A stretch of 64,000 bases of DNA from Pachyseris speciosa (lineage: Eukaryota > Cnidaria > Anthozoa > Scleractinia > Pachyseridae): positions 122,501 to 186,500 of the forward strand of contig JAEMWC010000214.1 in assembly GCA_016490735.1 (NCBI GenBank), read 5' to 3'. Position numbers and translations under genes: made by a program. The notes beneath the pieces are model-generated. The model was not told the DNA's origin and ran no database searches. It saw only the letters and a program-made list of their open reading frames with translations. Below, one piece after another: positions 1 to 64,000 of the stretch (its first letter is position 1; the number at the start of each line of letters is the position of its first letter).

Positions 1-450
1 AATGAATTTAAAAACATTTTCAAAAATGAAAGGGTTGAATTACCCACTGAAATAAATATGCCTATTGAAGCTATGGTGATTTATAACTTTGAAAACAAAA
101 AAACAGTTTTGAAGAATGCCTTAGCTGGGTTTCTTGGCATAGATCTGCAATTTTTTATAAAAACATGCGTCAAACAACTGAAAACACTCAGTAGTTACTT
201 TGTTTATTCCAATTTGGTTGACCCGGTTTGCAATTTAATAAATGGAAAAAAGTCAAAACTGCTTGCAAAGTTTGACCTCGGAGGAAAACCATTCGAAAAG
301 GTTCACTATCAAACTGCAGAGCAGCAAGACTTCCGTGACGCTTCAACAAGCGAACACATAAACAGTGTTGCACTTTCAGTAAAAGATGATGACAGGGAGT
401 TATTCGATTTTCACAGTCAAAAGCTCTACTTCGAGTTATGGATCAATTGA
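1..450 (+). pseudogene. Polinton-like penton/minor capsid protein, C-terminal fragment (copy A)
   Basis: The frame is open from the window edge to a stop at 450, so the 5' part lies outside. I do not recognise it by name. Its last 90 or so residues follow the same pattern as the C-termini of the penton-like proteins of elements B (33.55-33.82 kb) and C (59.09-59.41 kb): a short Y-x-x-D/N start, a proline/hydrophobic middle, then an (I)xSVxLxVxD block, a D-x-x-G/S-like turn and a closing FELxI strand, as expected for a jelly-roll-type end. The assignment rests on my by-eye alignment of three divergent copies. The next ORF starts 28 nt downstream, as in the other two elements. It could instead be an unrelated repeat ORF. 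Confidence 0.4.
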
Positions 451-477
451 AAAAATAAAATCTGGCTCTATTATACA

Positions 478-1128
478 ATGTCTTCCGCAAATGTATTGCC
501 GAGTGCACCACCTGAGAGTGTTGAAACAGCCCAACTCTATCCAAACCTCCCGGCAACTATCGATGCCGAGACTTTTGCGGCCGACTGAAATAAGTAAAAT
601 TGAAAAACAGATTTCCCATGAGGTTGAGCACTACTGGCTTGTGCTGAAAAAATACAAATTAAGTTAGGAAAGTGATCAACTATTCCGTGGCTGGTCTCAG
701 CTTCGCAACAACAGTCCTGTCTTCAGGAGCTGTTGCAACATCACTAACTGGTGTCAGGATTGTTGTGGGGGTGCCTCTTGATGCAGTTGGAGCTTTATAA
801 GCTGTGGTTTCTGCAACCATGATGGCCATCAATAATAAGATTGAAAGGAAAGTGAATAAACGCTCAAGAATCCACACTATGGCTGTTTCAAAGCATGACA
901 CGATAAACAGCTCAGTCTTCAAAGCTCTTGATGACAACACAGTTTCTGACATGGAGTTCAAAATCATCACATGTGAAATGAAGAAATATCACCAACTCAA
1001 AGAATCTTTGCACTCAAACTTCGAAAAATCAAATCAATTCACCCCCGCCAGATCTTGAAAAGATCAAAAGTGAGATTCGAGAAGAATTTAAGAAAAAAAT
1101 CGCGGCAACCAGCACAGCTTTGAACTAA
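478..1128 (+). pseudogene. Small membrane-segment protein next to penton-like gene, decayed
   Basis: An ATG at 478 follows TATACA and opens a proline-rich N-terminus (PSAPPESVETAQLYP), broken by a frameshift near 585. The continuing frames carry a charged helix (EISKIEKQISHEVEHY), a glycine/alanine/valine hydrophobic stretch encoded at about 670-800 that could span a membrane, and a charged C-terminal helix (KHDTINSS...KYHQLKES). In-frame stops at about 664 (TAG) and 798 (TAA) and a shift near 1040 show it is dead. The ending KIKSEIREEFKKKIAA lies in yet another frame. I know no function. Position directly after the penton-like fragment suggests it belongs to the same virus-like element. Confidence 0.4.
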
Positions 1129-1595
1129 AATTTGAGGGAAAAAGCACAAAATTCAATCTAAGTCTCTTGAAAAACAGATGAATGCATTACTGTCACGCGG
1201 GCATTATGTGACTGGACTGCATTATTGTCGCATGTGACATTGCATGATGTGTCATGAAAAGTGACAAAACCCTTGTTGGGGGGTGCTCGGTGGCTGTTCT
1301 TGCCTAGCCCTGGCTAGGACTTTTCTTCACTGCTGGCAAGGCAGCTGCCCCTTCCCATTTTACTACTGGGACAGTGGTTGAGAACTCCGAGGAGAACTCT
1401 CAGCATCCCGCTGTTACCAGTAGGGCTGGAGCAGGCTCACCTGGGGGTACCGTCCACTGGAAGACATCCCCCACAACTCCGTAATTCACCATCCGCATGA
1501 GCCGTCAAACAGAGTTCAGACAGAAGCCAACTGTCACCCCCCTAGACTCCACCAGAATATGTGAACTAACATAAAAATATTTAATCTTCCTAGTA
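1129..1595. other. No gene seen
   Basis: No coding frame or repeat that I can name. A GC-richer stretch at 1260-1560 looks like part of an interspersed repeat, but I found no ends. Confidence 0.4.
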
Positions 1596-1968
1596 TACCG
1601 TATTTATTCGTCTCTAAGCCGATCCCGGCTATAAGCGGAGACCCTAACCTTAGCAAGTGGATTAGATACCAGATGTTCACCAAAAAACCCCAGAAAACTC
1701 TTGGCTATAAGCCGAGACTTGAAAATCGAATGCTGAAGTTCCGTGGAGAAAAAAAAACGCATGGATCGTGTGCCACACTTCAGTGAGAATTATGTTGAAA
1801 ATCGAAAAAATTCAATGCCATACCTTCACCATAAAGGAATTTTAATGAACCTTGTAACTTTTAGGAAATGTTTGGAACCTTTTTATGCCAAAAAAACTCA
1901 AAACACTTCCAAAATACAAAAGATCGAAGTTGTAAACGACCCCCCATCTTGTATGACCTGGCAGGCTA

Positions 1969-2119
1969 CAATCTTGGACGGAATAAAATGGACTAATTAA
2001 CCCCCATCCCCCCCTAAGCAATGATGAAGGCGCGCGAAGAGCAAAACGCGCCATTTTGGCATCATTGAAATGGGGGGGGAGGGGTGGTCCAAATGTTCCA
2101 TTTATTGTGTCCAAGATTG
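1969..2119. mobile_element. Palindromic TA-flanked MITE, copy 1
   Basis: A 151-bp element starts CAATCTTGGAC and ends GTCCAAGATTG, flanked on both sides by TA. Its arms pair over most of their length (C-run against G-run, GCAATGATG against CATCATTG), so it can fold into one hairpin. The TA target duplication fits mobilisation by a Tc1/mariner-type transposase. A second copy lies at 6118-6266 in the same orientation. Confidence 0.85.
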
Positions 2120-2380
2120 TATCAAGACTGTGAACGTCACGAAACAATGGGTGCGGGTAATTAGACAGCCCTCTGTCAACTCGTTAAATGCAATTAAACA
2201 CAGGTCTCTGACGCAGTCACGCGCGTCATCTGTTTACGGTGTGCACTCTAAGTTAAGGCATTACACGCGGGATATTTTCGGCAACATGGAGAATATATAA
2301 CGGTGAATTGTTATGTGACTTTCGGAAATAGCAGAGGAGGTGATAAAGAACATTGTTATTACCGAAAAATATCTTTCAAC

Positions 2381-3458
2381 ATGCCAGGGAGAAAAAGAAT
2401 ACCCGAGGAAACAAAGGCTACAATTAAAACGCTTAAAAGCACAACACCTCTCACGCTAGAAGAAATTGCTCTACGATGTAGAATTTCGAAAACAAGCATG
2501 CAACGCATAGCAAGCACAGAGGACAAAGTGCGAGAGAACCGTAGAACGTTTTGTGGAAGGAAGAAAAAACTCACTCCAGAACAAGAGGCATTAATTCTTC
2601 GAAGTCTAGTAGAATTGAGAGACCAAGAGGGCTCCTTTTCCTCACGGCGTCTGATGGAGCGGACAGGAATTCATCATGTCACCGACCAAACTGTTAGGCG
2701 TTCACTAAATAGAAATGGTTACTTCTTCCTTCAGGCACGCAAAAAGGGGCTAATGAGTCAGACCGACAAAGACCAGAGAGTGGAGTTTGCCCGGAAAATG
2801 CAAGCAGAATACTCCCCGAGTGTTTGGACAGATTCCCTCGCCTTCTACTTGGATGGTGTCTCATTCGTGTACAAGACTAATCCACTGGACCAAGCACATG
2901 CCCCCAAAGGGAGAGTATGGAGAAAAAGATCTGAGGGCCTCTCACAAGGGTGCTTGGCCAAAGGCAGTAAATCTGGAACGGGAGGAAAAGTGGCCAAGTT
3001 CATGGTAGCAATAAGTCACGGCAAAGGAGTGCTTGTTTGTGAAAGATACGAAAAACTGGATGGATACTATTTCGCATCTTTTATTGACCAGCATTTCAAC
3101 ACGATGTTTGAGCGATCATGCAAAGGATTGAGTCGACTGTGGCTGCAAGACGGTGATCCTTCACAAAACAGCAAAGCAGCCCGTGAGGCTATGGCCCGTT
3201 GCCATTGTGAACTTTTAAAAATTCCACCGCGAAGTCCAGACTTGAATCCAATAGAGAACGTATTCCACATTGTCTAAGAAGTTGGCGAAAGATGTGCTTG
3301 AAAGAGGCATAACGCATGAATCATATGAACAGTTTTGTGAAAGGGTACAAAGAACGATTAGTGGTATTTCACAACAACTGATAGACAGAACTATACAGTC
3401 TATGAGCTCTCGCGTGGCCGACATAATAGGAAATAGTGGCGAAAGACTGAAATATTGA
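2381..3458 (+). pseudogene. Tc1-like DD34E transposase, one frameshift
   Basis: The chosen start at 2381 gives MPGRKR, then a helix-turn-helix region (LTLEEIALRCRISKTSMQRI, about residues 22-41) that would bind the terminal repeats. The catalytic core follows: first Asp in FYLDGVSF, second in WLQDGDPSQNS, and the Glu in DLNPIENVF, with 34 residues between second Asp and Glu when counted from the first Asp of QDGD, as in DD34E Tc1 enzymes. Just after this Glu, near 3273, a one-base change shifts the frame. The C-terminal helix-rich tail (residues SKKLAKDVLERG onward) continues in another frame to 3458. Total length about 355 residues, normal for the family. Only one lesion suggests fairly recent inactivation. 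Confidence 0.9.
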
Positions 3459-3512
3459 ATCTTAACATGTGTAGGGCACTTGAATTATGTCCAAATGACG
3501 TTTTCACGCATT

Positions 3513-3692
3513 TGCGACGGTTTACGATCTATTTCATACGATTTCAAGCGTGTTTGTGACGGTTTTTAACGATTTAGTACGATTTCGGACTAATTTCAAT
3601 AAAATATGAGTTAATGTTTGTTATTTATTTTCAAATGTCAAAATCGTAGAAAATCGTTTAAAACCGTTGTTAATTGTTCGTAAACCGTGCCA
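3513..3692. repeat. Imperfect palindrome downstream of the transposase
   Basis: GACGGTTTACG near 3515 is matched in reverse by CGTAAACCGTG near 3680, and GACGGTTTTTAACGATTT near 3551 by AAATCGTTTAAAACCGTTG near 3652. The 180 bp can fold into a long stem. It may be a decayed MITE or the right terminal region of the Tc1-like element. Confidence 0.55.
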
Positions 3693-4259
3693 GTGTACAA
3701 ATTTGTAAACAAAAATCGTTTTCAATTTTCAAACATGAAAATATCTTTACAACAGAAATAATATATTAGCCGACAAATATCGCCAAGGGGACGTTTATTT
3801 TCCTTAAACTAGCACGATTGACAGTACCTGTGCGTTGGTGGTGCTCGCGATGTATGGAGAGCAAGACAGTTGAATTATTACGAGCAACTAGGATTCAACT
3901 ATCGCATTCGCCTGGTTTTTTTTTTTTCCTCTGTTCGTATCATCTTTTTTCGGGAGATTTTTCAAGCCAAACTCATTTTTTGTTTTGTTTTGTTGTTGTT
4001 TTTGTTTTGTCTTGTTTTTTATTCGGATTCTCTTTTAATTATCCCGACTTTTCGTAAATAAGTGGTGTAATGCACTTGATTAATTAACAGTTACCTTATT
4101 TCATTCAAGATTATATTCTACGTGAATATCTTTTGCAATTCAATAGTAAAACTGCTCTTTTACTGGCTAGTTCCGTTGGGGAATTGACAAATGAATACAC
4201 AAATCGCGAGCGATCACTGCTTGACCAGTTCATCGGAAAATTGATTCTCTCTGATTCAT

Positions 4260-5729
4260 TTATTGACTTAAGATCAATTCAGCAAAACATCTAACACACG
4301 GTTGAATGGACAATTGTTCGTTCTGCGGAATCTGCCTCTGAAACTGAAAAGCCTTCCATCGTACTGCCATCATTTCTGTCTCCATTTGGTCGATTACCCC
4401 TCCCTTCACGTATACGAAGTCGTGCTTTGTGGTGCAAAAAATCGGGGTGTCGTTGTTAAATTCAAGATCTTTAGAAAAATGTGATTTTGGAGCCGGCAGG
4501 TGCACTGGCTGGCCCTCGAGCATTAATAGTAAATCGTGCCACTGGATAATCTGTGAATTCCATCTGAAGTCGTTTAAGAAAATGACCTCTGCCTTTTCTG
4601 CACCGACCCAGGCGAAAGTGGATGTGGCGGGATTAGTGAAAGACTTGTAAACAGTGTTTAAAGGATTAAGTAAAAATGTCTTGCCTGTATTGGCAGGGCC
4701 CTTGATTAGAATGTTGCGAAATTTTCCCCTCCCCTGTTCTAGGAGATCTCTCACAGCTTCGGTAAAAATCTCAATTGGCACGTGGTTCCACATGAGTAGC
4801 TGTTGAGCGCATTCCGCCCACCGACCGCCGCACTCAGCGGTGCAAGGGTCCTGCAGACGTTTTTCCAAGATCTGAAGTCTTGCCAGTTTACTTCTTTGTA
4901 GCACCTCACTCGCCTTCTCCATCTCCCAGGCCGTTGAAATACATTCCTCTACAACTCTGTTGCCCCTGTTCATCACGAACTCTGCTAGATCGGTCTTTCC
5001 CTCAGCCTTTTGGGCGCTCGCGAGCGCGAGTAGCTCAGTTCGGTTTTTGATTTTCTTTTCAAGTGTTATGTTTGACACTTCATAACAACTTAATCGTTTC
5101 GATCGCTTTCGCCTTACTGATATTTTACTGACGTTTTTCCCCGTCATCCGAGAGCAGACATCTTCATGTTCTCTTTCTTCGCCCCTTTCGCCTTCTCCGC
5201 CACTTGTGGTATCTGTTGCTGAATCATAACAATCCACGGTCGGTTTTCGTCGTTTTGCTCGCGCCTGACTTGCGGCCATTGTTCTAGGTGGACCTGAGTT
5301 GCCTAAATGTGGATGGCCAGCAGACTGGATGAAATCTTCATCTTCCTTGGTGGTGTACAACCACGCAGAATAGTAGTTGGTGTGCCGGTTAGAAAAGTGA
5401 ACGTAAACACTCCACTTGCTCCTTAAGTATTGCCAGATCGGTAGCCACCTCTTAATTTTGTTTATTTTAATGACCATGTGATAATGCTTCCCTTGCTTTT
5501 TATGGTTTTCCTGGCAACAAGTCCACTGAATTACTTTCGTTTTGGGTCCCTCGCAATTCAAAACAGCCTCACAAACGGCATCTGCGAACGACTGTCTGTC
5601 CGGGAAAATGCTGAGATCAGCTTGGCTATAGGTTATTAAGTACACGCTTCTCACTTTGGCTGGCTGCAATTCGTCAAGGGAACTTTCCGACTGTGAACCA
5701 CTAGATACATACTGAGAGAGCAGCTCCAT
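4260..5729 (-). CDS. CRESS/parvovirus-type Rep: HUH endonuclease plus SF3 helicase
   Basis: An uninterrupted 489-aa ORF. RCR motif I is LITYSQ (residues 31-36), motif II HYH (82-84, metal-binding HxH) and motif III YTTK (125-128, nicking tyrosine). A low-complexity charged linker (about 150-215) and a helical region lead to an SF3/AAA+ helicase: Walker A GPANTGKT (344-351), Walker B-like VIFLNDF, then a sensor-like TPIFCTT. Known Reps of this layout nick an origin and unwind it for rolling-circle or rolling-hairpin replication. Motif I recalls geminivirus/genomovirus Rep and Walker A recalls parvoviruses. No nonanucleotide origin or capsid gene was seen nearby. It sits convergent to a Tc1-like transposase. 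No stop or frameshift separates the domains, so it is either recent, selected or domesticated. Confidence 0.8.
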   Translation of the reverse strand: MELLSQYVSSGSQSESSLDELQPAKVRSVYLITYSQADLSIFPDRQSFADAVCEAVLNCEGPKTKVIQWTCCQENHKKQGKHYHMVIKINKIKRWLPIWQYLRSKWSVYVHFSNRHTNYYSAWLYTTKEDEDFIQSAGHPHLGNSGPPRTMAASQARAKRRKPTVDCYDSATDTTSGGEGERGEEREHEDVCSRMTGKNVSKISVRRKRSKRLSCYEVSNITLEKKIKNRTELLALASAQKAEGKTDLAEFVMNRGNRVVEECISTAWEMEKASEVLQRSKLARLQILEKRLQDPCTAECGGRWAECAQQLLMWNHVPIEIFTEAVRDLLEQGRGKFRNILIKGPANTGKTFLLNPLNTVYKSFTNPATSTFAWVGAEKAEVIFLNDFRWNSQIIQWHDLLLMLEGQPVHLPAPKSHFSKDLEFNNDTPIFCTTKHDFVYVKGGVIDQMETEMMAVRWKAFQFQRQIPQNEQLSIQPCVRCFAELILSQ

Positions 5730-6117
5730 CGTTATGTTCTTACGAACTTCGTTGACAAGTATAAGCCGAAATATTGAATCGTTACGGTACTTTTAATTTC
5801 CCGCGCAGTAATTAGGAAAAGCATTCCTCAGACAGAATAGAAAGCCGACTTAGTTGAGGGGCGAACTTGACATTTTGACTCCAAATATGGCTCTGATTTA
5901 TGCATCTTTTGTTTCCATGTTAAGAAAGTATCTAAAACACTTAACATAGCATCTGATGAGTGTCATGGAGAACATTTTTTTTTAGTCTCGCCTGGGTGTG
6001 CATTCACTGTCAGGTTTGCATTCTGATCAAAAGTTTAACTTTTCAGCGTGCAACTGATACCTTAATCGCGCCATTCCCATATCTAACCCCAGTAGTCACG
6101 CCAGTGGGAATCTCGGA

Positions 6118-6266
6118 CAATCTTGGACGGAATAAAATGGACTAATTAACCCCCATCCCCCCTAAGCAATGATGACGGCGCGCGAAGAGCAAAACGCGCC
6201 ATTTTGGCATCATTGAAATGGGGGGGAGGGGTGGTCCAAATGTTCCATTTATTGTGTCCAAGATTG
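6118..6266. mobile_element. Palindromic MITE, copy 2
   Basis: Nearly identical to the element at 1969-2119: same CAATCTTGGAC...CCAAGATTG ends and same internal hairpin. The right flank is TA but the left flank is GA, so the left target duplication is mutated or lost. Confidence 0.85.
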
Positions 6267-6547
6267 TAGGTGAGAGAGAGGTTACCAAGCCAGCAACGTG
6301 CTTTGAGTCACGCTCGGTTAATTGTGCTTGATCCCAAAAGCAGAAACAGGATGGTTTTGCTCATTCAAGTTTATTGAAGAATTTCTTCCACAAATAACAT
6401 CACAAAGTAGACCCAATTAATTCACAGGAAATTTGATGACTTCTGTGGAGATAACAAGCTTATAGTAGGGTATGTGAAGCAACAAACAGGTTAAGTGTAA
6501 TGTCAACAACCACCGATGAAAGCTTCCTTGAAGCAAAACTAGCAAAT

Positions 6548-6563
6548 GGCTCCTTTACGAGCC
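6548..6563 (+). promoter_or_regulatory. Histone-type 3' stem-loop, imperfect copy
   Basis: GGCTCCTTTACGAGCC followed by ACCAAA. It resembles the replication-dependent histone mRNA stem-loop (6-bp stem, TTTA loop, then ACCA), but one base change breaks the sixth pair. No histone gene is upstream. Flanking bases resemble those of the copies at 13819 and 25871. Confidence 0.5.
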
Positions 6564-6766
6564 ACCAAATATAAAAAAGTCAATGATAACACAGGAAACT
6601 TGTTTTTGGCTCTTGTTTTTATTGTTGTCTTTGAGTCTTTTGAACTTTTTCCCCTGAAAACTATCGGCTATAAGCTGAACCCCCTTCTCTGGTGGAAAAT
6701 TTACTCTCGGTGGTTTAATTTAACGGAAAAATTGCTCAGCTTATAGTCAAATAAATACGGTATGTA

Positions 6767-8696
6767 TTAATCAGATTGGCATTTCTTCCCCTTGTGGTTG
6801 TTCTTCACCAAAATTATTTGGACGCATCAAAATTACTTGGGCATATGCGCTTTCAAGAGGTGAATTAAATATAGGTAGAATAACAACACACACAAAGCCT
6901 CTGAAGGCTGAAGTGATTGTGTTGTTACATGCTATTTGCTGTATTTTCACAGAAGTTTCTATGCCCGTTTGGCAGAAAGATGTGAGACAAATCACTTACC
7001 AATTTGTTAAAGCCATGCAAGAAGCAAAAAAAGCTAAACAGACTCAAATTGACTCCTCGTTATTGGCAAATCACATCTTATGATGGATTGATAGTTGTGA
7101 TCAAAATTAATCTTGTTGTTTCTCACCTTCTGCTCTTCTTATTGCTTCAGCATCTTCTGTGGTGGCAGAAAAGCTTAATGCATGTTAACTGAGTGTAAAT
7201 TTTTGTGAAATTCTGCTCTGTTTGGTTTTTTTCTCACCCAAAATGATAATGTTGACTCAGCTGCCATATTTTCTCTGCCCGTCCGAGGGCCTGGGGAAAA
7301 AAAGAAATAGGTCATGCAACAGTTTCTGCTTCACAGATTTTTTCAAATAAATAACTCAAAGCTTGTAATGGATTAAAGCCCCTCAACATGCAATGAATCC
7401 AAACATGCTCAAATTCATCTTCACATAAAACAATGAAGCCTCTGAGGTATTTATTTTCATCAAAACATATAAAAATGTTGTGATAAAACCCTTCTCGTGG
7501 GCATGGTTGACATAGCCTGTCCACTCCATAATCTTCATGTTCGAGACAAAACTTCACTTTCACAAGGGTTTCTTGTTTTTTGACAGAAAGGTGTGTATCA
7601 AAGCTCCTTATGAACCTTATCCCAGCCCAGAGCAGTTCTCTCCCTCATTTTTATGATGAGATACTCCTTGAGAATCATCTCACAAAGCTCTGGAGGAAGG
7701 TTTTGAATTGCTTCGGAAAGTTGACAGTTGTTTGGTCCACTGGCCGCCATCTTGGCGTATATACCAGTGCAGATATTTCTTCAATTGGAAAATAATTCTG
7801 GCACACATCCATGTATAAATAAGTGCAGATATTTCTTCAAAAGGAAATATTTTTCTGGCACACTTCACACAATATAAAATTCTGGCCTCAAAGACGTGTG
7901 ATTTAATTTTTTTCTCACACACATGTAAAACACTGGTCCTGGACACACTGTTTCTTGCATCATTTTCCACTAAACTTGGCAACTTTGGGAGCCGAGTTTT
8001 GTGCAAAACAATGCAAGAAAAAGTGCGCCAAAACCAGTGTTTTAGATGTATGTTCCTGTGTTTTAATGTGGAGCTCAATGTTTTCATCCTTTTGTCACGT
8101 CGCATAGTTGACTGTGTTTTGAACACAGTATAAAGTGAAAGGACAGGATAATTGAATGAGAATATATGATTATTTTGTATTTTTTTTTTTTTTTTGCTGC
8201 AAATTAGAAACCATTACGCAATCAATAAACATTTTCTCGGAGATATTTTGTCACCATTCTCGGCACCATTCTTGGCACATTATCGACTGTTTTCATTCTA
8301 AACCTGTTGATGAAGAAATAACAATTTATTATATACAAGTTGAATTTGTAATATTTTGCTTTGCGAAACCGGGCAAGTGACAGTTTGGCAAAATGAACCA
8401 GATCAAAAGCCCAATAAAAATAATTGGCCATCAGAGGCATTATTTAGCAATAGTGCAATTTCAAAACAAAAACAAATGTACACGTTGGATCAAGGGTGAA
8501 AATGGGCCTTTAATATAAGAAAAAAACTTATTAAGTGAAATGCAAAACCAAAGAAATTGGCACTACTCCCTGTTTCTTAGTTAGTATAACAAATGAACTA
8601 TGTAGTAGATCATAGAAAAATAATTATAATCTTGGAGCTCAGCTTGGCTAAATATATAATTATACCAAATGAACTACATGACTGTATGTTTTCTAG
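6767..8696. other. ATIC intron or upstream sequence, no supported gene
   Basis: An 83-codon frame on the minus strand (7312-7563) looks protein-like but matches nothing I know. A local tandem duplication of about 55 bp lies at 7765-7865 (GCAGATATTTCTTCAA repeated). No ATIC cyclohydrolase exon was recognised here. Confidence 0.4.
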
Positions 8697-8918
8697 GCCT
8701 TCAACCATACTGCCACCTATGATGAGGCTATTTCAGACTACTTTAGAAAGCAATACAGTGAAGGAGTATCGCAGATTCCTCTCCGGTACGGTATGAATCC
8801 CCATCAAAAGCCAGCACAGCTGTTCACATCTGAACCTAAACTGCCAATCAGCGTTCTAAATGGATCTCCAGGATTTATTAATCTCTGTGATGCTTTAAAT
8901 TCTTGGCAGCTTGTTAAG
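8697..8918 (+). CDS. ATIC: ATIC exon (start of AICAR transformylase domain)
   Basis: A 222-bp phase-0 exon preceded by the acceptor TTTTCTAG and followed by the donor GTCAGT. It encodes 74 residues beginning [16 protein letters not shown] and containing [15 protein letters not shown] and [14 protein letters not shown], which are hallmark stretches of ATIC/PurH at the junction from the IMP cyclohydrolase to the transformylase domain. ATIC catalyses the last two steps of de novo IMP synthesis in the cytosol: formylation of AICAR by 10-formyl-THF, then ring closure. The Arg-Tyr pair of LRYGMN is part of the folate/AICAR site. No stop or frameshift; clearly under constraint. Confidence 0.95.
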
Positions 8919-9379
8919 GTCAGTACATTTTTTCTTTGCAACAACCTTTAGTACTGGAGACTGGAAACTGAAATTGCAGCATGAATACCAAAACCAACCA
9001 AAAGCCATGATGGTAATACCTCAAAGAAAAGACAACAGGAAGTAATTTCTATTGACCAATATTATTATTATAGTCAAGAATTTTCTGTTCTATACCTGTG
9101 GGCCATCTCATGAAAGACTAGCATAACAAAGGAAGCTTATAACTTCTTATTCACAGTGGACAGAAAGACAGTGCCACATCCAAAAAACTGTTGTTATAAA
9201 GGCAAAGGAGGACAACAGTTTCAGTCTTATTTGGGGCCATTGCAAACCAAAAAGCCTTCCATGGGGGAGGTATGCATATTTTCTGGAACTACATAAATTA
9301 TTCAAAGACACCGGGCTCCGTGGCCATTGCTTTGCTTAGTGACCCTCACACTACTAGCATCAGCAATTATGTGTTATGT

Positions 9380-10600
9380 GCCTCTAACCCCAAAATATGT
9401 TTTTCACTAAAATAAATCTTTGCATCTGTTTGAAACTCATTGTGGCTTTTAGTGCCTTTTTTTGGTACCAAATCTTGACATTTTGTATAGGCTGTAAAAG
9501 TTACAAAATCAATTATTGTAAAAAAGTTGTTTTCTGTGATAACAATTTTTATTTCACTCTTAGCATAGCCTAAAACAACCTAAGAATTCTCTTATGCAAA
9601 ACATGAATAGCTTAGGTTGGCTTCAAGATATATTTTGATTAGCCAAATGCATTTTTTTTACACTGCTTCATCAAATAAAACATTTTCTAATAAGAAAGAT
9701 TTTATTTGGTCCTTGCTTAAATTTATTCAAGCTTTAAAATTCTTCCTCCATGAACCTATTCACTTAACTAAATCATGGACAAACTTACTAGGTACTATCA
9801 CAAGTTTCTGTTTCTGTTTTTTGAGTTTGAGTGTGTTGAAAACAAAAAAAAGACAGGTCAAATATGATTCCAGATTCAATTCAGAACTCATCACTAACTA
9901 AAGTTACAGTACACCTCCAGGTAAAAAGAATGAAAAAAGCTACAATAGGGAAGTAATTTAAGTTTGTCATAAATCGATCAGCTTTCAGGGATGTGGTTAA
10001 AACATTTTGCTATCAAAAGGTGCAGGGTAATTGCTAATAAATTGACAAGAGTTGTCATTTCAGACACCTATGCTTAATGCCGGGTCTGGTCAACATTGAG
10101 TAATTTTAAGTAGAATAATTTAGACACCACAGAATAAAGTAATTCAAGAAATGCTATTAATACTGAGATTTTAAAATAAACAAAACATCCTCTTTGCACA
10201 GGACAAATATTTCCAAAGGAAAATTAGCACATAACAAATGCATACAGAGACCTACATACTTATTTTAAGTAGAATAATTTAGACACCACAGAATAAAGTA
10301 ATTCAAGAAATGCTATGCTGAGATTTTAAAATAAACAAAACAAAATTGTTTAAAACTGATCAGTGTAAGTGTAGGTTGATTGGTTATTATCAAACAACGA
10401 CATTGTAAAATGTTACATGTAGGTCAACAGTAAGACACTGATTTTCTGTTATAAAAATCTATTTCACTCTCAGCCTAGTAAAAGAAAAGATGAAGACTCC
10501 CTGATTTGAAATATTTTGATAAGCAAAATGCATTTTTTCACTCCTACATCAAATAAAACAAACTTATTTTTAATTCAGTACTTGGTTTAAGCCTGTCCAT
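9380..10600. repeat. Interspersed repeat block with internal direct repeats
   Basis: Within ATIC intron sequence, 10102-10185 is repeated almost exactly at 10262-10343 (TTAAGTAGAATAATTTAG...). The segment at about 9520-9740 is related to 10430-10600 (CAAATGCATTTTTT, CATCAAATAAAACA). The stretch 9850-10060 is a copy of 46200-46400 (GTTTGTCATAAATnGATCA, GCTATCAAAAGGTGCA). No coding capacity; probably a non-autonomous family. Confidence 0.65.
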
Positions 10601-11267
10601 GAGAGGACCAGGCAGTGGTGATACATGCCATCTCACCGATTTTGATGAAACTTGGCCAGATTTTAGGGCACATCCAATAACTTAAAAAGCCAAAGTGGTT
10701 TGATCTTTGGAATATTTTCGAGGGAGTTAGACCACCCCCCTGCTTTTTGTACAAAAATTACCACAAAAATTACTCTAAAAAAGAGTTAAAGTAGGAGGAC
10801 TTTTAACTTAGACAATTTATGCTATTCCTTTGTGGCTGCACAATAGCACAGGTAAGGCCTTCCTGTGTTTTGTGCAGGAGTTTCATGTTATTTAATTAAT
10901 TAATTGTCAATCAATGCAAGTTAATAATAAACAAAGTAACATGGCACCACAAAATAGGGTGAATTTGAGGCCAAATATCTCCAGAAGCCAAGTCCTCCAT
11001 TAAGAGAAGTTAATGTCACTGTTCAGTTGTACCTTTGGCCTGTGCAAATCGTTAAAAAAAATTGGGGACCAGCTATTTTCTTTGTGCAGGCCGACCTCAA
11101 ACCTTGCACATCTTGAACAAGATTTTGCTTTAATGTACATGTAATCTCCTAGTCACGGTAAAAACACAACTTTGGTGCGCAATAGGCGACCTCCTTCACT
11201 GTTTTATTTGTTTATCTACTGATCCAGGTAGCTGATAAGATAATGATTTTGCAAATTTTCGCCAAAA
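10601..11267. other. No gene seen
   Basis: Intron sequence of ATIC without recognisable coding frames or element ends. Confidence 0.4.
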
Positions 11268-11610
11268 TTATTCGATCCATTTGTCTTTTGTTACTAATTT
11301 CTTAAACTGACTCAGGGTGCTAGCATTTCTTATGCCCCGAGGTAGGCTGCGCCATAGTGTCGGTCCAAGATACTTAATGGAATACTTTCCGTACGTTACA
11401 GTATTAAAGCGTGGTATGACAAATTCTGAGTTCCGAAGGCTATATTGGGTAGTTTGTAGATTAAAACGGTCTATGTATGTGGGGCAGATGCCATGTTTAA
11501 CTTTAAACATAAGGATAGCTATGTTTTGAAGTCTTTGATTATTTAAAGTCACAAGCTTAGCTTTGTTTAGAAGGTCTTCATAGGAACTGCTTTTGCAAAT
11601 ACAGTGCTTT
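11268..11610 (-). pseudogene. LINE reverse-transcriptase ORF, C-terminal fragment
   Basis: The minus strand reads through LLNKAKLVTLNNQRLQNIAI, then KHGICPTYIDRFN, a serine/arginine-rich middle and YLGPTLWRSLPRGIRNA before a stop at 11268. This is the region after the RT domain typical of CR1/L2/RTE-like LINEs (thumb and C-terminal part with the LW..LP motif). The rest of the element is missing, as expected for a truncated copy. It lies in an ATIC intron on the opposite strand. Confidence 0.85.
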
Positions 11611-12318
11611 TCGCAGCCGTTTCTCCTTTTTAGAGCTGTTTTGCAGCTTCTCTGCTGTTATTGCGGTCACAAAGAAAGAAAAGCTGCTCAAAAAGCCAGC
11701 CATTGTTTTCGCTCACAGAGTCGCTTGCAGCTCTTCAGACTTTGCGCCATTCAAAGGCTGCATTTGATTGGCTCAATTTCAGTTCCTTTGTTAAGTAACC
11801 AATCAGAATCATCTGTTGTTTACCTCTTTTTTGCACTGAATTACTTTTTTCTGCATCATGTTTTTTAAAAACTGCATTTCTCTTAGCCAATCAGAATCGA
11901 GAAATTTTTTCATCTATATTATTAGTGATAAAACAGAACAACATTTTGACAAAGTTCTAGTAAAATGCAAGAATTAGCATGCAAATATAACAGCATAAAA
12001 AGCAGATTCTTTGATATGGACTTTATTACAAAGTTTGTATCAAAGAAACTACCTCAATTTGGAGAAGATTAAAAAAAATAAGAAAGCCCTTAAAATCCTC
12101 CTGTGCCAATGGACATTTAAAATCGATATGTTGTTGTTTACTACAATGTACCATACAATTGAATTGCTTTATCACTGCTGGGAAAAATACCTTTGTCCAT
12201 AATGTTTTCTTAAGGTTTCAAAAATGCTATTTTGCAAGGCTGGAAAGGTTAAAAAGTAAAACTAACCCAACAATCGGAAAGGTTTTGCAAAGTAAGAATG
12301 AAGTTGTTTGTTCAAGCT
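11611..12318. other. No gene seen
   Basis: AT-rich intron sequence without features that I can support. Confidence 0.4.
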
Positions 12319-12409
12319 GGGGTTCCTTTGTTGGATAATTAGGCTCAATCTTTTCACAAGCGCATAATTCTTGAAAGACTACTGATCCAACAATGGAGCC
12401 CCAGTTATG
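12319..12409. repeat. Short inverted repeat
   Basis: GCTGGGGTTCCTTTGTTGGAT near 12319 is matched in reverse by ATCCAACAATGGAGCCCCAG ending near 12409. Possibly a small MITE. Confidence 0.5.
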
Positions 12410-12454
12410 AACACTACTTATAATTAAAAGCATTTGTGAAAATTAAGCCTGAAA

Positions 12455-12545
12455 AAACTTCAGGCTTGTATTGGAATGGAACCCATGACTGCTGCGATAC
12501 CGGTGCAGTGAGCACTCTACTGACTGAGCTAACAAGTCAACTGGG
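12455..12545 (-). repeat. tRNA-derived SINE head
   Basis: On the minus strand the sequence contains a TTAGCTCAGTCAGTAGAG box A-like D arm and a CATGGGTTCCATTCC box B-like T arm with tRNA spacing, but the anticodon arm does not fold correctly. This is a tRNA-derived SINE remnant, not a functional tRNA. Related heads lie at 40421-40502 and 46608-46675. Confidence 0.65.
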
Positions 12546-13152
12546 AGCTGGTCATTTTGTTGGTTCATTGTGTACCCATGAGTGATGAATATGTGAGAAT
12601 GAATATATGAAAATCATATTTAAACTGCAAATTATAGAATGAAGATTCCCATTAGGAATCACTTAGGATATATATGAACACCTAGCAGACAGCTTTTTAC
12701 CCTGAAGATGACTTAATTTAAGTTGAAAATGTTCATTTATTTATTTATTTATTTATTTTTTACCTTTTTAGCATTGTAAAATAGCATTTTTGTAAAGTAC
12801 CTTTGTCTGGGTGTGCTGTGTCCCGGCAATTGCCTACAACACAGTAAAAGCAGGAAAATTAAAGCCCACTGTTCCCTACTGGACATCACAGCAGACTTCT
12901 ACTTGACCTAACATAATTATACTCTCAAAATACCCTGCTGTAATGTTGGCTGCAACTTTAATTTTTTCACCCAAATAATTGGAAAGCTAAGAGGATTTGT
13001 TTCTGCTTACCGGTAAGAACGATTCAGAGTTTAGAGGCATTTGTTATTGACTCTTGGCCAGAGATGCAGTTTTTAAAACTGAATTATAGTGGGTTCAGTT
13101 ACATGATCATGTTATTCTTAGTCTCACTGAAAGTTTACATTTACATTCTGTT

Positions 13153-14030
13153 TACCGTAAAGACTAGCAGATAAGCCGCACTAACAGATAAGCCGCACCC
13201 CGACTTAAGCAACTCAAATTTTGGAAAAAAGGTTTTTCTAGTCAAAGTCGAAAGAAATTCAAAGTCGAGTCTTAAGCAGTCTTCTGTCTTCTTTGAATGT
13301 AAACTCACCAACATTGAAATGGAAAATACTTCGAAGTTGTACCCACAATTTTAGCTCTTTAGTAGAATAAACATCATGTCCACAACTATGACTTATGATT
13401 GATGTTATTCTTTTAGTTGTTGACAGATATTTCTTCGTCGAGTATGCAGTTTTCATAAAATTTTGCGTGTTCATCGTTCTGAATGTTCGTAGCTTAGTAG
13501 CCACGCAATAATTCAGACGATAGAAGACTGGACACTGGCAAAGAAACAGTGGGCCGATTCTCCACGCAAATACTCAAGAATAGCGTGTTATTTTCAATTT
13601 CTCACCTATGGAGGATCGATTGCCGTTGAAGTTACAGACCACTGTCGATACTGTAGACAATTTTGTGGGGGAATGGAAATTCCATGCTGTCACGTTCTTC
13701 TTTTTGAGAAAAGCGACCATAAAGTGTTTAATCTGTTAACAAGGGTTTAGCACTGATTAACAGTGACAGAAATGTGAGCTTTTAATTGAAATATAAAGCT
13801 AATAATCGCATTTTCAACGGCTCTTTTAGGAGCCACCAAACTTTCAAAAGTAATGATCAATACTCCGCTTTAGTTTTATGTAGTACATATTAATGTACTT
13901 TTCCATAAAAATGGCAATTCACGAAAAAATACGGCACCTTTTCCAAATGGTCTTGCAGATAAGCCGCACCCCTGATTTCGAACAACAAGTTTTGGGAAAA
14001 AGTGCAGCTTATCTGCGAGTCTTTACGGTA
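13153..14030. mobile_element. TIR element with TACCGTAAAGACT ends
   Basis: An 878-bp unit begins TACCGTAAAGACTAGCAGAT and ends in the inverse, ATCTGCGAGTCTTTACGGTA. GATAAGCCGCAC recurs just inside both ends (three copies on the left, one on the right as GATAAGCCGCACCCC). It encodes no transposase that I recognise. Its end format (TACC..., repeated subterminal motif) parallels the families at 1596/6762 and 28137/42345. Confidence 0.75.
13819..13834 (+). promoter_or_regulatory. Histone-type 3' stem-loop copy inside TIR element
   Basis: GGCTCTTTTAGGAGCC followed by ACCAAA: a six-pair stem (one T-G pair) and a TTTA loop, matching the replication-dependent histone mRNA 3' signal. It lies within the 13153-14030 element and no histone ORF is adjacent. 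Confidence 0.6.
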
Positions 14031-14210
14031 TTTAGTTATATTGAGAATGCTCAAGGATCCATGTTGCATTGCATGACTGTTTGATAAGGGAAAAACTAGC
14101 AAAGGGGTGGTCACTCAACCCAGGTTGGCTACATGTGCCTGCCCAAATTGTGTGAAAAGCTTTGTTAACAGTGCTGGAGTCAATACTTTTTCTTACTCTG
14201 CATTATTTAG

Positions 14211-14465
14211 GACTTACGACAAGCCCTTCAATTGCCGTCAGCAGCCTCCTTTAAGCATGTTAGTCCTGCAGGAGCAGCTGTCGCTGTACCACTGACTGCT
14301 GAGCAAGCCAAGCTGTGCATGGTTGATGATATTATTGACAGCTTGACACCACTGGCAACAGCTTATGCCAGGGCAAGAGGAGCAGATAGGATGTCATCAT
14401 TTGGTGATTGGATTGCTCTGTCTGATATCTGTGATCTCCCTACAGCACGAATTATTTCAAGAGAG
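14211..14465 (+). CDS. ATIC: ATIC exon carrying the catalytic Lys-His pair
   Basis: A 255-bp phase-0 exon between acceptor TTATTTAG and donor GTAAGC. It encodes 85 residues. [11 protein letters not shown] holds the Lys-His pair that in human ATIC (Lys266, His267) is essential for formyl transfer. [20 protein letters not shown] and PTARIISRE follow in the family order. The neighbouring introns (5.3 kb upstream, 9.4 kb downstream) are full of repeats. No lesions. Confidence 0.96.
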
Positions 14466-14604
14466 GTAAGCTGATGCCTTCTTAATTATGAAGGCAAAGG
14501 AAATGTATGTAAAGCAGGTTTAAAGTGTACATCCATATGCATTTGAAAAACCATCAAATGTTTAACATTTCTAAGCATCAAATTGTTGATAAAGTAGCCA
14601 TTAT

Positions 14605-15220
14605 TGTAGACTTGAATGTAGTTGTCAACCTTAAGGTGGCTCAAAATGATTTTGTTATTTTTTAAGCACCACCTCTGTAATGGATCGATACTCCCACAAT
14701 TTTTTGTTTGTTTTCTTGAACATGTTATCAAAAAATAACCCAAATATTTCTCAACAAGTTTGATCAATTTTTGGACACAAAAGTTTACCATAGCTACAAA
14801 ACAGCCTCTTAGAAAACACCCTTAATTTTGGCTTTATGTGCCTGTAACTCAAAAACAAGTTGGATGACCACCATTTTTTTATTATTGAATTGCAATTAGC
14901 ATATAAAGATTCATTTTTCTGCAAAGTTTTAAAAAAATCAGTACATAGGGTTCAGAGCCACTTTAAATTATCGAAAAATTGAAGTGGCTCTGAACCCTAT
15001 ATACCTATGACTCATTTTAGAGTTAAGGGTGTTTCTAAGAGGCTGTTTTGTTGCTATGGTAACCTTGTGTCAAAAAAATGATCACAACTTGTTGAGAAAT
15101 AATTGGGAAAATTTTTGATATCATGTTCAAGAAAACAAACGAGAAATTGTGGAAGTATCGATCCATTAGAGAGATGGTATTTAAAAATAATAAAATCATT
15201 TTGAGCAACCTTTATACCAG
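14605..15220. mobile_element. Foldback element with arms of about 250 bp
   Basis: The left arm (about 14605-14860) is repeated in reverse at about 14960-15215: for example AACAAGTTTGATCA against TGATCACAACTTGTT, and GGATCGATACTCCCACAA against TTGTGGAAGTATCGATCC. The centre is a second palindrome built on AGGGTTCAGAGCCACTT at 14947-15000. No coding capacity. Confidence 0.75.
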
Positions 15221-17029
15221 TTACTCCAACAAAAATGCAAAACATGGCCTGACACTACATAATTGTGCAGACATGTTACCAAACACTATTTGTCTTTAAT
15301 ATTCCTTCAAAAATACATTAATAATTCGTGAACATATAAGGCTATCACTCACATGTATGAACCTTTATACCTGGTCCTTTATACCTTTATACCTGAAAAC
15401 CTGTTGGCGGCTTTGATTTCAGTCCCAGGGGAGTGTGGGGCTGAATGTGCTAACAATTCAATTATCACTGAATCTCAAATGAAAACAATCTTTATGTAAA
15501 CACCACTCATGATTTTTATATAAAGATCACTGCTTGTTTGTTCAGCCATGCATTTTGCCACTGTGCAAAAAATAATTAATATTACAGGACCACTCTGTGA
15601 CATGTCCAATAATGCTTTTTCTTCATCAGAAGTTTTCAATTCTTTGAACTTTCTGAGGCAGCATTTTTAACCAACCTTCTTCAACTCTTGACAACAAAGA
15701 ATAAAGACTGAAAGAAAAAAGCATGCTTTTAAACTTACCAGACTGTTTTTGAAGTCCACTTGTTTTTCTTGTAATGCTAATTTCCTCAAAAAGTGCAAAG
15801 GGCAATTGTTTTAATTCACATGGCACGTGCTTTTGAACACGTCTTTGAACCTTTTCAAAAAACTCGCAGTTAAGTGTATTATCAGATGTAAAAACTCTTG
15901 GTTTCCCCTGAAGTTTTTAAACCTGATAATACGCTACTGCTCATTTCTTAAACAGTACGTATTACTAAATACCTTACATTGCTTATCATCAAATCGTTGA
16001 TATTTAATTCTACAGAAAAACTAGATGCAACACTCATTTGGTTGCTTGAAAAACAATAATTTGTTATTTACTGCCAACCAGCAATAAACAAACACATTTT
16101 CACAGGGCTGCCACTAAGTTTTGATGTAGGCGGGGATGTGCATAAAGTAGCCGGGGAATCCAGTTGTTGTCATAATTACAGTCAATATGCTGTTTTCTAT
16201 GAAAGTAGCCAGCCATGCTTTTTCATACCCACCATATTATTTTGTCACAATTGCTGAACCTTCCATGACATTGGCAGATGTTGAATCATAAGGTCTCCCC
16301 AGGGAATACTTAAGATTTAGTACACACTTTACAATTTTATTCCAAAGATATAAGTGAAAAAGAAAGCATTTAGAAACTAGACTGATCTGCACATAGCACT
16401 AGCTAATCTAGGTGTGGATCAGTCATTTATAAAGAAATAGAAAGAAAAAAAGTAACATTATAATTTTCACACAAGAGATTTAAATCATAATTAAACATTT
16501 CCAGGAAGTTTTAGAGTACCCATTGGCTATTTAAATGAACAAAGGCACATGGAAATAACCAAAGGAATTTGTATCTCATAGTGAAAGCATAACATAATTG
16601 AGACTGAGAGCACCTTGAGTCAAAAGCAGAACCTGTAATGCCCTTGCCATGTTTCTTCTTGTATCCAAAACCTAGTTTCCATAACCCCTCTCTGTGACTT
16701 AAGACTTGACATGTTGTGTTAGCCAAGGCATTGCATCACAGCTATTCACAGTGCTCAGGCAATGCAGAGAGTTAATGTTGCTACAGTGGTACCTCACATG
16801 ATCTGTTATTGCACTGACCAAGCAGAAGCAATGTGTGCTGATAAGTACACTGGTTTGCGATGATGTTCTAGTAAAGCGTATTTCGTGCTGGAGCTGGTTC
16901 TTTATCTTTATCTTTAATCATGATAATTGCCACTAGCGCTACAAATAATGCTAATCCGGCAATGGAGTGGGCAGCAGTCGCTCAATTACAGTGTACATGG
17001 TATCAGAACAAATGAAAAACAACTATGTA
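15221..17029. other. ATIC intron, no gene seen
   Basis: No coding frame of substance and no element ends recognised over about 1.8 kb. Confidence 0.4.
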
Positions 17030-18930
17030 AGTTATACTAATATGTTAAATTAGTAGACACTCTTCTGATGAATTCTGGGTACGATGAAGAACTAACAACG
17101 TCAGCTGGCAATGCATTCCATACGGGGATTGATCTCACATAAAAAGAGTGTTTGTAAGCATCAACTGAACAGGATGGGAGCCTGATCTTAAAGCCCAGGC
17201 CAAACGGACTCGCACGTAGACGCAAGTTGAATACTTTGGTCTACTTGCGACGCCGTTTGGCCATGGCTTGCGTACACTTGCGTTGACCTGCAAGGACTTG
17301 TGCTCATTTTGGTCGAGATCAAATTTTCACGCAAGTCAACACAAGTTTTTTACCATTTAGCGACCCAACTTAAGTCAACGCAAGTTGAGTGACATCCATT
17401 CGATGATATAGCAACCCAATAGCCATTGAAATGGTTTTTTTCCGACTTCGTGTACTTGCGGAAACTTGAGAGACTGTTTGGCTACCCAACGCAAGTCTCT
17501 CTGCAAGTTCAGCTTGCAGATACTTGCGACAACTTGCGAATGCGTTTGGCCTGGGCTTAAAGTCGTGACTGGCCCTTGTACAGCCATACGCAGGCACTGA
17601 GATGAGGTCATAGGAAAGGGAGATGTTGACTTGGCCTCTGTGTATTTCATAGAACATGCGGAGATCGCATATCCTGCACCTTGACTGCAGTCACACTGCA
17701 ATTGCCAACTCAACGTACATGTTATATGAACGCTGAGGTACTTTTGGTGGCAAGCACCGTCAAGCTGTGCATTACATAGGAATTAACTAAACTGGAAAGG
17801 AGATTTCTTCAAAGTAACAGACACCAGAGCATTTTGTAGGAGCAAATCTCATCTGCCATGTCGAGGCCCACTTCTCTAGTTGATCGAGGTCTCACTGGAG
17901 AGCAAAACAAACACCTGCAGAATTAACCGGCTGGTAAAGAACACAGTCGTCAGCGAAGAGCTTAATGTTAGATGTGATATTGGTAGGTAGATTGTTAATA
18001 AACATCAAAAAGAGGATGGGACCCAATATGGTTCCCTGAGGCACCCCGGAAACTACAGACGACCACGAAAAAGCAGAACCACTAACCACAACTCGTTGGC
18101 TATGCCCAGTTAGAAAGCTTCGCAGCCAGATGTTGGCATTATTACGAATTCCATAGAAGTCAGCGTTAAGTAAAAGCTGTTCATGGGGAACAGAATCAAA
18201 AGCTAATTAGTGAATTCTAGAAATACAACATGGACTTGACCATGGATGTTTAGGACTGATGTGCGATCGTATATGACGGTGATGAGTTGAGTCTCGCATG
18301 ACAGACCCCTCCAAAAAACCATGCTGATGCTGAGAGATGATGCAATTTGTAGAAAGGTGTCGTGATATGTGGCAGGATACTATTTGTTCCATGACTTTAG
18401 ATGTTACTTTCTGGGTGGGTAGATAAGTAGTCGGAAGCAAGAGGGGCAGGTTTCGGTGTAAACTTTGGGGAAATATCTGCCTCAAATAAAATGGCGTCAA
18501 GATCAGAGATGCTGCAGGTAACGTGACAGGCCTGAATGATACCAGGATTGGAGGAGAAAAAAAAGGTCTAATGTTCAGCTGGAGGCAGGGACACATGCTG
18601 AGTTAAACCATATTTGTCTGAAAGATCTAAAAGAGCTTCCTCACAGACTTGAGCAATACCAGGCATAAGGTTTCTAGTTGACCAGTCTATGCTCCCACAG
18701 TTGAAGTCGCCAGCAAGGATGATCAAGGGGGGTTAGAGCTATAAATCCTACTCAATATATCATCCAGTAAGTCCAACACATTACTGTCAGGAGCTGGCGG
18801 GCGATAGTAGCTGGAGAGGAGAAGAGATTTGGTTTTTGCAGATTTTATAGATGCGAGGAATGGCTCCATTGGTTTCACATCAACTGTACTGCAGTGTCTG
18901 CTCAATCTTCTGATAATTTTGGCCATGACT
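17030..18930 (-). pseudogene. CR1/L2-like LINE ORF2, 3' two-thirds, decayed
   Basis: Read on the minus strand from 18930 downwards, fragments appear in LINE order: end of the endonuclease (LLSSYYRPPAPDSNVLDLLD, then a GDFNCGS motif near 18715), RT palm (SGVPQGTILGPILFLMFINN and the catalytic FADD in KLFADDCVLYQ near 17960), and the C-terminus (YVRSIPVWNALPADVV...FIRR, stop at 17037). Frames change several times between 18200 and 18700, so it is dead. A 364-bp MITE splits the C-terminus at 17193-17556. The 5' part of the same element lies inverted next to it. Confidence 0.85.
17193..17556. mobile_element. Palindromic MITE inserted in the LINE, TTAAA duplication
   Basis: The element begins GCCCAGGCCAAACG and ends CGTTTGGCCTGGGC, with TTAAA on both sides (17188-17192 and 17557-17561). 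CGCAAGTT/AACTTGCG motifs recur internally. Removing it rejoins the LINE protein between SHDF and KIRLPSC, which confirms the borders. Confidence 0.85.
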
Positions 18931-18959
18931 CTATACTTGTCTGGACATGAAATTTTTGT

Positions 18960-19376
18960 GCCTTTCCTAATTTTTCCACAACATTTCTTCTCGAGTGATA
19001 ACAGTTACCAGTGCCTTGAATCTAACAACTCTACAACAGGATCAGTGCCGGACACGAGTTACTCTCCTCCCATGGGACCGCCGCTGCACACCTCCAGCCC
19101 AATTCCTCGTTCTCCTCAACGGAAGAGGAGGAAGCTGAAGGTCATTTCGCTAAATCGTAATGGTAGTAAGAGCTCAACTAAAAATGCTGAATTTCTGGCA
19201 CAAGCCTGACATCGTCCTGGTGTGCAAATCGAAACTGGATTCCACAATACCTTCTTACTCAGTATTTCCAAGCACGCATGACATATTTAGGAAGGACAGA
19301 ACCTTGCACAGCAGGGGATTTTTTTATCCGCATTCATAATGACATCATAGCAACCGATGATGTGCACTTGGGGCCT
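18960..19376 (+). pseudogene. Inverted 5' segment of the LINE (endonuclease start)
   Basis: On the plus strand the region reads a basic, proline-rich stretch (PRSPQRKRRKLKVISLN), then endonuclease-like KPDIVLVCKSKLDS, SYSVFPSTHDIFRKDR and FFIRIHNDIIATDDVHLG with two frame changes. These are the endonuclease residues missing from the minus-strand copy that starts at 18930. The two halves lie head to head, the layout left by twin priming. Confidence 0.8.
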
Positions 19377-19380
19377 TTCA

Positions 19381-20591
19381 TTGAAAAACGTTGGTACTCT
19401 AGGGATGTGTTTGTTAGCTTGCTGCTGTTCTGTGGGTTTGACTTCTTTTTACTTCTGTCACCTAAGGTTTGCTGAAAGATGATGAAGGAAGATGGTCTTT
19501 GTGTGACTAGTGCAAATTTTGATGACATATTTGGATTGTACCTTGTGCTGGTTGAAATATAACAAATGTAACTGCAAAATGGTAATAAAGCAAGGTGCTT
19601 GCATTAGCTTAAACTCGGGCCTTCAAGAATACAGTAATGTATCCCCAATCTAGCCTGAAAGAAAAGGAAGAGAGAAGTCTGCTCTTACATTCGACACATT
19701 GTGCTTATCATGATGTTTGAGTCATTGTTCGTAGTGAATACCCATGGAATCCCTATCACATTTGCTTTTTACAGGTTAACCATTGATAACAATAATAATA
19801 CTTGTTAATAAAATACATTCAAGCAAAAAAATAGAAAAGAAAAAAGTATACTCTTGGAGATGCTACCACTTTGAGGTGAACTCGGGTTATCTACACTTTA
19901 AAGGTAGTGACCATGACCACTGGACCATGCACAATCAGCATAGCTAATGAGGTGAAAATAGTGTTAGCATTTATTCAAAAATGGCTATGCACTGTTTTTA
20001 CAGTCTAAAATTAACCCCTATTAAGCAGCCACCCTCAGGGAAATGGGAGGAATTAGCTTAAGGCTTATTAGAAACACAATTTATTCAAATACAAGCATCG
20101 TGTCATGACAATAATAAATGTGTTTAAAATTTTTTATCAGTCATCCCTTTTTATTTCAGACTCAAATCTACAGCAGCTGTACCATTGCCTTTTACAAAGC
20201 ACAGCCAAACTATGTGTATTAAATTTTGGTTGGCCGCTTAAAGTGCACCTAAAGGCCAACTTTTTTTTTTCAATAAGATAATTATTTCCGCTTATACCAA
20301 ATATTTAACCATTTTCTCCTCAAAATTTGCTTTTCATGTGTCACACAAGCTATGTAAAGTGAGCAAAACTAGCAGTCATATGGCTCCACGGCCATGCTGT
20401 GAGAGGCATGGGCCTATTCTCGATTTTACGTCACAAACTGCTTTGCATTCAAGTTTTCAAGGAGTTGCAGTTTGTGACTTGACATCGTTGCAGTTTTTTA
20501 ACGGGGTAAAAACAATAGAAACCCTCATTGGGACAGCCAAAAGGTGGCCACAACAGCTTACAGTGTGATAGAGGTGGCTGCTTAATAGACC
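19381..20591. other. ATIC intron, no gene seen
   Basis: Only short frames; no recognised repeats apart from AT-rich stretches. Confidence 0.35.
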
Positions 20592-20763
20592 GAATGCAAA
20601 AATGGCTGCCTTTAAATTATTGTTTTGTTCCAATTCAAAATAATCTGACTAACCTCGTTTTTGAGATGAAAATTCTAAAGAATTTCGTTGTCCCGAACGA
20701 GGTTAGTCAGGCTATTTTGTATACGAACTAAAGAATAATTTAAAGGCAACTAGTTTTGCATTC
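20592..20763. repeat. Hairpin-forming MITE-like repeat
   Basis: GAATGCAAAAATGGCTGCC and TTTAAATTATT at the left are matched in reverse at the right (AATAATTTAAAGGCAACTAG, TTTTGCATTC). An inner pair CTGACTAACCTCGTTTTTG / GAACGAGGTTAGTCAG completes the hairpin. Confidence 0.7.
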
Positions 20764-21024
20764 AATTTATAGGGGTTTTATTTATAGTATTTTACTGGCA
20801 ATAATTTTGGCACTTTGCTAACTCGCCACTTAATAGGGGTTGGCTGCTTACTACTTCTATTTTCACCAACCATATTGCCAAAATCCAAGAATAGCACTTA
20901 ATAATTATAAACAGTTAAATACAAAGTGTCCAGGACTGTCTTGACAAAAAAGACTGCTCTGAAGATAGGTAGCACAAAGGCGGCATTTTCTTTAGGGCAG
21001 ACTCTTGAATAAACTGACCATAAA

Positions 21025-22073
21025 TATACCATCGATTGCATCTACCCATGAATGCACGTCCCCAAAACATGTTTTCATGTGATGTGAAACGTCTGCATTT
21101 CAGGTGTCAAACTTTACAAGTTTTCCCGCCCAAATGTGAAGTTCCATTGATGTTCTCATGGTTCAATCCACTGTCAACACAGTCAAGAAATCTGAAAAAA
21201 GTCAGCGAAAATCCTTCACTGATATGTATGATATAAATTGAAAGTAGGAGGCCTTTTTGATACAGTCAAACCTGTATATAACAGCCCTGTATATAGCGGT
21301 CACCCCTTGTATAATGGTCACTGTACAACTTCCTGAAAATCGTGCCTTACATTTACTGTTAAGTTGACCTGCATAAAGCGGTCACCTGTGCCGACACATG
21401 TTTGCGACAGTAACTATAACTGTAACTGTAGCAGCCATACCAATACTGTGTTCACTTTCTGATTCTGCATACTGTAGTTCCCTGATTATAACATTGTACT
21501 GTACTTATCAAGTTGACAGCCGTTGTTTTATAGATCATGATAGCACTTGGCATCAAATTTCTCTTCTATCAGCTTCTGATGCAGCTAGTCACAGGAGAAA
21601 TTGTCACCTCCAATAATGAATTCACAGGGATCCCCGAGAGTGACTATTTTTAAATAAAAAAGTTATTAACTTCCAGTATAGTTTTACTGCACCTCCTAAA
21701 ACTACACCACGGACATTTTTTGGGCCGTTTTAAAATGTAAATTGAGTGATTACAGGTATTTGCACATAAAAATGTTATTTATTGACTTCCAGTAGAGTTT
21801 TAAGGGAACCTGTGCATAGCAGTCACCCCGTATATAACGGTCACCAGGCCATTTCCCAAGGGTGACCGTTATATACAGGTTTGACTGTAATTTCTTCCTT
21901 TCTTGGTGACTGAAAATGTGTCCCTGCAAGTGGTGAAACAGTAGCTGAAACTTCACATTTGGGCAGGAAAACTTTAAAGTTTGACACCTGAAACGCAGAC
22001 GTTTGACATCAGGTAAAAACATGTTTTGGGCGCATGCGTTCTGCATTCATGGGTAGATGCAATTGACGGTATG
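21025..22073. mobile_element. TIR element of 1.05 kb with a nested MITE
   Basis: Arms of about 110 bp: ATTGCATCTACCCATGAATG, AAAACATGTTTTCA and GTGTCAAACTTTACAAG at the left recur inverted at 21948-22073. No transposase. The centre has been entered by the TA-flanked MITE at 21263-21887. Confidence 0.75.
21263..21887. mobile_element. Nested MITE, CAGTCAAACCTGTATATAAC ends
   Basis: Begins CAGTCAAACCTGTATATAAC and ends in the inverse with GGTGACCGTTATATACAGG...GACTG, with TA on both sides (21261-21262, 21888-21889). The ends resemble pogo/Tigger-like elements of many animals. It lies between the arms of the 21025-22073 element, so it is the younger insertion. Confidence 0.8.
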
Positions 22074-22523
22074 TTATTTGCCAGCCGATGAGTATACTCA
22101 ACTGAGTACACATCCAAATTTTATTTCAAAGTTGTAGCTTAGCTTACCGCCATATATTATTACAAGTTGGGTGCTGTGAAGGTCATTTCGTGTTGTCTTT
22201 CTTTGTTTTCTTGTATAATCTAGGGCTTTTCATGATTTAATCGAACAAGAAAGTCTACGCGTGTATTTTGTTGTCATGACATTCCGTCTCTGAGGTGTTG
22301 TGCAAATTTTGCACTTGTTATTGTTGTTCGTAGTTGCAACGAGAACTGTAGTTTAATTTGAGTTTTACCATATTTTACTGCGTTTAATCGGTTTCTTTGC
22401 TTTGCATTTTCCACTTTTTCAATTCTTAAATCGACATTTTGTTAAGTTTAATTCAAGAAGAAACGAGGTTTCTCTTATCGTTCAATTTAAATAACTTTGT
22501 GTTGAGGCGAAGGTTTCACACTA

Positions 22524-22673
22524 CAGTGGGGGACAAAACTCTTAGGACAATTAGCACGATGTGCCTTAATTTATCCCACTTTCCCCCTCGCCCCCAAGCA
22601 ATGTTGTAGTTTGTGCAGCCCTGTACTCTTTACCCTGTCCTAAAAGTGTTTCTTCGTCCCAACATTGTTTGGA

Positions 22674-22704
<31 letters not shown>

Positions 22705-22705
22705 G

Positions 22706-22738
<33 letters not shown>

Positions 22739-22808
22739 TTATTTGATAAGTTCAGGATGTGGAAGGAAGGTTTTCCATAACCATTCCAAGGATTTTTGTC
22801 CTCCATTG
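22524..22808. mobile_element. Tc1-type MITE, CAGTGGGGGACAAAA ends
   Basis: 285 bp from CAGTGGGGGACAAAA to TTTTTGTCCTCCATTG, flanked by TA at 22522-22523 and 22809-22810. No coding capacity. Confidence 0.8.
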
Positions 22809-22809
22809 T

Positions 22810-23780
22810 AGAGTCACTGTCTTCAGTTTCATAATAAGCTTACTAGCAAATGCTAAAAACTCTGCAAGGTAAACTTACCTCTAATACAGTTCAGGTTTCT
22901 GTCCTTAAAGTGCCTGTTAAAATTCTCCATGAAGATTTCAAGCATCAATTTTTGCCACGGTAAGGCAAGAAATTCCTAGATTGATTAGTCAGTTGAGTAT
23001 ACTCCCCTTTTTCAGAAATTGCAATGATTTTAATCCTACCGCTTGTTTCTTCATCCACTTAACAACCATTCATGGTTAGCATAAAACATTTACACCATTA
23101 TTGCGCTTTCACTTTGGAAATTCTCACTCACTTCCAAGTTTTCTTCAAAGTCGGCAGTGGTCCATATTCAGGGTCTGGATGGGAAAATGTGGACTGCTGC
23201 TGCATGCACCACCAGCAATCAGATTCAAGGATTTAGGATTCCCAACCACACAGATGCTTCAGAAAAAAATATATTGAGCTATTTACCAGTCTAGCACACC
23301 CCTCATCACTGAGAAGTATTGGCTGATATGTGTGGTAGTACAGACCACAGCACCGGGGATTAATTTACCTACGGTACTCTTTTCAATCAGTGTGTTGGTT
23401 CTTTTATGTCCCCTTCCAGTTTTACATGTGGTGGTAAAGGAAACAAGGCCAGTGGCTTAACGTCACTGCCCAATTTTTCCATAGAGCAGGTCTAAATGAT
23501 AATCACCGGACAGGACACAGGTTCAACTGGGTCCATATCTCTTTATCTTGTTGTGGGAAATTTTTGATCCCTCACAGAAACTGAATATACTGGCCACTCT
23601 ATGACTAGGAAGGCCATTATTCACCTTCTTTTAGTGACCTTAGTGGATATTTGGTACATGTACATATTTTTTATTGTAGTTACTTTTACGTGTATGGTTA
23701 TAATTAGTTTTAGAGATATGACCGTATCATTATCCTGAAAAGCCCCCATTGGGAGAGATTAATTATATTATTCATTCAGT
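22810..23780. other. ATIC intron, no gene seen
   Basis: No coding frame or element recognised. Confidence 0.35.
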
Positions 23781-23781
23781 C

Positions 23782-23828
<47 letters not shown>

Positions 23829-23829
23829 A
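23782..23829. repeat. (ATTG)n microsatellite forming the ATIC splice acceptor
   Basis: About eleven ATTG units run to the exon border; the last unit reads ATTAG and supplies the acceptor AG. There is no polypyrimidine tract other than the T pairs of the repeat. Confidence 0.85.
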
Positions 23830-23830
23830 G

Positions 23831-23920
23831 GTTTCAGATGGCATCATTGCTCCTGGTTATGACCCAGATGCATTAGAAGTATTGAAAAAGAAAAAAGGAG
23901 GAAAATACTGTGTTCTGAAG
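23831..23920 (+). CDS. ATIC: ATIC exon
   Basis: A 90-bp phase-0 exon, acceptor AG at 23829-23830 inside the ATTG microsatellite, donor GTATGA. It encodes [20 protein letters not shown] and ends GGKYCVLK, the conserved segment that follows ISRE in ATIC/PurH. Frame and length agree with the preceding exon (14211-14465) and with the next (27502-27630). Confidence 0.95.
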
Positions 23921-24705
23921 GTATGAAGGAAATTCATATTATGCAAAGCATTGTTAATATTTTTTGCATCAGAGTTAGTAAGTAAAGCCTTTCAAGCAGG
24001 TAACATGTAACAGTAAATAAAGTTACTGACAAATTAAAATTAAAGGCCCTCATTTACAGTTATATAATAATAATAAATATCGTTTATTCCACTCTTGCAG
24101 ATAACTGAATTAACAGCGGTTGTAATTAACAATAATGCTACATTAAAGCTATGTATTAATTATATCATAACGGATACTTAAGTGACGAATATTTTAAAGT
24201 AAAAAAGTTCTCTGATTTCTTAGTTCTCATGAACTTATACTTATTGAATGGTTGAGAAGAACTAGGTCTAAGATTATAAGGATTAGTTCTTTGTACAACA
24301 GTGGACAACTAGCACGATAATGGGTGGTCACGGGTGTCAGTCATACTGGTAGCTATTACAATACAGCATGTGCCATTCAATAATTCGATCAGCTGTAGGA
24401 ATCATCTGGCCCCATTGATGGATGGATCAGTTTGGATTGGTCCTGTAACACATGCTAAATGTCAGGCAAATGCTGGTGATGCAGAGCATCACTGTGAAGG
24501 CAATGTCTGTCATCAGCAGTCTGCATTCCTTCTTCTCCTCCCACTGCTGGGTTAATGTTGCCTGCCTGCATGTCACGCTGAACAGCATTATGACAAAGAG
24601 GCTGTCCACCAAATGGGTCTGATGCCAGAAGCCAGTTACCCAAAATACCCCTTCGGCCAAAGCCTCCCCATATAGGCCATTACAGGGAGTACCCCCCCCC
24701 CCCCC

Positions 24706-24925
24706 CCCTGGGATTGCAACCATCTTTATTTTGGACTGCCTAAGTACTACAAAGTTAAGAAGCTGCAACTAATTCAGAAGACTGCTGCTCATTTTGTTAC
24801 TGGTGTGAAGAAGCACAACCACCTTACTCCAACGTTAACAAAACTCCACTGGCTACCGGTCTCATATCATATCATATCACATCATGTTGAAGCATCTTCT
24901 TTTTGTCTACAAAGCTCTTAATGGT
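24706..24925 (+). pseudogene. LINE RT C-terminal fragment
   Basis: After a run of C the plus strand reads DCNHLYFGLPKYYKVKKLQL then IQKTAAHFVTGVKKHNHLTP and LTKLHWLPVS, the classic post-RT motif of animal LINEs (CR1/RTE-like). After a short ATATC repeat, LLFVYKALNGL follows in a shifted frame. Truncated on both sides. Confidence 0.85.
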
Positions 24926-25117
24926 CTCTTCTCTATCGGAAATCGATAAGGACTGTATGAGGGGGACATTGGGGTCTACTAGAAACCAAAAAACCGCTCA
25001 AAGAACCATTCAAAACCTAAGTGAATTTGGATTAAAACCAAAAACCGAGTACAAAATCATCAAAACCGAAAATTTACAGACCCGAATTTCCGAAACCTTA
25101 ATCGACCTGATACATTT

Positions 25118-25816
25118 GTGTACCTTGTGGGTAATTGTGAAGAACAGCTCCCCTCCACCAACAGTTGGCCGACACTTGACCGACAGACTACCGACAGGTT
25201 ACCAACAGAACTTCAGAAGCTCTATCAGTCGTTACAAAAAGATCATGAACGAGTCGGGCAGGCGTTCCAAAACCAACAGAAAGTAAACGAGGAGATGGCG
25301 CGTGATTTGGAGGAAAAGGGGAGAGATGCTGACAAACTGGCTGATCTAGTTCGCACGAAAAGCGAGATAATAAAAACCCTAGAGAAAAGACTGGTACAGG
25401 CGAAGAAGATGATTGCAGAGCTGAAGTCAGAGGTGGAGCAACTACGCAGTGAGCGCACTGAGCCTCTACAACATGAGCAAGGAGAGCCGCAGCAGCAACA
25501 AGATGATCCACATCGGGTCAGCACCCACAGCCTTGCCAGTATCCATGAACGTTACGACCAGGTCTTGCGAGCAATGAACGACAACCGCTGCAGTATGGCC
25601 AATGCATTTCGTCTGGCGGGTTGTCCCAGGAGTACCCTCAGGGATTTCGTGGCAATAGCTGAATTGAAGAAAGTAGATGCCAGGGACCTTGACCTCGTGA
25701 TCAGTAATCATCAGGGGTCCTCAGTGAAGGAACTCAAGGCAGTTTGCCGTAAAAGATTGAGACGGTTCATCCCGGTGATGTCCAACATGCGACGAGAGGG
25801 AACGCTGTTACCCTGA
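25118..25816 (+). CDS. Coiled-coil protein of unknown function
   Basis: A 232-residue open frame; the ATG at 25118 may not be the real start because the frame enters from further upstream. Residues about 30-115 are strongly charged with heptad-like leucines (KTLEKRLVQAKKMIAELKSE), a coiled coil. A glutamine-rich linker (about 117-130) leads to a C-terminal domain (SIHERYDQVLRAMNDNRCSM...AGCPRSTLRDFVAIAELKKV) that looks helix-turn-helix-like. I believe similar C-termini occur as multi-copy proteins in cnidarians, possibly transposon-borne, but cannot name a family. A histone-type stem-loop lies 54 bases after the stop. It is on the ATIC strand, in the 23921-27501 intron. Confidence 0.55.
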   Translation: MYLVGNCEEQLPSTNSWPTLDRQTTDRLPTELQKLYQSLQKDHERVGQAFQNQQKVNEEMARDLEEKGRDADKLADLVRTKSEIIKTLEKRLVQAKKMIAELKSEVEQLRSERTEPLQHEQGEPQQQQDDPHRVSTHSLASIHERYDQVLRAMNDNRCSMANAFRLAGCPRSTLRDFVAIAELKKVDARDLDLVISNHQGSSVKELKAVCRKRLRRFIPVMSNMRREGTLLP

Positions 25817-25870
25817 AGTTTGACAACCGCTTCTACAAATGAAGCCTCTTTCATTCAACTTCTAACAAAC

Positions 25871-25886
25871 GGCTCCTTTAGGAGCC
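25871..25886 (+). promoter_or_regulatory. Perfect histone-type 3' stem-loop
   Basis: GGCTCCTTTAGGAGCC followed by ACCA: a perfect 6-bp stem with a TTTA loop, starting 55 nt after the stop codon of the coiled-coil ORF, the usual spacing in replication-dependent histone mRNAs. The typical purine-rich downstream element is not obvious (GTTTGCAAAAGTC follows). It may govern 3' processing of the coiled-coil ORF or be a dispersed repeat. Confidence 0.65.
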
Positions 25887-26199
25887 ACCAAGTTTGCAAA
25901 AGTCAATGACCAATGATAATACAAAATAATAAAAATATTACGAGCGTGGAGATATTTACTCACCCGGTAGTGAGTAAATATTGAGCCTCGATATATTTAG
26001 AGGGGAACTGGGGTCTAGATAACCGTTCCAATATGGCGGACAAATTGCAATCGTGGCGATCGCACCAGTATTCTGACCACTTTCGAAGGTACTGGCACTA
26101 AATTTTGCTGGAACTTCAGCGAATACACCTTCCTAACCAATGGAGTGTATATATATCCAGTGCAGTTCGGGCGAGAAATAAGGTAAAATGATGATAATC

Positions 26200-26420
26200 T
26201 TACTGACAACTTACCAACAGATAACCAACAGATCACCGACTGTCGGTCGACTGTCGGCCACCTGTCGACCAACAGGTGTGTATAAACTTGTCGACCGACA
26301 GTCGGCCGACCGTTGGCCAACAGTCGGCCACCTGTCGACCGACAGGTGTGTATAAACTTGTTGACCGACAATCGGCCGACCGTTGGCCAACAGTCGGCCG
26401 ACAGTTGAAAACGTTTGGAT
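26200..26420. repeat. Minisatellite rich in GTCGGCC/GACCGAC
   Basis: A unit of about 74 bp (CCGACCGTTGGCCAACAGTC ... ACAGGTGTGTATAAACTTGT) occurs about two and a half times. Many short palindromes (CCTGTCGACC/CCGACAGG) let it form hairpins. Related motifs occur at 25150-25205 inside the coiled-coil reading frame. Confidence 0.75.
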
Positions 26421-26509
26421 GCCATATGGATCCCTATCCAGCCAACCTGGGCCGTCGAACGTAACCCAGGAGGCCCTAAGGCTAACAACTCTGTAGCTAG
26501 TATAATATA

Positions 26510-26526
26510 TAATATTATTATTATTA

Positions 26527-26572
<46 letters not shown>
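26510..26572. repeat. (ATT)n microsatellite
   Basis: A long ATT run directly before a truncated LINE 3' end. Confidence 0.85.
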
Positions 26573-26573
<1 letters not shown>

Positions 26574-26574
26574 G

Positions 26575-27110
26575 CTTAAGGCTTAATATTAGCGCTTTAA
26601 ATTATGGTCTTTCTAAGAGGAATTGTTCTGTTTCATCTGCTTGTGCTTTGTGCGATGCACCTGTCAAAGATGCCAAACATTTCTTGTTTTACCTGAGTTT
26701 TGCTGCTCTGCACGAAATACTTTTTGCCTCTGCTGCACACTTGTTGGGGGATAAATGGCTCTCTGCATCTAATAACAAAAAAATTAATTGGCTTCTAAAT
26801 GGAGTTCCTGGTATTAACTTTCAAATTAATGTAAACTTGTTTATGCAGTTCAGTCTTTTATCTCCCAATCAAATCGTTTCTCGTAATTGAATCTATTTAC
26901 TTATTTATTTACTTATTTATTTAATTATTTATTTTATTGTTTTAGTTTCTGTTTTTGTTGTTGTTGTCGTTGTGTCCTAGCTTTGACCATGATGTTTCAT
27001 AATAATAATAATGTAAACCACAATCATAAGCTCTCTTGATGAGCACTATGTGCTCTTAGAGCAAATGCCGAATAAAAACTTGTCTAAATAAAATATTATT
27101 ATTATGTACC
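26575..27110 (+). pseudogene. LINE 3' end: C-terminal ORF fragment and 3' UTR
   Basis: The frame from about 26588 reads ISALNYGLSKRNCSVSSACA, LCDAPVKDAKHFLFY and INWLLNGVPGINFQINVN, the C-terminal zinc-knuckle region (C-x2-C...H) common in animal LINEs, with a stop at 26888. The tail contains CTCTTGATGAGCACTATGTG, AATAAA-like signals and a closing TAAATAAAATATTATTATTA. 5'-truncated. Confidence 0.75.
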
Positions 27111-27501
27111 GGGGTATGTTCACATTCAGCACACGTTCCTTGTGCCACCCTCAAGGCTTAACAGAGGGTGACATTTAGTTACTGCTTAGCTATATATTGG
27201 TGCTAATGCAGGTCTTAACCCACTTTCTGTCTCCTATCTGTTCTCAGCTGTTAAATGTTAAAATGTATCATTTGATTTAAAGCTGAAAATTAGTGATGCA
27301 ATGAAATAACTTTTCAGAGATACGCATTTACATGAAACTGACAAGTTATTCAACCTCAATATAAAAATGTCTTCATATCAAATTCAGACTTTTATAGATG
27401 AATTTCTGTTAAAATTAATGTCAGTAAGTGAATACCTCTCAAACCATGTTATACTTTTTAAGCAGCAAGGTTGTCTAAATAATGTAAACCTCATTCTTTA
27501 G

Positions 27502-27630
27502 ATGGATCCAGGATATGAACCCCTTGAGACAGAGAGCAGAACCATTTTTGGACTGAAACTTGAGCAACTAAGAAACAATGCGAGGATTGACGAGAGTGTC
27601 TTTACTAATGTAGTGAGCAGAAGAAAAGAT
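27502..27630 (+). CDS. ATIC: ATIC exon
   Basis: A 129-bp phase-0 exon between acceptor TTCTTTAG and donor GTAAGT. It encodes MDPGYEPLETESRTIFGLKL and ends ESVFTNVVSRRKD, corresponding to the stretch before the LP(E/K)SALRDLIVA block. The following intron runs 16,965 bp to 44595 and holds a zinc-finger/transposase-like pseudogene, Polinton element B and a Penelope fragment. Confidence 0.95.
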
Positions 27631-28136
27631 GTAAGTAGTAAGTAGCAGTGTTGTTCAAAGTGTGATTGTATAGCTAAATATGGGACAACTTATCTTGAGG
27701 ACGTTTGCGCTAATTGTCTATGCCCAACTAAACTGCACAGGTAATGCGACACGATTGACTTGTCCCCAAGTCAACAAACATGGCGTCGTGAACTTCACAC
27801 CAAATGTACTCATTTAGATCGTCGGTGGCCCTACCTTTTTAGCTCGTCGAGAGCTATCGGGATGGTTGGGGAATCAGCATGTCAGGCGTAAACAATGGAA
27901 AATTTGTAAACGATTTCCAATCGTCTCAAGTTCGGCAGGCGCTTTCATGCATTCGTTAAATGGTCGTTAAGAATGCTCTTATTCGTCAAGCACATTCAAG
28001 GGACAAACAAACTAAAATTATTCTGTCCTGTTTCCATTGATACTTCAAAGTAAAATAGTATGTATGCACTGGCATTCAATTGTACAGTACAGTTGCATTT
28101 ATGAAGAAATGTACCTTTGTTTATAGTTATTGTTAA

Positions 28137-28210
28137 TACCATAATGCGCACCCGTGTATAATGTGCACCCTATTTTTCAAGGCAATTTTCCAAAAATAAA
28201 ATAGCAGTAT
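28137..28210. repeat. MITE end with TATAATGCGCAC-type repeats
   Basis: TACCATAATGCGCACCCGTG followed by TATAATGTGCACCC. A matching inverted end of the same family (GTGCGCATTATACATGGGTA) is at 42266-42345; whether they belong to one element is unknown. Confidence 0.5.
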
Positions 28211-28639
28211 ACCTATCTGTTAAATAACCACCATTTTGTCAGAGAAAATTCTCACCCGATCGAACGGCTGGAGTTATCCAGCCGGTTCGGGTTTAGTCAT
28301 TGGTTTAAAAAAAAACTCCCGTCTGTTTTAGTTAAAAAGTGTATTTCTCTGATATTCAAAAAGCTTCCGGTCACTATTAGGTTGTTCTGACTTTGGTTAA
28401 GCTTGTGTTTCGTGTACCAGGATCAGTAATTACTCGGGATACTGTAAGTATACCGAGTTATAAAATGTGTCAAATTTCAGCCTCTTTTTTTCCTGTGCAG
28501 CAAAATGCACAATACAATTACGTTCCGGTGTTTGGATTGGCTAATGCACAATAGCAGGCACGTGGCGGTGTGTTCATTGGTTAAAGCAAACCACATAGTC
28601 CAAAGGTCGAAAGGCTAACATCACACGACGGTTGTTTTG

Positions 28640-29095
28640 AAGTTATGTAAATTCATTGTTTTTGAGTTGTGAAGCTCAATATTTTAATGCAGCACAGTCT
28701 GTCCCCGTGAAAAGGTTTGCCAAGTGTTAAGAAAAAGTTGGAAGCCTCGCACGTGTAGTGCTTATTGGATAATCAATATCACAAGTCGAATTCAAATGCT
28801 GTGACAGAAAAATTACAGATTTGCACAAAGTTGTTTTTGTAATGTGATACCTTCCAACACTCAAGGTTAAATAATCCACTTCGACCCCTGGAACAAATTT
28901 TCCTGCACATATCTTTGTAAAGTTGTGAAGCTAGATTTTAATACAGTACAGACTGTCCGCGTGAAAAGGTTTGCCGAATTTAAGACAAGATTGGAAGCCT
29001 CGCACGTGCTGTGAGTATCGACTCGAATTAGAACGTTGTGATAGTTCTATATTTAGAAAATCGCAAATTTGTTTTGATGTAATTTGATCCGGATT
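28640..29095. repeat. Diverged tandem duplication, unit about 255 bp
   Basis: The segment around 28670-28850 recurs at 28920-29095: CGTGAAAAGGTTTGCC, TTGGAAGCCTCGCACGTG and the TTGTGAAGCT...ATTTTAATGCAG lead-in appear in both. No coding function seen. Confidence 0.7.
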
Positions 29096-29835
29096 ATACC
29101 ACAACTCAGTCACTTTGACAGTTCTATATTTAGAGACAAGTTTGCAAATTTTTGGTTTTCACGTGACCTCAGAAAAAAAAACTAAAATTAAACATTTAGA
29201 TTTTTACCTTCATCAGGTAAATAACATTTTAAGCCAAGTAACACACTTTGTTTTGAAAATAGAGCAGTTTGAATTTCGAGTTCTTTTTACAATGTGTGAC
29301 ATCTGGATTGCTTCTGAGAAATATGTCACATACACGAAAACAATTCGCCTTGTGTTTTCGAGTTTTTAATGTCCAATATGTTAAGAGAAGTGTCTATGCG
29401 AATGTTTTCAAGCTTCACAGAGAGAAAAAATGTTTTGAGAGAGCCAAAGTAAACTCCAGATGTTGCCACTTAATTTAGAAGTAAAGAACAACAGCTGACA
29501 ATGAATATGGATGGCAGCTCTCAAAACAGTTTAACGAGCTTTGCTCGTACATGAACAAAAAGGCCTTATGTGAACCCAAACACAAACCACTAGCCGGATA
29601 GTTTCGAGAATCAGAAAGCGTGCATCCGCCTTCTGCAGCACAAAAGTATCCCGAGTTAACGCTCATAGAGCGTCTTGTTTGTTCATTACAAAAGGCAATC
29701 AAAAATTGTTTTATCTGATAAGAATAGCGTATTCCCGAGCATTGAGACGGCACGAGGGAATGATTTAGACACCCATTCAAGGAATTCTCATATGCTCAAA
29801 GACTCTTAATGGTTGCTGTGTAAAAATATTTGTTT

Positions 29836-32023
29836 TCATTCGCTGACACTTTTATGTTTGTTATGTTTGTTGCTTTCATAGTACTGGCAAAGGTTATAAA
29901 CGTCAAAAACTATTGGGTGTCTTAGACCCAGATCTTCAATCACTTCCTCGACAGAGTGGTAATGCTCCTCGTCATCTTCGTTATCTTCTTCGATTGTTAC
30001 AGTGCCGTGACTTCCCTGCCTTCCTGCAGATGCCAAACGAGAAAAAAATGTTGGACTTGGGTTTTTGTGAGCCACTCATCCCTGTCAAAGAACTTTTGGT
30101 TGTCAAGAGTTCTTGCACTGCGCATGTCCTTTGTTACCTGCTCTGCAGTGACCTTCTGTCCAGTGGTCAAACTTCTTTGTTAAATAATTTTTCACCTTTT
30201 CAGAGAACTGTGATGATCCACTTCTGGTCATGGGTAGAACCCATCCCATTCTTGTTTCGAAAAGAGAAGCCTCTTTTTTTGAACATGTAGAGTTCTTTGA
30301 GGATTGCTTTTGTTGACCTTGTTCGATTTGCATTGTAGCAAACATACCAACCCAGTCTCGTCTAATTTTGTCATAAACATCACGTTGCTGATCCGGTTCT
30401 TTGTTAATCACATGTTTTCCTATATCAAGATGAAGTTCAAAGTCAGCGAAGCTCGCAAACATTTTAATGCAGCCAGGCTCAGGACAAACAAATACACCTG
30501 CGCTTTCCGTCATGGTTTTCTTCTCTGGTTTGAGGACTCAGGATTGGCCAATGGGGAAAAATGGCTACTTGGTCATCATTGACGATGAACTTTGCAGTTG
30601 TATAATAAAGGACTTATAGGGTACACATTTACCGCTACCAATGCCGAAACAACGCCAGATACGAATGCCTTCATTTCCAGAAAGTTCTTAAAGCAGCTTT
30701 CAATGGGCACAAAATGTGATCACAAACGTCCTTGCCGTGTTGTGGCTTGGAATGATGGAAACGTTTTACCATGATGCCCGTGCGTTCACAGATGCTAGGT
30801 AGAGCTGCGATTAGAGAGTTGTGGTAACAACCTGCCTCATCTGAATGCAAATACACTTGGGAAATTGAAGGATTAGTAGACTTTAACTTGACAAGCAGAT
30901 CTTCTAGAATGGAGGTGAATGAATACCAATCTTGTTTACAGGAATCAAAGAGATAAGCATACGACTGGACCTCCACACCTTTTGCTTTTATCGTCGTTAA
31001 AGACGAAACGAATTATGTGCTAGCTTAATCCACGCTTTGCAAACCACTCTGATTGTTTCTCTCTATACTTGATTTGTTGAAATTTCATTGCTCAGTCCAT
31101 TACAATGATGGCCTCGGAGGTGCCTAAGTTCTGTAAGAGGTCTTCCTTGGCCTTGGTTTGATTGCACGACCTTAGAATGTGTGCCTTCCAGTCAAGAATG
31201 CTTTGTTTTGCCCTAGCAAAGTCGTGCAGCATGTCTTCAGGGGCGCCTAACAAGTCAAATCAACCAAGAGCTATAGAAAGGCATTTTTAAGTGCCTTATG
31301 GTGTTTGAAGCCTGTTTTAAAGTGATGTTTTCATAAGCTAGAAGAAGTTCATCTGTTCGGATTCTCTAGCTGAAATTTTAATTGCCCGAAAATGTATGGA
31401 AACAAAGTCTTCCTTTGAGAAAATGCAAGCTGAAATGAGCTTTCCACGAACTTTCTAGGGAACTATTTTCTTTCTGAAAATGCTAGTTAACGTTTTTGAC
31501 CGCAAAAAACAGTAATTACGACCTTTCTGAAAACTTCAGACCAACCTAATTTGCCAGTTTTGGTTTTTAAGTATACCTTAACTTGTACATTTCATCAGCA
31601 GCATGGGTCGTTGTATTTGTCTCTTCAGTAGCAAACAGTGTGCATTTCACATCTTCTTTATGTCTTTTCTGACAGGGTGAACATACAGCTAATAAAAAGA
31701 AAACCAATTCACAATAAGATAGACAGCTGTAAAAAGCAAGAAAGATAATTAAATTTGAAACAGTATAAGGTCGGATTCTTACGTAAGCCTACAGGAACAG
31801 ATGTTCCAAACAGCTGATACACTTCCCGTGCTATAGCAGTGTTGATTACATCTCGACTTTTCACCTTGGTTGGCAATCCTTTGTGGCCCGGATACTGACA
31901 CAACTTAGAAGGCTTCCAGTACTTCCCTAGACCAAAGTGATGGCAAGCACAAACGCGTAATGTTTTAACTTCCTCTAATGACAGGCAGTCAAGGCCAGCC
32001 CTTGGAAGAATCACCTGGCCCAC
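29836..32023 (-). pseudogene. Decayed zinc-finger, transposase-like gene
   Basis: Minus-strand blocks in order from 32023: a C/H-rich N-terminal part (CACHHFGLGKYWKPSKLCQY), a possible intron near 31700, CSPCQKRHKEDVKC, then near 31110 an aspartate-containing strand (IIVMD), a block with YLHSDEAGCYHNSLIAALP, a C2H2-like finger (VCPEPGCIKMFASFADFELHLDIGKH split over 30440-30500) and an acidic tail with HYHSVEEVIEDLGLRHPIVF. The two Asp-bearing strands suggest an RNase H-like DDE fold, but I cannot assign a superfamily. Several frameshifts and stops. I believe it is a multi-copy cnidarian family. Confidence 0.5.
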
Positions 32024-32128
32024 AAATCAACATGCAGAAAATATCCTCAGGCATGGACGGGTGTCCCTGCATCCAATTTGTTCCCACCGAGCTGGGTTCA
32101 TAGTTCGGAATTTTCATTATGCGTATAC

Positions 32129-32891
32129 ATGTCTTTGAAGAAAAGGCAGGAGAGGGCCGTAGCTGAAGCTGCGGTGGAAAAACAAGAAGACGAGATCAGG
32201 CAAGCTTTCAGAAAGAACAAACTTACAAAGGCGCTGGGGGCTCTCGAAGCAGAGCAGCTGTTCAAACCGATCACCAAACGGTTGGAACCCCCGGCTGAAC
32301 AACCACCGAAAAAAGACGAGCCGGACTACGCGATGGATGAGTTGGACCAAATCAACCCTTTTGACTGGCAGGAGGGGTTTCGGCCAGAGGCGCGCACACC
32401 TCCTCCATCGCCTGTCGTCGAGGACGCCAAGGAAGAACTCCCCCCGCCGCTGCCACCAATTGAGGAAGAGGCACTGCGGCAACAATTAGGAGAAACCAGC
32501 ACCAACAGAGTTCCTCGAGACATACAGCGAGTCCAACAATTTGCGGTCACTCAGCAGCATGGTAACAAAAGTGGAGAAAAGTGGGCAAGACATGGTGAAA
32601 AGTGGGAAATACAAAGGTTGGTCCTTTGAGGCCATCAAAGGGCGCAGAGACAAAATTCTCGCCGCAAGAGGAGACTTGCCCCTCCCACCACCTCCACTGT
32701 CAGCGAGCGCGCTCCAGCAGGGGGAAAAGAGTTTGAAGAAAACCCCTCCCACCACCCCGGGGAAAAAACAAATGACCTCGTTGGAAGAAGCTGTTGTAAG
32801 CCGGAGGCCTGCAATTGAAGGAGATAACGACAACAACAATAGTGGATGGAGGGGAGCGGGATGGGTGTTTCCACGGAAGAAGAGGAAATGA
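32129..32891 (+). pseudogene. Element B leader protein, proline-rich with coiled N-terminus
   Basis: ATG at 32129 (after GTATAC) opens MSLKKRQERAVAEAAVEKQ, a charged helix, then LFKPITKRLEPP and a proline/acid-rich middle (PPPSPVVEDAKEELPPPLPP). A frameshift near 32570 passes to a second frame with KSGKYKGWSFEAIKGRRDKI and a basic end (VFPRKKRK). Its place before the small helical protein and the penton matches the 61320-61848 gene of element C, with similar N-terminal helix pattern. Function unknown; a structural or scaffolding role is an inference from position. Confidence 0.55.
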
Positions 32892-33064
32892 TCAATGATC
32901 TGTATGTGAAGCTTGGCTCTTTGCAGGCGGGAAACATCTCAGCCAAGCTGCGAAAAGACATTGTGCAGTTGGTTGGAAAACTCATCAAGCGTAGCTTGTT
33001 GACCCCAGCACAAGGGAAAAAATTCTTCTTGATTATACAGAATGAGTTTGCACTTGCTGCTTGA
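32861..33064 (+). CDS. Small helical protein of element B
   Basis: About 67 residues, MGVSTEEEEMINDLYVKLGS then two helices (LRKDIVQLVGKLIKRSLLTP, GKKFFLIIQNEF). It overlaps the preceding ORF end and the following penton-like ORF by 23 nt. Same size class, position and helix pattern as 61038-61295 in element C (NDIGDLLSRLQLLGG). Function unknown. Confidence 0.55.
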   Translation: MGVSTEEEEMINDLYVKLGSLQAGNISAKLRKDIVQLVGKLIKRSLLTPAQGKKFFLIIQNEFALAA

Positions 33065-33817
33065 CTCCAGTCTTGCGCAGAAGGCGGATCCAACCCAAGA
33101 GACTCACGAATTTCGAATCTTTTTCAACCTGCCGATCGTCCTCGACGACACAAAGAACTATGAAACCGCGCTTGACAAACTGGTCATGATGACCTACTCG
33201 TGGCACAATGTCGTGGCGAAATACAACAACAACCAACTTAAATGGTGCAAAAGGGGCGATTCCCAGTGGAAAACTTTGACCATCCCCGACGGGATGTACG
33301 GCTACGCCAACCTCACCCCTTACATTCAAGAACACATTGGGTATCTGGACAAGGATGCCGCAGAAAAGGAATACATTTTCAACATGTACTTCAATTTGAT
33401 GATTTACCGATTGGTGATTGGAATCACAAAGGGAGACTGGGAGATCGACTTGTTTGTTGGTGAGTTTGGGGACCTGCTCAGTTTCGACAAAAAGATCTTG
33501 CAAAATTCAACGAGTTTCGTGGGGACAGAATTCCAAATATAACAAGAGGTGTGGATTGGGTTTTCATTCATTGCGACATGGTCACGAGAAAGGTGCAGGA
33601 TATACCAACAGATGTTTTGTACACCGTTCCCACTGTGGGGTTGCCTGTGAGCTACCCTTTCAAAGAAGAACCCCACCGCCTGACATTCCACTCTGTGAAC
33701 AAGACGTTGATTGACTCGGTCAGAATATGGATCACAGATGGGAGAAACAACATTCTGGACCTCAACGGCACTGATGTGGCTTTGAATGTTATACTCCGGG
33801 AGGTTCCCGGGATGTAA
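33042..33817 (+). pseudogene. Penton-like minor capsid protein, element B
   Basis: The first ORF (33042-33542) carries MMTYSWHNV, NNQLKW, TIPDGMYGYANLTPYIQEHI and LLSFDKK; the second (33543-33817, other frame) carries DWVFIHCDMV, PHRLTFHSVN and DSVRIWITDGRN. Both align block by block with the element C protein at 59085-61031. One frameshift near 33533 separates them. I call it penton-like because it is the second conserved capsid-type gene next to MCP in Polintons; the sequence alone does not prove the fold. Confidence 0.6.
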
Positions 33818-33835
33818 AAATTCATCAAAGTATAA

Positions 33836-34036
33836 ATGAACAACCCAAGCGAGTGGATGAAAATTTTCGACCCACAAGCTGGTCGGTATCGCTTCATGCA
33901 CAAAGGGTCTGGCATGATTTGGGACTCACTCCCCAACCTCGGCACAAGTTGGGAGAAACCGGCTCCTCCCCTGGTTCTGAAAAGTTCTTCGCAGCGGGAA
34001 GAAAAACCCAAAACAGAGGAAAGGAGGGCGAAATAA
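33836..34036 (+). CDS. Small unknown protein of element B
   Basis: 66 residues, MNNPSEWMKIFDPQAGRYRF then a basic tail (KPKTEERRAK). It lies between penton-like and MCP genes, where element C has another small basic protein. Start follows AAGTATAA. Function unknown. Confidence 0.4.
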   Translation: MNNPSEWMKIFDPQAGRYRFMHKGSGMIWDSLPNLGTSWEKPAPPLVLKSSSQREEKPKTEERRAK

Positions 34037-34169
34037 ATCCGTCAACTGTTGGGGAGGGAAAGGGCGCAGCCGAGGGGAGAAGTCATGTGGAAAGTCACCC
34101 AAATTTTGGCAAATCGGCTTTAAATTTGTTTCATTGTATAATGGCCTGGTTCTGCTTGCCGCAGTAACT

Positions 34170-35090
34170 TGAAAAGACGGATGTTGCGTGGATCATTCTC
34201 TACACCCCGCTCCAGCCTCCAGCAAACAGCCAACGCCAAGAAAAAACTGGGTTGAAATTCAGCACCCTGAATTGAAACGTAATCTATGACTGGTACAACG
34301 CTTATTTCAACGTGGTGTACCAGTTCGAGGCTCTTGCGGATGGGGCCAACGTTGCAAACAACGTGGAAACGGCGCCGATCAACGGCTCTTGTTGATAAGA
34401 AACTTGACCGTAAAGCCCTCTGGCAAACCAGTTTACACAGCTACCAATATCGGCAAAGTGATCTTTATCAAAACTTTGCTGGACTATTCTGACGACTACT
34501 CACAGAGTGTGGCAAAACGTGAGTTCTGGTATCTAGACACCGACAACACAACCGTTACGAACCCCGCCACCCCCGCCACCAACAAAGGCATCGAAGCGCG
34601 ACACAAACTTTCGCAGGGGGTGGGAACGGTGAAAACCATGATTCCTCTCAAACACTTTTCCTTCTTCGAAGAGCTGGCAGACAAATTGCACCCTGCATTG
34701 AACCTCGAGTTTGAAATCGAGCTACAGGATGACAGAGAACTGATTTTCCAAAATGTTGCCTCGCGATCGACCGGTTCTCTGCGGGTCAAACCCGAACACC
34801 TCGGGCACAGTGATTCTCTTCTTTTGACCACCACCCAAATCAAACACCTGCAGAAAGCCGCTGGTGAAAGGCGCAGCATAGATCTGACGATAAGCAAAAC
34901 ACAAAGCGCCAAACTCGCACAGAGCGGCGGCAATCTTTTTTCCACAGTGTTTTCTCTGGCCCGGCCGTTGCTTGTGCCCGCAGCAAAATTTGTCACCAAA
35001 GCCTTGGCAACTGCGGGTCTGAGTTTTGCTGCAGACAAAGTTTTGAAAAAGATTTTTGGGAAGGGATCCCCCTCGCTATCAACCTTGTGA
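34170..35090 (+). pseudogene. Major capsid protein fused by deletion to a core-like protein
   Basis: The N-terminal part is out of frame (VIYDWYNAYFNVVYQFEALA, with stops near 34394), then 34389 onward reads GKVIFIKTLLDYSDDYSQS, EFWYLDTD and LNLEFEIELQDDRELIFQN, matching residues about 60-220 of the intact element C MCP. At about 34745 the match stops and the protein continues as HSDSLLLTTTQIKHL and LTISKTQSAKLAQSGGNLFS, the body of the core (pVI-like) protein. The C-terminal half of MCP and the start of the next gene are therefore deleted, in frame. Confidence 0.75.
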
Positions 35091-35284
35091 AAAAGATGTT
35101 GGGAAAGGGGATGCAAATCGGCCCATCCCGTTCGAGGCCCTCTGTGCCCCTTCCACCGCCCCCCGCCCCGAAGTGGACAAGGAATGGAAATCAATCCTCC
35201 TTGGTATCCCCCACCTGTTTGGGGAAGTTGGCGAAAAAAAAAGACGCCGATGAAATTCAGGGATGTGCCCCTGTCGAACATTGA
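35091..35284 (+). pseudogene. Core/pX-like basic protein, element B remnant
   Basis: Reads KKMLGKGMQIGPSRSRPSVP and a KLAKKKDADE end. The GKG...SRPxRS...P pattern matches element C 56562-56969 (GKGLHVEHSRPRRSLPVHVP). Shorter than that copy and probably truncated at its N-terminus. Confidence 0.45.
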
Positions 35285-35699
35285 TCTGGCCAATTGGTGC
35301 AAAGCTCTCAGGATCCCCATCAAAGGTATTTTCTCCCGCGATGAAGTCAAACCTCTGCACCATTCGCCTTGCATTTTGAATTTGGATGATTTGGGCAGTT
35401 TGGGAACACACTGGGTCGCTTGCTGGCGCGGGAAAGACACGGAATATTTGGACTCTTTTGGACAGCACCCTCTGTTGGAATGGGAGAAGGAAATGGTGAA
35501 AGCGGGGCACAAAACCTTCCTTCGCAATGAAGAACAAATACAAGCAATCGACAGTGTGCGATGTGGGTACTATTGTTTGCTGTTCTTGAATGAGTGAAAC
35601 AAAGGGACAAGCTTCCCGAACATTCTCCAGATGTTTTCCACAGATGTGCAGGAGAATGAGAAGGTTGTGAAAAATTATTTTGAGAATATACATGGCTGA
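35250..35699 (+). pseudogene. Adenain-like maturation protease, element B
   Basis: From MKFRDVPLSNIDLANW the frame carries GTHWVACW (catalytic His), EYLDSFG (Asp), a Gln-containing helix and DSVRCGYYCLLFL (catalytic Cys), the triad order of adenovirus/Polinton C5/ULP-type cysteine proteases, which cut capsid precursors during maturation. A TGA at 35595-35597 interrupts it; the rest (NILQMFSTDVQENEKVVKNY) continues to a stop at 35697 that overlaps the ATG of the next gene. Without that TGA length would be about 150 residues. Confidence 0.8.
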
Positions 35700-36216
35700 G
35701 TGGTCGCAGAACCCCAAACGTGCCCGGGTCTGAAAAGGTGGTCATGGCCAAAAATGGCCCACAAATGGGGAAAGCTAGGTGCACCGTTTGCGGAATAACA
35801 AAAACGTGTTTTTTGCCGGGAAACTAGCAGGGCCTTCTCGCGCAGAGGGCAAAGGAATTGGCACGGATATTGCTGGAACGGCGATGGATTTGTTTCTTCA
35901 CCATGGAGTTCTGTATCTTGCAAAGAAGGGGGTTTAAATGGGGTGGTACTATGCGTTGGAAGCAATGAGAAACCTGCAATTGCAACAAAGGGCGATTGAC
36001 TATGGGCTCCGGAAGGCAACCCCCCTGTTTCAGAAGGTTGGCCACGAAGCCTTGGACCAACTTTCCACACAGGTTCAGCCCAACAGCTACAAGCCCGACA
36101 GACCTGATCTGGACAAGGTGGGGCGTTGGGTTCCTGTTCCTTTCCCCTTCGTTGATTTCAAGAAACTTTGGGATGTTGTTTCTAACCCCAAGCTTTTCAA
36201 AGGCCCTGAGGTTTAA
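35692..36216 (+). pseudogene. Zinc-ribbon protein with -1 frameshift site, element B
   Basis: The zero frame, from VPGSEKVVMAKNG, has CTVCGITKTCF and ends at TAG (35825-35827) right after GGGAAAC (35818-35824). The homologous protein continues in the -1 frame: GKLAGPSRAEGKGIGTDIAG, then (after one in-frame TAA at 35935-35937) MGWYYALEAMRNLQLQQRAI and PLFQKVGHEALDQLS, ending at 36216. The matching gene in element C (55294-55838) joins the same two parts at the same heptamer. An extra upstream shift near 35720 and the TAA are decay. Confidence 0.7.
35818..35852 (+). promoter_or_regulatory. Candidate -1 ribosomal frameshift signal, element B
   Basis: GGGAAAC read as G GGA AAC in the zero frame, stop TAG at once, a 7-nt spacer (TAGCAGG), then a 7-bp stem GCCTTCT/AGAGGGC with a CGCGC loop. 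Slippery heptamer, spacer and stem fit the standard -1 frameshift layout, and protein homology moves to the -1 frame here. Confidence 0.7.
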
Positions 36217-36234
36217 GCAAAAGAGGGGCGGGCG

Positions 36235-36864
36235 ATGGTTGCTGAATACAAACAGCAATACGTGGATTACAAAAAGCAGGGTGGAACACGCAGCTGCGGC
36301 TCGTGGATAAAGTGGAAGGGGTACGGCGCTGGACTGTTGGGCGACTTGTTTTACGCTTCCCCAGCAGAGCTTGAGAAAAAGGCAAAGTTGTTGGCTGCAT
36401 TAGGAAACGCTCTGATGAGAGGGCGCAGGTTTGAACCTGTTATGAAACAGACCATGCAAAACTATTATGGAAAGGGGGTTGATATCCACAGTTTGATTGG
36501 TAAGCTGCCTACGCCAAAGGGGGGTTGGACTCTCCCCGGCCATCGATACACTGGGCCTTACAACCCTCTGCACAACCAATTGAATTACGATCCTGAAACG
36601 GGGGAGATCCTGGAAATCTTTCAACAGCCGACGGGTGTAACTGATGCTGTGGCAATGCAACACGATGTTGATTACAGCAGTTGTGGTTTTCGCGCACAGA
36701 AGTACGGCGATGACGAAAAAAAGTGCAAGCATGTTGCTGACCAAAAAATGGTCAAAGCGCTTGACACGATTCCATGGAAACAAGGACAATGGGGGCACAC
36801 GTTGGCCCGCAACACGATTAACACGAAACAGAAGCTTGGCCTGGGAGTAACCCATCGCGATTGA
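36235..36864 (+). CDS. Parvovirus-type phospholipase A2 protein, element B
   Basis: An intact 209-residue frame. The PLA2 core has the calcium loop YTGPYNP (GxG-type loop as in parvovirus VP1) and the catalytic dyad HD in AMQHDVDYSSC, then a Lys/Asp-rich helix and the shared end NTINTKQKLGLG. In parvoviruses this activity breaches the endosome membrane; in Polintons and adintoviruses a similar entry role is assumed. It lies in the same frame as the preceding -1-frame ORF, separated by one TAA, so ancestral fusion is possible. Confidence 0.75.
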   Translation: MVAEYKQQYVDYKKQGGTRSCGSWIKWKGYGAGLLGDLFYASPAELEKKAKLLAALGNALMRGRRFEPVMKQTMQNYYGKGVDIHSLIGKLPTPKGGWTLPGHRYTGPYNPLHNQLNYDPETGEILEIFQQPTGVTDAVAMQHDVDYSSCGFRAQKYGDDEKKCKHVADQKMVKALDTIPWKQGQWGHTLARNTINTKQKLGLGVTHRD

Positions 36865-37300
36865 GTTCGTTTACGACTCGGTGAAATTCGTCAGCGACCA
36901 CTCTTTCCAAGGTTCTGGGCCATCCTTGTATTTTACTTGCAAGGGGCATCACCCACCAACACACTGCCAGCAGGAATGGGTATATATTTGTCCTCCATCT
37001 TTCTTCAAAATCCTCAACCTCGTCAACAAAACATAATAATTGGTGCTCCCTGTTTTTCATCATACAGGCAAGACAACGACCGTTGCGCCGCCAATGGTGG
37101 CATTTTCCACATTCTGTGATCATGGTGTAGCAGCCTTCGATTTCACAAAAAGTGACGTCATTAAAAAAACAATAAAGATCGTTGTGTACTTCACCCCGAC
37201 CCGCCCTTTTTTGTCCTGAATTTTTTATTTAATTAATTCGCGAAGGATAATTTCCTTCAACTCGGGTGGGAGTTGGTTGACTGTTGCCAGCAGATCCATT
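36818..37300 (-). CDS. Cysteine-rich unknown ORF, minus strand
   Basis: The minus strand has MDLLATVNQLPPELKEIILR near 37300-37230 (an F-box-like LPxEL start) and, in another frame from about 37210 to 36818, CFFNDVTFCEIEGCYTMITE followed by CGKCHHWRRNGRCLAC and a possible membrane stretch (FLLAVCWWVMPLASK). If one gene, it has a frameshift near 37220. It overlaps the 3' end of the PLA2 gene by 47 nt. No family recognised. Confidence 0.35.
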
Positions 37301-37673
37301 ATATAGGGTGCACCACTCTGTTCACGAGAAGAAAAAAACAATGGAAAAATAAAATTAAGCAAAGGGGCCAAAAGTTCTTCATGAACCCACTGCCAACCCA
37401 TTTTTTTCTCTTTCTTCCAGTTCCATTTTTTTCTCTTTCTTCCAGTTCCTTGGTAGTTGCGATGATAAATTGTGAAGGTCTTTCCAAAAGGGGTTATTTT
37501 AGGCATGATTTGGTTGCCGTCTGACGAAACAACATCGCAGGTTGATATTTTTGGAAAAAACCAAAACTGAATCAAAAGAAACACATTTTGAAATAGTATT
37601 TGGGAACCTCTTCTTGGGAAATAAAAATCAGCCGATTTTATTTTTTGATGAAAAATCATCGGTCGTTTCTTAG

Positions 37674-38740
37674 GTGCAGACCCACTTAAGAGAAATGCTA
37701 AGTCTGATTCTACAAGAAAGCTCGTTCCAATTCAATGGAAAAGATTACCTCCAAACTCATGGATCAGCCATGGGTACAAAAATGGCCGTAGCTTTTCCTA
37801 ACATCTTTATGGCCAAAATAGAAAAAGAAATACTCAGACAAAGTAACACAAAACCCATCTTTTGGAAAAGATTCATCGATGACGTCAAATCTATGTGGAA
37901 CACAAGTAGGGACAAAATAGAAGATTTCCTTCTAAAGGCAAACAGTTTTCACCAAACGATCAAATTCACAGCTGAAATCTCGGAAACAGAAACTACATTC
38001 TTGAACACGAAAGTGTCCAAAGGTGACAGATTAAATAAGGAATCTATGTAGGTGGCCAGACTCGAACTGAGCCACGGGTGAAATCCTAAACTTCGAAAAG
38101 TTGTCGTTGCAACACACACCACTATACACCGAGGAAAATGACCCAATCTTTGCCACTATTTGGATTTATTCCCTTGATTACATAACGATGTGGTCGACTG
38201 AAATTACAATATTTACAAGGCTAAAATTACTAATAGCGAGAAATCAGTTTGTACACGCGAGTAACAAATAACACAACTGGGCGTTCACATAACAAGAAGC
38301 AATCTAAATAAGCAAGTACAATAGAATAACCTAACGAAAGGACTAATCAAACAAAGTTACTCACCAACGTTTCCGGGTAAAACGTCCTACTTTAAGCCTC
38401 TTATAATTCTTACACCGATTCTTGATTATCTCCTAGCCTCTCCACGCCCGCTACTGATCTGATCCTAAAAAGCTATTGAGTCCTTTTTGTATCGAAGGGT
38501 AATTTAATCACGTGGTATTACGATCACGGAACGAAACCTGTTAATTGATTCTTACCAGCTGCGTGTAGGTTGCAGCGGTTACAATCTATTCTTGACGTGC
38601 GAACGCATTTCAAACCTACAGAGACCTTTCAATACACCAATTTCTATTTGTGTCACCCACCACGTCACGAAAGGCTTTATCAAAGGAGAAGCATTGAGGC
38701 TTCTAAGGACAAATTCCTCTCAATTAATTTTTGAGAAAAC
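37674..38740 (+). pseudogene. Penelope-like element reverse transcriptase fragment
   Basis: Reads LILQESSFQFNGKDYLQTHG, SAMGTKMAVAFPNIFMAK and FWKRFIDDVKSMWNTS, where FIDD corresponds to the catalytic YxDD-type motif of Penelope-like RTs. After a 535-bp insertion the frame resumes with LDVRTHFKPTETFQYTNFY and breaks up near 38700. The N-terminus and the GIY-YIG domain are absent here. Confidence 0.85.
38048..38582. mobile_element. 535-bp insertion with 7-bp target duplication
   Basis: AATCTAT occurs at 38041-38047 and 38583-38589 and the interrupted Penelope reading frame rejoins exactly across it. The insert starts GTAGGTGGCCAGACTCGAAC (the inverse of a box B-like GTTCGAGTCTGGCC) and encodes nothing. 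Possibly a SINE or other short element; family not identified. Confidence 0.85.
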
Positions 38741-39497
38741 ATGAGTAAAATCCCTAAAAAGACATCCCAGTTAAAGCAAAGCTATGAAGGCTTTGGAACC
38801 TACATGTATTCATCTGCGAACAGCAGGAATCGTGCAGCCTTGTCAACACCTTTATCACTCTGTTACACTATTAGATGTCTTTATTTATTAATACTAATTT
38901 AGCAGGGCCTGGGGTAAGGCCCCAAGAATATTTTGAATAAAAATTATTTTTAATAGACACTGGACCTTCCTTCGGCATGAATTTTTTTCCTTTACCTTCT
39001 TCTTTGCATGAATTTTTTTTCTTGGCATTTTCCCTTCCGTGAATTTTTTTTTTTGTTTTTTTCCCCACCCTCACCCCCAAATCACTTTTCTAAATGTTCA
39101 TGGTGTCATATGTTCAATCAAGCGTAATGCAGTGAGAAATAAAGATAATCATCTCCAGTGAAATTCGCCTCTGACAATTTTCAGTTGTCAAAAGATTTTG
39201 AATCTTTCGACAGCCTCTGCAAAATATACCTCACTTATTTTGTCTTCGTTCTGAGCTGCTGTACTTTGAGCAAAATAATTTTGAACAAACTTTGGCTCAC
39301 AAAATGTGCGTTTCGTTACCATATGCAAATAAGAGGATATTTTTTTTCGTCTGTAATGCAAATTTTTGGCATCTGCTCACAGAATATCTGGCCGGTTTTT
39401 CACGGTTTTTCCAGCCAATTTAAAAGCAGCTGTGATAGGTATTTGCTTGTTTATTATAACAATGGCATGGACAACAGCCTTTTAAATTCTTGTTTGG
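38741..39497. other. No gene seen
   Basis: AT-rich, T-run-rich intron sequence of ATIC. Confidence 0.35.
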
Positions 39498-40041
39498 CTA
39501 TCTCTAAAAGAGAGAACGGGGAATGAGGGAATGGGAACGGGGAATCTCTAAAATGGAGAATCTCTAAAATGGAGAATCTCTAAAACGGGGAATCTCAAAA
39601 ACAGGGAATCTCTAAAACAGGGAATCTCTAAAATAGGGAATCTCTAAAACAGGGAATCTCTAAACGAGAAACCCCAAGATCAGAAGTCTTTGTTAGGCCG
39701 TCACTATATTTGTCACGCTCTTCAAGATGCGTTGTGTGATGACTCTCGGTGTCATTCATCACAACTGATAAAACAACATTTTGAATGGAGTTTAGATTTG
39801 TTGATGCCATGATAAAATAGTTGATGTTTTCCTCAGTCGTTTAAAAATTTGTGAAGAACCCTGCTCCACTATGTGTCTTGGAAGATGTAATTTTACTTCG
39901 ATGACACGCATACTCGGGAAAACGTTCAACTTGTTTATTTCGCTTCATCATTCAACACAGCTTGATTCATTGCCAGACATTTGTGGAATTTATTGAAAAA
40001 TTTGTTGAAAAATTCACTCAAATTTATCATGAGGCTCAGCA

Positions 40042-40045
<4 letters not shown>

Positions 40046-40120
<75 letters not shown>

Positions 40121-40149
40121 TACATACATACATACATACATACATACAT
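40046..40149. repeat. (CA)n and (CATA)n microsatellite
   Basis: Long alternating CA run passing into CATA units. Confidence 0.95.
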
Positions 40150-40420
40150 CACATTATTTACCCTCGGATTTTAGAGTAGCTTGTGCAGCTAATATCTCCG
40201 AGCATTTAATCATCAGATGAGAGATAGGCCATCACGCCGGGAACTACGTCCCCTACTCTTTTGGATCAGTGTGTGGGTTCTTTTACGTCCCACAGAATCA
40301 ATTATGAAGAGTTGTGAGACGGGCCCTACGGTTTATCGTCCTTATCTGAGAATAGAAAGTCTAACCATTTGCAGATGTTATTACAAAGGCAGCACTATCT
40401 CCTCAATTATTTAAAGACCC

Positions 40421-40502
40421 TGAGTGTTGGTCCGACCGGGGTTTGAACCACCGACCTCCCGCACGCTAGTCCTGTGCTCTACCACTGAGCTAACCGGTCG
40501 GC
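40421..40502 (-). repeat. tRNA-derived SINE head
   Basis: The minus strand reads GGTTAGCTCAGTGGTAGAGC (D arm, box A) and GGTGGTTCAAACCCCG (T arm, box B) with complementary acceptor ends, but the anticodon stem does not pair. A SINE head or tRNA relic, not a working tRNA. Confidence 0.6.
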
Positions 40503-40709
40503 GGTTATTACACCTTTCACCTACACAATTACACCTACACAATTACACCTTTCGTGTTGGACACAACTGACCAGTTTTAGAGATTCCCCGTTTAAGAGAT
40601 TCCCCGTTTTAGAGATTCCCCATTTTAGAGATTCCCTATTTTAGAGATTCCCCGTTCCCCATTCTCTCATTCCCCATTCCCTGTCTTGGAGATAGCAGGA
40701 GATAGCCAT

Positions 40710-42265
40710 TCTGGCTTACCGGTTTTTGAGTCTAGTGCGCATGCGCTGTAGACTCTATCTACTCAGAGCTGTTCACTGTCCACAATTGCGTTGGAGTATC
40801 GACTCAATTTTCTTCAATCGATTCGTAAACGTGGATACGCAAACAGACAACAAGATAGGCACGTCAGAGTATCGACGAATGCTGCTGAAATATTTATCGA
40901 TCGATCCGAAAACTTGAATCCATCGTATCTGATCGTATCTAATGAAAATTGTTCGTGGACAACCTGCATCCGAAAATCTGTGCTGAAGATTCTTGTAGCT
41001 GACGACGCGAAGCGGCTGGTACGTTTTACGTTGAATTATTCTAGATTTGGTTGCTACAACTCTTCTTAACATGCATTGAATCAATCAAGCAAAAGGTATT
41101 GTGAGTGTTCTACCACTTTTAGGTCGATGGTTTCGAACAAATATAAGCTTAAACGAAGCCGTTGTGATCAATTCAAGCGGACTGCATTTCCGTGTAAGAT
41201 TAGTATGATTTCCACTTTTGAGAACAAAAAGCCCTTGGTTGAGGCCAATAAACCGTCCTGTGAGGACAATAAACCCTCTTTTGAGGCTGACATTAATTGT
41301 TCTGTCGAAGACAAATCGAATGTCCAGCGAACGTAAACATGTTTATAGTCAGTTCCACAGATGTTTGTAGATAAAACTGTAAGAATTGTGCAGTTTTTCT
41401 GAGTTTTCATTGCTATGTACAACTTAAGAGTTGACACAGTGTTACACAAGTCAAATTTCTATATTTTTGTCAGTGTAAGTGCACAATAATTAGTCTCATG
41501 TGAGATAACTAGCACCTGCAGTACTAAATTGTTTATTCTTGTTTGGTTGTTCGTTTCTTGGTATTAAAATCATACCTAAAGTCAACAATGATCAGTTTTA
41601 AAATCATACCTAAAGTCAACAATGATCAATTTAATAAGCTTATATTTTATTCACAAGTTGCGTGATAAACTATCTGGTTATTGAACGTTTTTTAACTTGT
41701 TGGTTATGATAAAAACTTGGTAATGCCACCAGTAAAATGTAACGTGTATTTGTAACTTGACCTTCTTGTCACAGGTTTAAAATAAATATTTTTCATTTTG
41801 ATTGTGTGGTCTCAGTTTCATAAGTCCAGTCTCGCGTTTCAGCACAAGAGTCTAGGATTTTGCACGTTGTTCTTCAAAATTGTCTCCCAAAATTGCACCC
41901 ACGTTGGGCACAGACTAAACATAATACTGAAATTCTCCATTTATTTTAGAAAAAATGAGACCCCTCCTCCCCCAAGTGAAATGCATTGCCTCAGGGCCTA
42001 TTTGAAGTATTTTGAAAATGCCATGAACCACATTCCCATTTCCCAGCCCTCTCCCCCTCCTCCAAGTAGTACCCGAATGCCTCCTACAGAATGGTGTCCA
42101 CGTCAGGTTCCATTTGTTTCCAACCCTTTGTAAGTCATGTGAAATCAGTCACAAATATCATCAGTTCGAAGCACTAGACTCGTGTACCCTACTGGGTACC
42201 TATTTTTTATCCTTTGTTAACCACAAGCGTATGCAAATTAGGGAAGCGATCAAGAAACAAAAGGT
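40710..42265. other. No gene supported
   Basis: Short frames only, such as 41076-41336, with no recognised family. A 38-bp unit (AAAATCATACCTAAAGTCAA...) is tandemly duplicated at 41566-41633. Confidence 0.4.
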
Positions 42266-42345
42266 TCCGTGTATAATACGCAGCGCAAATTTTACGAAAA
42301 AAATCTTAGGAAAAAAGTGCGCATTATACATGGGTAAATACGGGT
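42266..42345. repeat. MITE end, GTGCGCATTATA type
   Basis: GTGCGCATTATACATGGGTA followed by AATACGGGTA, plus CGTGTATAATACGCAG to the left; counterpart of 28137-28210. Confidence 0.5.
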
Positions 42346-42671
42346 AAACTGTTAATTGGTGTTACAGTATTTCTTGAACAAACTACTCTTCTACTAGAGT
42401 GGTTTCAAAACTCCCATTCCACAACGTATATTAATCAATTTATTACACCCATCTTGAAATCACTAGTGATCCTGGCAATCTGATTGGCTCTCAACAGTGC
42501 AATTTATTCCCAAATTGCACCAATTTGTACTCTAAATCGCATCCTTTCTGTAACTCATCAAAATGAAAGTGAAATAATACTAACCTATCAAATTTCATGG
42601 ATAAACAATTATTAATATTGACACAAACTGTGTGATTTCAAAATGGGGGTAATAAAGTGGTAATTTTGGTA

Positions 42672-42749
42672 TGAAATCATACTTGTGATTTCAAATCTAA
42701 CTCGCGCTGCGCGCTCGTTCGATTTTGAAATCACGTGTATGATTTCAGA
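42672..42749. repeat. Hairpin repeat around TCGCGCTGCGCGCTCG
   Basis: GAAATCATACTTGTGATTTC on the left pairs with GAAATCACGTGTATGATTTC on the right around a GC-rich core. Confidence 0.7.
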
Positions 42750-43574
42750 CCAAATTGCACTCCACTCAGTTCAGTTACCATTATGAACAACAGTCAAGAT
42801 ACAACAAACGAATCAAATCATAAAACAGAAAAATGTATTACACTGCATTTCAAACCACTCTATAGGCTTGATAATTCCCTATATCACCTCCCTAACACGG
42901 TATCTTACTTACTCCACGAGCTTACCACAGGATGCCTTTGATTTTTTACACGAATCATTTACTCTACTTATTCTCTATCAAAATTGATTGAATGAAAAAA
43001 TCTCACTGTAAGAAGTTACATTAATTTTTTTTTTAATTTTCTCCCGTTGTGCCAACAAATTCCGGAAGTGGTTAAAAATTGTAGCGCTTGTGAGGATGCT
43101 CGTTGAGGATTAGCCTCAGTGTTTGTGATATCCCTAATGGCGTGAATTTGTTTAAAATATCCGCTCCTTAAGACCTATGGAAAGAAATCTTCACTTTACC
43201 AGTTTATTTCTATGATTTTTGATGGATAATTATTTTGATGAAGCTATACTTTATGGCCAATTTATCGCAAATAGGGCATTTTTCCATTGCCCTGTCCTCC
43301 GAAACAAAGTCGGTGATCCCCATTTAATTTTTTTTTTATTTTGGAATGAGTAACTCATGCCCTAACTCTAGGCAAGAAGTGTGAAAATTTCCATGATGGG
43401 AAGATTTTCGCACGAACGTCCTTAAGATGTAACAGTGCCATATTTGCTACTGGTTAGGATAACAAGAAATTGCTATTGCTTGGAATGGGTGTCCATCATT
43501 GTGTGATCACAACATATCTAATGTGATAAAAATGTATGGTTTCCATTTGGTTGCAAACAATCGCAGACAGTTAT

Positions 43575-43803
43575 GGGATCATTTGAAGGGCTAGGGGCAT
43601 ATCCAACCCAAGTGACTTTTAGGGCCTTTTTTGCGTACGGTTTTTCTTGAAAAAGAAAGGGAAACTGGCCCCAAAAAATATGGGGCAATTTTGTTCTTTT
43701 GGATCAAAGGCCACATGCAAAAAAATTCAGCTAATTTGGAACAAGAAAAGAAAAACAGCCCTAAAAGTCATTTGGGTCGGTTATGCCCCAGACCTTCAAA
43801 TGA
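43575..43803. mobile_element. Palindromic MITE, complete
   Basis: CATTTGAAGGGCTAGGGGCA...GTGACTTTTAGGGC is matched in reverse by GCCCTAAAAGTCATTTGGGT and TGCCCCAGACCTTCAAATG. A partial copy of the right arm is at 44173-44268. Confidence 0.75.
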
Positions 43804-44172
43804 CTAAAGGTCATTTGTATGCATAGCGTATTAAAATATTCATATGTGAATTATGAGAAGAGTAAAGCTAAAACTGGATGTGAAATGATTGACGGATAGA
43901 AAGGATTGTTTGATTAAGCTCATCGATATGAAACTTGTGTGACTTCCGGAGCTGTTGATCGCTACTTATCAACCGCATTATCGGTTTGCCTTCCCGCCTG
44001 GTGGTTGAAAGACATTCTTAAGTCTGGAGACCCGTGGGCTGCCAGGGCAGATTATTATTTGTTTTTAGTAAAAACGCTACCTTATAAAATGACTTGGAAA
44101 ACTTTCTAGCTGCTGCATCAAGGTTTCCATTGTTCATTAATTTTGAAGGGCGCATTTTTTGAAACCTTTTTT

Positions 44173-44268
44173 TGCCACATGCAAAAAATTCAGCTAATTT
44201 GGGACAAAAAAAGATAAAAAGTCCCAAAAGTTATTTGGGTAGGTTATGCCCCCAGCCCTTCATTTCGA
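44173..44268. repeat. Partial copy of the 43575 MITE
   Basis: CACATGCAAAAAATTCAGCT, AATTTGGGACAA and TATTTGGGTAGGTTATGCCC match the right half of the element at 43575-43803. Confidence 0.7.
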
Positions 44269-44595
44269 AACAAATTTCTGTGATTTCAGGCGGACCATTG
44301 TCTGCCAGCGTACAGTCATGATTGAAGACGTTGACATGATTGCTGACAATCTCCTGCGGTTGCCCGCTATTAATTGCGATTTTGCAATTGTATAGAAACC
44401 AACATTTTTCAATAGTATGCACCAGGAAAATAGTTCAAACTCTTTGCAAAAATATTGTCTTGAGAAACCGTAGGTATGTCGTGTATGCTTAATTTATCAC
44501 CAAGCTGTCAACAAAGTTGGCATACAGAAGGAGTGATGGATGGTAACAAATGTTTGACAATACCATTCAAGCATTTTCCTTTGTTTTCCTTTTAG

Positions 44596-44688
44596 CTTCC
44601 AAAGAGTGCACTGCGGGACTTGATAGTAGCCAGCATTGCTTTGAAGTACACTCAGTCTAATTCTGTTTGTTATGCCAAAGATGGACAG
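44596..44688 (+). CDS. ATIC: ATIC exon (last one in window)
   Basis: A 93-bp phase-0 exon between acceptor CTTTTAG and donor GTAAAA. It encodes [20 protein letters not shown] then [11 protein letters not shown]. The Asn of QSN corresponds to Asn431 of human ATIC, which takes part in transformylase catalysis. The next exon should begin with the conserved V/I-G-x-GAGQQSR block; I did not find it before the Polinton that fills 47.5-64 kb. Confidence 0.95.
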
Positions 44689-45169
44689 GTAAAATAACAT
44701 GTAACCTACTCCCAAGGATCAATATGTAAGCGAATGCTCACACTGACACGTCTTTTCGTTATTTCTTGGCTGATGTTACACTTACAGTATTGTGCAAAAG
44801 TAATGCAAACGAAATTCGACGAATTTCGCGAATATTCGCGAATATTCAACGATAATTAGCGAAATTTCGTTTGGAGCGAATTTTCGACGATATTTCGGGA
44901 GTCCTATTGTTTGAGCGACAACGATAAACGGCCATTACATTTATCACTTAAGTCAAGATGACTTCGAAACGTCAAGTAATATCGCTGATTTTTGTGATTT
45001 CAAAAAGTTTTCTCATAGGTAAATCTCCCATCAAAAATCTCCTGTATAAATGACGTCAAATAAGCCAACTAAAGGTGCGAGTTAAAACAACACCATTGCA
45101 CAGTACAATAGGTGGTTGTAACAGCAAGAAGTCTAAGCTGAGAAATTACCCTTTTGAAAAAAAAAGAAT

Positions 45170-45740
45170 CTATCAAGCCTGTGGACCAGATAAAGTTGCT
45201 CTGAAGCTACTTAAATATGCAGGGAAGGAATTGATTCCATCACTGTTAGCTCAATACGAGTGCTGTACATATATGAGTTCTGTATATAATTCAGTCCCTG
45301 CTTTGTGGAAAACTGTTAACGTCTTGGCCCTTATTAGAAGAATGATGAAACAACCAGAATTGTCGACTAATTTCCCTGTTATGCTTCCTGGAAAACTGAT
45401 GGAATCAGCCATTGCCTCCACAATGATAACTTAGATTTTGGAACATAATCTTGGCCGCCCTCACCAGTGGGCTTATAAGAAGGGATAAATTGTTGGGGCA
45501 CTCAACATAAAAACATAAAAAACCTAGTAGTTGGCATCGTCTTTGTACGCTTTCTCAAGGCCTTTGACTCGCGGGCGATCTATGTTGTTGGATTAAAGCT
45601 TACTTCGATGACTGGTCTCGAGTTACGGTGATCAATGGATTTCAGTCCTAAACTCTGCCTGTGAAGTTTAACGTGCTGCAGGGATATGTTTTGGGACCTA
45701 CTCTGTTTTCGTTGTTTTGCAACGATCTACCTGATTGTTC
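45170..45740 (+). pseudogene. LINE reverse-transcriptase fragment
   Basis: The first part (ACGPDKVALKLLKYAGKELI, VPALWKTVNVLALIRR) and later broken frames (a VLQGYVLGPTLFS-like stretch near 45680) correspond to the N-terminal fingers and palm of a CR1/L2-like LINE RT. Many stops. Confidence 0.75.
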
Positions 45741-46199
45741 TTGCTTACATGTAAATTATTTATAATATATTATTAGATTTAGCCAAGCCTAAGAGCAGAG
45801 CTCCAAACTTATTCATATATAAGAACCAATTCAGCCTCATCTGATAAATAAAATATTTTTTATATATATAAGAGGATGCTAGAATAAGAATAAAGCAATA
45901 CAGCAACTCGTATTAAAGTACTATGGTGTGCTAGACCATACAAACTCTAACAGTTATGGATAGGGGAGTGGCTGTTGATCTAGAGAACTAATAAATGTTA
46001 TGAAATGTTAAAACTACTTAACTTGATGTTGAGTTTTTAATTGTTAATGTTTACGTATATTCAATTTGTAATAGTATTTATTTGAAATTGAATTTTTAGT
46101 ATAAGTACAATGTAATAATATATGTTAATAGAGTGCTAAAGTGTGACGTCAAAACTGCTAAGCAATTTCTCTAGCTAAAACCAGACATTACTGTTGAAA

Positions 46200-46400
46200 C
46201 TAATTGAAAAATAAGTTAAATAGGACTCCAGATTCAATTTGGGATTCATCACTAAACTACACCTCCTCGTAAAAGGAATGAAAAAGCTAGATAAGCAATT
46301 TAAGTTTGTCATAAATTGATCAACTGTTGGGCATGTGCTTCAAACATTTTTGCTATCAAAAGGTGCATGCTACAGTAATAGCTAATAAATTGACAAGAAA
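46200..46400. repeat. Interspersed repeat shared with 9850-10060
   Basis: ACTCCAGATTCAATTTGGGA, AATTTAAGTTTGTCATAAAT and GCTATCAAAAGGTGCATG match 9850-10060 in the same order and strand. Confidence 0.75.
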
Positions 46401-46465
46401 TCAAATGAAGAATGATCCTTGCAGTTGTGAACGCAATTGATGCATTTGCGAAAAGAAACCTGAAA

Positions 46466-46574
46466 TAGCCTGCGTAGCTGTCGGTTTTTGTCGGGGAGCG
46501 CGCAAGCGAGTGGCGAAGCCGCGAGGAGAATGGGGCAGAGAATGGGGCGACAAAACCGCCAGCTACGCAGGCTA
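46466..46574. mobile_element. 109-bp MITE, 9-bp target duplication
   Basis: TAGCCTGCGTAGCTG...CAGCTACGCAGGCTA, flanked on both sides by AACCTGAAA (46457-46465, 46575-46583). A 9-bp duplication suggests the Mutator superfamily. Confidence 0.9.
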
Positions 46575-46607
46575 AACCTGAAAAAAATCGGGACTTCAAC
46601 AGGGTTT

Positions 46608-46675
46608 GAACCAGTGACCTCGCAATATCGGTGCGATATTCTAACCAACTGAGCTATATAGCCACTGACGTTGGG
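46608..46675 (-). repeat. tRNA-derived SINE head
   Basis: On the minus strand: TATAGCTCAGTTGGTTAGAA (box A) and GGTCACTGGTTCAAACCC (box B) with a pairing anticodon arm AATAT/ATATT, but without the invariant U before the anticodon and with a weak acceptor stem. Confidence 0.65.
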
Positions 46676-46862
46676 AGCAGGTCAATTGTGGGTTGATATG
46701 TTTCCATAAAGATATTTGCATTTGTGAAGTCTGTAGGTATTTAGAGGAAAAGGACTATTTTGTGTGCACTCATAATGACAGGAAGTACTCAATTAAATCC
46801 GAGGGTAAATAAATGTATGTATATCTGTCTTTCTGTCTGTCTGTATGTATGTATGTATGTAA

Positions 46863-47240
46863 TTAACTATAGTCTTGACTGTAACTCAGGTAATGTGGTT
46901 TACTTGATCACATGTAAGAGGCGTTCAGTACAGTATGTGGGATCCACTGTTACAAAATTTAGACTAAGGTTTAACAACCATAAAACCAGAATAAGACGCC
47001 ATGGACGATTGAACGAGACACAGTGAGAGAATGACGACCTACGGTATAAACACTTTTGGATTGATGGACATAGCGGTTTGGATGATATGAACATTCAGTT
47101 GATAGACAGGGTCAATGGGGAAGAGGAGCTGAGGGATAAGGAGGGCCAATGGGCCTATAGGCTTAATACTTTGAGTCCGTATGGTCTTAATGACAATTAT
47201 TTTTTCTTCGGTCAGAACAGGCGTTCCAGACGCACGTAAT
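46863..47240 (+). pseudogene. Penelope-like GIY-YIG endonuclease fragment
   Basis: Reads GNVVYLITCKRRSVQYVGST (the GIY-YIG core in its Penelope form), RFNNHKTRIRRH, then in frame after a stop HFWIDGHSGLDDMNIQLIDR and EGQWAYRLNTLSPYGLNDN. This is the C-terminal endonuclease that makes the target nick. The RT part of this copy is absent. Confidence 0.85.
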
Positions 47241-47523
47241 TTGTTGGTGGTTTTTATTTGGGTTATTGGCCAAGCGTGAGGTCAAGATGACCTCGCCTTC
47301 GTCTCAGTCCATAAACACACAAAAAAATAACTTGGCCAATATCCTGCCATCTTGACCGAACAAGCTTGGTCAATAAAGGATTTATTATATGACTCAAAGG
47401 ACGCTATTGAAAGACAGTAAAACGCGGGACGAACGGGCTATCCCGAGCGGTAGCCAATCACAGCAGGAGAATTGATTCATCTTAGTAGTATAATACTTAG
47501 GCTTACCAGCGCATTTTTTTAAA

Positions 47524-47790
47524 CAGTATTTACCGAGAAATGGTTAATTTCAATAGTTATATCACTCAAAAACCAAGTTTTAAAATACTGTATTACATGA
47601 GAAACGTTTAAAAACAATAGTCTTACACAAGTATTTTTTAAACAGTATTCCCCGAGAAACGGTTATTTTCAATAGTATCACCCAAAATTAAATAGTATTA
47701 CACGAGAAACGTTCAAAAACAATAGTCTCACTCGAAGGTAAATTGAATAGTATTCCCCGAGTAATGTTCAAAAACAATAGTTTCAGCCAC
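47524..47790. repeat. Five imperfect tandem units at the left end of element C
   Basis: Units of 50-64 bp share AGTATTCCCCGAGAAACG and TTCAAAAACAATAGT. Polintons commonly start with AG and carry repeats in their terminal inverted repeats, so this may be the left terminal region; the matching right end is outside the window. Confidence 0.65.
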
Positions 47791-47832
47791 CCAAAGACAC
47801 TTAAAGAAATATTACTATAGTATATTGGGAGG

Positions 47833-50800
47833 ATGAGAGAGAGTTTTGATAAGAAAAATGAAAATCAGGTTAATCGCCCAAATGAAAATAAGACTGAGTC
47901 ACGCCAAAACCAGGTTCTCAGTCTTGGGAAAAATTTAATATTTACTATTAATAATACGATGGAAAATCGAAATAGTTTATTCAAGAAATTATTGACAAGC
48001 TTAAGCCAAATGGATGTTAATGAGATGAAGCAATTAGTTAGTCTCGCTGTTGTCATCAAAAAACAAAAGCCAATTCCAGCTCCGAGAATGAAAAAACAAA
48101 AGCCAATTCCAGCACTTCGCAAGAGTGTAAATCAAATGGTTCAAGATTATGAAGACAATATTATTCTTTCACCATTAGAATTTAAGGATAGGCCAGTTCC
48201 ATTACCGAGGACTAAGATAGAGCAAAAAGATAAAGCTCTAAAAGGTTATACAAAATCATATGAAATAAGCATCAAGAATGACGAAGATCCACTCATTCAA
48301 CTACAAGACATGAGAAAGGCTGTTGCATACCATATGACAAATATATTAAAATCCATGAAAGGACTAAAATTTATTGAAACACTAAAGGTTGCATTCAAAA
48401 AAATGTCAGATGGAGGAATAATACAGAAAACTACCTATTTCAATAGTCCACCTCAAACAATTATAATAAATGATCTAGATATTACTAAATCACTAGAATT
48501 ATCAAAACAAAATATATTAAATAAGATTGCAGTTTGGATTTCAGAAGGATCTGGTTGGACTATTCAATCTGTTATTGATCATTATATTAATGTGGTAATA
48601 TATCAGCCAATGAAAGGCTCTTCATATATTAAACTACCACAAGAACTTAGAAACAATGCAAAGGGATTGATTAATTTGAAGAATAATGATAATGAATGTT
48701 TCAGATGGTGTCATATTCGACATTTAAATCCACAAGTCAAAGATCCACAGAGAATAAAAAAATCTGACAGACAATATATTAATAAGTTAGATTATTCAGG
48801 AATCGAATTTCCAGTTGCTGTCAAACAATACAATAAAATAGAAAAGCAAAATATGGTTAATATCAATGTATTTGGTTATGAAAACAAACAATCATATCCA
48901 ATTTATGTTTCAAAAGAAAAGTATGAAGACTGTTTGAATCTGTTGTTGATGACAGAAAATGAGAGTAAACACTATGTATTGATGAAAGACTTTAATATGT
49001 TTATGTTTAATTATACAAAAAGTCACCATAGAAAACACTTTTGTATGCATTGTTTGCAGTGTTTTAGCTCTGAAAGGGTCTTAACAGATCATAAAGAAAA
49101 CTGTATCCAAATAAATGGAACTCAAGCAATTAAAATGCCAGCAGAAGGTGATAACATTTAGATTCAATAATTTTCACAAACAGCTGCCTGTACCATTTGT
49201 AATCTATGCTGATTTTGAAGCTATTACAGAAAAGGTGTCTGGTTGTCAACCCAATAATGATAAATCATACACTGAAGCTTATCAAAAACACACAGACTGT
49301 GGTTATGGGTACAAAGTTGTTTGTTGTTATGATGACAAATACACCAAATCACTGAAAATATATAGAGGCGAAAAAGCTGTGTATAAGTTTATGGAAGCCA
49401 TGTTGCAGGAAGTTAAATATTGCAAAAATGTTATAAAAAAGAAGTTTAACCCATTGGCACCCGTGCCGGCCAAAACCGACCGTAAAAAACTCCCATGCTT
49501 CAAAACATTGCAACTTTCTTAATCGCACGAATATTGCCTTAACTGTTAGTTGTGAGCACGAAATGGAATGCCCTTTAAATTTGGATATCCAATAAATGCA
49601 AGAAACGTAGCGATTTTTACCAAATATGGCCTTTTGAGTTTGGACAAGAACGAAACTGGCCATTTTTAACGTCAAAGAGAAACAACAAAAAAATGCCCCT
49701 TTTTGCCTTCATGTTTTTTAGGGAAATCATCGTCGAAAAACCAAAATTCAACCATCATAACGAAATTCAGTCCTTTTTCTAGCTTAGAAATAACTTTTTT
49801 TGTTCATATTCTTCTCCCGAGCGTAGATACAGCCTTTTGTTCCAGTGCATTCGGGCCTTTCCGCCATTTTCAACATCTAGACCACATTGCATGCTGGGAA
49901 ATGACGAGAATTTTGACAGCACCCGTTCCTTCTCCCAATTCTTTCACATATAAACTAAGTCTACAGCCACTCCGACCTACTGCCAAAAATTCCTGCTTGT
50001 GGTCATCTTCAGGACTCAGAAATTCCAAAATATGTGGCGGTAGGTCGAGAAATTCATCAATAGTTGAGTCCCAAAGGTACTAAGTGTTCGACCGGCCAAA
50101 TTCCCAGTTCGTCGAGTAACAAGCCAAATTCAACAACAAAGTACATCACCTTGCTCGATTCTTTGAGAAAGTGGACTCTTAGCTACCGTCACGCTTAATG
50201 ATGCTCATCAGGCAGCCGCTAAAGATGAAAAGTGGCTGTAAATTTAGCAGAAATCGCAAGCAAACCGAACTTGGGCCATTGTTGTCGCTTCACGGATAAA
50301 AAATAGCTACGTCAAAATGACGTTTTCAGAAACCTTGAGCCTCCAGTGGCTTAGGACAGCACCACTTTTACCTGGTAGTTCAAATAAAGAGTCGCGAATT
50401 GCTATTCATCGTTTATAGGTGGAAAATCACTCCGAAAATGTAAAAACCTGCGGTAGTCAATGGGTTAACAAACCACTGAAAATGACAACAGATAATGAAG
50501 AAGAATTCCAAAAAGCTGACAGATGTCATATGTGTGAAAAAGAATACAAAAAAACTGATGTTAGAGTCAGAGATCACTGTCATATAACTGGAAAATACAG
50601 AGGATCAGCTCACCAAGATTGTAATTTAAACTTTCAGATAACTGATAAAATTCCAGTAATATTTCATAATCTTAGAGGTTATGATAGTCACTTCATTATG
50701 CAAGAGATTGGTGAAATAGTTAAAAAGCATACTTACAAAAATAAGAAAGGTGAAGACTGTCAAATGAATATCAATGCAATTCCAAATAATATTGAGAAAT

Positions 50801-52692
50801 ACATGTCATTTATGCTTGGAAATCATTTAACCTTCATTGACAGTTTCCAATTTATGAGCTCTAGTTTGGAAAAACTAGTGAGTAATCTACCAAAAGAATC
50901 ATTAAAATATACCTATAAAAAATTCAAAGGTAAGATTGATTTGATGTCTCAAAAGGGAGTTTACCCGTATGATTACATGGATTCATTTGACAAGTTTGAT
51001 GACAAGCTACCATCAAAAGAAGAATTTTACAGCATATTGAATAATGAACATATATCAGATAAAGATTATCAACATGCTCAAAACGTTTGGAATACATTCA
51101 AATTAAAAAATATGGGTGAATACCATGACTTATACCTCAAAAGTGACATTCTTCTTCTAGCTGATGTCTTTGAAAATTTCAGGAAAACATGCTTAGAATT
51201 TTAGAAGTTAGACCCATGTCACTATTTTACATCTCCTGGATTATCCTGGGATGCAATGTTAAAGATGACTGGCATCAAATTGGAGTTAATGACAGATATT
51301 GACATGTTCCAGTTTATAGAAAAAGGAATGCGTGGTGGAATCAGCTATATTGCGAATCGTCACGGTGTGGCAAACAACAAGTACATGAAGTAGTATGATG
51401 AGAAGGCGCCCTCAAAATACATCATGTACTTAGATGCAAATAATCTCTATGGTTGGGCAATGAGCCAGTATCTTCCAACAGGAGGATTCAGATGGTTGAC
51501 TGAAAAACAGATTAACAAGTTGGACCTAGCTAAGTACGAAGAAGATAGCAACAAGGGTTTGATATTTGAAGTTGATCTCGAGTACCCAAAGAAGTTGCAT
51601 GATTTACACAATGATTACCCACTTGGACCAGAAAAGATTAAAGTATCTGAAAGCATGCTATCAGAATATTGCAAAAATATTGCAAATAAATATAATATAT
51701 CAACTGGCTTAGTTCATAAACTCATCCCAACTTTGAAAAATAAGGAGAAGTATGTTCTTCATTACAGAAACCTTCAACTGTATATAAACCTAGGGTTGAA
51801 AGTTACAAAAGTTCATAGAGTACTTGAATTCAATCAGTCTCCTTGGTTGAAACAATATATTGATTTTAATACAGTGAAAAGAACAAGTGCTAAAAACGCA
51901 TTTGAAAAAGATTTCTTCAAGCTGATGAATAACTCAGTTTTTGGTAAAACAATGGAGAATCTGCGGAAGAGAGTTGATGTCAAATTAGTTACTGATGAAA
52001 AAAAACTGTTGAAAATGACATCCAAACCAACATTTGTCAGCAGTAAGATATTTAATGAAAATCTGGTGGCTGTACATAAGATCAAAGAAACATTAACCTT
52101 AAACAGGCCGGCATATGTCGGGATGTGTATTCTTGATTTAAGCAAAACTCTGATGTATGATTTTCACTACAACTACATTAAAAAGAACTATGGAGATAAA
52201 GCAAAGTTATTATTTACAGACACAGATAGTTTGTGCTATGAAATTAAAGCAGAAGATGTGTATCAAGATTTTTGGAATAATAAAGATAAATTTGATAATA
52301 GTGATTATCCTGAAGACAATCAGTTCTTCGATAAATCCAATAAGAAAGTCATTGGTAAATTCAAAGATGAAGCTGCTGGTGTTTCAATAATTGAGTTCAT
52401 TGGCTTGCGATCTAAGATGTACAGCTATATCAAAGATAACCAAAAAGGTGGGAAAACCGCTAAGGGTATCAAAAAGAATATTATTAAAAATATTATTAAA
52501 CATGAGGATTATAAACAAACGCTGTTTGAGAATAAACAGTTATATCACACTATGAAAACCATAAGAAGTCAAAATCATCAGTTGGGGAGTTATGAAATTA
52601 ATAAAGTTTCTCTCAGCTGTTTTGACGACAAAAGATATATTATGAAAAATGGCATAGATAGTTTGGCTTATGGTCACTATCTTATCAAGTAA
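47833..52692 (+). pseudogene. Protein-primed DNA polymerase B of element C
   Basis: N-terminus with KPIPAPR/KPIPALR/RPVPLPR repeats (about residues 75-125), a C2H2-like finger (FCMHCLQCFSSERVLTDHKENC), Exo I in VIYADFEAI, a C/H-rich insert (CHMCEKEY...RDHCH), Exo II in HNLRGYDSHF, Pol A in YLDANNLYGWAM and Pol C in LLFTDTDSLCYE. This is the protein-primed family B polymerase that would replicate the element. Lesions: a single-base shift near 49155, a transposon at 49450-50464, and in-frame TAG at 51202-51204 and 51391-51393. The start at 47833 lacks the TCTA motif that marks the structural genes. Confidence 0.92.
49450..50464. mobile_element. piggyBac-type non-autonomous insertion in the polymerase
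   Basis: 1,015 bp beginning CCCATTGGCAC and ending GTCAATGGG, with TTAA at 49446-49449 and 50465-50468. TTAA duplication and CCC...GGG ends are typical of piggyBac. Counting frames, removal of insert plus one TTAA rejoins the two halves of the polymerase in register. An open frame inside (49703-50083) has no recognisable domain. Confidence 0.85.
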
Positions 52693-52893
52693 AGTGATCC
52701 AACACTTTGGCTATGTTTTGTATTCCATAAATGTGAGACTTTGAACTTCCAATGTTTTGAACCGTAGTTGAGAGATCCTTTATGCAAACTCAATTCTAAT
52801 AGCCAGAAACAATAATATTTTTGGCTACTATAATTTAGCGCAAAATAGTATATAAAAATACTAACCTCTTTATTATATATAGGTTAGATAAAG
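52693..52893. other. Gap between converging polymerase and BRO genes
   Basis: No gene; about 200 bp of AT-rich sequence that probably holds the 3' ends of both transcripts. Confidence 0.4.
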
Positions 52894-53708
52894 TTAAGGG
52901 TTTTTTCTCCTGCGTGATATATACAATTTACTTTCCTCCATATGTTTGGTTATTTCATAAACTAAATCTTCAAAACAATTGCTCATAATGTAATTGCATT
53001 TATTTTTCTCATACAACTGTTTCATGTTTTGTTGTTTATCCGAAACTTGGTACACACCTGTTGGACTTTTAAATTCAAGACATAAAGCATTGTATTTTCT
53101 AGTTGGATTCATTAACATCAAATCACATTGTCCAGCCATATATCCTTTGTTGTAACTTTTAATTCTCATAATGGAGCTTATTTGATTTTCACCAAGACCA
53201 GCAATCATTAAAGCATCTTTATATTTTTTTCTGATGAATGATACAATCTTAGTGTGCAAATCATTTTCATTTTCAATCAATAGCATATTATTGTTCCTGT
53301 CGTTGAACTGCTTGTAATATCCTTGTTTTCTGATTGATGGTAATACTTTTGATGTAACCCAATGTTTAAGTTTTTCAGCTTCTTGTTTTTTGGATGATAA
53401 TAAAAGTGAATAAAATCCTGATTCGTTTATAAAAAAACATTTATAAGTTTGTTCAACCTGAGGGACCGTTTTGTTCCCCCAGCTATCGACCTGAGGACCG
53501 TTTTGTTCCCCCATGAATTTCTGATTATTTTGAGGTCTCTCAAGATTTTATCATCAGATACAACATGATCTCTAACTGCTTTTCGCGGATTTTTAAATTT
53601 TAGAATGGTAGCAATATCTCTACCTCTGAACCACATATGATTTTTATCATCAAGATAACAATCTATTGATACATCTAATTCTTTATTATTATAGGAATAT
53701 TTTTGCAT
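52894..53708 (-). pseudogene. BRO-N plus VRR-NUC protein
   Basis: The N-terminal ORF (53708-53427) has a BRO-N-like domain: NNKELDVSIDCYLDDKNHMW, FRGRDIATILKFKNPRKAVR. The C-terminal ORF (to 52894) has the end of BRO-N (FINESGFYSLLLSSKKQEAE) and a VRR-NUC-like nuclease with GQCDLMLMN, CLEFKSPTG and a Gln-rich helix (QQNMKQLYE), matching the D...ExK...Q pattern. Such proteins may resolve replication intermediates. A 33/32-nt microduplication at 53457-53521 with a G lost in one copy causes the frameshift. TCTA lies 16 nt before the ATG. Confidence 0.75.
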
Positions 53709-53723
53709 ATAGATATTAATAGG

Positions 53724-54690
53724 TTAGATAATTATTTCACTGAATGGTATCCAACTGTTAAAGTCATCACTATATCCCTTCCATTTCACTAAAACTTGTT
53801 TCTTCTTGTAATCACTCCGAATGACTTTATCAATGCGGAAAACATTCTGTTTGGCTTTTAATAATTCAGGTTCATAAAAACTCCCTTCAATATCTTCACC
53901 TCTGAGATCCTTTATTTTGTATGTGATTGGGTTAGTGTATTGGATCTTATCTATTATGAATACTTCTTCGGTCCAGTTTGGCGTATAACCCTTGTCGAAC
54001 ACATTCCGTTTATACTTGGATATTCGAACCTTATCACCTACTTTAAATTTTGGTTTAGATGTTACTTGCTTCGTGTCACTGTATAAATTAAAATACACTA
54101 TTCCTTCATTCTTTTTCTTTGAAGCCTCTGTGGGAGTCATTTTTGTGCTTGAATGTTTTGTGTTATATTCTTTCACTAATTTTGGTAGCATATCGAGATA
54201 CATTGTATTGCCTTGAATTGTAAACTGTTTCCACATTTTGGACTTGATTGTTCTATTCCATCTTTCAACCACTGAGGACTTTTCTTCATTCTCAGTGGAG
54301 TAAATATGTATCTCATTTTTCTCTAGCAAGTCCTTCAAGTGTTTGTTGTAAAACTCTTTACCTTTATCGCCCCATAGATATTGTGGGCTTCTGCCTTCCT
54401 TGAATATTGTTTGAAATGCTTCAGTTACAGTTTCACCCTTTTTATCCTTCAGAGGAACAATCCAACCATATTTACTGAAAACATCGATAACCATTAAAAG
54501 ATATTTATAACCTTTATTCCATTTGCTGAATTTTTGCATTTCAACAAGATCAGCAGCCCATATTTCATCAATTTTATTTACAATCACACGCCGTCGAGTA
54601 AAGTTGCGTTTTATGGTTTTATGCAATTCATCTGCTAATTTTTCTTGCCAGTTTTCTTCACTCGACGGCTTTTTCCGTTTTTTGGAACAC
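53724..54690 (-). CDS. Retroviral-type integrase with chromodomain
   Basis: RVE core with catalytic D in IWAADLVEM, D in YLWGDKGKEF and E in KSSVVERWNRT, followed by an SH3-like DNA-binding part (FKVGDKVRISKYKRN) and a C-terminal chromodomain (VFRIDKVIRSDYKKKQVLVK, WKGYSDDFNSW) that may direct insertion to methylated histone chromatin. Open and uninterrupted from about 54690 to 53724, but with no ATG before the first catalytic Asp and without the N-terminal zinc-binding part. It is in the -1 frame relative to the overlapping PLA2 ORF, whose end carries A AAA AAC. Confidence 0.9.
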
Positions 54691-55310
54691 CGAGACCTAA
54701 TTTCTGTTTTGTGTTGATTAAGAATCTAGCTGTTTGACCCCATTTTGGCATCTCACCATATGGTATTTGATCAAGTGACTCGACCATAGTTCTATCACAA
54801 TCTCCTTTATTTTTTCCCATATCATAACATATATCGTGATATGCTGCTATTTCATCTACCTTATTGTAAGGTTGGACATGCCATTTTGTGACTTCACCTG
54901 TGTTTTTATCATATTCTAATTGTTTTTCTAAAGGATTATAAGGCCCCATGTATTTATAATTCCCAGGAGTCCAACCTGATTTTGGTTTAGGAAGCTTACC
55001 AATAGCTTTATGAATATCAATAGCACCACCCCTATCAATGTTGTCTTTTACACCTTTGAAAGCTTGACCAGCTAATATCTTTGCTAAACCAGTGAAACTA
55101 GGAGCTGGAGTCACAAAATTTGACAATATATAAGCAGCTTTATCAACAGCTGAAGGACCTTTATTTTGTATTTTTCTTATTGTTGATCTTGAAGCTCCGC
55201 CTTTCTGAAAATCTAATTCTATACCACCTTTTAATAAATTCTTTATTGCACTATCTGCGATTTTAGATCCATATTGTTTTGATATGATGTCAGTCAGTGT
55301 TTTAATGTGC
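54635..55310 (-). CDS. Parvovirus-type phospholipase A2 protein, element C
   Basis: The frame is open from about 55310 to 54635. PLA2 core: IDIHKAIGKLPKPKSGW, calcium loop YMGPYNP, catalytic HD in AAYHDICYDMGKNKGDC with cysteines, then YGEMPKWGQ and NTKQKLGLG. Expected role is membrane breach at entry. There is no ATG upstream of the calcium loop and no TCTA promoter motif; the frame is -1 relative to the preceding ORF (55294-55838), whose last codons include A AAA AAG. Either it is made by frameshifting or fusion, or a start was lost. Confidence 0.8.
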
Positions 55311-55838
55311 TCTTTTTTGGCACTAACAGGCCCTCTACATCTATTTTTAAGATATCACCCCATACAAATCCACCCTTTTGAAAATCTAATCCCTTTATAT
55401 CAGTTTTGTGTAATCTAGTGCCATCTTTACGTTTTGGTCGTATCAAAGCAGATAGCTGCATCAATCCTTCTTTTGCAACCTTGTCTAAAAATGGTTTAGT
55501 GATTTTTACTCCCGTATCAATAACTTTTTGCTGCACTTTTGGATTTCTAAGGGCTTCAGATGCATAATATCGACCGGCCTGCGCCGCTTGTTTGCTGATA
55601 ATTGGAACTAAATGACCAGCAATATCCAATCTGGTCGTTAATAATGTTGATCCAATGCCCGCCCCCTCAGACGGGCCAATCAGTTTCCCTGGTTCTTGAA
55701 AAATTTAGTCTTTGTAAGTCCACATTCAGCACAAGTACATTTCAGCATAGTTCGACCATTTTTAGTCATTTCATATCTTTCACTTCCTGGTACACATTCA
55801 GTGACTTTCTTCTGTTTGATACAATACGATTTTACCAT
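55294..55838 (-). CDS. Zinc-ribbon protein with -1 frameshift extension
   Basis: ATG at 55838, TCTA 12 nt upstream. The zero frame gives 52 residues: MVKSYCIKQKKVTECVPGSE and CTCAECGLTKTKFF, four cysteines of zinc-ribbon type, ending in TGA directly after GGGAAAC. The -1 frame is open from the heptamer to 55294 (131 residues): GKLIGPSEGAGIGSTLL, DIAGHLVPIISKQAAQAGRY, KITKPFLDKVAKEGLMQLSA. Element B repeats both halves and the junction. Because this -1 frame has no other lesion in a decaying element, I treat the junction as programmed rather than broken. Function unknown; likely virion-associated by position. Confidence 0.7.
55656..55689 (-). promoter_or_regulatory. Candidate -1 ribosomal frameshift signal, element C
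   Basis: On the minus strand GGGAAAC (55689-55683, read G GGA AAC), stop TGA, a 6-nt spacer (TGATTG), then a GC-rich stem GCCCG/CGGGC extendable by T-G, C-G, T-G pairs over a short loop (to 55657). Same layout as in element B with different stem bases. Confidence 0.75.
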
Positions 55839-55860
55839 ATATTATTATATTAGATTATTT

Positions 55861-56700
55861 TTAATACATCAAATACAAATCACCATTTCTTTCTTCAATG
55901 TCTTGTTCAGGAAAAATTTTTATGTCAATACCTTTAAGCCGAATTCTTCGTTCTTCTAACATAATTCTCGTTGTTTCACAAACATGCAGAATATCGCCCC
56001 CGTGTAAACAATTCTTTTTCAATCTTATGACTATAGTTTGATTCTCATTATTTTGAATTCTAATTCTTTGATTTTCATTTAACTTAACTTTAATCTCAAC
56101 CAATTTACTCATAGTATTAAGTAAGATATTTTTAAAGTAGTCTGTGATGAATCTGTGATTGAATTTGGAATTATGTATTGTATTTAGAATTGATCTACCT
56201 TTTTGTCTCTCGAGAAGATAGTATACACACCAGTGTCCACACAAAACAGAATCACGCTCTTGTATCTCATTACCAGAATACTCTAATTGTTTTCCACTTG
56301 TGGCCATATATTTCCCTATTTCAATCAGCATCATCAAACCGAATGAATCAAAATACTCACAAAAAAACCCATCTATATTCCTATAACAAACCCAATGCGT
56401 TCCTCTGCCAATTTTGCTGTCAAGATTGACGATTCCACATTCTCTGTTTTTAATCAGTTTCGGTAAATTGTCCCGACTAAAGACTCCTCTAAAATGTTTA
56501 ATATTTAATTGTTTCACCCAATCCAATAAATCAAAGTTAGATAATGGTTTATTTATGAATTTTAGAGTATTGTCCCCAAAATTGGAATATTCATTTTCGT
56601 AAAGGGACTGTTTTTGCCCAACAGAAGACCTTTTCCTTTGGATGATCTTTTTTTTTTCATTCCAAAACCAATTGGGTTGTCCCATGTACCTACAACAGGC
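55861..56700 (-). CDS. Adenain-like maturation protease, element C
   Basis: Catalytic order is H in GRGTHWVCYRNI, D in CEYFDSFG, Gln-helix (EIQERD) and C in SVLCGHWCVYYLL, as in adenovirus/Polinton C5 proteases. The core (about 56580-56150) starts at PLSNFDLLDWVKQLN. A C-terminal extension of about 90 residues (LVEIKVKLNENQRIRI ... FPEQDIEERNGDLYLMY) is not present in element B. No clear ATG at the homologous start; an in-frame ATG inside the pX-like ORF (MGQPNWF) could serve. Open throughout. Confidence 0.85.
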   Translation of the reverse strand, partial: ACCRYMGQPNWFWNEKKKIIQRKRSSVGQKQSLYENEYSNFGDNTLKFINKPLSNFDLLDWVKQLNIKHFRGVFSRDNLPKLIKNRECGIVNLDSKIGRGTHWVCYRNIDGFFCEYFDSFGLMMLIEIGKYMATSGKQLEYSGNEIQERDSVLCGHWCVYYLLERQKGRSILNTIHNSKFNHRFITDYFKNILLNTMSKLVEIKVKLNENQRIRIQNNENQTIVIRLKKNCLHGGDILHVCETTRIMLEERRIRLKGIDIKIFPEQDIEERNGDLYLMY

Positions 56701-56969
56701 GGTGATTGCCAATGTTTTCCACCTCTTTTATTCATTGCAATATGATCTGGAACATGCACAGGCAATGATCGTCTCGGACGACTATGTTCAACGTGTAGAC
56801 CCTTTCCAGTTAATTTTTTAATTGCCTCTATGGCTATTGGAATTGCAAAAGAGGCCAATATTGTCCCCAAACCCTTTCCAATTTGTTTTTTAGTTGGAGA
56901 TATAACAACATGATGTCCACCGGACTGCATCGCATTTATAATATCTTCTTTCTGTTTTTTAGTCAACAT
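56562..56969 (-). CDS. pX-like basic core protein with hydrophobic segment
   Basis: From ATG at 56969: MLTKKQKEDIINAMQSGGHH, a hydrophobic stretch (GTILASFAIPIAIEAIKKL), then GKGLHVEHSRPRRSLPVHVP and a lysine-rich end. The Lys/Arg content and position between pVI-like and protease genes suggest a capsid core or cement protein; GKG/GRG-type sites could be cleaved by the protease. Overlaps the protease frame by about 140 nt. Confidence 0.5.
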   Translation of the reverse strand: MLTKKQKEDIINAMQSGGHHVVISPTKKQIGKGLGTILASFAIPIAIEAIKKLTGKGLHVEHSRPRRSLPVHVPDHIAMNKRGGKHWQSPPVVGTWDNPIGFGMKKKRSSKGKGLLLGKNSPFTKMNIPILGTIL

Positions 56970-56999
56970 ATCTTTGTAAGCTATCAATTGATTTATCTT

Positions 57000-57383
57000 G
57001 CTTTGGGGTACGAGAAAACCCCCTTTTGTTTTCTCCTCCCAAATAGTTTTTCAATTCCCACACTCCCTAAGGCTGAAAGTGCACCTGTTGCCAGAGCCGG
57101 GACTGCTTTTGCACCAAGTGAAAATAAACGACCATAGTGAACCTCCATGTACTACGGCTTTTCTGATTTGTGTTTTTGATATTTTGATGTCTGATCCCTT
57201 TTTCTTATTTTTAGCTTTGATCAGTTTGTTGATTTGTCTTTTAGTTAACATGAGTTGATCATTGCCGGACAGTTCATCATTGGATAATCTGATTGTTACA
57301 GCTGAATTTGAATTGAATGCTTTTGCAAGCTTTTCTTTCTGACCCTGTGAAAGTTTCACTCCATGAGGATGATAAGTAGTCAT
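57000..57383 (-). pseudogene. pVI-like minor capsid/core protein
   Basis: ATG at 57383 with TCTA 12 nt upstream. VKLSQGQKEKLAKAF, LSGNDQLMLTKRQINKLIKA and DIKISKTQIRKAVVHGGSLW, then a frameshift near 57130 and a glycine/alanine-rich amphipathic part (LGAKAVPALATGALSALGSV) ending in basic residues. The same pattern is fused to MCP in element B. Amphipathic helix plus protease partner recall adenovirus pVI, but the link is by analogy. Confidence 0.55.
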
Positions 57384-57432
57384 ATAATATATATTTAGAT
57401 TAAATTGTATTTAAGATAAAAAATCTTTCTTC

Positions 57433-58722
57433 TTACATCGATCTCAGGATCAATTTTCCATCAGTCTTTCTCATTTCAACATCCTGCTCATAGAGGACCA
57501 ATGCATACACACTATAATCTGTTGCTGTTCCTCCACTCAAAGTGTATTTGAATGTCAGTTTAGTCATACCATCCTTGAAATCCTGTTTCTGTTTCGTTAA
57601 ATCGAAATAAATGAATGGGAATATGGAACCGAAGTTGCCCCTGTTCAGCAAGGTAGAATCACTGAATTCATTGACAGCATCGACATATTTCAAAACATCC
57701 CTGAATACTCTTGATGGTTCTGTTGATGGTTTATAGTGAATCTCCGGGTAATCATTTGAATTACCAACCTCAAGATGACAACTCGTCATTGTTCTCGGAT
57801 CAGTTGAAACTGAGAATGTGTTATACAAGAATTTATTAGCTGTCTGATCATTATCACTCGCATCATTGATTATGAAAACAAATACATGCCTCGGTTTGTT
57901 TATTCCTGTTGAAATACAGAAATTAGCTGTCTGTTGTCTGGTTGAATTACCTCTCTCAATCATTTCTCTCATATAGGTCCACTTTCTTGTATCGAGATAT
58001 TTGTCCATGTATAATGACTTTCCACTCGCATTGAAAATAATACGAGGGACTATTAATTGAAATTTGGTGAGTACAACACGACAATTATCAGCAGCCTGCC
58101 AAATTAAATTTGCATCACTTTCAAGTGTCAAGTTCAACTCTATTTTCGAGTTAGGTAAAATTTCATTCCACAAACTCTTGAAAAATCCGTATCTATTCAA
58201 CGGTATTTCTGCATTCACTTTTCCATTGGCGCCATCCAACAACAGTTTACGAGATGCGAACCCTTTATTATAATTAGCGTTCGCTGTCCTCTCTTCAGTG
58301 TGTCTATTTGTGTCGAGATATAAAAACTCATTTGTCCCTTGTGATGAAGCATAACCCTGAGAATAATCAAGCAAGGTTTTGATATTCGTCGCCTGATTAA
58401 CATTTTCACATTGATAAACATCAATACCATTCATTTTCACGTTTATGTCATTGATAAGAGAGAAAGTGGAATTTACCATACCGTTATGATCATTAGCAAC
58501 TATATCAGCTCCATCCGCAAGTTTCTTTACAATGAAATCAACATCCAAACGGGCATTGAACCAATCAAATGGTGTAGTTTCTCCACTGTTGTCAACAACA
58601 AAACGATAACCAGTTTTCTTCTGATGAGCATTATTTGCAACAACAGTATTTAATGCCATCTCAAGTTCAAAGACAATATCTTCATATCGTTCAATATATT
58701 TTGATTCTCGATAGTTTGACAT
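57433..58722 (-). CDS. Major capsid protein (double jelly-roll type), intact
   Basis: 429 residues without interruption; ATG at 58722 with TCTA 12 nt upstream. Recognisable blocks: TTPFDWFNARLDVDF, TNIKTLLDYSQGYASS, EFLYLDTNRH, IPLNRYGFFKSLW and RVVLTKFQLIVPRIIF. The middle block matches the partial MCP of element B. Length and position between penton-like and core genes fit the Polinton MCP, which forms hexameric capsomers. That this is the only large structural gene without a lesion, while polymerase and ATPase are broken, is notable. Confidence 0.8.
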   Translation of the reverse strand: MSNYRESKYIERYEDIVFELEMALNTVVANNAHQKKTGYRFVVDNSGETTPFDWFNARLDVDFIVKKLADGADIVANDHNGMVNSTFSLINDINVKMNGIDVYQCENVNQATNIKTLLDYSQGYASSQGTNEFLYLDTNRHTEERTANANYNKGFASRKLLLDGANGKVNAEIPLNRYGFFKSLWNEILPNSKIELNLTLESDANLIWQAADNCRVVLTKFQLIVPRIIFNASGKSLYMDKYLDTRKWTYMREMIERGNSTRQQTANFCISTGINKPRHVFVFIINDASDNDQTANKFLYNTFSVSTDPRTMTSCHLEVGNSNDYPEIHYKPSTEPSRVFRDVLKYVDAVNEFSDSTLLNRGNFGSIFPFIYFDLTKQKQDFKDGMTKLTFKYTLSGGTATDYSVYALVLYEQDVEMRKTDGKLILRSM

Positions 58723-58740
58723 ATATTAATGGGTTAGATA

Positions 58741-59028
58741 AAGTTTTATTTCTTTTAAGCTTGCCACCTGAGAGAAGCTGACTGAGTCTTTCATTCACTT
58801 CATTTTGTGTTAAAGGTTTGGTCAGTTTAGGTTTTGTTGCTATTGTTGGTTTTGTCTTTCTCTTGCTTAAAGTTCAATTATTTTGTCACCAGCTTTTTTA
58901 CCAGCATAATCACCAATTGTTGCTGCGGTTTTTTCAGCTGCTTTTTTTCCAACTGTTTTGATAATGTCTGTCAAGACCCCTTCACCTTGTTGTTCTTCAC
59001 TACACTTCTTATATGCAAATCATTTCAT
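58741..59028 (-). pseudogene. Small basic amphipathic protein, decayed
   Basis: From ATG at 59028 the minus strand reads a TGA at codon 3, then KKCSEEQQGEGVLTDIIKTV and GKKAAEKTAATIGDYAGKK, a lysine/alanine amphipathic stretch, stop, and a shifted end with LTQNEVNERLSQLLSGG. It sits between penton-like and MCP genes where element B has 33836-34036. An AT-repeat expansion separates its TCTA motif from the ATG. Confidence 0.45.
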
Positions 59029-59084
59029 ATATATATATAATTATATATATATATATAATTAGATTGATTTAGGAAGTTTTTGTA

Positions 59085-61031
59085 TTATAATTCTGTCCCT
59101 CTCAGAAATAACTCAATAAACCAATCTATACCATTCAGATGAACTGGTGCTCCAGAAGAATCGGTGACATAAAAGCGCATTGAACTGATAGTATGTGTTC
59201 AAACTGGATTATATGAAAGATGACGAGGCTTGTATGTGAAGGGGAGAGATCTGACTAGATCTGTGACTGGTATGACAGCGATTGTACTCGTGCTATTCCC
59301 ATCAACGATACTGTCTATAATTTTATCACAATTTATATAAATTTCGTCTACCCCTCTTGTAATGGGTCGGTACATTTCACTGACCCCCAGTCCATGGACT
59401 ACCATGATGGACTACCGAAATGGACTACCTATATGGACTGCTAAATGGACTACCAAAAATGGACTACCCTTAATTACCTACCTTGAAAAAAAAAATTAGT
59501 AAAGTTTGGTTGTTTTCATCGATTGATCGTGATCTCCACCATCTTGTTATTTTTTAAATGCTGCTGGTCAGCTGTTCTGCAGGCGTATTCATTCGTCTCG
59601 TGTGATAGCTGACACGCTGATGGTCAGTAAAAATTTGAATTTATAATCCTTTGTTATAAATAGGGTAGGGAAAATCACAGATATTTTGGTCTTTAAGTGC
59701 CCCTAACACCGAAATATATTCAAAACACATTGCGCCTGTAATTTTTTTTTAAACCAAATCTCGACTTTTTACAGGCTGTAAAAGTTACGACATCTTGCCG
59801 TCATCTGTCACACGATCAAGCTAGTAAGGAGCGTGGGTCTTTTCCCCAGTTAAAGTCACAAACTGATCATCGCGCTACGTCTTCGTAAATACATAATAGT
59901 CAACTGGGGAATAGACCCACGCCCCAGCTGACTTGGTCGTGTACCAAATGATGCATAGTTTATCGTAAGCCCCCATAAAAAACTCTTAAGGCTGGAAATA
60001 AATGCTACATGTTTTTGGAATATGTACAAAGTATTATAATAGCGAAAAAAAAAAACTATTCTTGGGGCTAGGAGCACTTTAAATAAGGTAAGGCTTTTGG
60101 GAAGCAGGCTGCACCCCACCCAATTTTTCTGGGAATACCCCCCTGGGCCTGGTCATGTGATCTATTTTTGAGTTGTATCTTCTTCTGTCACTTACCATTT
60201 TGAGCATCATGACAGCCAGGTAAGGAATCACCTGGAAGATTGTAAATCAAATTTTTACTCTAGCTGCAGCCCGTCAGCCATCATGCACGATGAGTGAATG
60301 CGCCTGCAGAAAAGCTGTCCAGCAGCATTTAAAAAATAAGATGGTGGAGATCACGATCAATCGATGAAAACAACCAAACTTTACTAATTTTTTTTTCCAG
60401 GTAGGTAATTAAGGGTAGTCCATTTTTGGTAGTCCATTTAGCAGTCCATATAGGTAGTCCATTTCGGTAGTCCATCATGGTAGTCCATGGACTGGGGGTC
60501 AGTGAAATGTACCGACCCTCTTGTAATATCAGGAAGATCTGAACCGTACTCTGTGGTCAAAACTACTTTTGAATCAAAACCGAGAAGTTTTCTGAATTCT
60601 AAATTTTGCAAATCCACGCGATAATTTTCATTAAGTTCAATCAAAATACGATATGTTGATAAAATGAAAAATATATTGACACCGTACTTCTTTTTAGCAT
60701 CATCCGGGTCATCGATAACCAGGTGATTATTTTTACTCATATACTCGTGGATATAATTATTAATATCATCATAAGAATACATGCCATCAACAAATGTTAT
60801 CGTTTCCCAATTTACACCTTTGTCGTGACTGTATTTAATTTTATTGTTTCCAAAAGATTGTCTGATATTATACCAACTGTATGTCATATTGATAGTTTTT
60901 ACAGCAATGTCATACTTCATTTCATTTGATAATTTCAGAGGAGTATTAAATCTTTTTGTAAAATCATGACTAAGACTGACGCCTACTTTGTCTCTATTTT
61001 TACTGTTGAAACGTAATGATATTTCTGTCAT
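59085..61031 (-). pseudogene. Penton-like minor capsid protein, element C
   Basis: ATG at 61031 with TCTA 12 nt upstream. N-terminal part: INMTYSWYNIRQSFGNNKIK, TFVDGMYSYDDINNYIHEYM, RKLLGFDSKV, DLPDITRG; then a Mutator-like insertion (59364-60518); then VDEIYINCDKIIDS, LPFTYKPRHLSYN, one TGA, and ISSMRFYVTDSSGAPVHLNG, ending at 59085. The insert plus duplication is a multiple of 3, so the downstream part stays in frame. Homologous to element B 33042-33817. Penton identity is inferred from gene order and the C-terminal strand pattern. Confidence 0.65.
59364..60518. mobile_element. Mutator-like non-autonomous element with near-identical long TIRs
   Basis: 1,155 bp from GGGTCGGTACATTTCACTGA to its inverse, with TCTTGTAAT duplicated at 59355-59363 and 60519-60527. 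The arms (about 260 bp) differ at few positions. Six or so TGGACTACC-type iterons lie in each arm. The 9-bp duplication and long TIRs fit Mutator. The middle carries an ATIC-intron-like interspersed repeat (AGGCTGTAAAAGTTACGACA). Confidence 0.9.
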
Positions 61032-61037
61032 ATACTA

Positions 61038-61301
61038 TTAGAGTAGATATTTCATAATTATTTTATTAAGCTCTTCATTATCGATGATATTCTTATATCT
61101 TTTTAACATGTGCAATATCTTCACAAATTCGTCTCTAACACTTGAACTATTATTCCGGCCAGCAAAAATAGACCCTCCGAGTAACTGGAGTCGTGAAAGC
61201 AAGTCTCCTATATCATTATAATAAACAACACCCTCCCCTGTTTGGTATTTGTAAGAATTTCGTACATCTGTAATCGTTTCTCTATATTTCTTCAAAGTAT
61301 C
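61038..61301 (-). CDS. Small helical protein of element C
   Basis: About 85 residues with NDIGDLLSRLQLLGG, a helix with EFVKILHMLKRYK and LNKIIMKYLL. No ATG: the in-frame upstream codon ATA at 61304-61302, in a TCTT-10-ATA context, may be a mutated start. Counterpart of 32861-33064. Confidence 0.5.
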   Translation of the reverse strand, partial: DTLKKYRETITDVRNSYKYQTGEGVVYYNDIGDLLSRLQLLGGSIFAGRNNSSSVRDEFVKILHMLKRYKNIIDNEELNKIIMKYLL

Positions 61302-61319
61302 TATCTCTCGATTATAAGA

Positions 61320-61848
61320 TTATTTAACTTCTGGTTCTGTTGTGCGTGCTTTTTTTCTTCCAAGTTCTTGATTGATTTTTCCAGCTTTTATCCTTTCTTC
61401 TAAAAGTTTTTGTGGACTGACTTGAGTCAAATCGTTCGGTTTCAAAAGCTTGTAATTTTTTAATATAATTCTGTCATCTTTATTGAAATTGTTATCGATC
61501 GCTAACATTGTGATTTTCCCATCCTCATCCTTTGGTGCTTCAATGGCTTTAGGAAGTTCCGTATCCATTAAAATTGCTTTGCGATTAGCTTCCATAACAT
61601 TATCGAGTCCTTTTGTTAAAGCCAGTTGATTTTGTTTCAACTGTTCAATAACTTCATCCTGTTTATCGTCAATAGTTTTTTTTAACCTTCATCTGAGTAT
61701 CAATAGAAGGTTTTAATAATTCCGATGTTGTATCATATGCATCCTGTTTTGCGTTTTCATAAGTCTTGATAACCTCACGAACTTCTCTCGTCTTATTTGC
61801 AGCTTCAATTCCACTTTGAAGAAGTCTTTTCATTCGCTCTATATCCAT
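61320..61848 (-). pseudogene. Leader protein of element C, frameshift in an A-run
   Basis: ATG at 61848 (MDIERMKRLLQSGIEAANKT), TCTA 12 nt upstream. A run of eight A (61675-61682 on the plus strand as T) ends the first frame; the next frame continues DKQDEVIEQLKQNQLALTKG to EELGRKKAR-type basic end at 61320. Position matches 32129-32891. Function unknown. Confidence 0.5.
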
Positions 61849-61884
61849 ATACAATAGCGTTAGATTAATCTAAACTATTACTAT
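61849..61884. promoter_or_regulatory. Bidirectional promoter with paired TCTA motifs
   Basis: Only 36 bp separate the leader gene ATG (minus) from the ATPase ATG (plus). Each ATG is preceded at 12 nt by TCTA in its own orientation: ATTAATCTAACG (minus) and ATTAATCTAAAC (plus), sharing a palindromic TTAGATTAATCTAA centre at 61860-61873. Confidence 0.65.
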
Positions 61885-62524
61885 ATGGAAATACCAAACT
61901 ATGACATTTTTCAGAATTCAAACAAGTCTTTCAGACAGTTATATCCGTATATGCCGAAAGATACATTTAGAATGTTGCTTGCCGGAAATTCAGGATCAGG
62001 GAAGACTACATTATTTTTACACTTAATTATGCAACCTTTGGTGTATTACGATCAGATACATTTATACGCTAAAAATTTAGATCAAGACAAATACCAATAT
62101 TTACAACAGGAAATGGATAAAATAAGCAAACAAGTTGGTTATCCCGTTTTAATTCAGTCAAGATAAAATTTTACCTGTCGAACAACTTCAAGACACTGAT
62201 TTGCAGCGGTTAATTGTGTTTGATGATTTTGTAACTGATAAAAAACAAGATCAAATTATAAACTATTTTATTCAAGGGCGCCATCGAAACGTGTCATGTG
62301 TGTATCTCACACAGTCATTCTACGGATGCCCGAAAGCCGTTAGACTTAATTGTAGCCATTTCTGTCTATATGACTTCCCATCATCGGGAGAAAGAAACTT
62401 GATCTCCCAGGAACTTGGAATTGAAAAACAAAAGTATATTGAAGCAACCAAAAAACCATATTCTTTCTGTTATGTTGACAAGCCAATGAAAACAGTAAAG
62501 AGAAACTTTTATGGTAATATCTAA
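61885..62524 (+). pseudogene. A32/FtsK-HerA-type packaging ATPase
   Basis: ATG at 61885, TCTA 12 nt upstream. Walker A in LLAGNSGSGKTTLFLHL, then after a one-base shift near 62160 (DKILPVEQLQDTDLQRL) Walker B in LIVFDDFVTDK, a sensor YLTQSFYGCPK and C-terminal KNFYGNI-like end (VKRNFYGNI). This ATPase would pump DNA into capsids. It is transcribed divergently from the leader gene; the two TCTA motifs are arranged back to back in 36 nt. The only lesion is the shift. Confidence 0.88.
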
Positions 62525-62535
62525 TCTAATAGTAT

Positions 62536-64000
62536 ATGGGTATATTCAACTTTTTACCAGGTCAAGATCATGTTGGTCATATAAGAACAAGTTTGGGAAA
62601 AAAGGGTCAAAGAGGCCTCCCCGGTATAGGTTTCAAATTGACTAAAGATGGACAAAATTACGATATCGAAAACAAACGTTTGACAAATGTGGGTGCACCG
62701 GTAGATAAAAATGATAGTGCAACACGTGAATTTGTGACAGATACTGTTTTGTCTGCTTCAGGTACTCAACTCAACCCGTTTGCTTTTTTATTAAAGGATA
62801 AAACCAAATCTACTGTAATACAGAACATGGAAAACCTACAAATTGAAGATTACAATAGATCACCTTTTGTTATCTAATAAACAAATCAGCTTTTTCCTTT
62901 TGGATTAAACAAAGTGGTGACTTTGTCTCTAAAATTTGTTTCGATATTTCTTCATTGAGTAATGGGAAGTACTCTTTTGTATCTGAGTTTTATTCACCAT
63001 CGGACCCACAACAAGCAGCAATCGAATTATCTCTTCCCACAGTTAATATACGTATCGCAGGACAGACATTTCAAAAAGCTTTTTCTCAAACTCCTCGTGT
63101 TGACAGTTACATAAAAAAACTTTTTCAAATCGAAAAAACAGGAAGCGGTCAGACATTGATTAAGGTAGCACTTTCTAGTACAGCTCCCGCACCCAACACT
63201 AAAACCCATCTTATTGTTTATGGTGCCTACGGTTTTCATACACAATTATCTCATTTGGTTCACGATCCTGTTTTTGGGATCGAAAATGGGAATGTTGTTT
63301 TTAATATAGACATGGGAAATACTCACAAAATTATCAATGTACAAAATCCTACGGGATTAAAAGATGTGGCAACAAAAGAGTAAGTGGATCATAATATATC
63401 AGGAGGTCAACATTCAGCCTTCTTAAAGAAAGACGGAAGTATTGCAATGACAGGAAACCTTAATATGGGGCAAAATCTTATTACCAATTTGAATAATCCA
63501 ATAAATAACCTCGACGCTACAAATAAAGTTTATGTAGAAAATCAAATTGCAAGTTGTTTAAAACGAGATGGAACTGAACCGGCTCTCGGCGATCTGAACA
63601 TGGCAGGATTTGCAATTGAAGATTTAAAAGATGCTGAAAATGCCGTTAACAAAAAATATGTTGATCAGGGCTTACGGATTAAACTAGATGCAATTGCTCA
63701 AAAAGATCTAAATATGAACAATAATGCTATTATCGATCTTGCTCCTCCCGTAAATTTAGATGATGCAGTTACAAAAAGGTACATAGATGAATATTTCTTA
63801 CGACGAGAAGGTTCGACTATGATGTATGGCGATCTGTCAATGGGTGGGAAAAAGTGACAAATGTGGCGGATGTGGTGAATGAAACCGATGTAGTGAATTT
63901 TAGAGTTTTAAATCGAGCTTCACAATCTATCAGATCAGCGGCCTTGTTACTAAATGGATCAAACGCGATGACCGCAGACTTGAAAGCCGGAGGGAATAAA
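62536..64000 (+). pseudogene. Collagen/phage-fibre-like spike protein, runs off the window
   Basis: ATG at 62536, TCTA 12 nt upstream. A GKKGQRGLPGIG collagen-like stretch is followed by a fibre repeat (NKRLTNVGAPVDKNDSATRE), a middle domain without recognised family (62871-63380, after a shift near 62870), and then repeated phage-tail-fibre-like units: MTGNLNMGQNLITNLNNP, LDATNKVYV, LGDLNMAGFAIEDL, AVNKKYVDQ, LNMNNNAIIDLAPP, DDAVTKRYID. Lesions: frameshift near 62870, TAA at 63381-63383 (in a TKE(Y)VDH context), frameshift near 63853. A trimeric receptor-binding fibre is the likely role. Confidence 0.75.

Follow-up and report, generated by a model that had tools for sequence, protein, structure and literature searches.

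A 25.5-kb Polinton (element C) that begins inside the window (the 64-kb stretch of DNA that was analysed) and continues past its edge probably encodes its own late-gene switch, pairing a late-class promoter, TCTA-9 bp-TAT(A), with a VLTF3-like regulator. The sequence TCTA-N9-TATATG occurs seven times in the window, always inside element C and each time at a gene start. A gene probably related to the poxvirus and giant-virus late factor VLTF3 lies just inside the terminal inverted repeat (TIR) opposite to the DNA polymerase B (PolB) region; because this gene falls outside the window, it was missed in the preliminary description. The virus-type late transcription proposed there stands as regards promoter-like sites before virion-type genes, which are far above chance and present in many copies, but not as regards the transcribing enzyme: a giant virus or other viral polymerase is not supported as stated, and the element has a VLTF3-like gene of its own.

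Element C is present in many copies in the host genome, and many of these are near-identical. The element ends not at the fibre gene but at C214:195512, 9.0 kb beyond the window (Table 1). Its TIRs give a 345-column match that is 91.9% identical, the ends read AGTAGT/ACTACT, and CATCTT on both sides constitutes a 6-bp target site duplication. Its assignment to the Polintons is further indicated by an rve integrase (PF00665, E 4.1e-10) and by PF04665 matches in the two ATPase pieces (E 5.4e-6 and 8.8e-8). The PolB label derives from motifs read by eye: the three pieces of the region have no Pfam PolB match, Endonuclease_7 is matched in the middle piece only, and a PolB piece compared with PDB gave no match. 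The major capsid protein (MCP), with 2037 homologous proteins, matches no Pfam family and keeps its label from the first reading. A PHROGs comparison of six proteins returned one weak match, whose function is unassigned there, and tblastn found no relatives of the MCP, ATPase, or VLTF3-like proteins in IMG/VR. The host is an animal, with 70 genomic matches to wnt (best E 2.9e-60), a family not known outside animals.

Table 1. Features of element C. Positions are window coordinates, except those prefixed C214, which lie outside the window.
Feature	Position	Strand	Remarks
6-bp target site duplication CATCTT, left copy	47478..47483	.	right copy C214:195513-195518, outside window
Left TIR, begins AGTAGT	47484..47826	+	partner C214:195168-195512
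VLTF3-like gene	C214:194472-195164	-	outside window, starts 3 bp inside partner TIR
PolB region, pieces 47833-49161, 50419-51204, 51424-52692	47833..52692	+	ATG 6 bp inside TIR
BRO promoter-like site, TCTA 16 nt before ATG	53706..53728	-	TCTA-N9-TAT
BRO-like gene, two overlapping frames	52894..53708	-	Pfam Bro-N
rve integrase + chromodomain	53724..54626	-	PF00665
Phospholipase A2-like gene	54635..55126	-	PF08398
Zinc-ribbon gene promoter-like site	55836..55854	-	TCTA-N9-TATATG
Zinc-ribbon gene, 52 aa	55680..55838	-	PF18930 DUF5679
pVI-like gene promoter-like site	57381..57399	-	TCTA-N9-TATATG
pVI-like gene	57051..57383	-	label from first reading
MCP gene promoter-like site	58720..58738	-	TCTA-N9-TATATG
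MCP gene, 429 aa	57433..58722	-	label from first reading
TCTA + AT-rich 31-nt stretch before small gene at 59028	59026..59063	-	
Penton-like gene promoter-like site	61029..61047	-	TCTA-N9-TATATG
Penton-like gene	60438..61031	-	label from first reading
Leader gene promoter-like site	61846..61864	-	TCTA-N9-TATATG
Leader gene (N-terminal piece)	61669..61848	-	ORF
ATPase gene promoter-like site	61869..61887	+	TCTA-N9-TATATG
Packaging ATPase, two frames	61885..62524	+	PF04665 Pox_A32
Fibre gene promoter-like site	62520..62538	+	TCTA-N9-TATATG
Fibre-like gene(s), three frames	62536..63857	+	ORFs

All seven places at which TCTA had been described 12 nt before an ATG (MCP, zinc-ribbon, pVI-like, penton-like, leader, ATPase, and fibre genes) were found, on both strands. 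The enrichment over shuffled sequence that such a claim calls for is present, as 100 dinucleotide shuffles of the window yielded TCTA-N9-TATATG with a mean of 0.11 and a maximum of 1, versus seven observed. Among the 35 ATG ORFs of at least 50 aa in the portion of element C that the window contains, seven have TCTA at distance 12, and every other TCTA-ATG distance occurs in at most two; at window positions 1-47000 the count at distance 12 is 0/114 ORFs. Eight further TCTA-N12-ATG places lie in the window outside element C, seven of which open only 1-34 codons, while the ATG of the remaining one (4973) lies within a longer ORF. Within the element, the leader and ATPase sites stand back to back with start codons 36 bp apart, the TCTA of the penton-like gene overlaps the end of the gene upstream, and that of the fibre gene overlaps the ATPase stop codon. 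At the pVI-like site, TATA replaces TCTA in 11 of 13 other places.

The exceptions listed in the preliminary description are likewise borne out by the sequence. BRO retains TCTA-N9-TAT though its TCTA stands 16 nt before the ATG; the small gene at 59028, whose frame meets a stop at codon 3, has the AT-rich 31-nt stretch between TCTA and ATG; and no TCTA lies within 120 nt upstream of the PolB ATG (47833). Nor was TCTA found in the 50 nt upstream of the rve integrase start (two other copies) or upstream of the phospholipase A2-like gene (one other copy).

The 12-nt distance, described as constant, is indeed common to the seven sites, but the true constant is TCTA-9 bp-TAT(A). In the host genome, TCTA-N9-TATATG has 9,015 matches versus 1,663 for the reversed control, and no excess appears when the spacer is 8 or 10. 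TCTA-N9-TATAATG lies 4.6-fold above control, and TCTA-N10-TATATG, with an equal TCTA-ATG distance, is not enriched; the fixed unit is thus TCTA-9 bp-TATA, and a fixed TCTA-ATG distance was dropped as a constraint. Judged from sequence, this unit looks like a two-part promoter composed of a core and an initiator, with the start codon overlapping the latter or just behind it. A motif acting at the RNA level, as a translation start context or splice-leader acceptor, would also be located at the start codon; this is very improbable, given that a shifted ATG keeps the TCTA-TATA spacing while losing the ATG distance, and that TCTA contains no AG acceptor.

Base conservation was read in 56 distinct sites that had been selected by their TCTA at 12. 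At positions outside this selection, A at -12 is kept in 56/56, A at -8 in 55/56, and T at -1 in 56/56, with more variable bases upstream of the motif; by eye, no TATA box was seen at a constant distance ahead of TCTA in the sites read. Given the many near-identical copies, the motif might lack a function and simply have been passed on from one element to its copies, a reading made exceedingly improbable by this conservation beside variable flanks and by the presence of the motif at seven unrelated genes of one element. The motif and gene tests cover DNA of one species. Among virus contigs, 86 IMG/VR stretches with TCTAAYNYAATANTATATG have one match each, an ORF of at least 60 aa follows in 3/86, and no locus in these stretches combines as many as three ORFs preceded by TCTA at 12, so the matches appear chance-like.

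In the main subfamily, 46 of the 56 cases checked have the VLTF3-like gene 6-12 kb before an MCP gene, and its own start there has a variant core, mostly TCTC rather than TCTA; in vaccinia, the late factor genes belong to another promoter class. Of 52 relatives of the protein, 38 match PF04947 at E 0.01, in the C-terminal region, and the zinc-ribbon cysteines are present. The Pfam cut-off (25) is exceeded by relatives L031 (25.9) and L038 (26.9) and not reached by L050 (24.0) or element C's own copy. A sequence comparison of the VLTF3-like profile with PDB gave NusA as its best match (E 0.01), which was set aside.

Host RNA polymerase II is the only polymerase certain to be present, and TCTA is similar to an initiator, so that TCTA-N9-TATA could be an ordinary Pol II initiator working without a viral factor, the VLTF3-like protein having another role. 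We consider this improbable in view of the rigid 9-bp spacing, the location of sites within coding ends of neighbouring genes, and the systematic difference between MCP starts (TCTA) and VLTF3-like starts (mostly TCTC). Element B of the same window, decayed and with many ORFs that are perhaps not genes, has TCTA at 12 nt in 0/24 ATG ORFs, which also speaks against it.

The host genome further contains a clear giant-virus-type VLTF3 (locus L051, 79 bits) and six PF04947 matches stronger than the Polintons' own, suggesting that giant-virus-like DNA may have reached the host lineage. Such DNA, together with the TCTA late core common to CroV, EMALE type 4, and ChlorV, favours a virophage-like element for which a co-infecting giant virus would supply the RNA polymerase and late factors that read the promoters, as has been proposed for mavirus and CroV. 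This is nevertheless unlikely, as element C has a VLTF3-like gene of its own, unlike mavirus, which is not known to carry one, and TCTA-N9-TATATG does not occur in the 1.9 kb of the L051 stretch. On the side of a co-infecting virus, virophages are presumed to depend on their giant virus for late transcription, and the CroV response is limited to TCTA-bearing EMALEs (PMC10945749, in extract). A host-genome search for the NCLDV capsid family gave no match, with controls equally silent, and is therefore uninformative.

Under the favoured reading of an element-encoded switch, PolB and the VLTF3-like gene, both starting at the TIRs, would be expressed first, and the VLTF3-like factor, presumably by binding TCTA, would then bring RNA polymerase to the capsid, penton, packaging, fibre, and accessory genes. 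Their promoter would comprise the core element, the fixed 9-bp spacer, and an initiator usually overlapping the start codon, which would produce almost leaderless mRNAs. Since element C showed no gene for an RNA polymerase, transcription most likely falls to host RNA polymerase II under the direction of a viral factor that may be TFIIB-like; a giant-virus polymerase could take this part but is not required. More tentatively, and short of an even chance, this Polinton group may run a full cascade of its own, from TIR promoters (PolB) through TCTC-N9-TATA (VLTF3-like gene) to TCTA-N9-TATA (virion genes), with a TFIIB/VLTF3-like factor handing host RNA polymerase II to late genes. If so, VLTF3-type late control would be shared or exchanged with animal Polintons rather than private to giant viruses.

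A rigid promoter class before virion-type genes and an element-encoded VLTF3-like factor make viral behaviour of animal Polintons directly testable. According to the sections consulted of PMC11253617, detection of VLTF2/VLTF3 homologs had been confined to Nucleocytoviricota, and the finding thus bears on the origin of giant-virus late transcription. Among the matches listed from the open-licence literature, the excerpts link neither VLTF3 nor TCTA promoters with animal Polintons (including PMC12945077, PMC10328495, PMC12638062, PMC11633385, PMC6905037, and PMC11071308), and VLTF3 serves in the Polinton-related ones as a giant-virus marker.

Among known systems, a TCTA late core, named for CroV and mavirus in the preliminary description, is in print for CroV, EMALE type 4 (with mavirus), and ChlorV in the extracts of PMC8547959, PMC13196603, and PMC5294985. 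Element C resembles these in its core, A/T-rich flanks, and placement upstream of genes, in a comparison that covers core and flanking sequence. It differs in that it is an animal Polinton, that a TATA half follows the core at a rigid 9-bp distance, and that it encodes a VLTF3-like gene. Poxvirus late promoters, described in part of PMC5294985 as a core, 5-7 bp, and a TAAAT initiator, share the arrangement of core, short spacer, and initiator at the start codon, but have a different core and initiator; element C, moreover, showed no gene for an RNA polymerase. With metazoan Polintons/Mavericks, element C shares AGTAGT//ACTACT ends, a 6-bp target duplication (the end motif and duplications appear in the text seen of PMC8097293), integrase, ATPase, and a PolB-like region at one end; the only metazoan MCPs outside the main Maverick-Polinton cluster were cnidarian in that study's sampling (PMC10120064, in extract). 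Its VLTF3-like family resembles Nucleocytoviricota VLTF3 (PF04947) in the C-terminal match of relatives and the zinc-ribbon cysteines, while being distant in sequence and carried by a Polinton. In the sea anemone Exaiptasia, a lone VLTF3 has been reported amid metazoan genes (PMC5294986, in extract), and it may share its origin with the Polinton VLTF3-like genes.

The seven places at which the preliminary description put TCTA 12 nt before an ATG do exist, and they account for all 7 matches to TCTA-N9-TATATG in the 64 kb of the window; 100 shuffles gave 0.11 matches on average. Each lies at the ATG of an ORF (52 to 429 codons) of element C, the Polinton that begins in the window and whose labels MCP, penton, pVI, fibre and protease are carried over from that description. 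The window part of this element has 35 ATG ORFs no shorter than 50 aa; 7 of them have TCTA at distance 12, and every other distance is seen in at most 2. Across window positions 1-47000 TCTA is found at 12 in none of 114 ATG ORFs. Eight further TCTA-N12-ATG places lie outside element C: seven open only 1-34 codons, and the eighth ATG is internal to a longer ORF. The accompanying remarks, namely TCTA at 16 nt for BRO, an AT expansion at the gene at 59028 and a PolB without the motif, also hold. The divergent leader and ATPase sites both fall within 36 bp, and those of penton and fibre each overlap the end of a gene lying upstream. Element B, which resembles a Polinton remnant and is richer in GC (about 49%), has 24 ATG ORFs, none with TCTA at 12 nt.

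Genome counts refer to the host animal assembly (984 Mb; one species), which also holds 70 wnt matches. TCTA-N9-TATATG is matched 4536+4479 times, versus 837+826 for the pattern read backwards. Of the three spacer lengths compared, 9 alone shows an excess; spacers of 8 and 10 give 688+736 (control 1368+1337) and 839+803 (control 849+917).

Twenty regions of 9.9 kb were fetched, namely the stretch right of the window and 19 that are biased because they were picked around motif clusters. In these, we found homologues of the genes of element C and read their starts, excluding alignments that began beyond the first 8 residues or lay less than 60 nt from a region end; from the ATGs no more than 9 nt away from the homologous start, we took the one with TCTA nearest to 12. 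To escape selection by motif, MCP starts were also sought by their first codons, yielding 1,353; among the first 100 listed, judged by eye, TCTA stands at 12 in 98 and TGTA in 2. Many MCP copies are nearly identical, so the count reflects spread of the element rather than independent origins.

Starts of element C genes in the fetched regions, and coordinates of associated features
Feature	Coordinates	TCTA exactly 12 nt before ATG	Remark
MCP		17/19 places	
Penton		18/18 places	
Leader		18/18 places	
ATPase		16/19 places	
Fibre		9/11 places	
Zinc ribbon		1/7 places	TCTA at 13-15 in 5/7
pVI	window 57381-57399 (promoter-like site)	2/13 places	TATA in that position in 11/13
VLTF3-like gene (230 aa)	C214:194472-195164, minus	0/5	start 3 bp inside right TIR
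g7257 (right-end gene)		3/16 rows (13 distinct places)	TCTA-N9-TATATG in L036, L038, L042; other rows mostly TATA-like there
g7692 (right-end gene)		0/12 rows	
Left TIR	window 47484-47826		PolB starts 6 bp inside
Right TIR (inverted)	C214:195168-195512 (L049 8869-9213)		
Retroelement-like ORF	L049 3119-3853		within element C; by eye only
Element B	window 31500-37500		
489-aa ORF	window 4260-5729		resembles viral-type Rep/helicase protein; by eye only
VLTF3 ORF	L051 (G000:C743:36500-38400), 631-1191		PF04947, 79 bits

In other copies the pVI-like and g7257 genes mostly carry TATA-N9-TATATG rather than TCTA-N9-TATATG, perhaps another promoter class. In regions L034 and L046 the frame holding the protease match runs without a stop from the pVI ATG, so that pVI and protease may be read jointly there.

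TCTA lies 11-18 nt before a gene ATG at 93 sites, 12 of them away from distance 12, and in 9 of these 12 (two pairs among the nine being the same sequence) TAT still begins 9 nt after TCTA. Genome-wide, TCTA-N9-TATAATG, with the ATG moved by one, is in excess (1398+1479 versus 300+325), and TCTA-N10-TATATG, which moves it likewise, is at control level. The constant unit is thus TCTA, 9 bp and TATA, as expected for a two-part promoter of core and initiator. Across 56 distinct sites, selected for TCTA at 12, A occupies -12 in 56, -8 in 55 and -2 in 55, and T occupies -6 in 49 and -1 in 56. By eye, no TATA box was seen at a fixed place farther upstream of TCTA.

Element C has AGTAGT and ACTACT at its ends and lies between copies of a 6-bp duplication, CATCTT, which delimits it as C214:169984-195512 (25,529 bp). 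Since PolB and the VLTF3-like gene, akin to a poxvirus/giant-virus late transcription factor, both start at the TIRs, they have most upstream DNA in common, which suggests shared early promoters there. Repeats that have diverged and share a CTCGG-like core lie within the TIRs, and GACGTCA-like sites precede the VLTF3-like gene in L031 and L050.

The promoter-like class at virion-type genes in nearly all sampled copies and the constant position of a VLTF3-like gene in the same element fit a Polinton that encodes its own late switch. No RNA polymerase gene was seen among the scanned ORFs, a part of the element's total, so the enzyme must be either host Pol II or one from a helper virus. As the element supplies its own factor, the former seems more likely.

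Elsewhere in the genome, L051 holds a clear giant-virus-type VLTF3 ORF adjoining two ORFs without Pfam match, and six more PF04947 matches (C283, C435, C234 (two), C402 and C10) are stronger than the Polinton ones; these may belong to endogenous giant-virus DNA or to a different group of elements.

In published accounts, the TCTA core of element C is the same as that of CroV, EMALE type 4 and ChlorV, a likeness for which common descent, borrowing and convergence are all possible.
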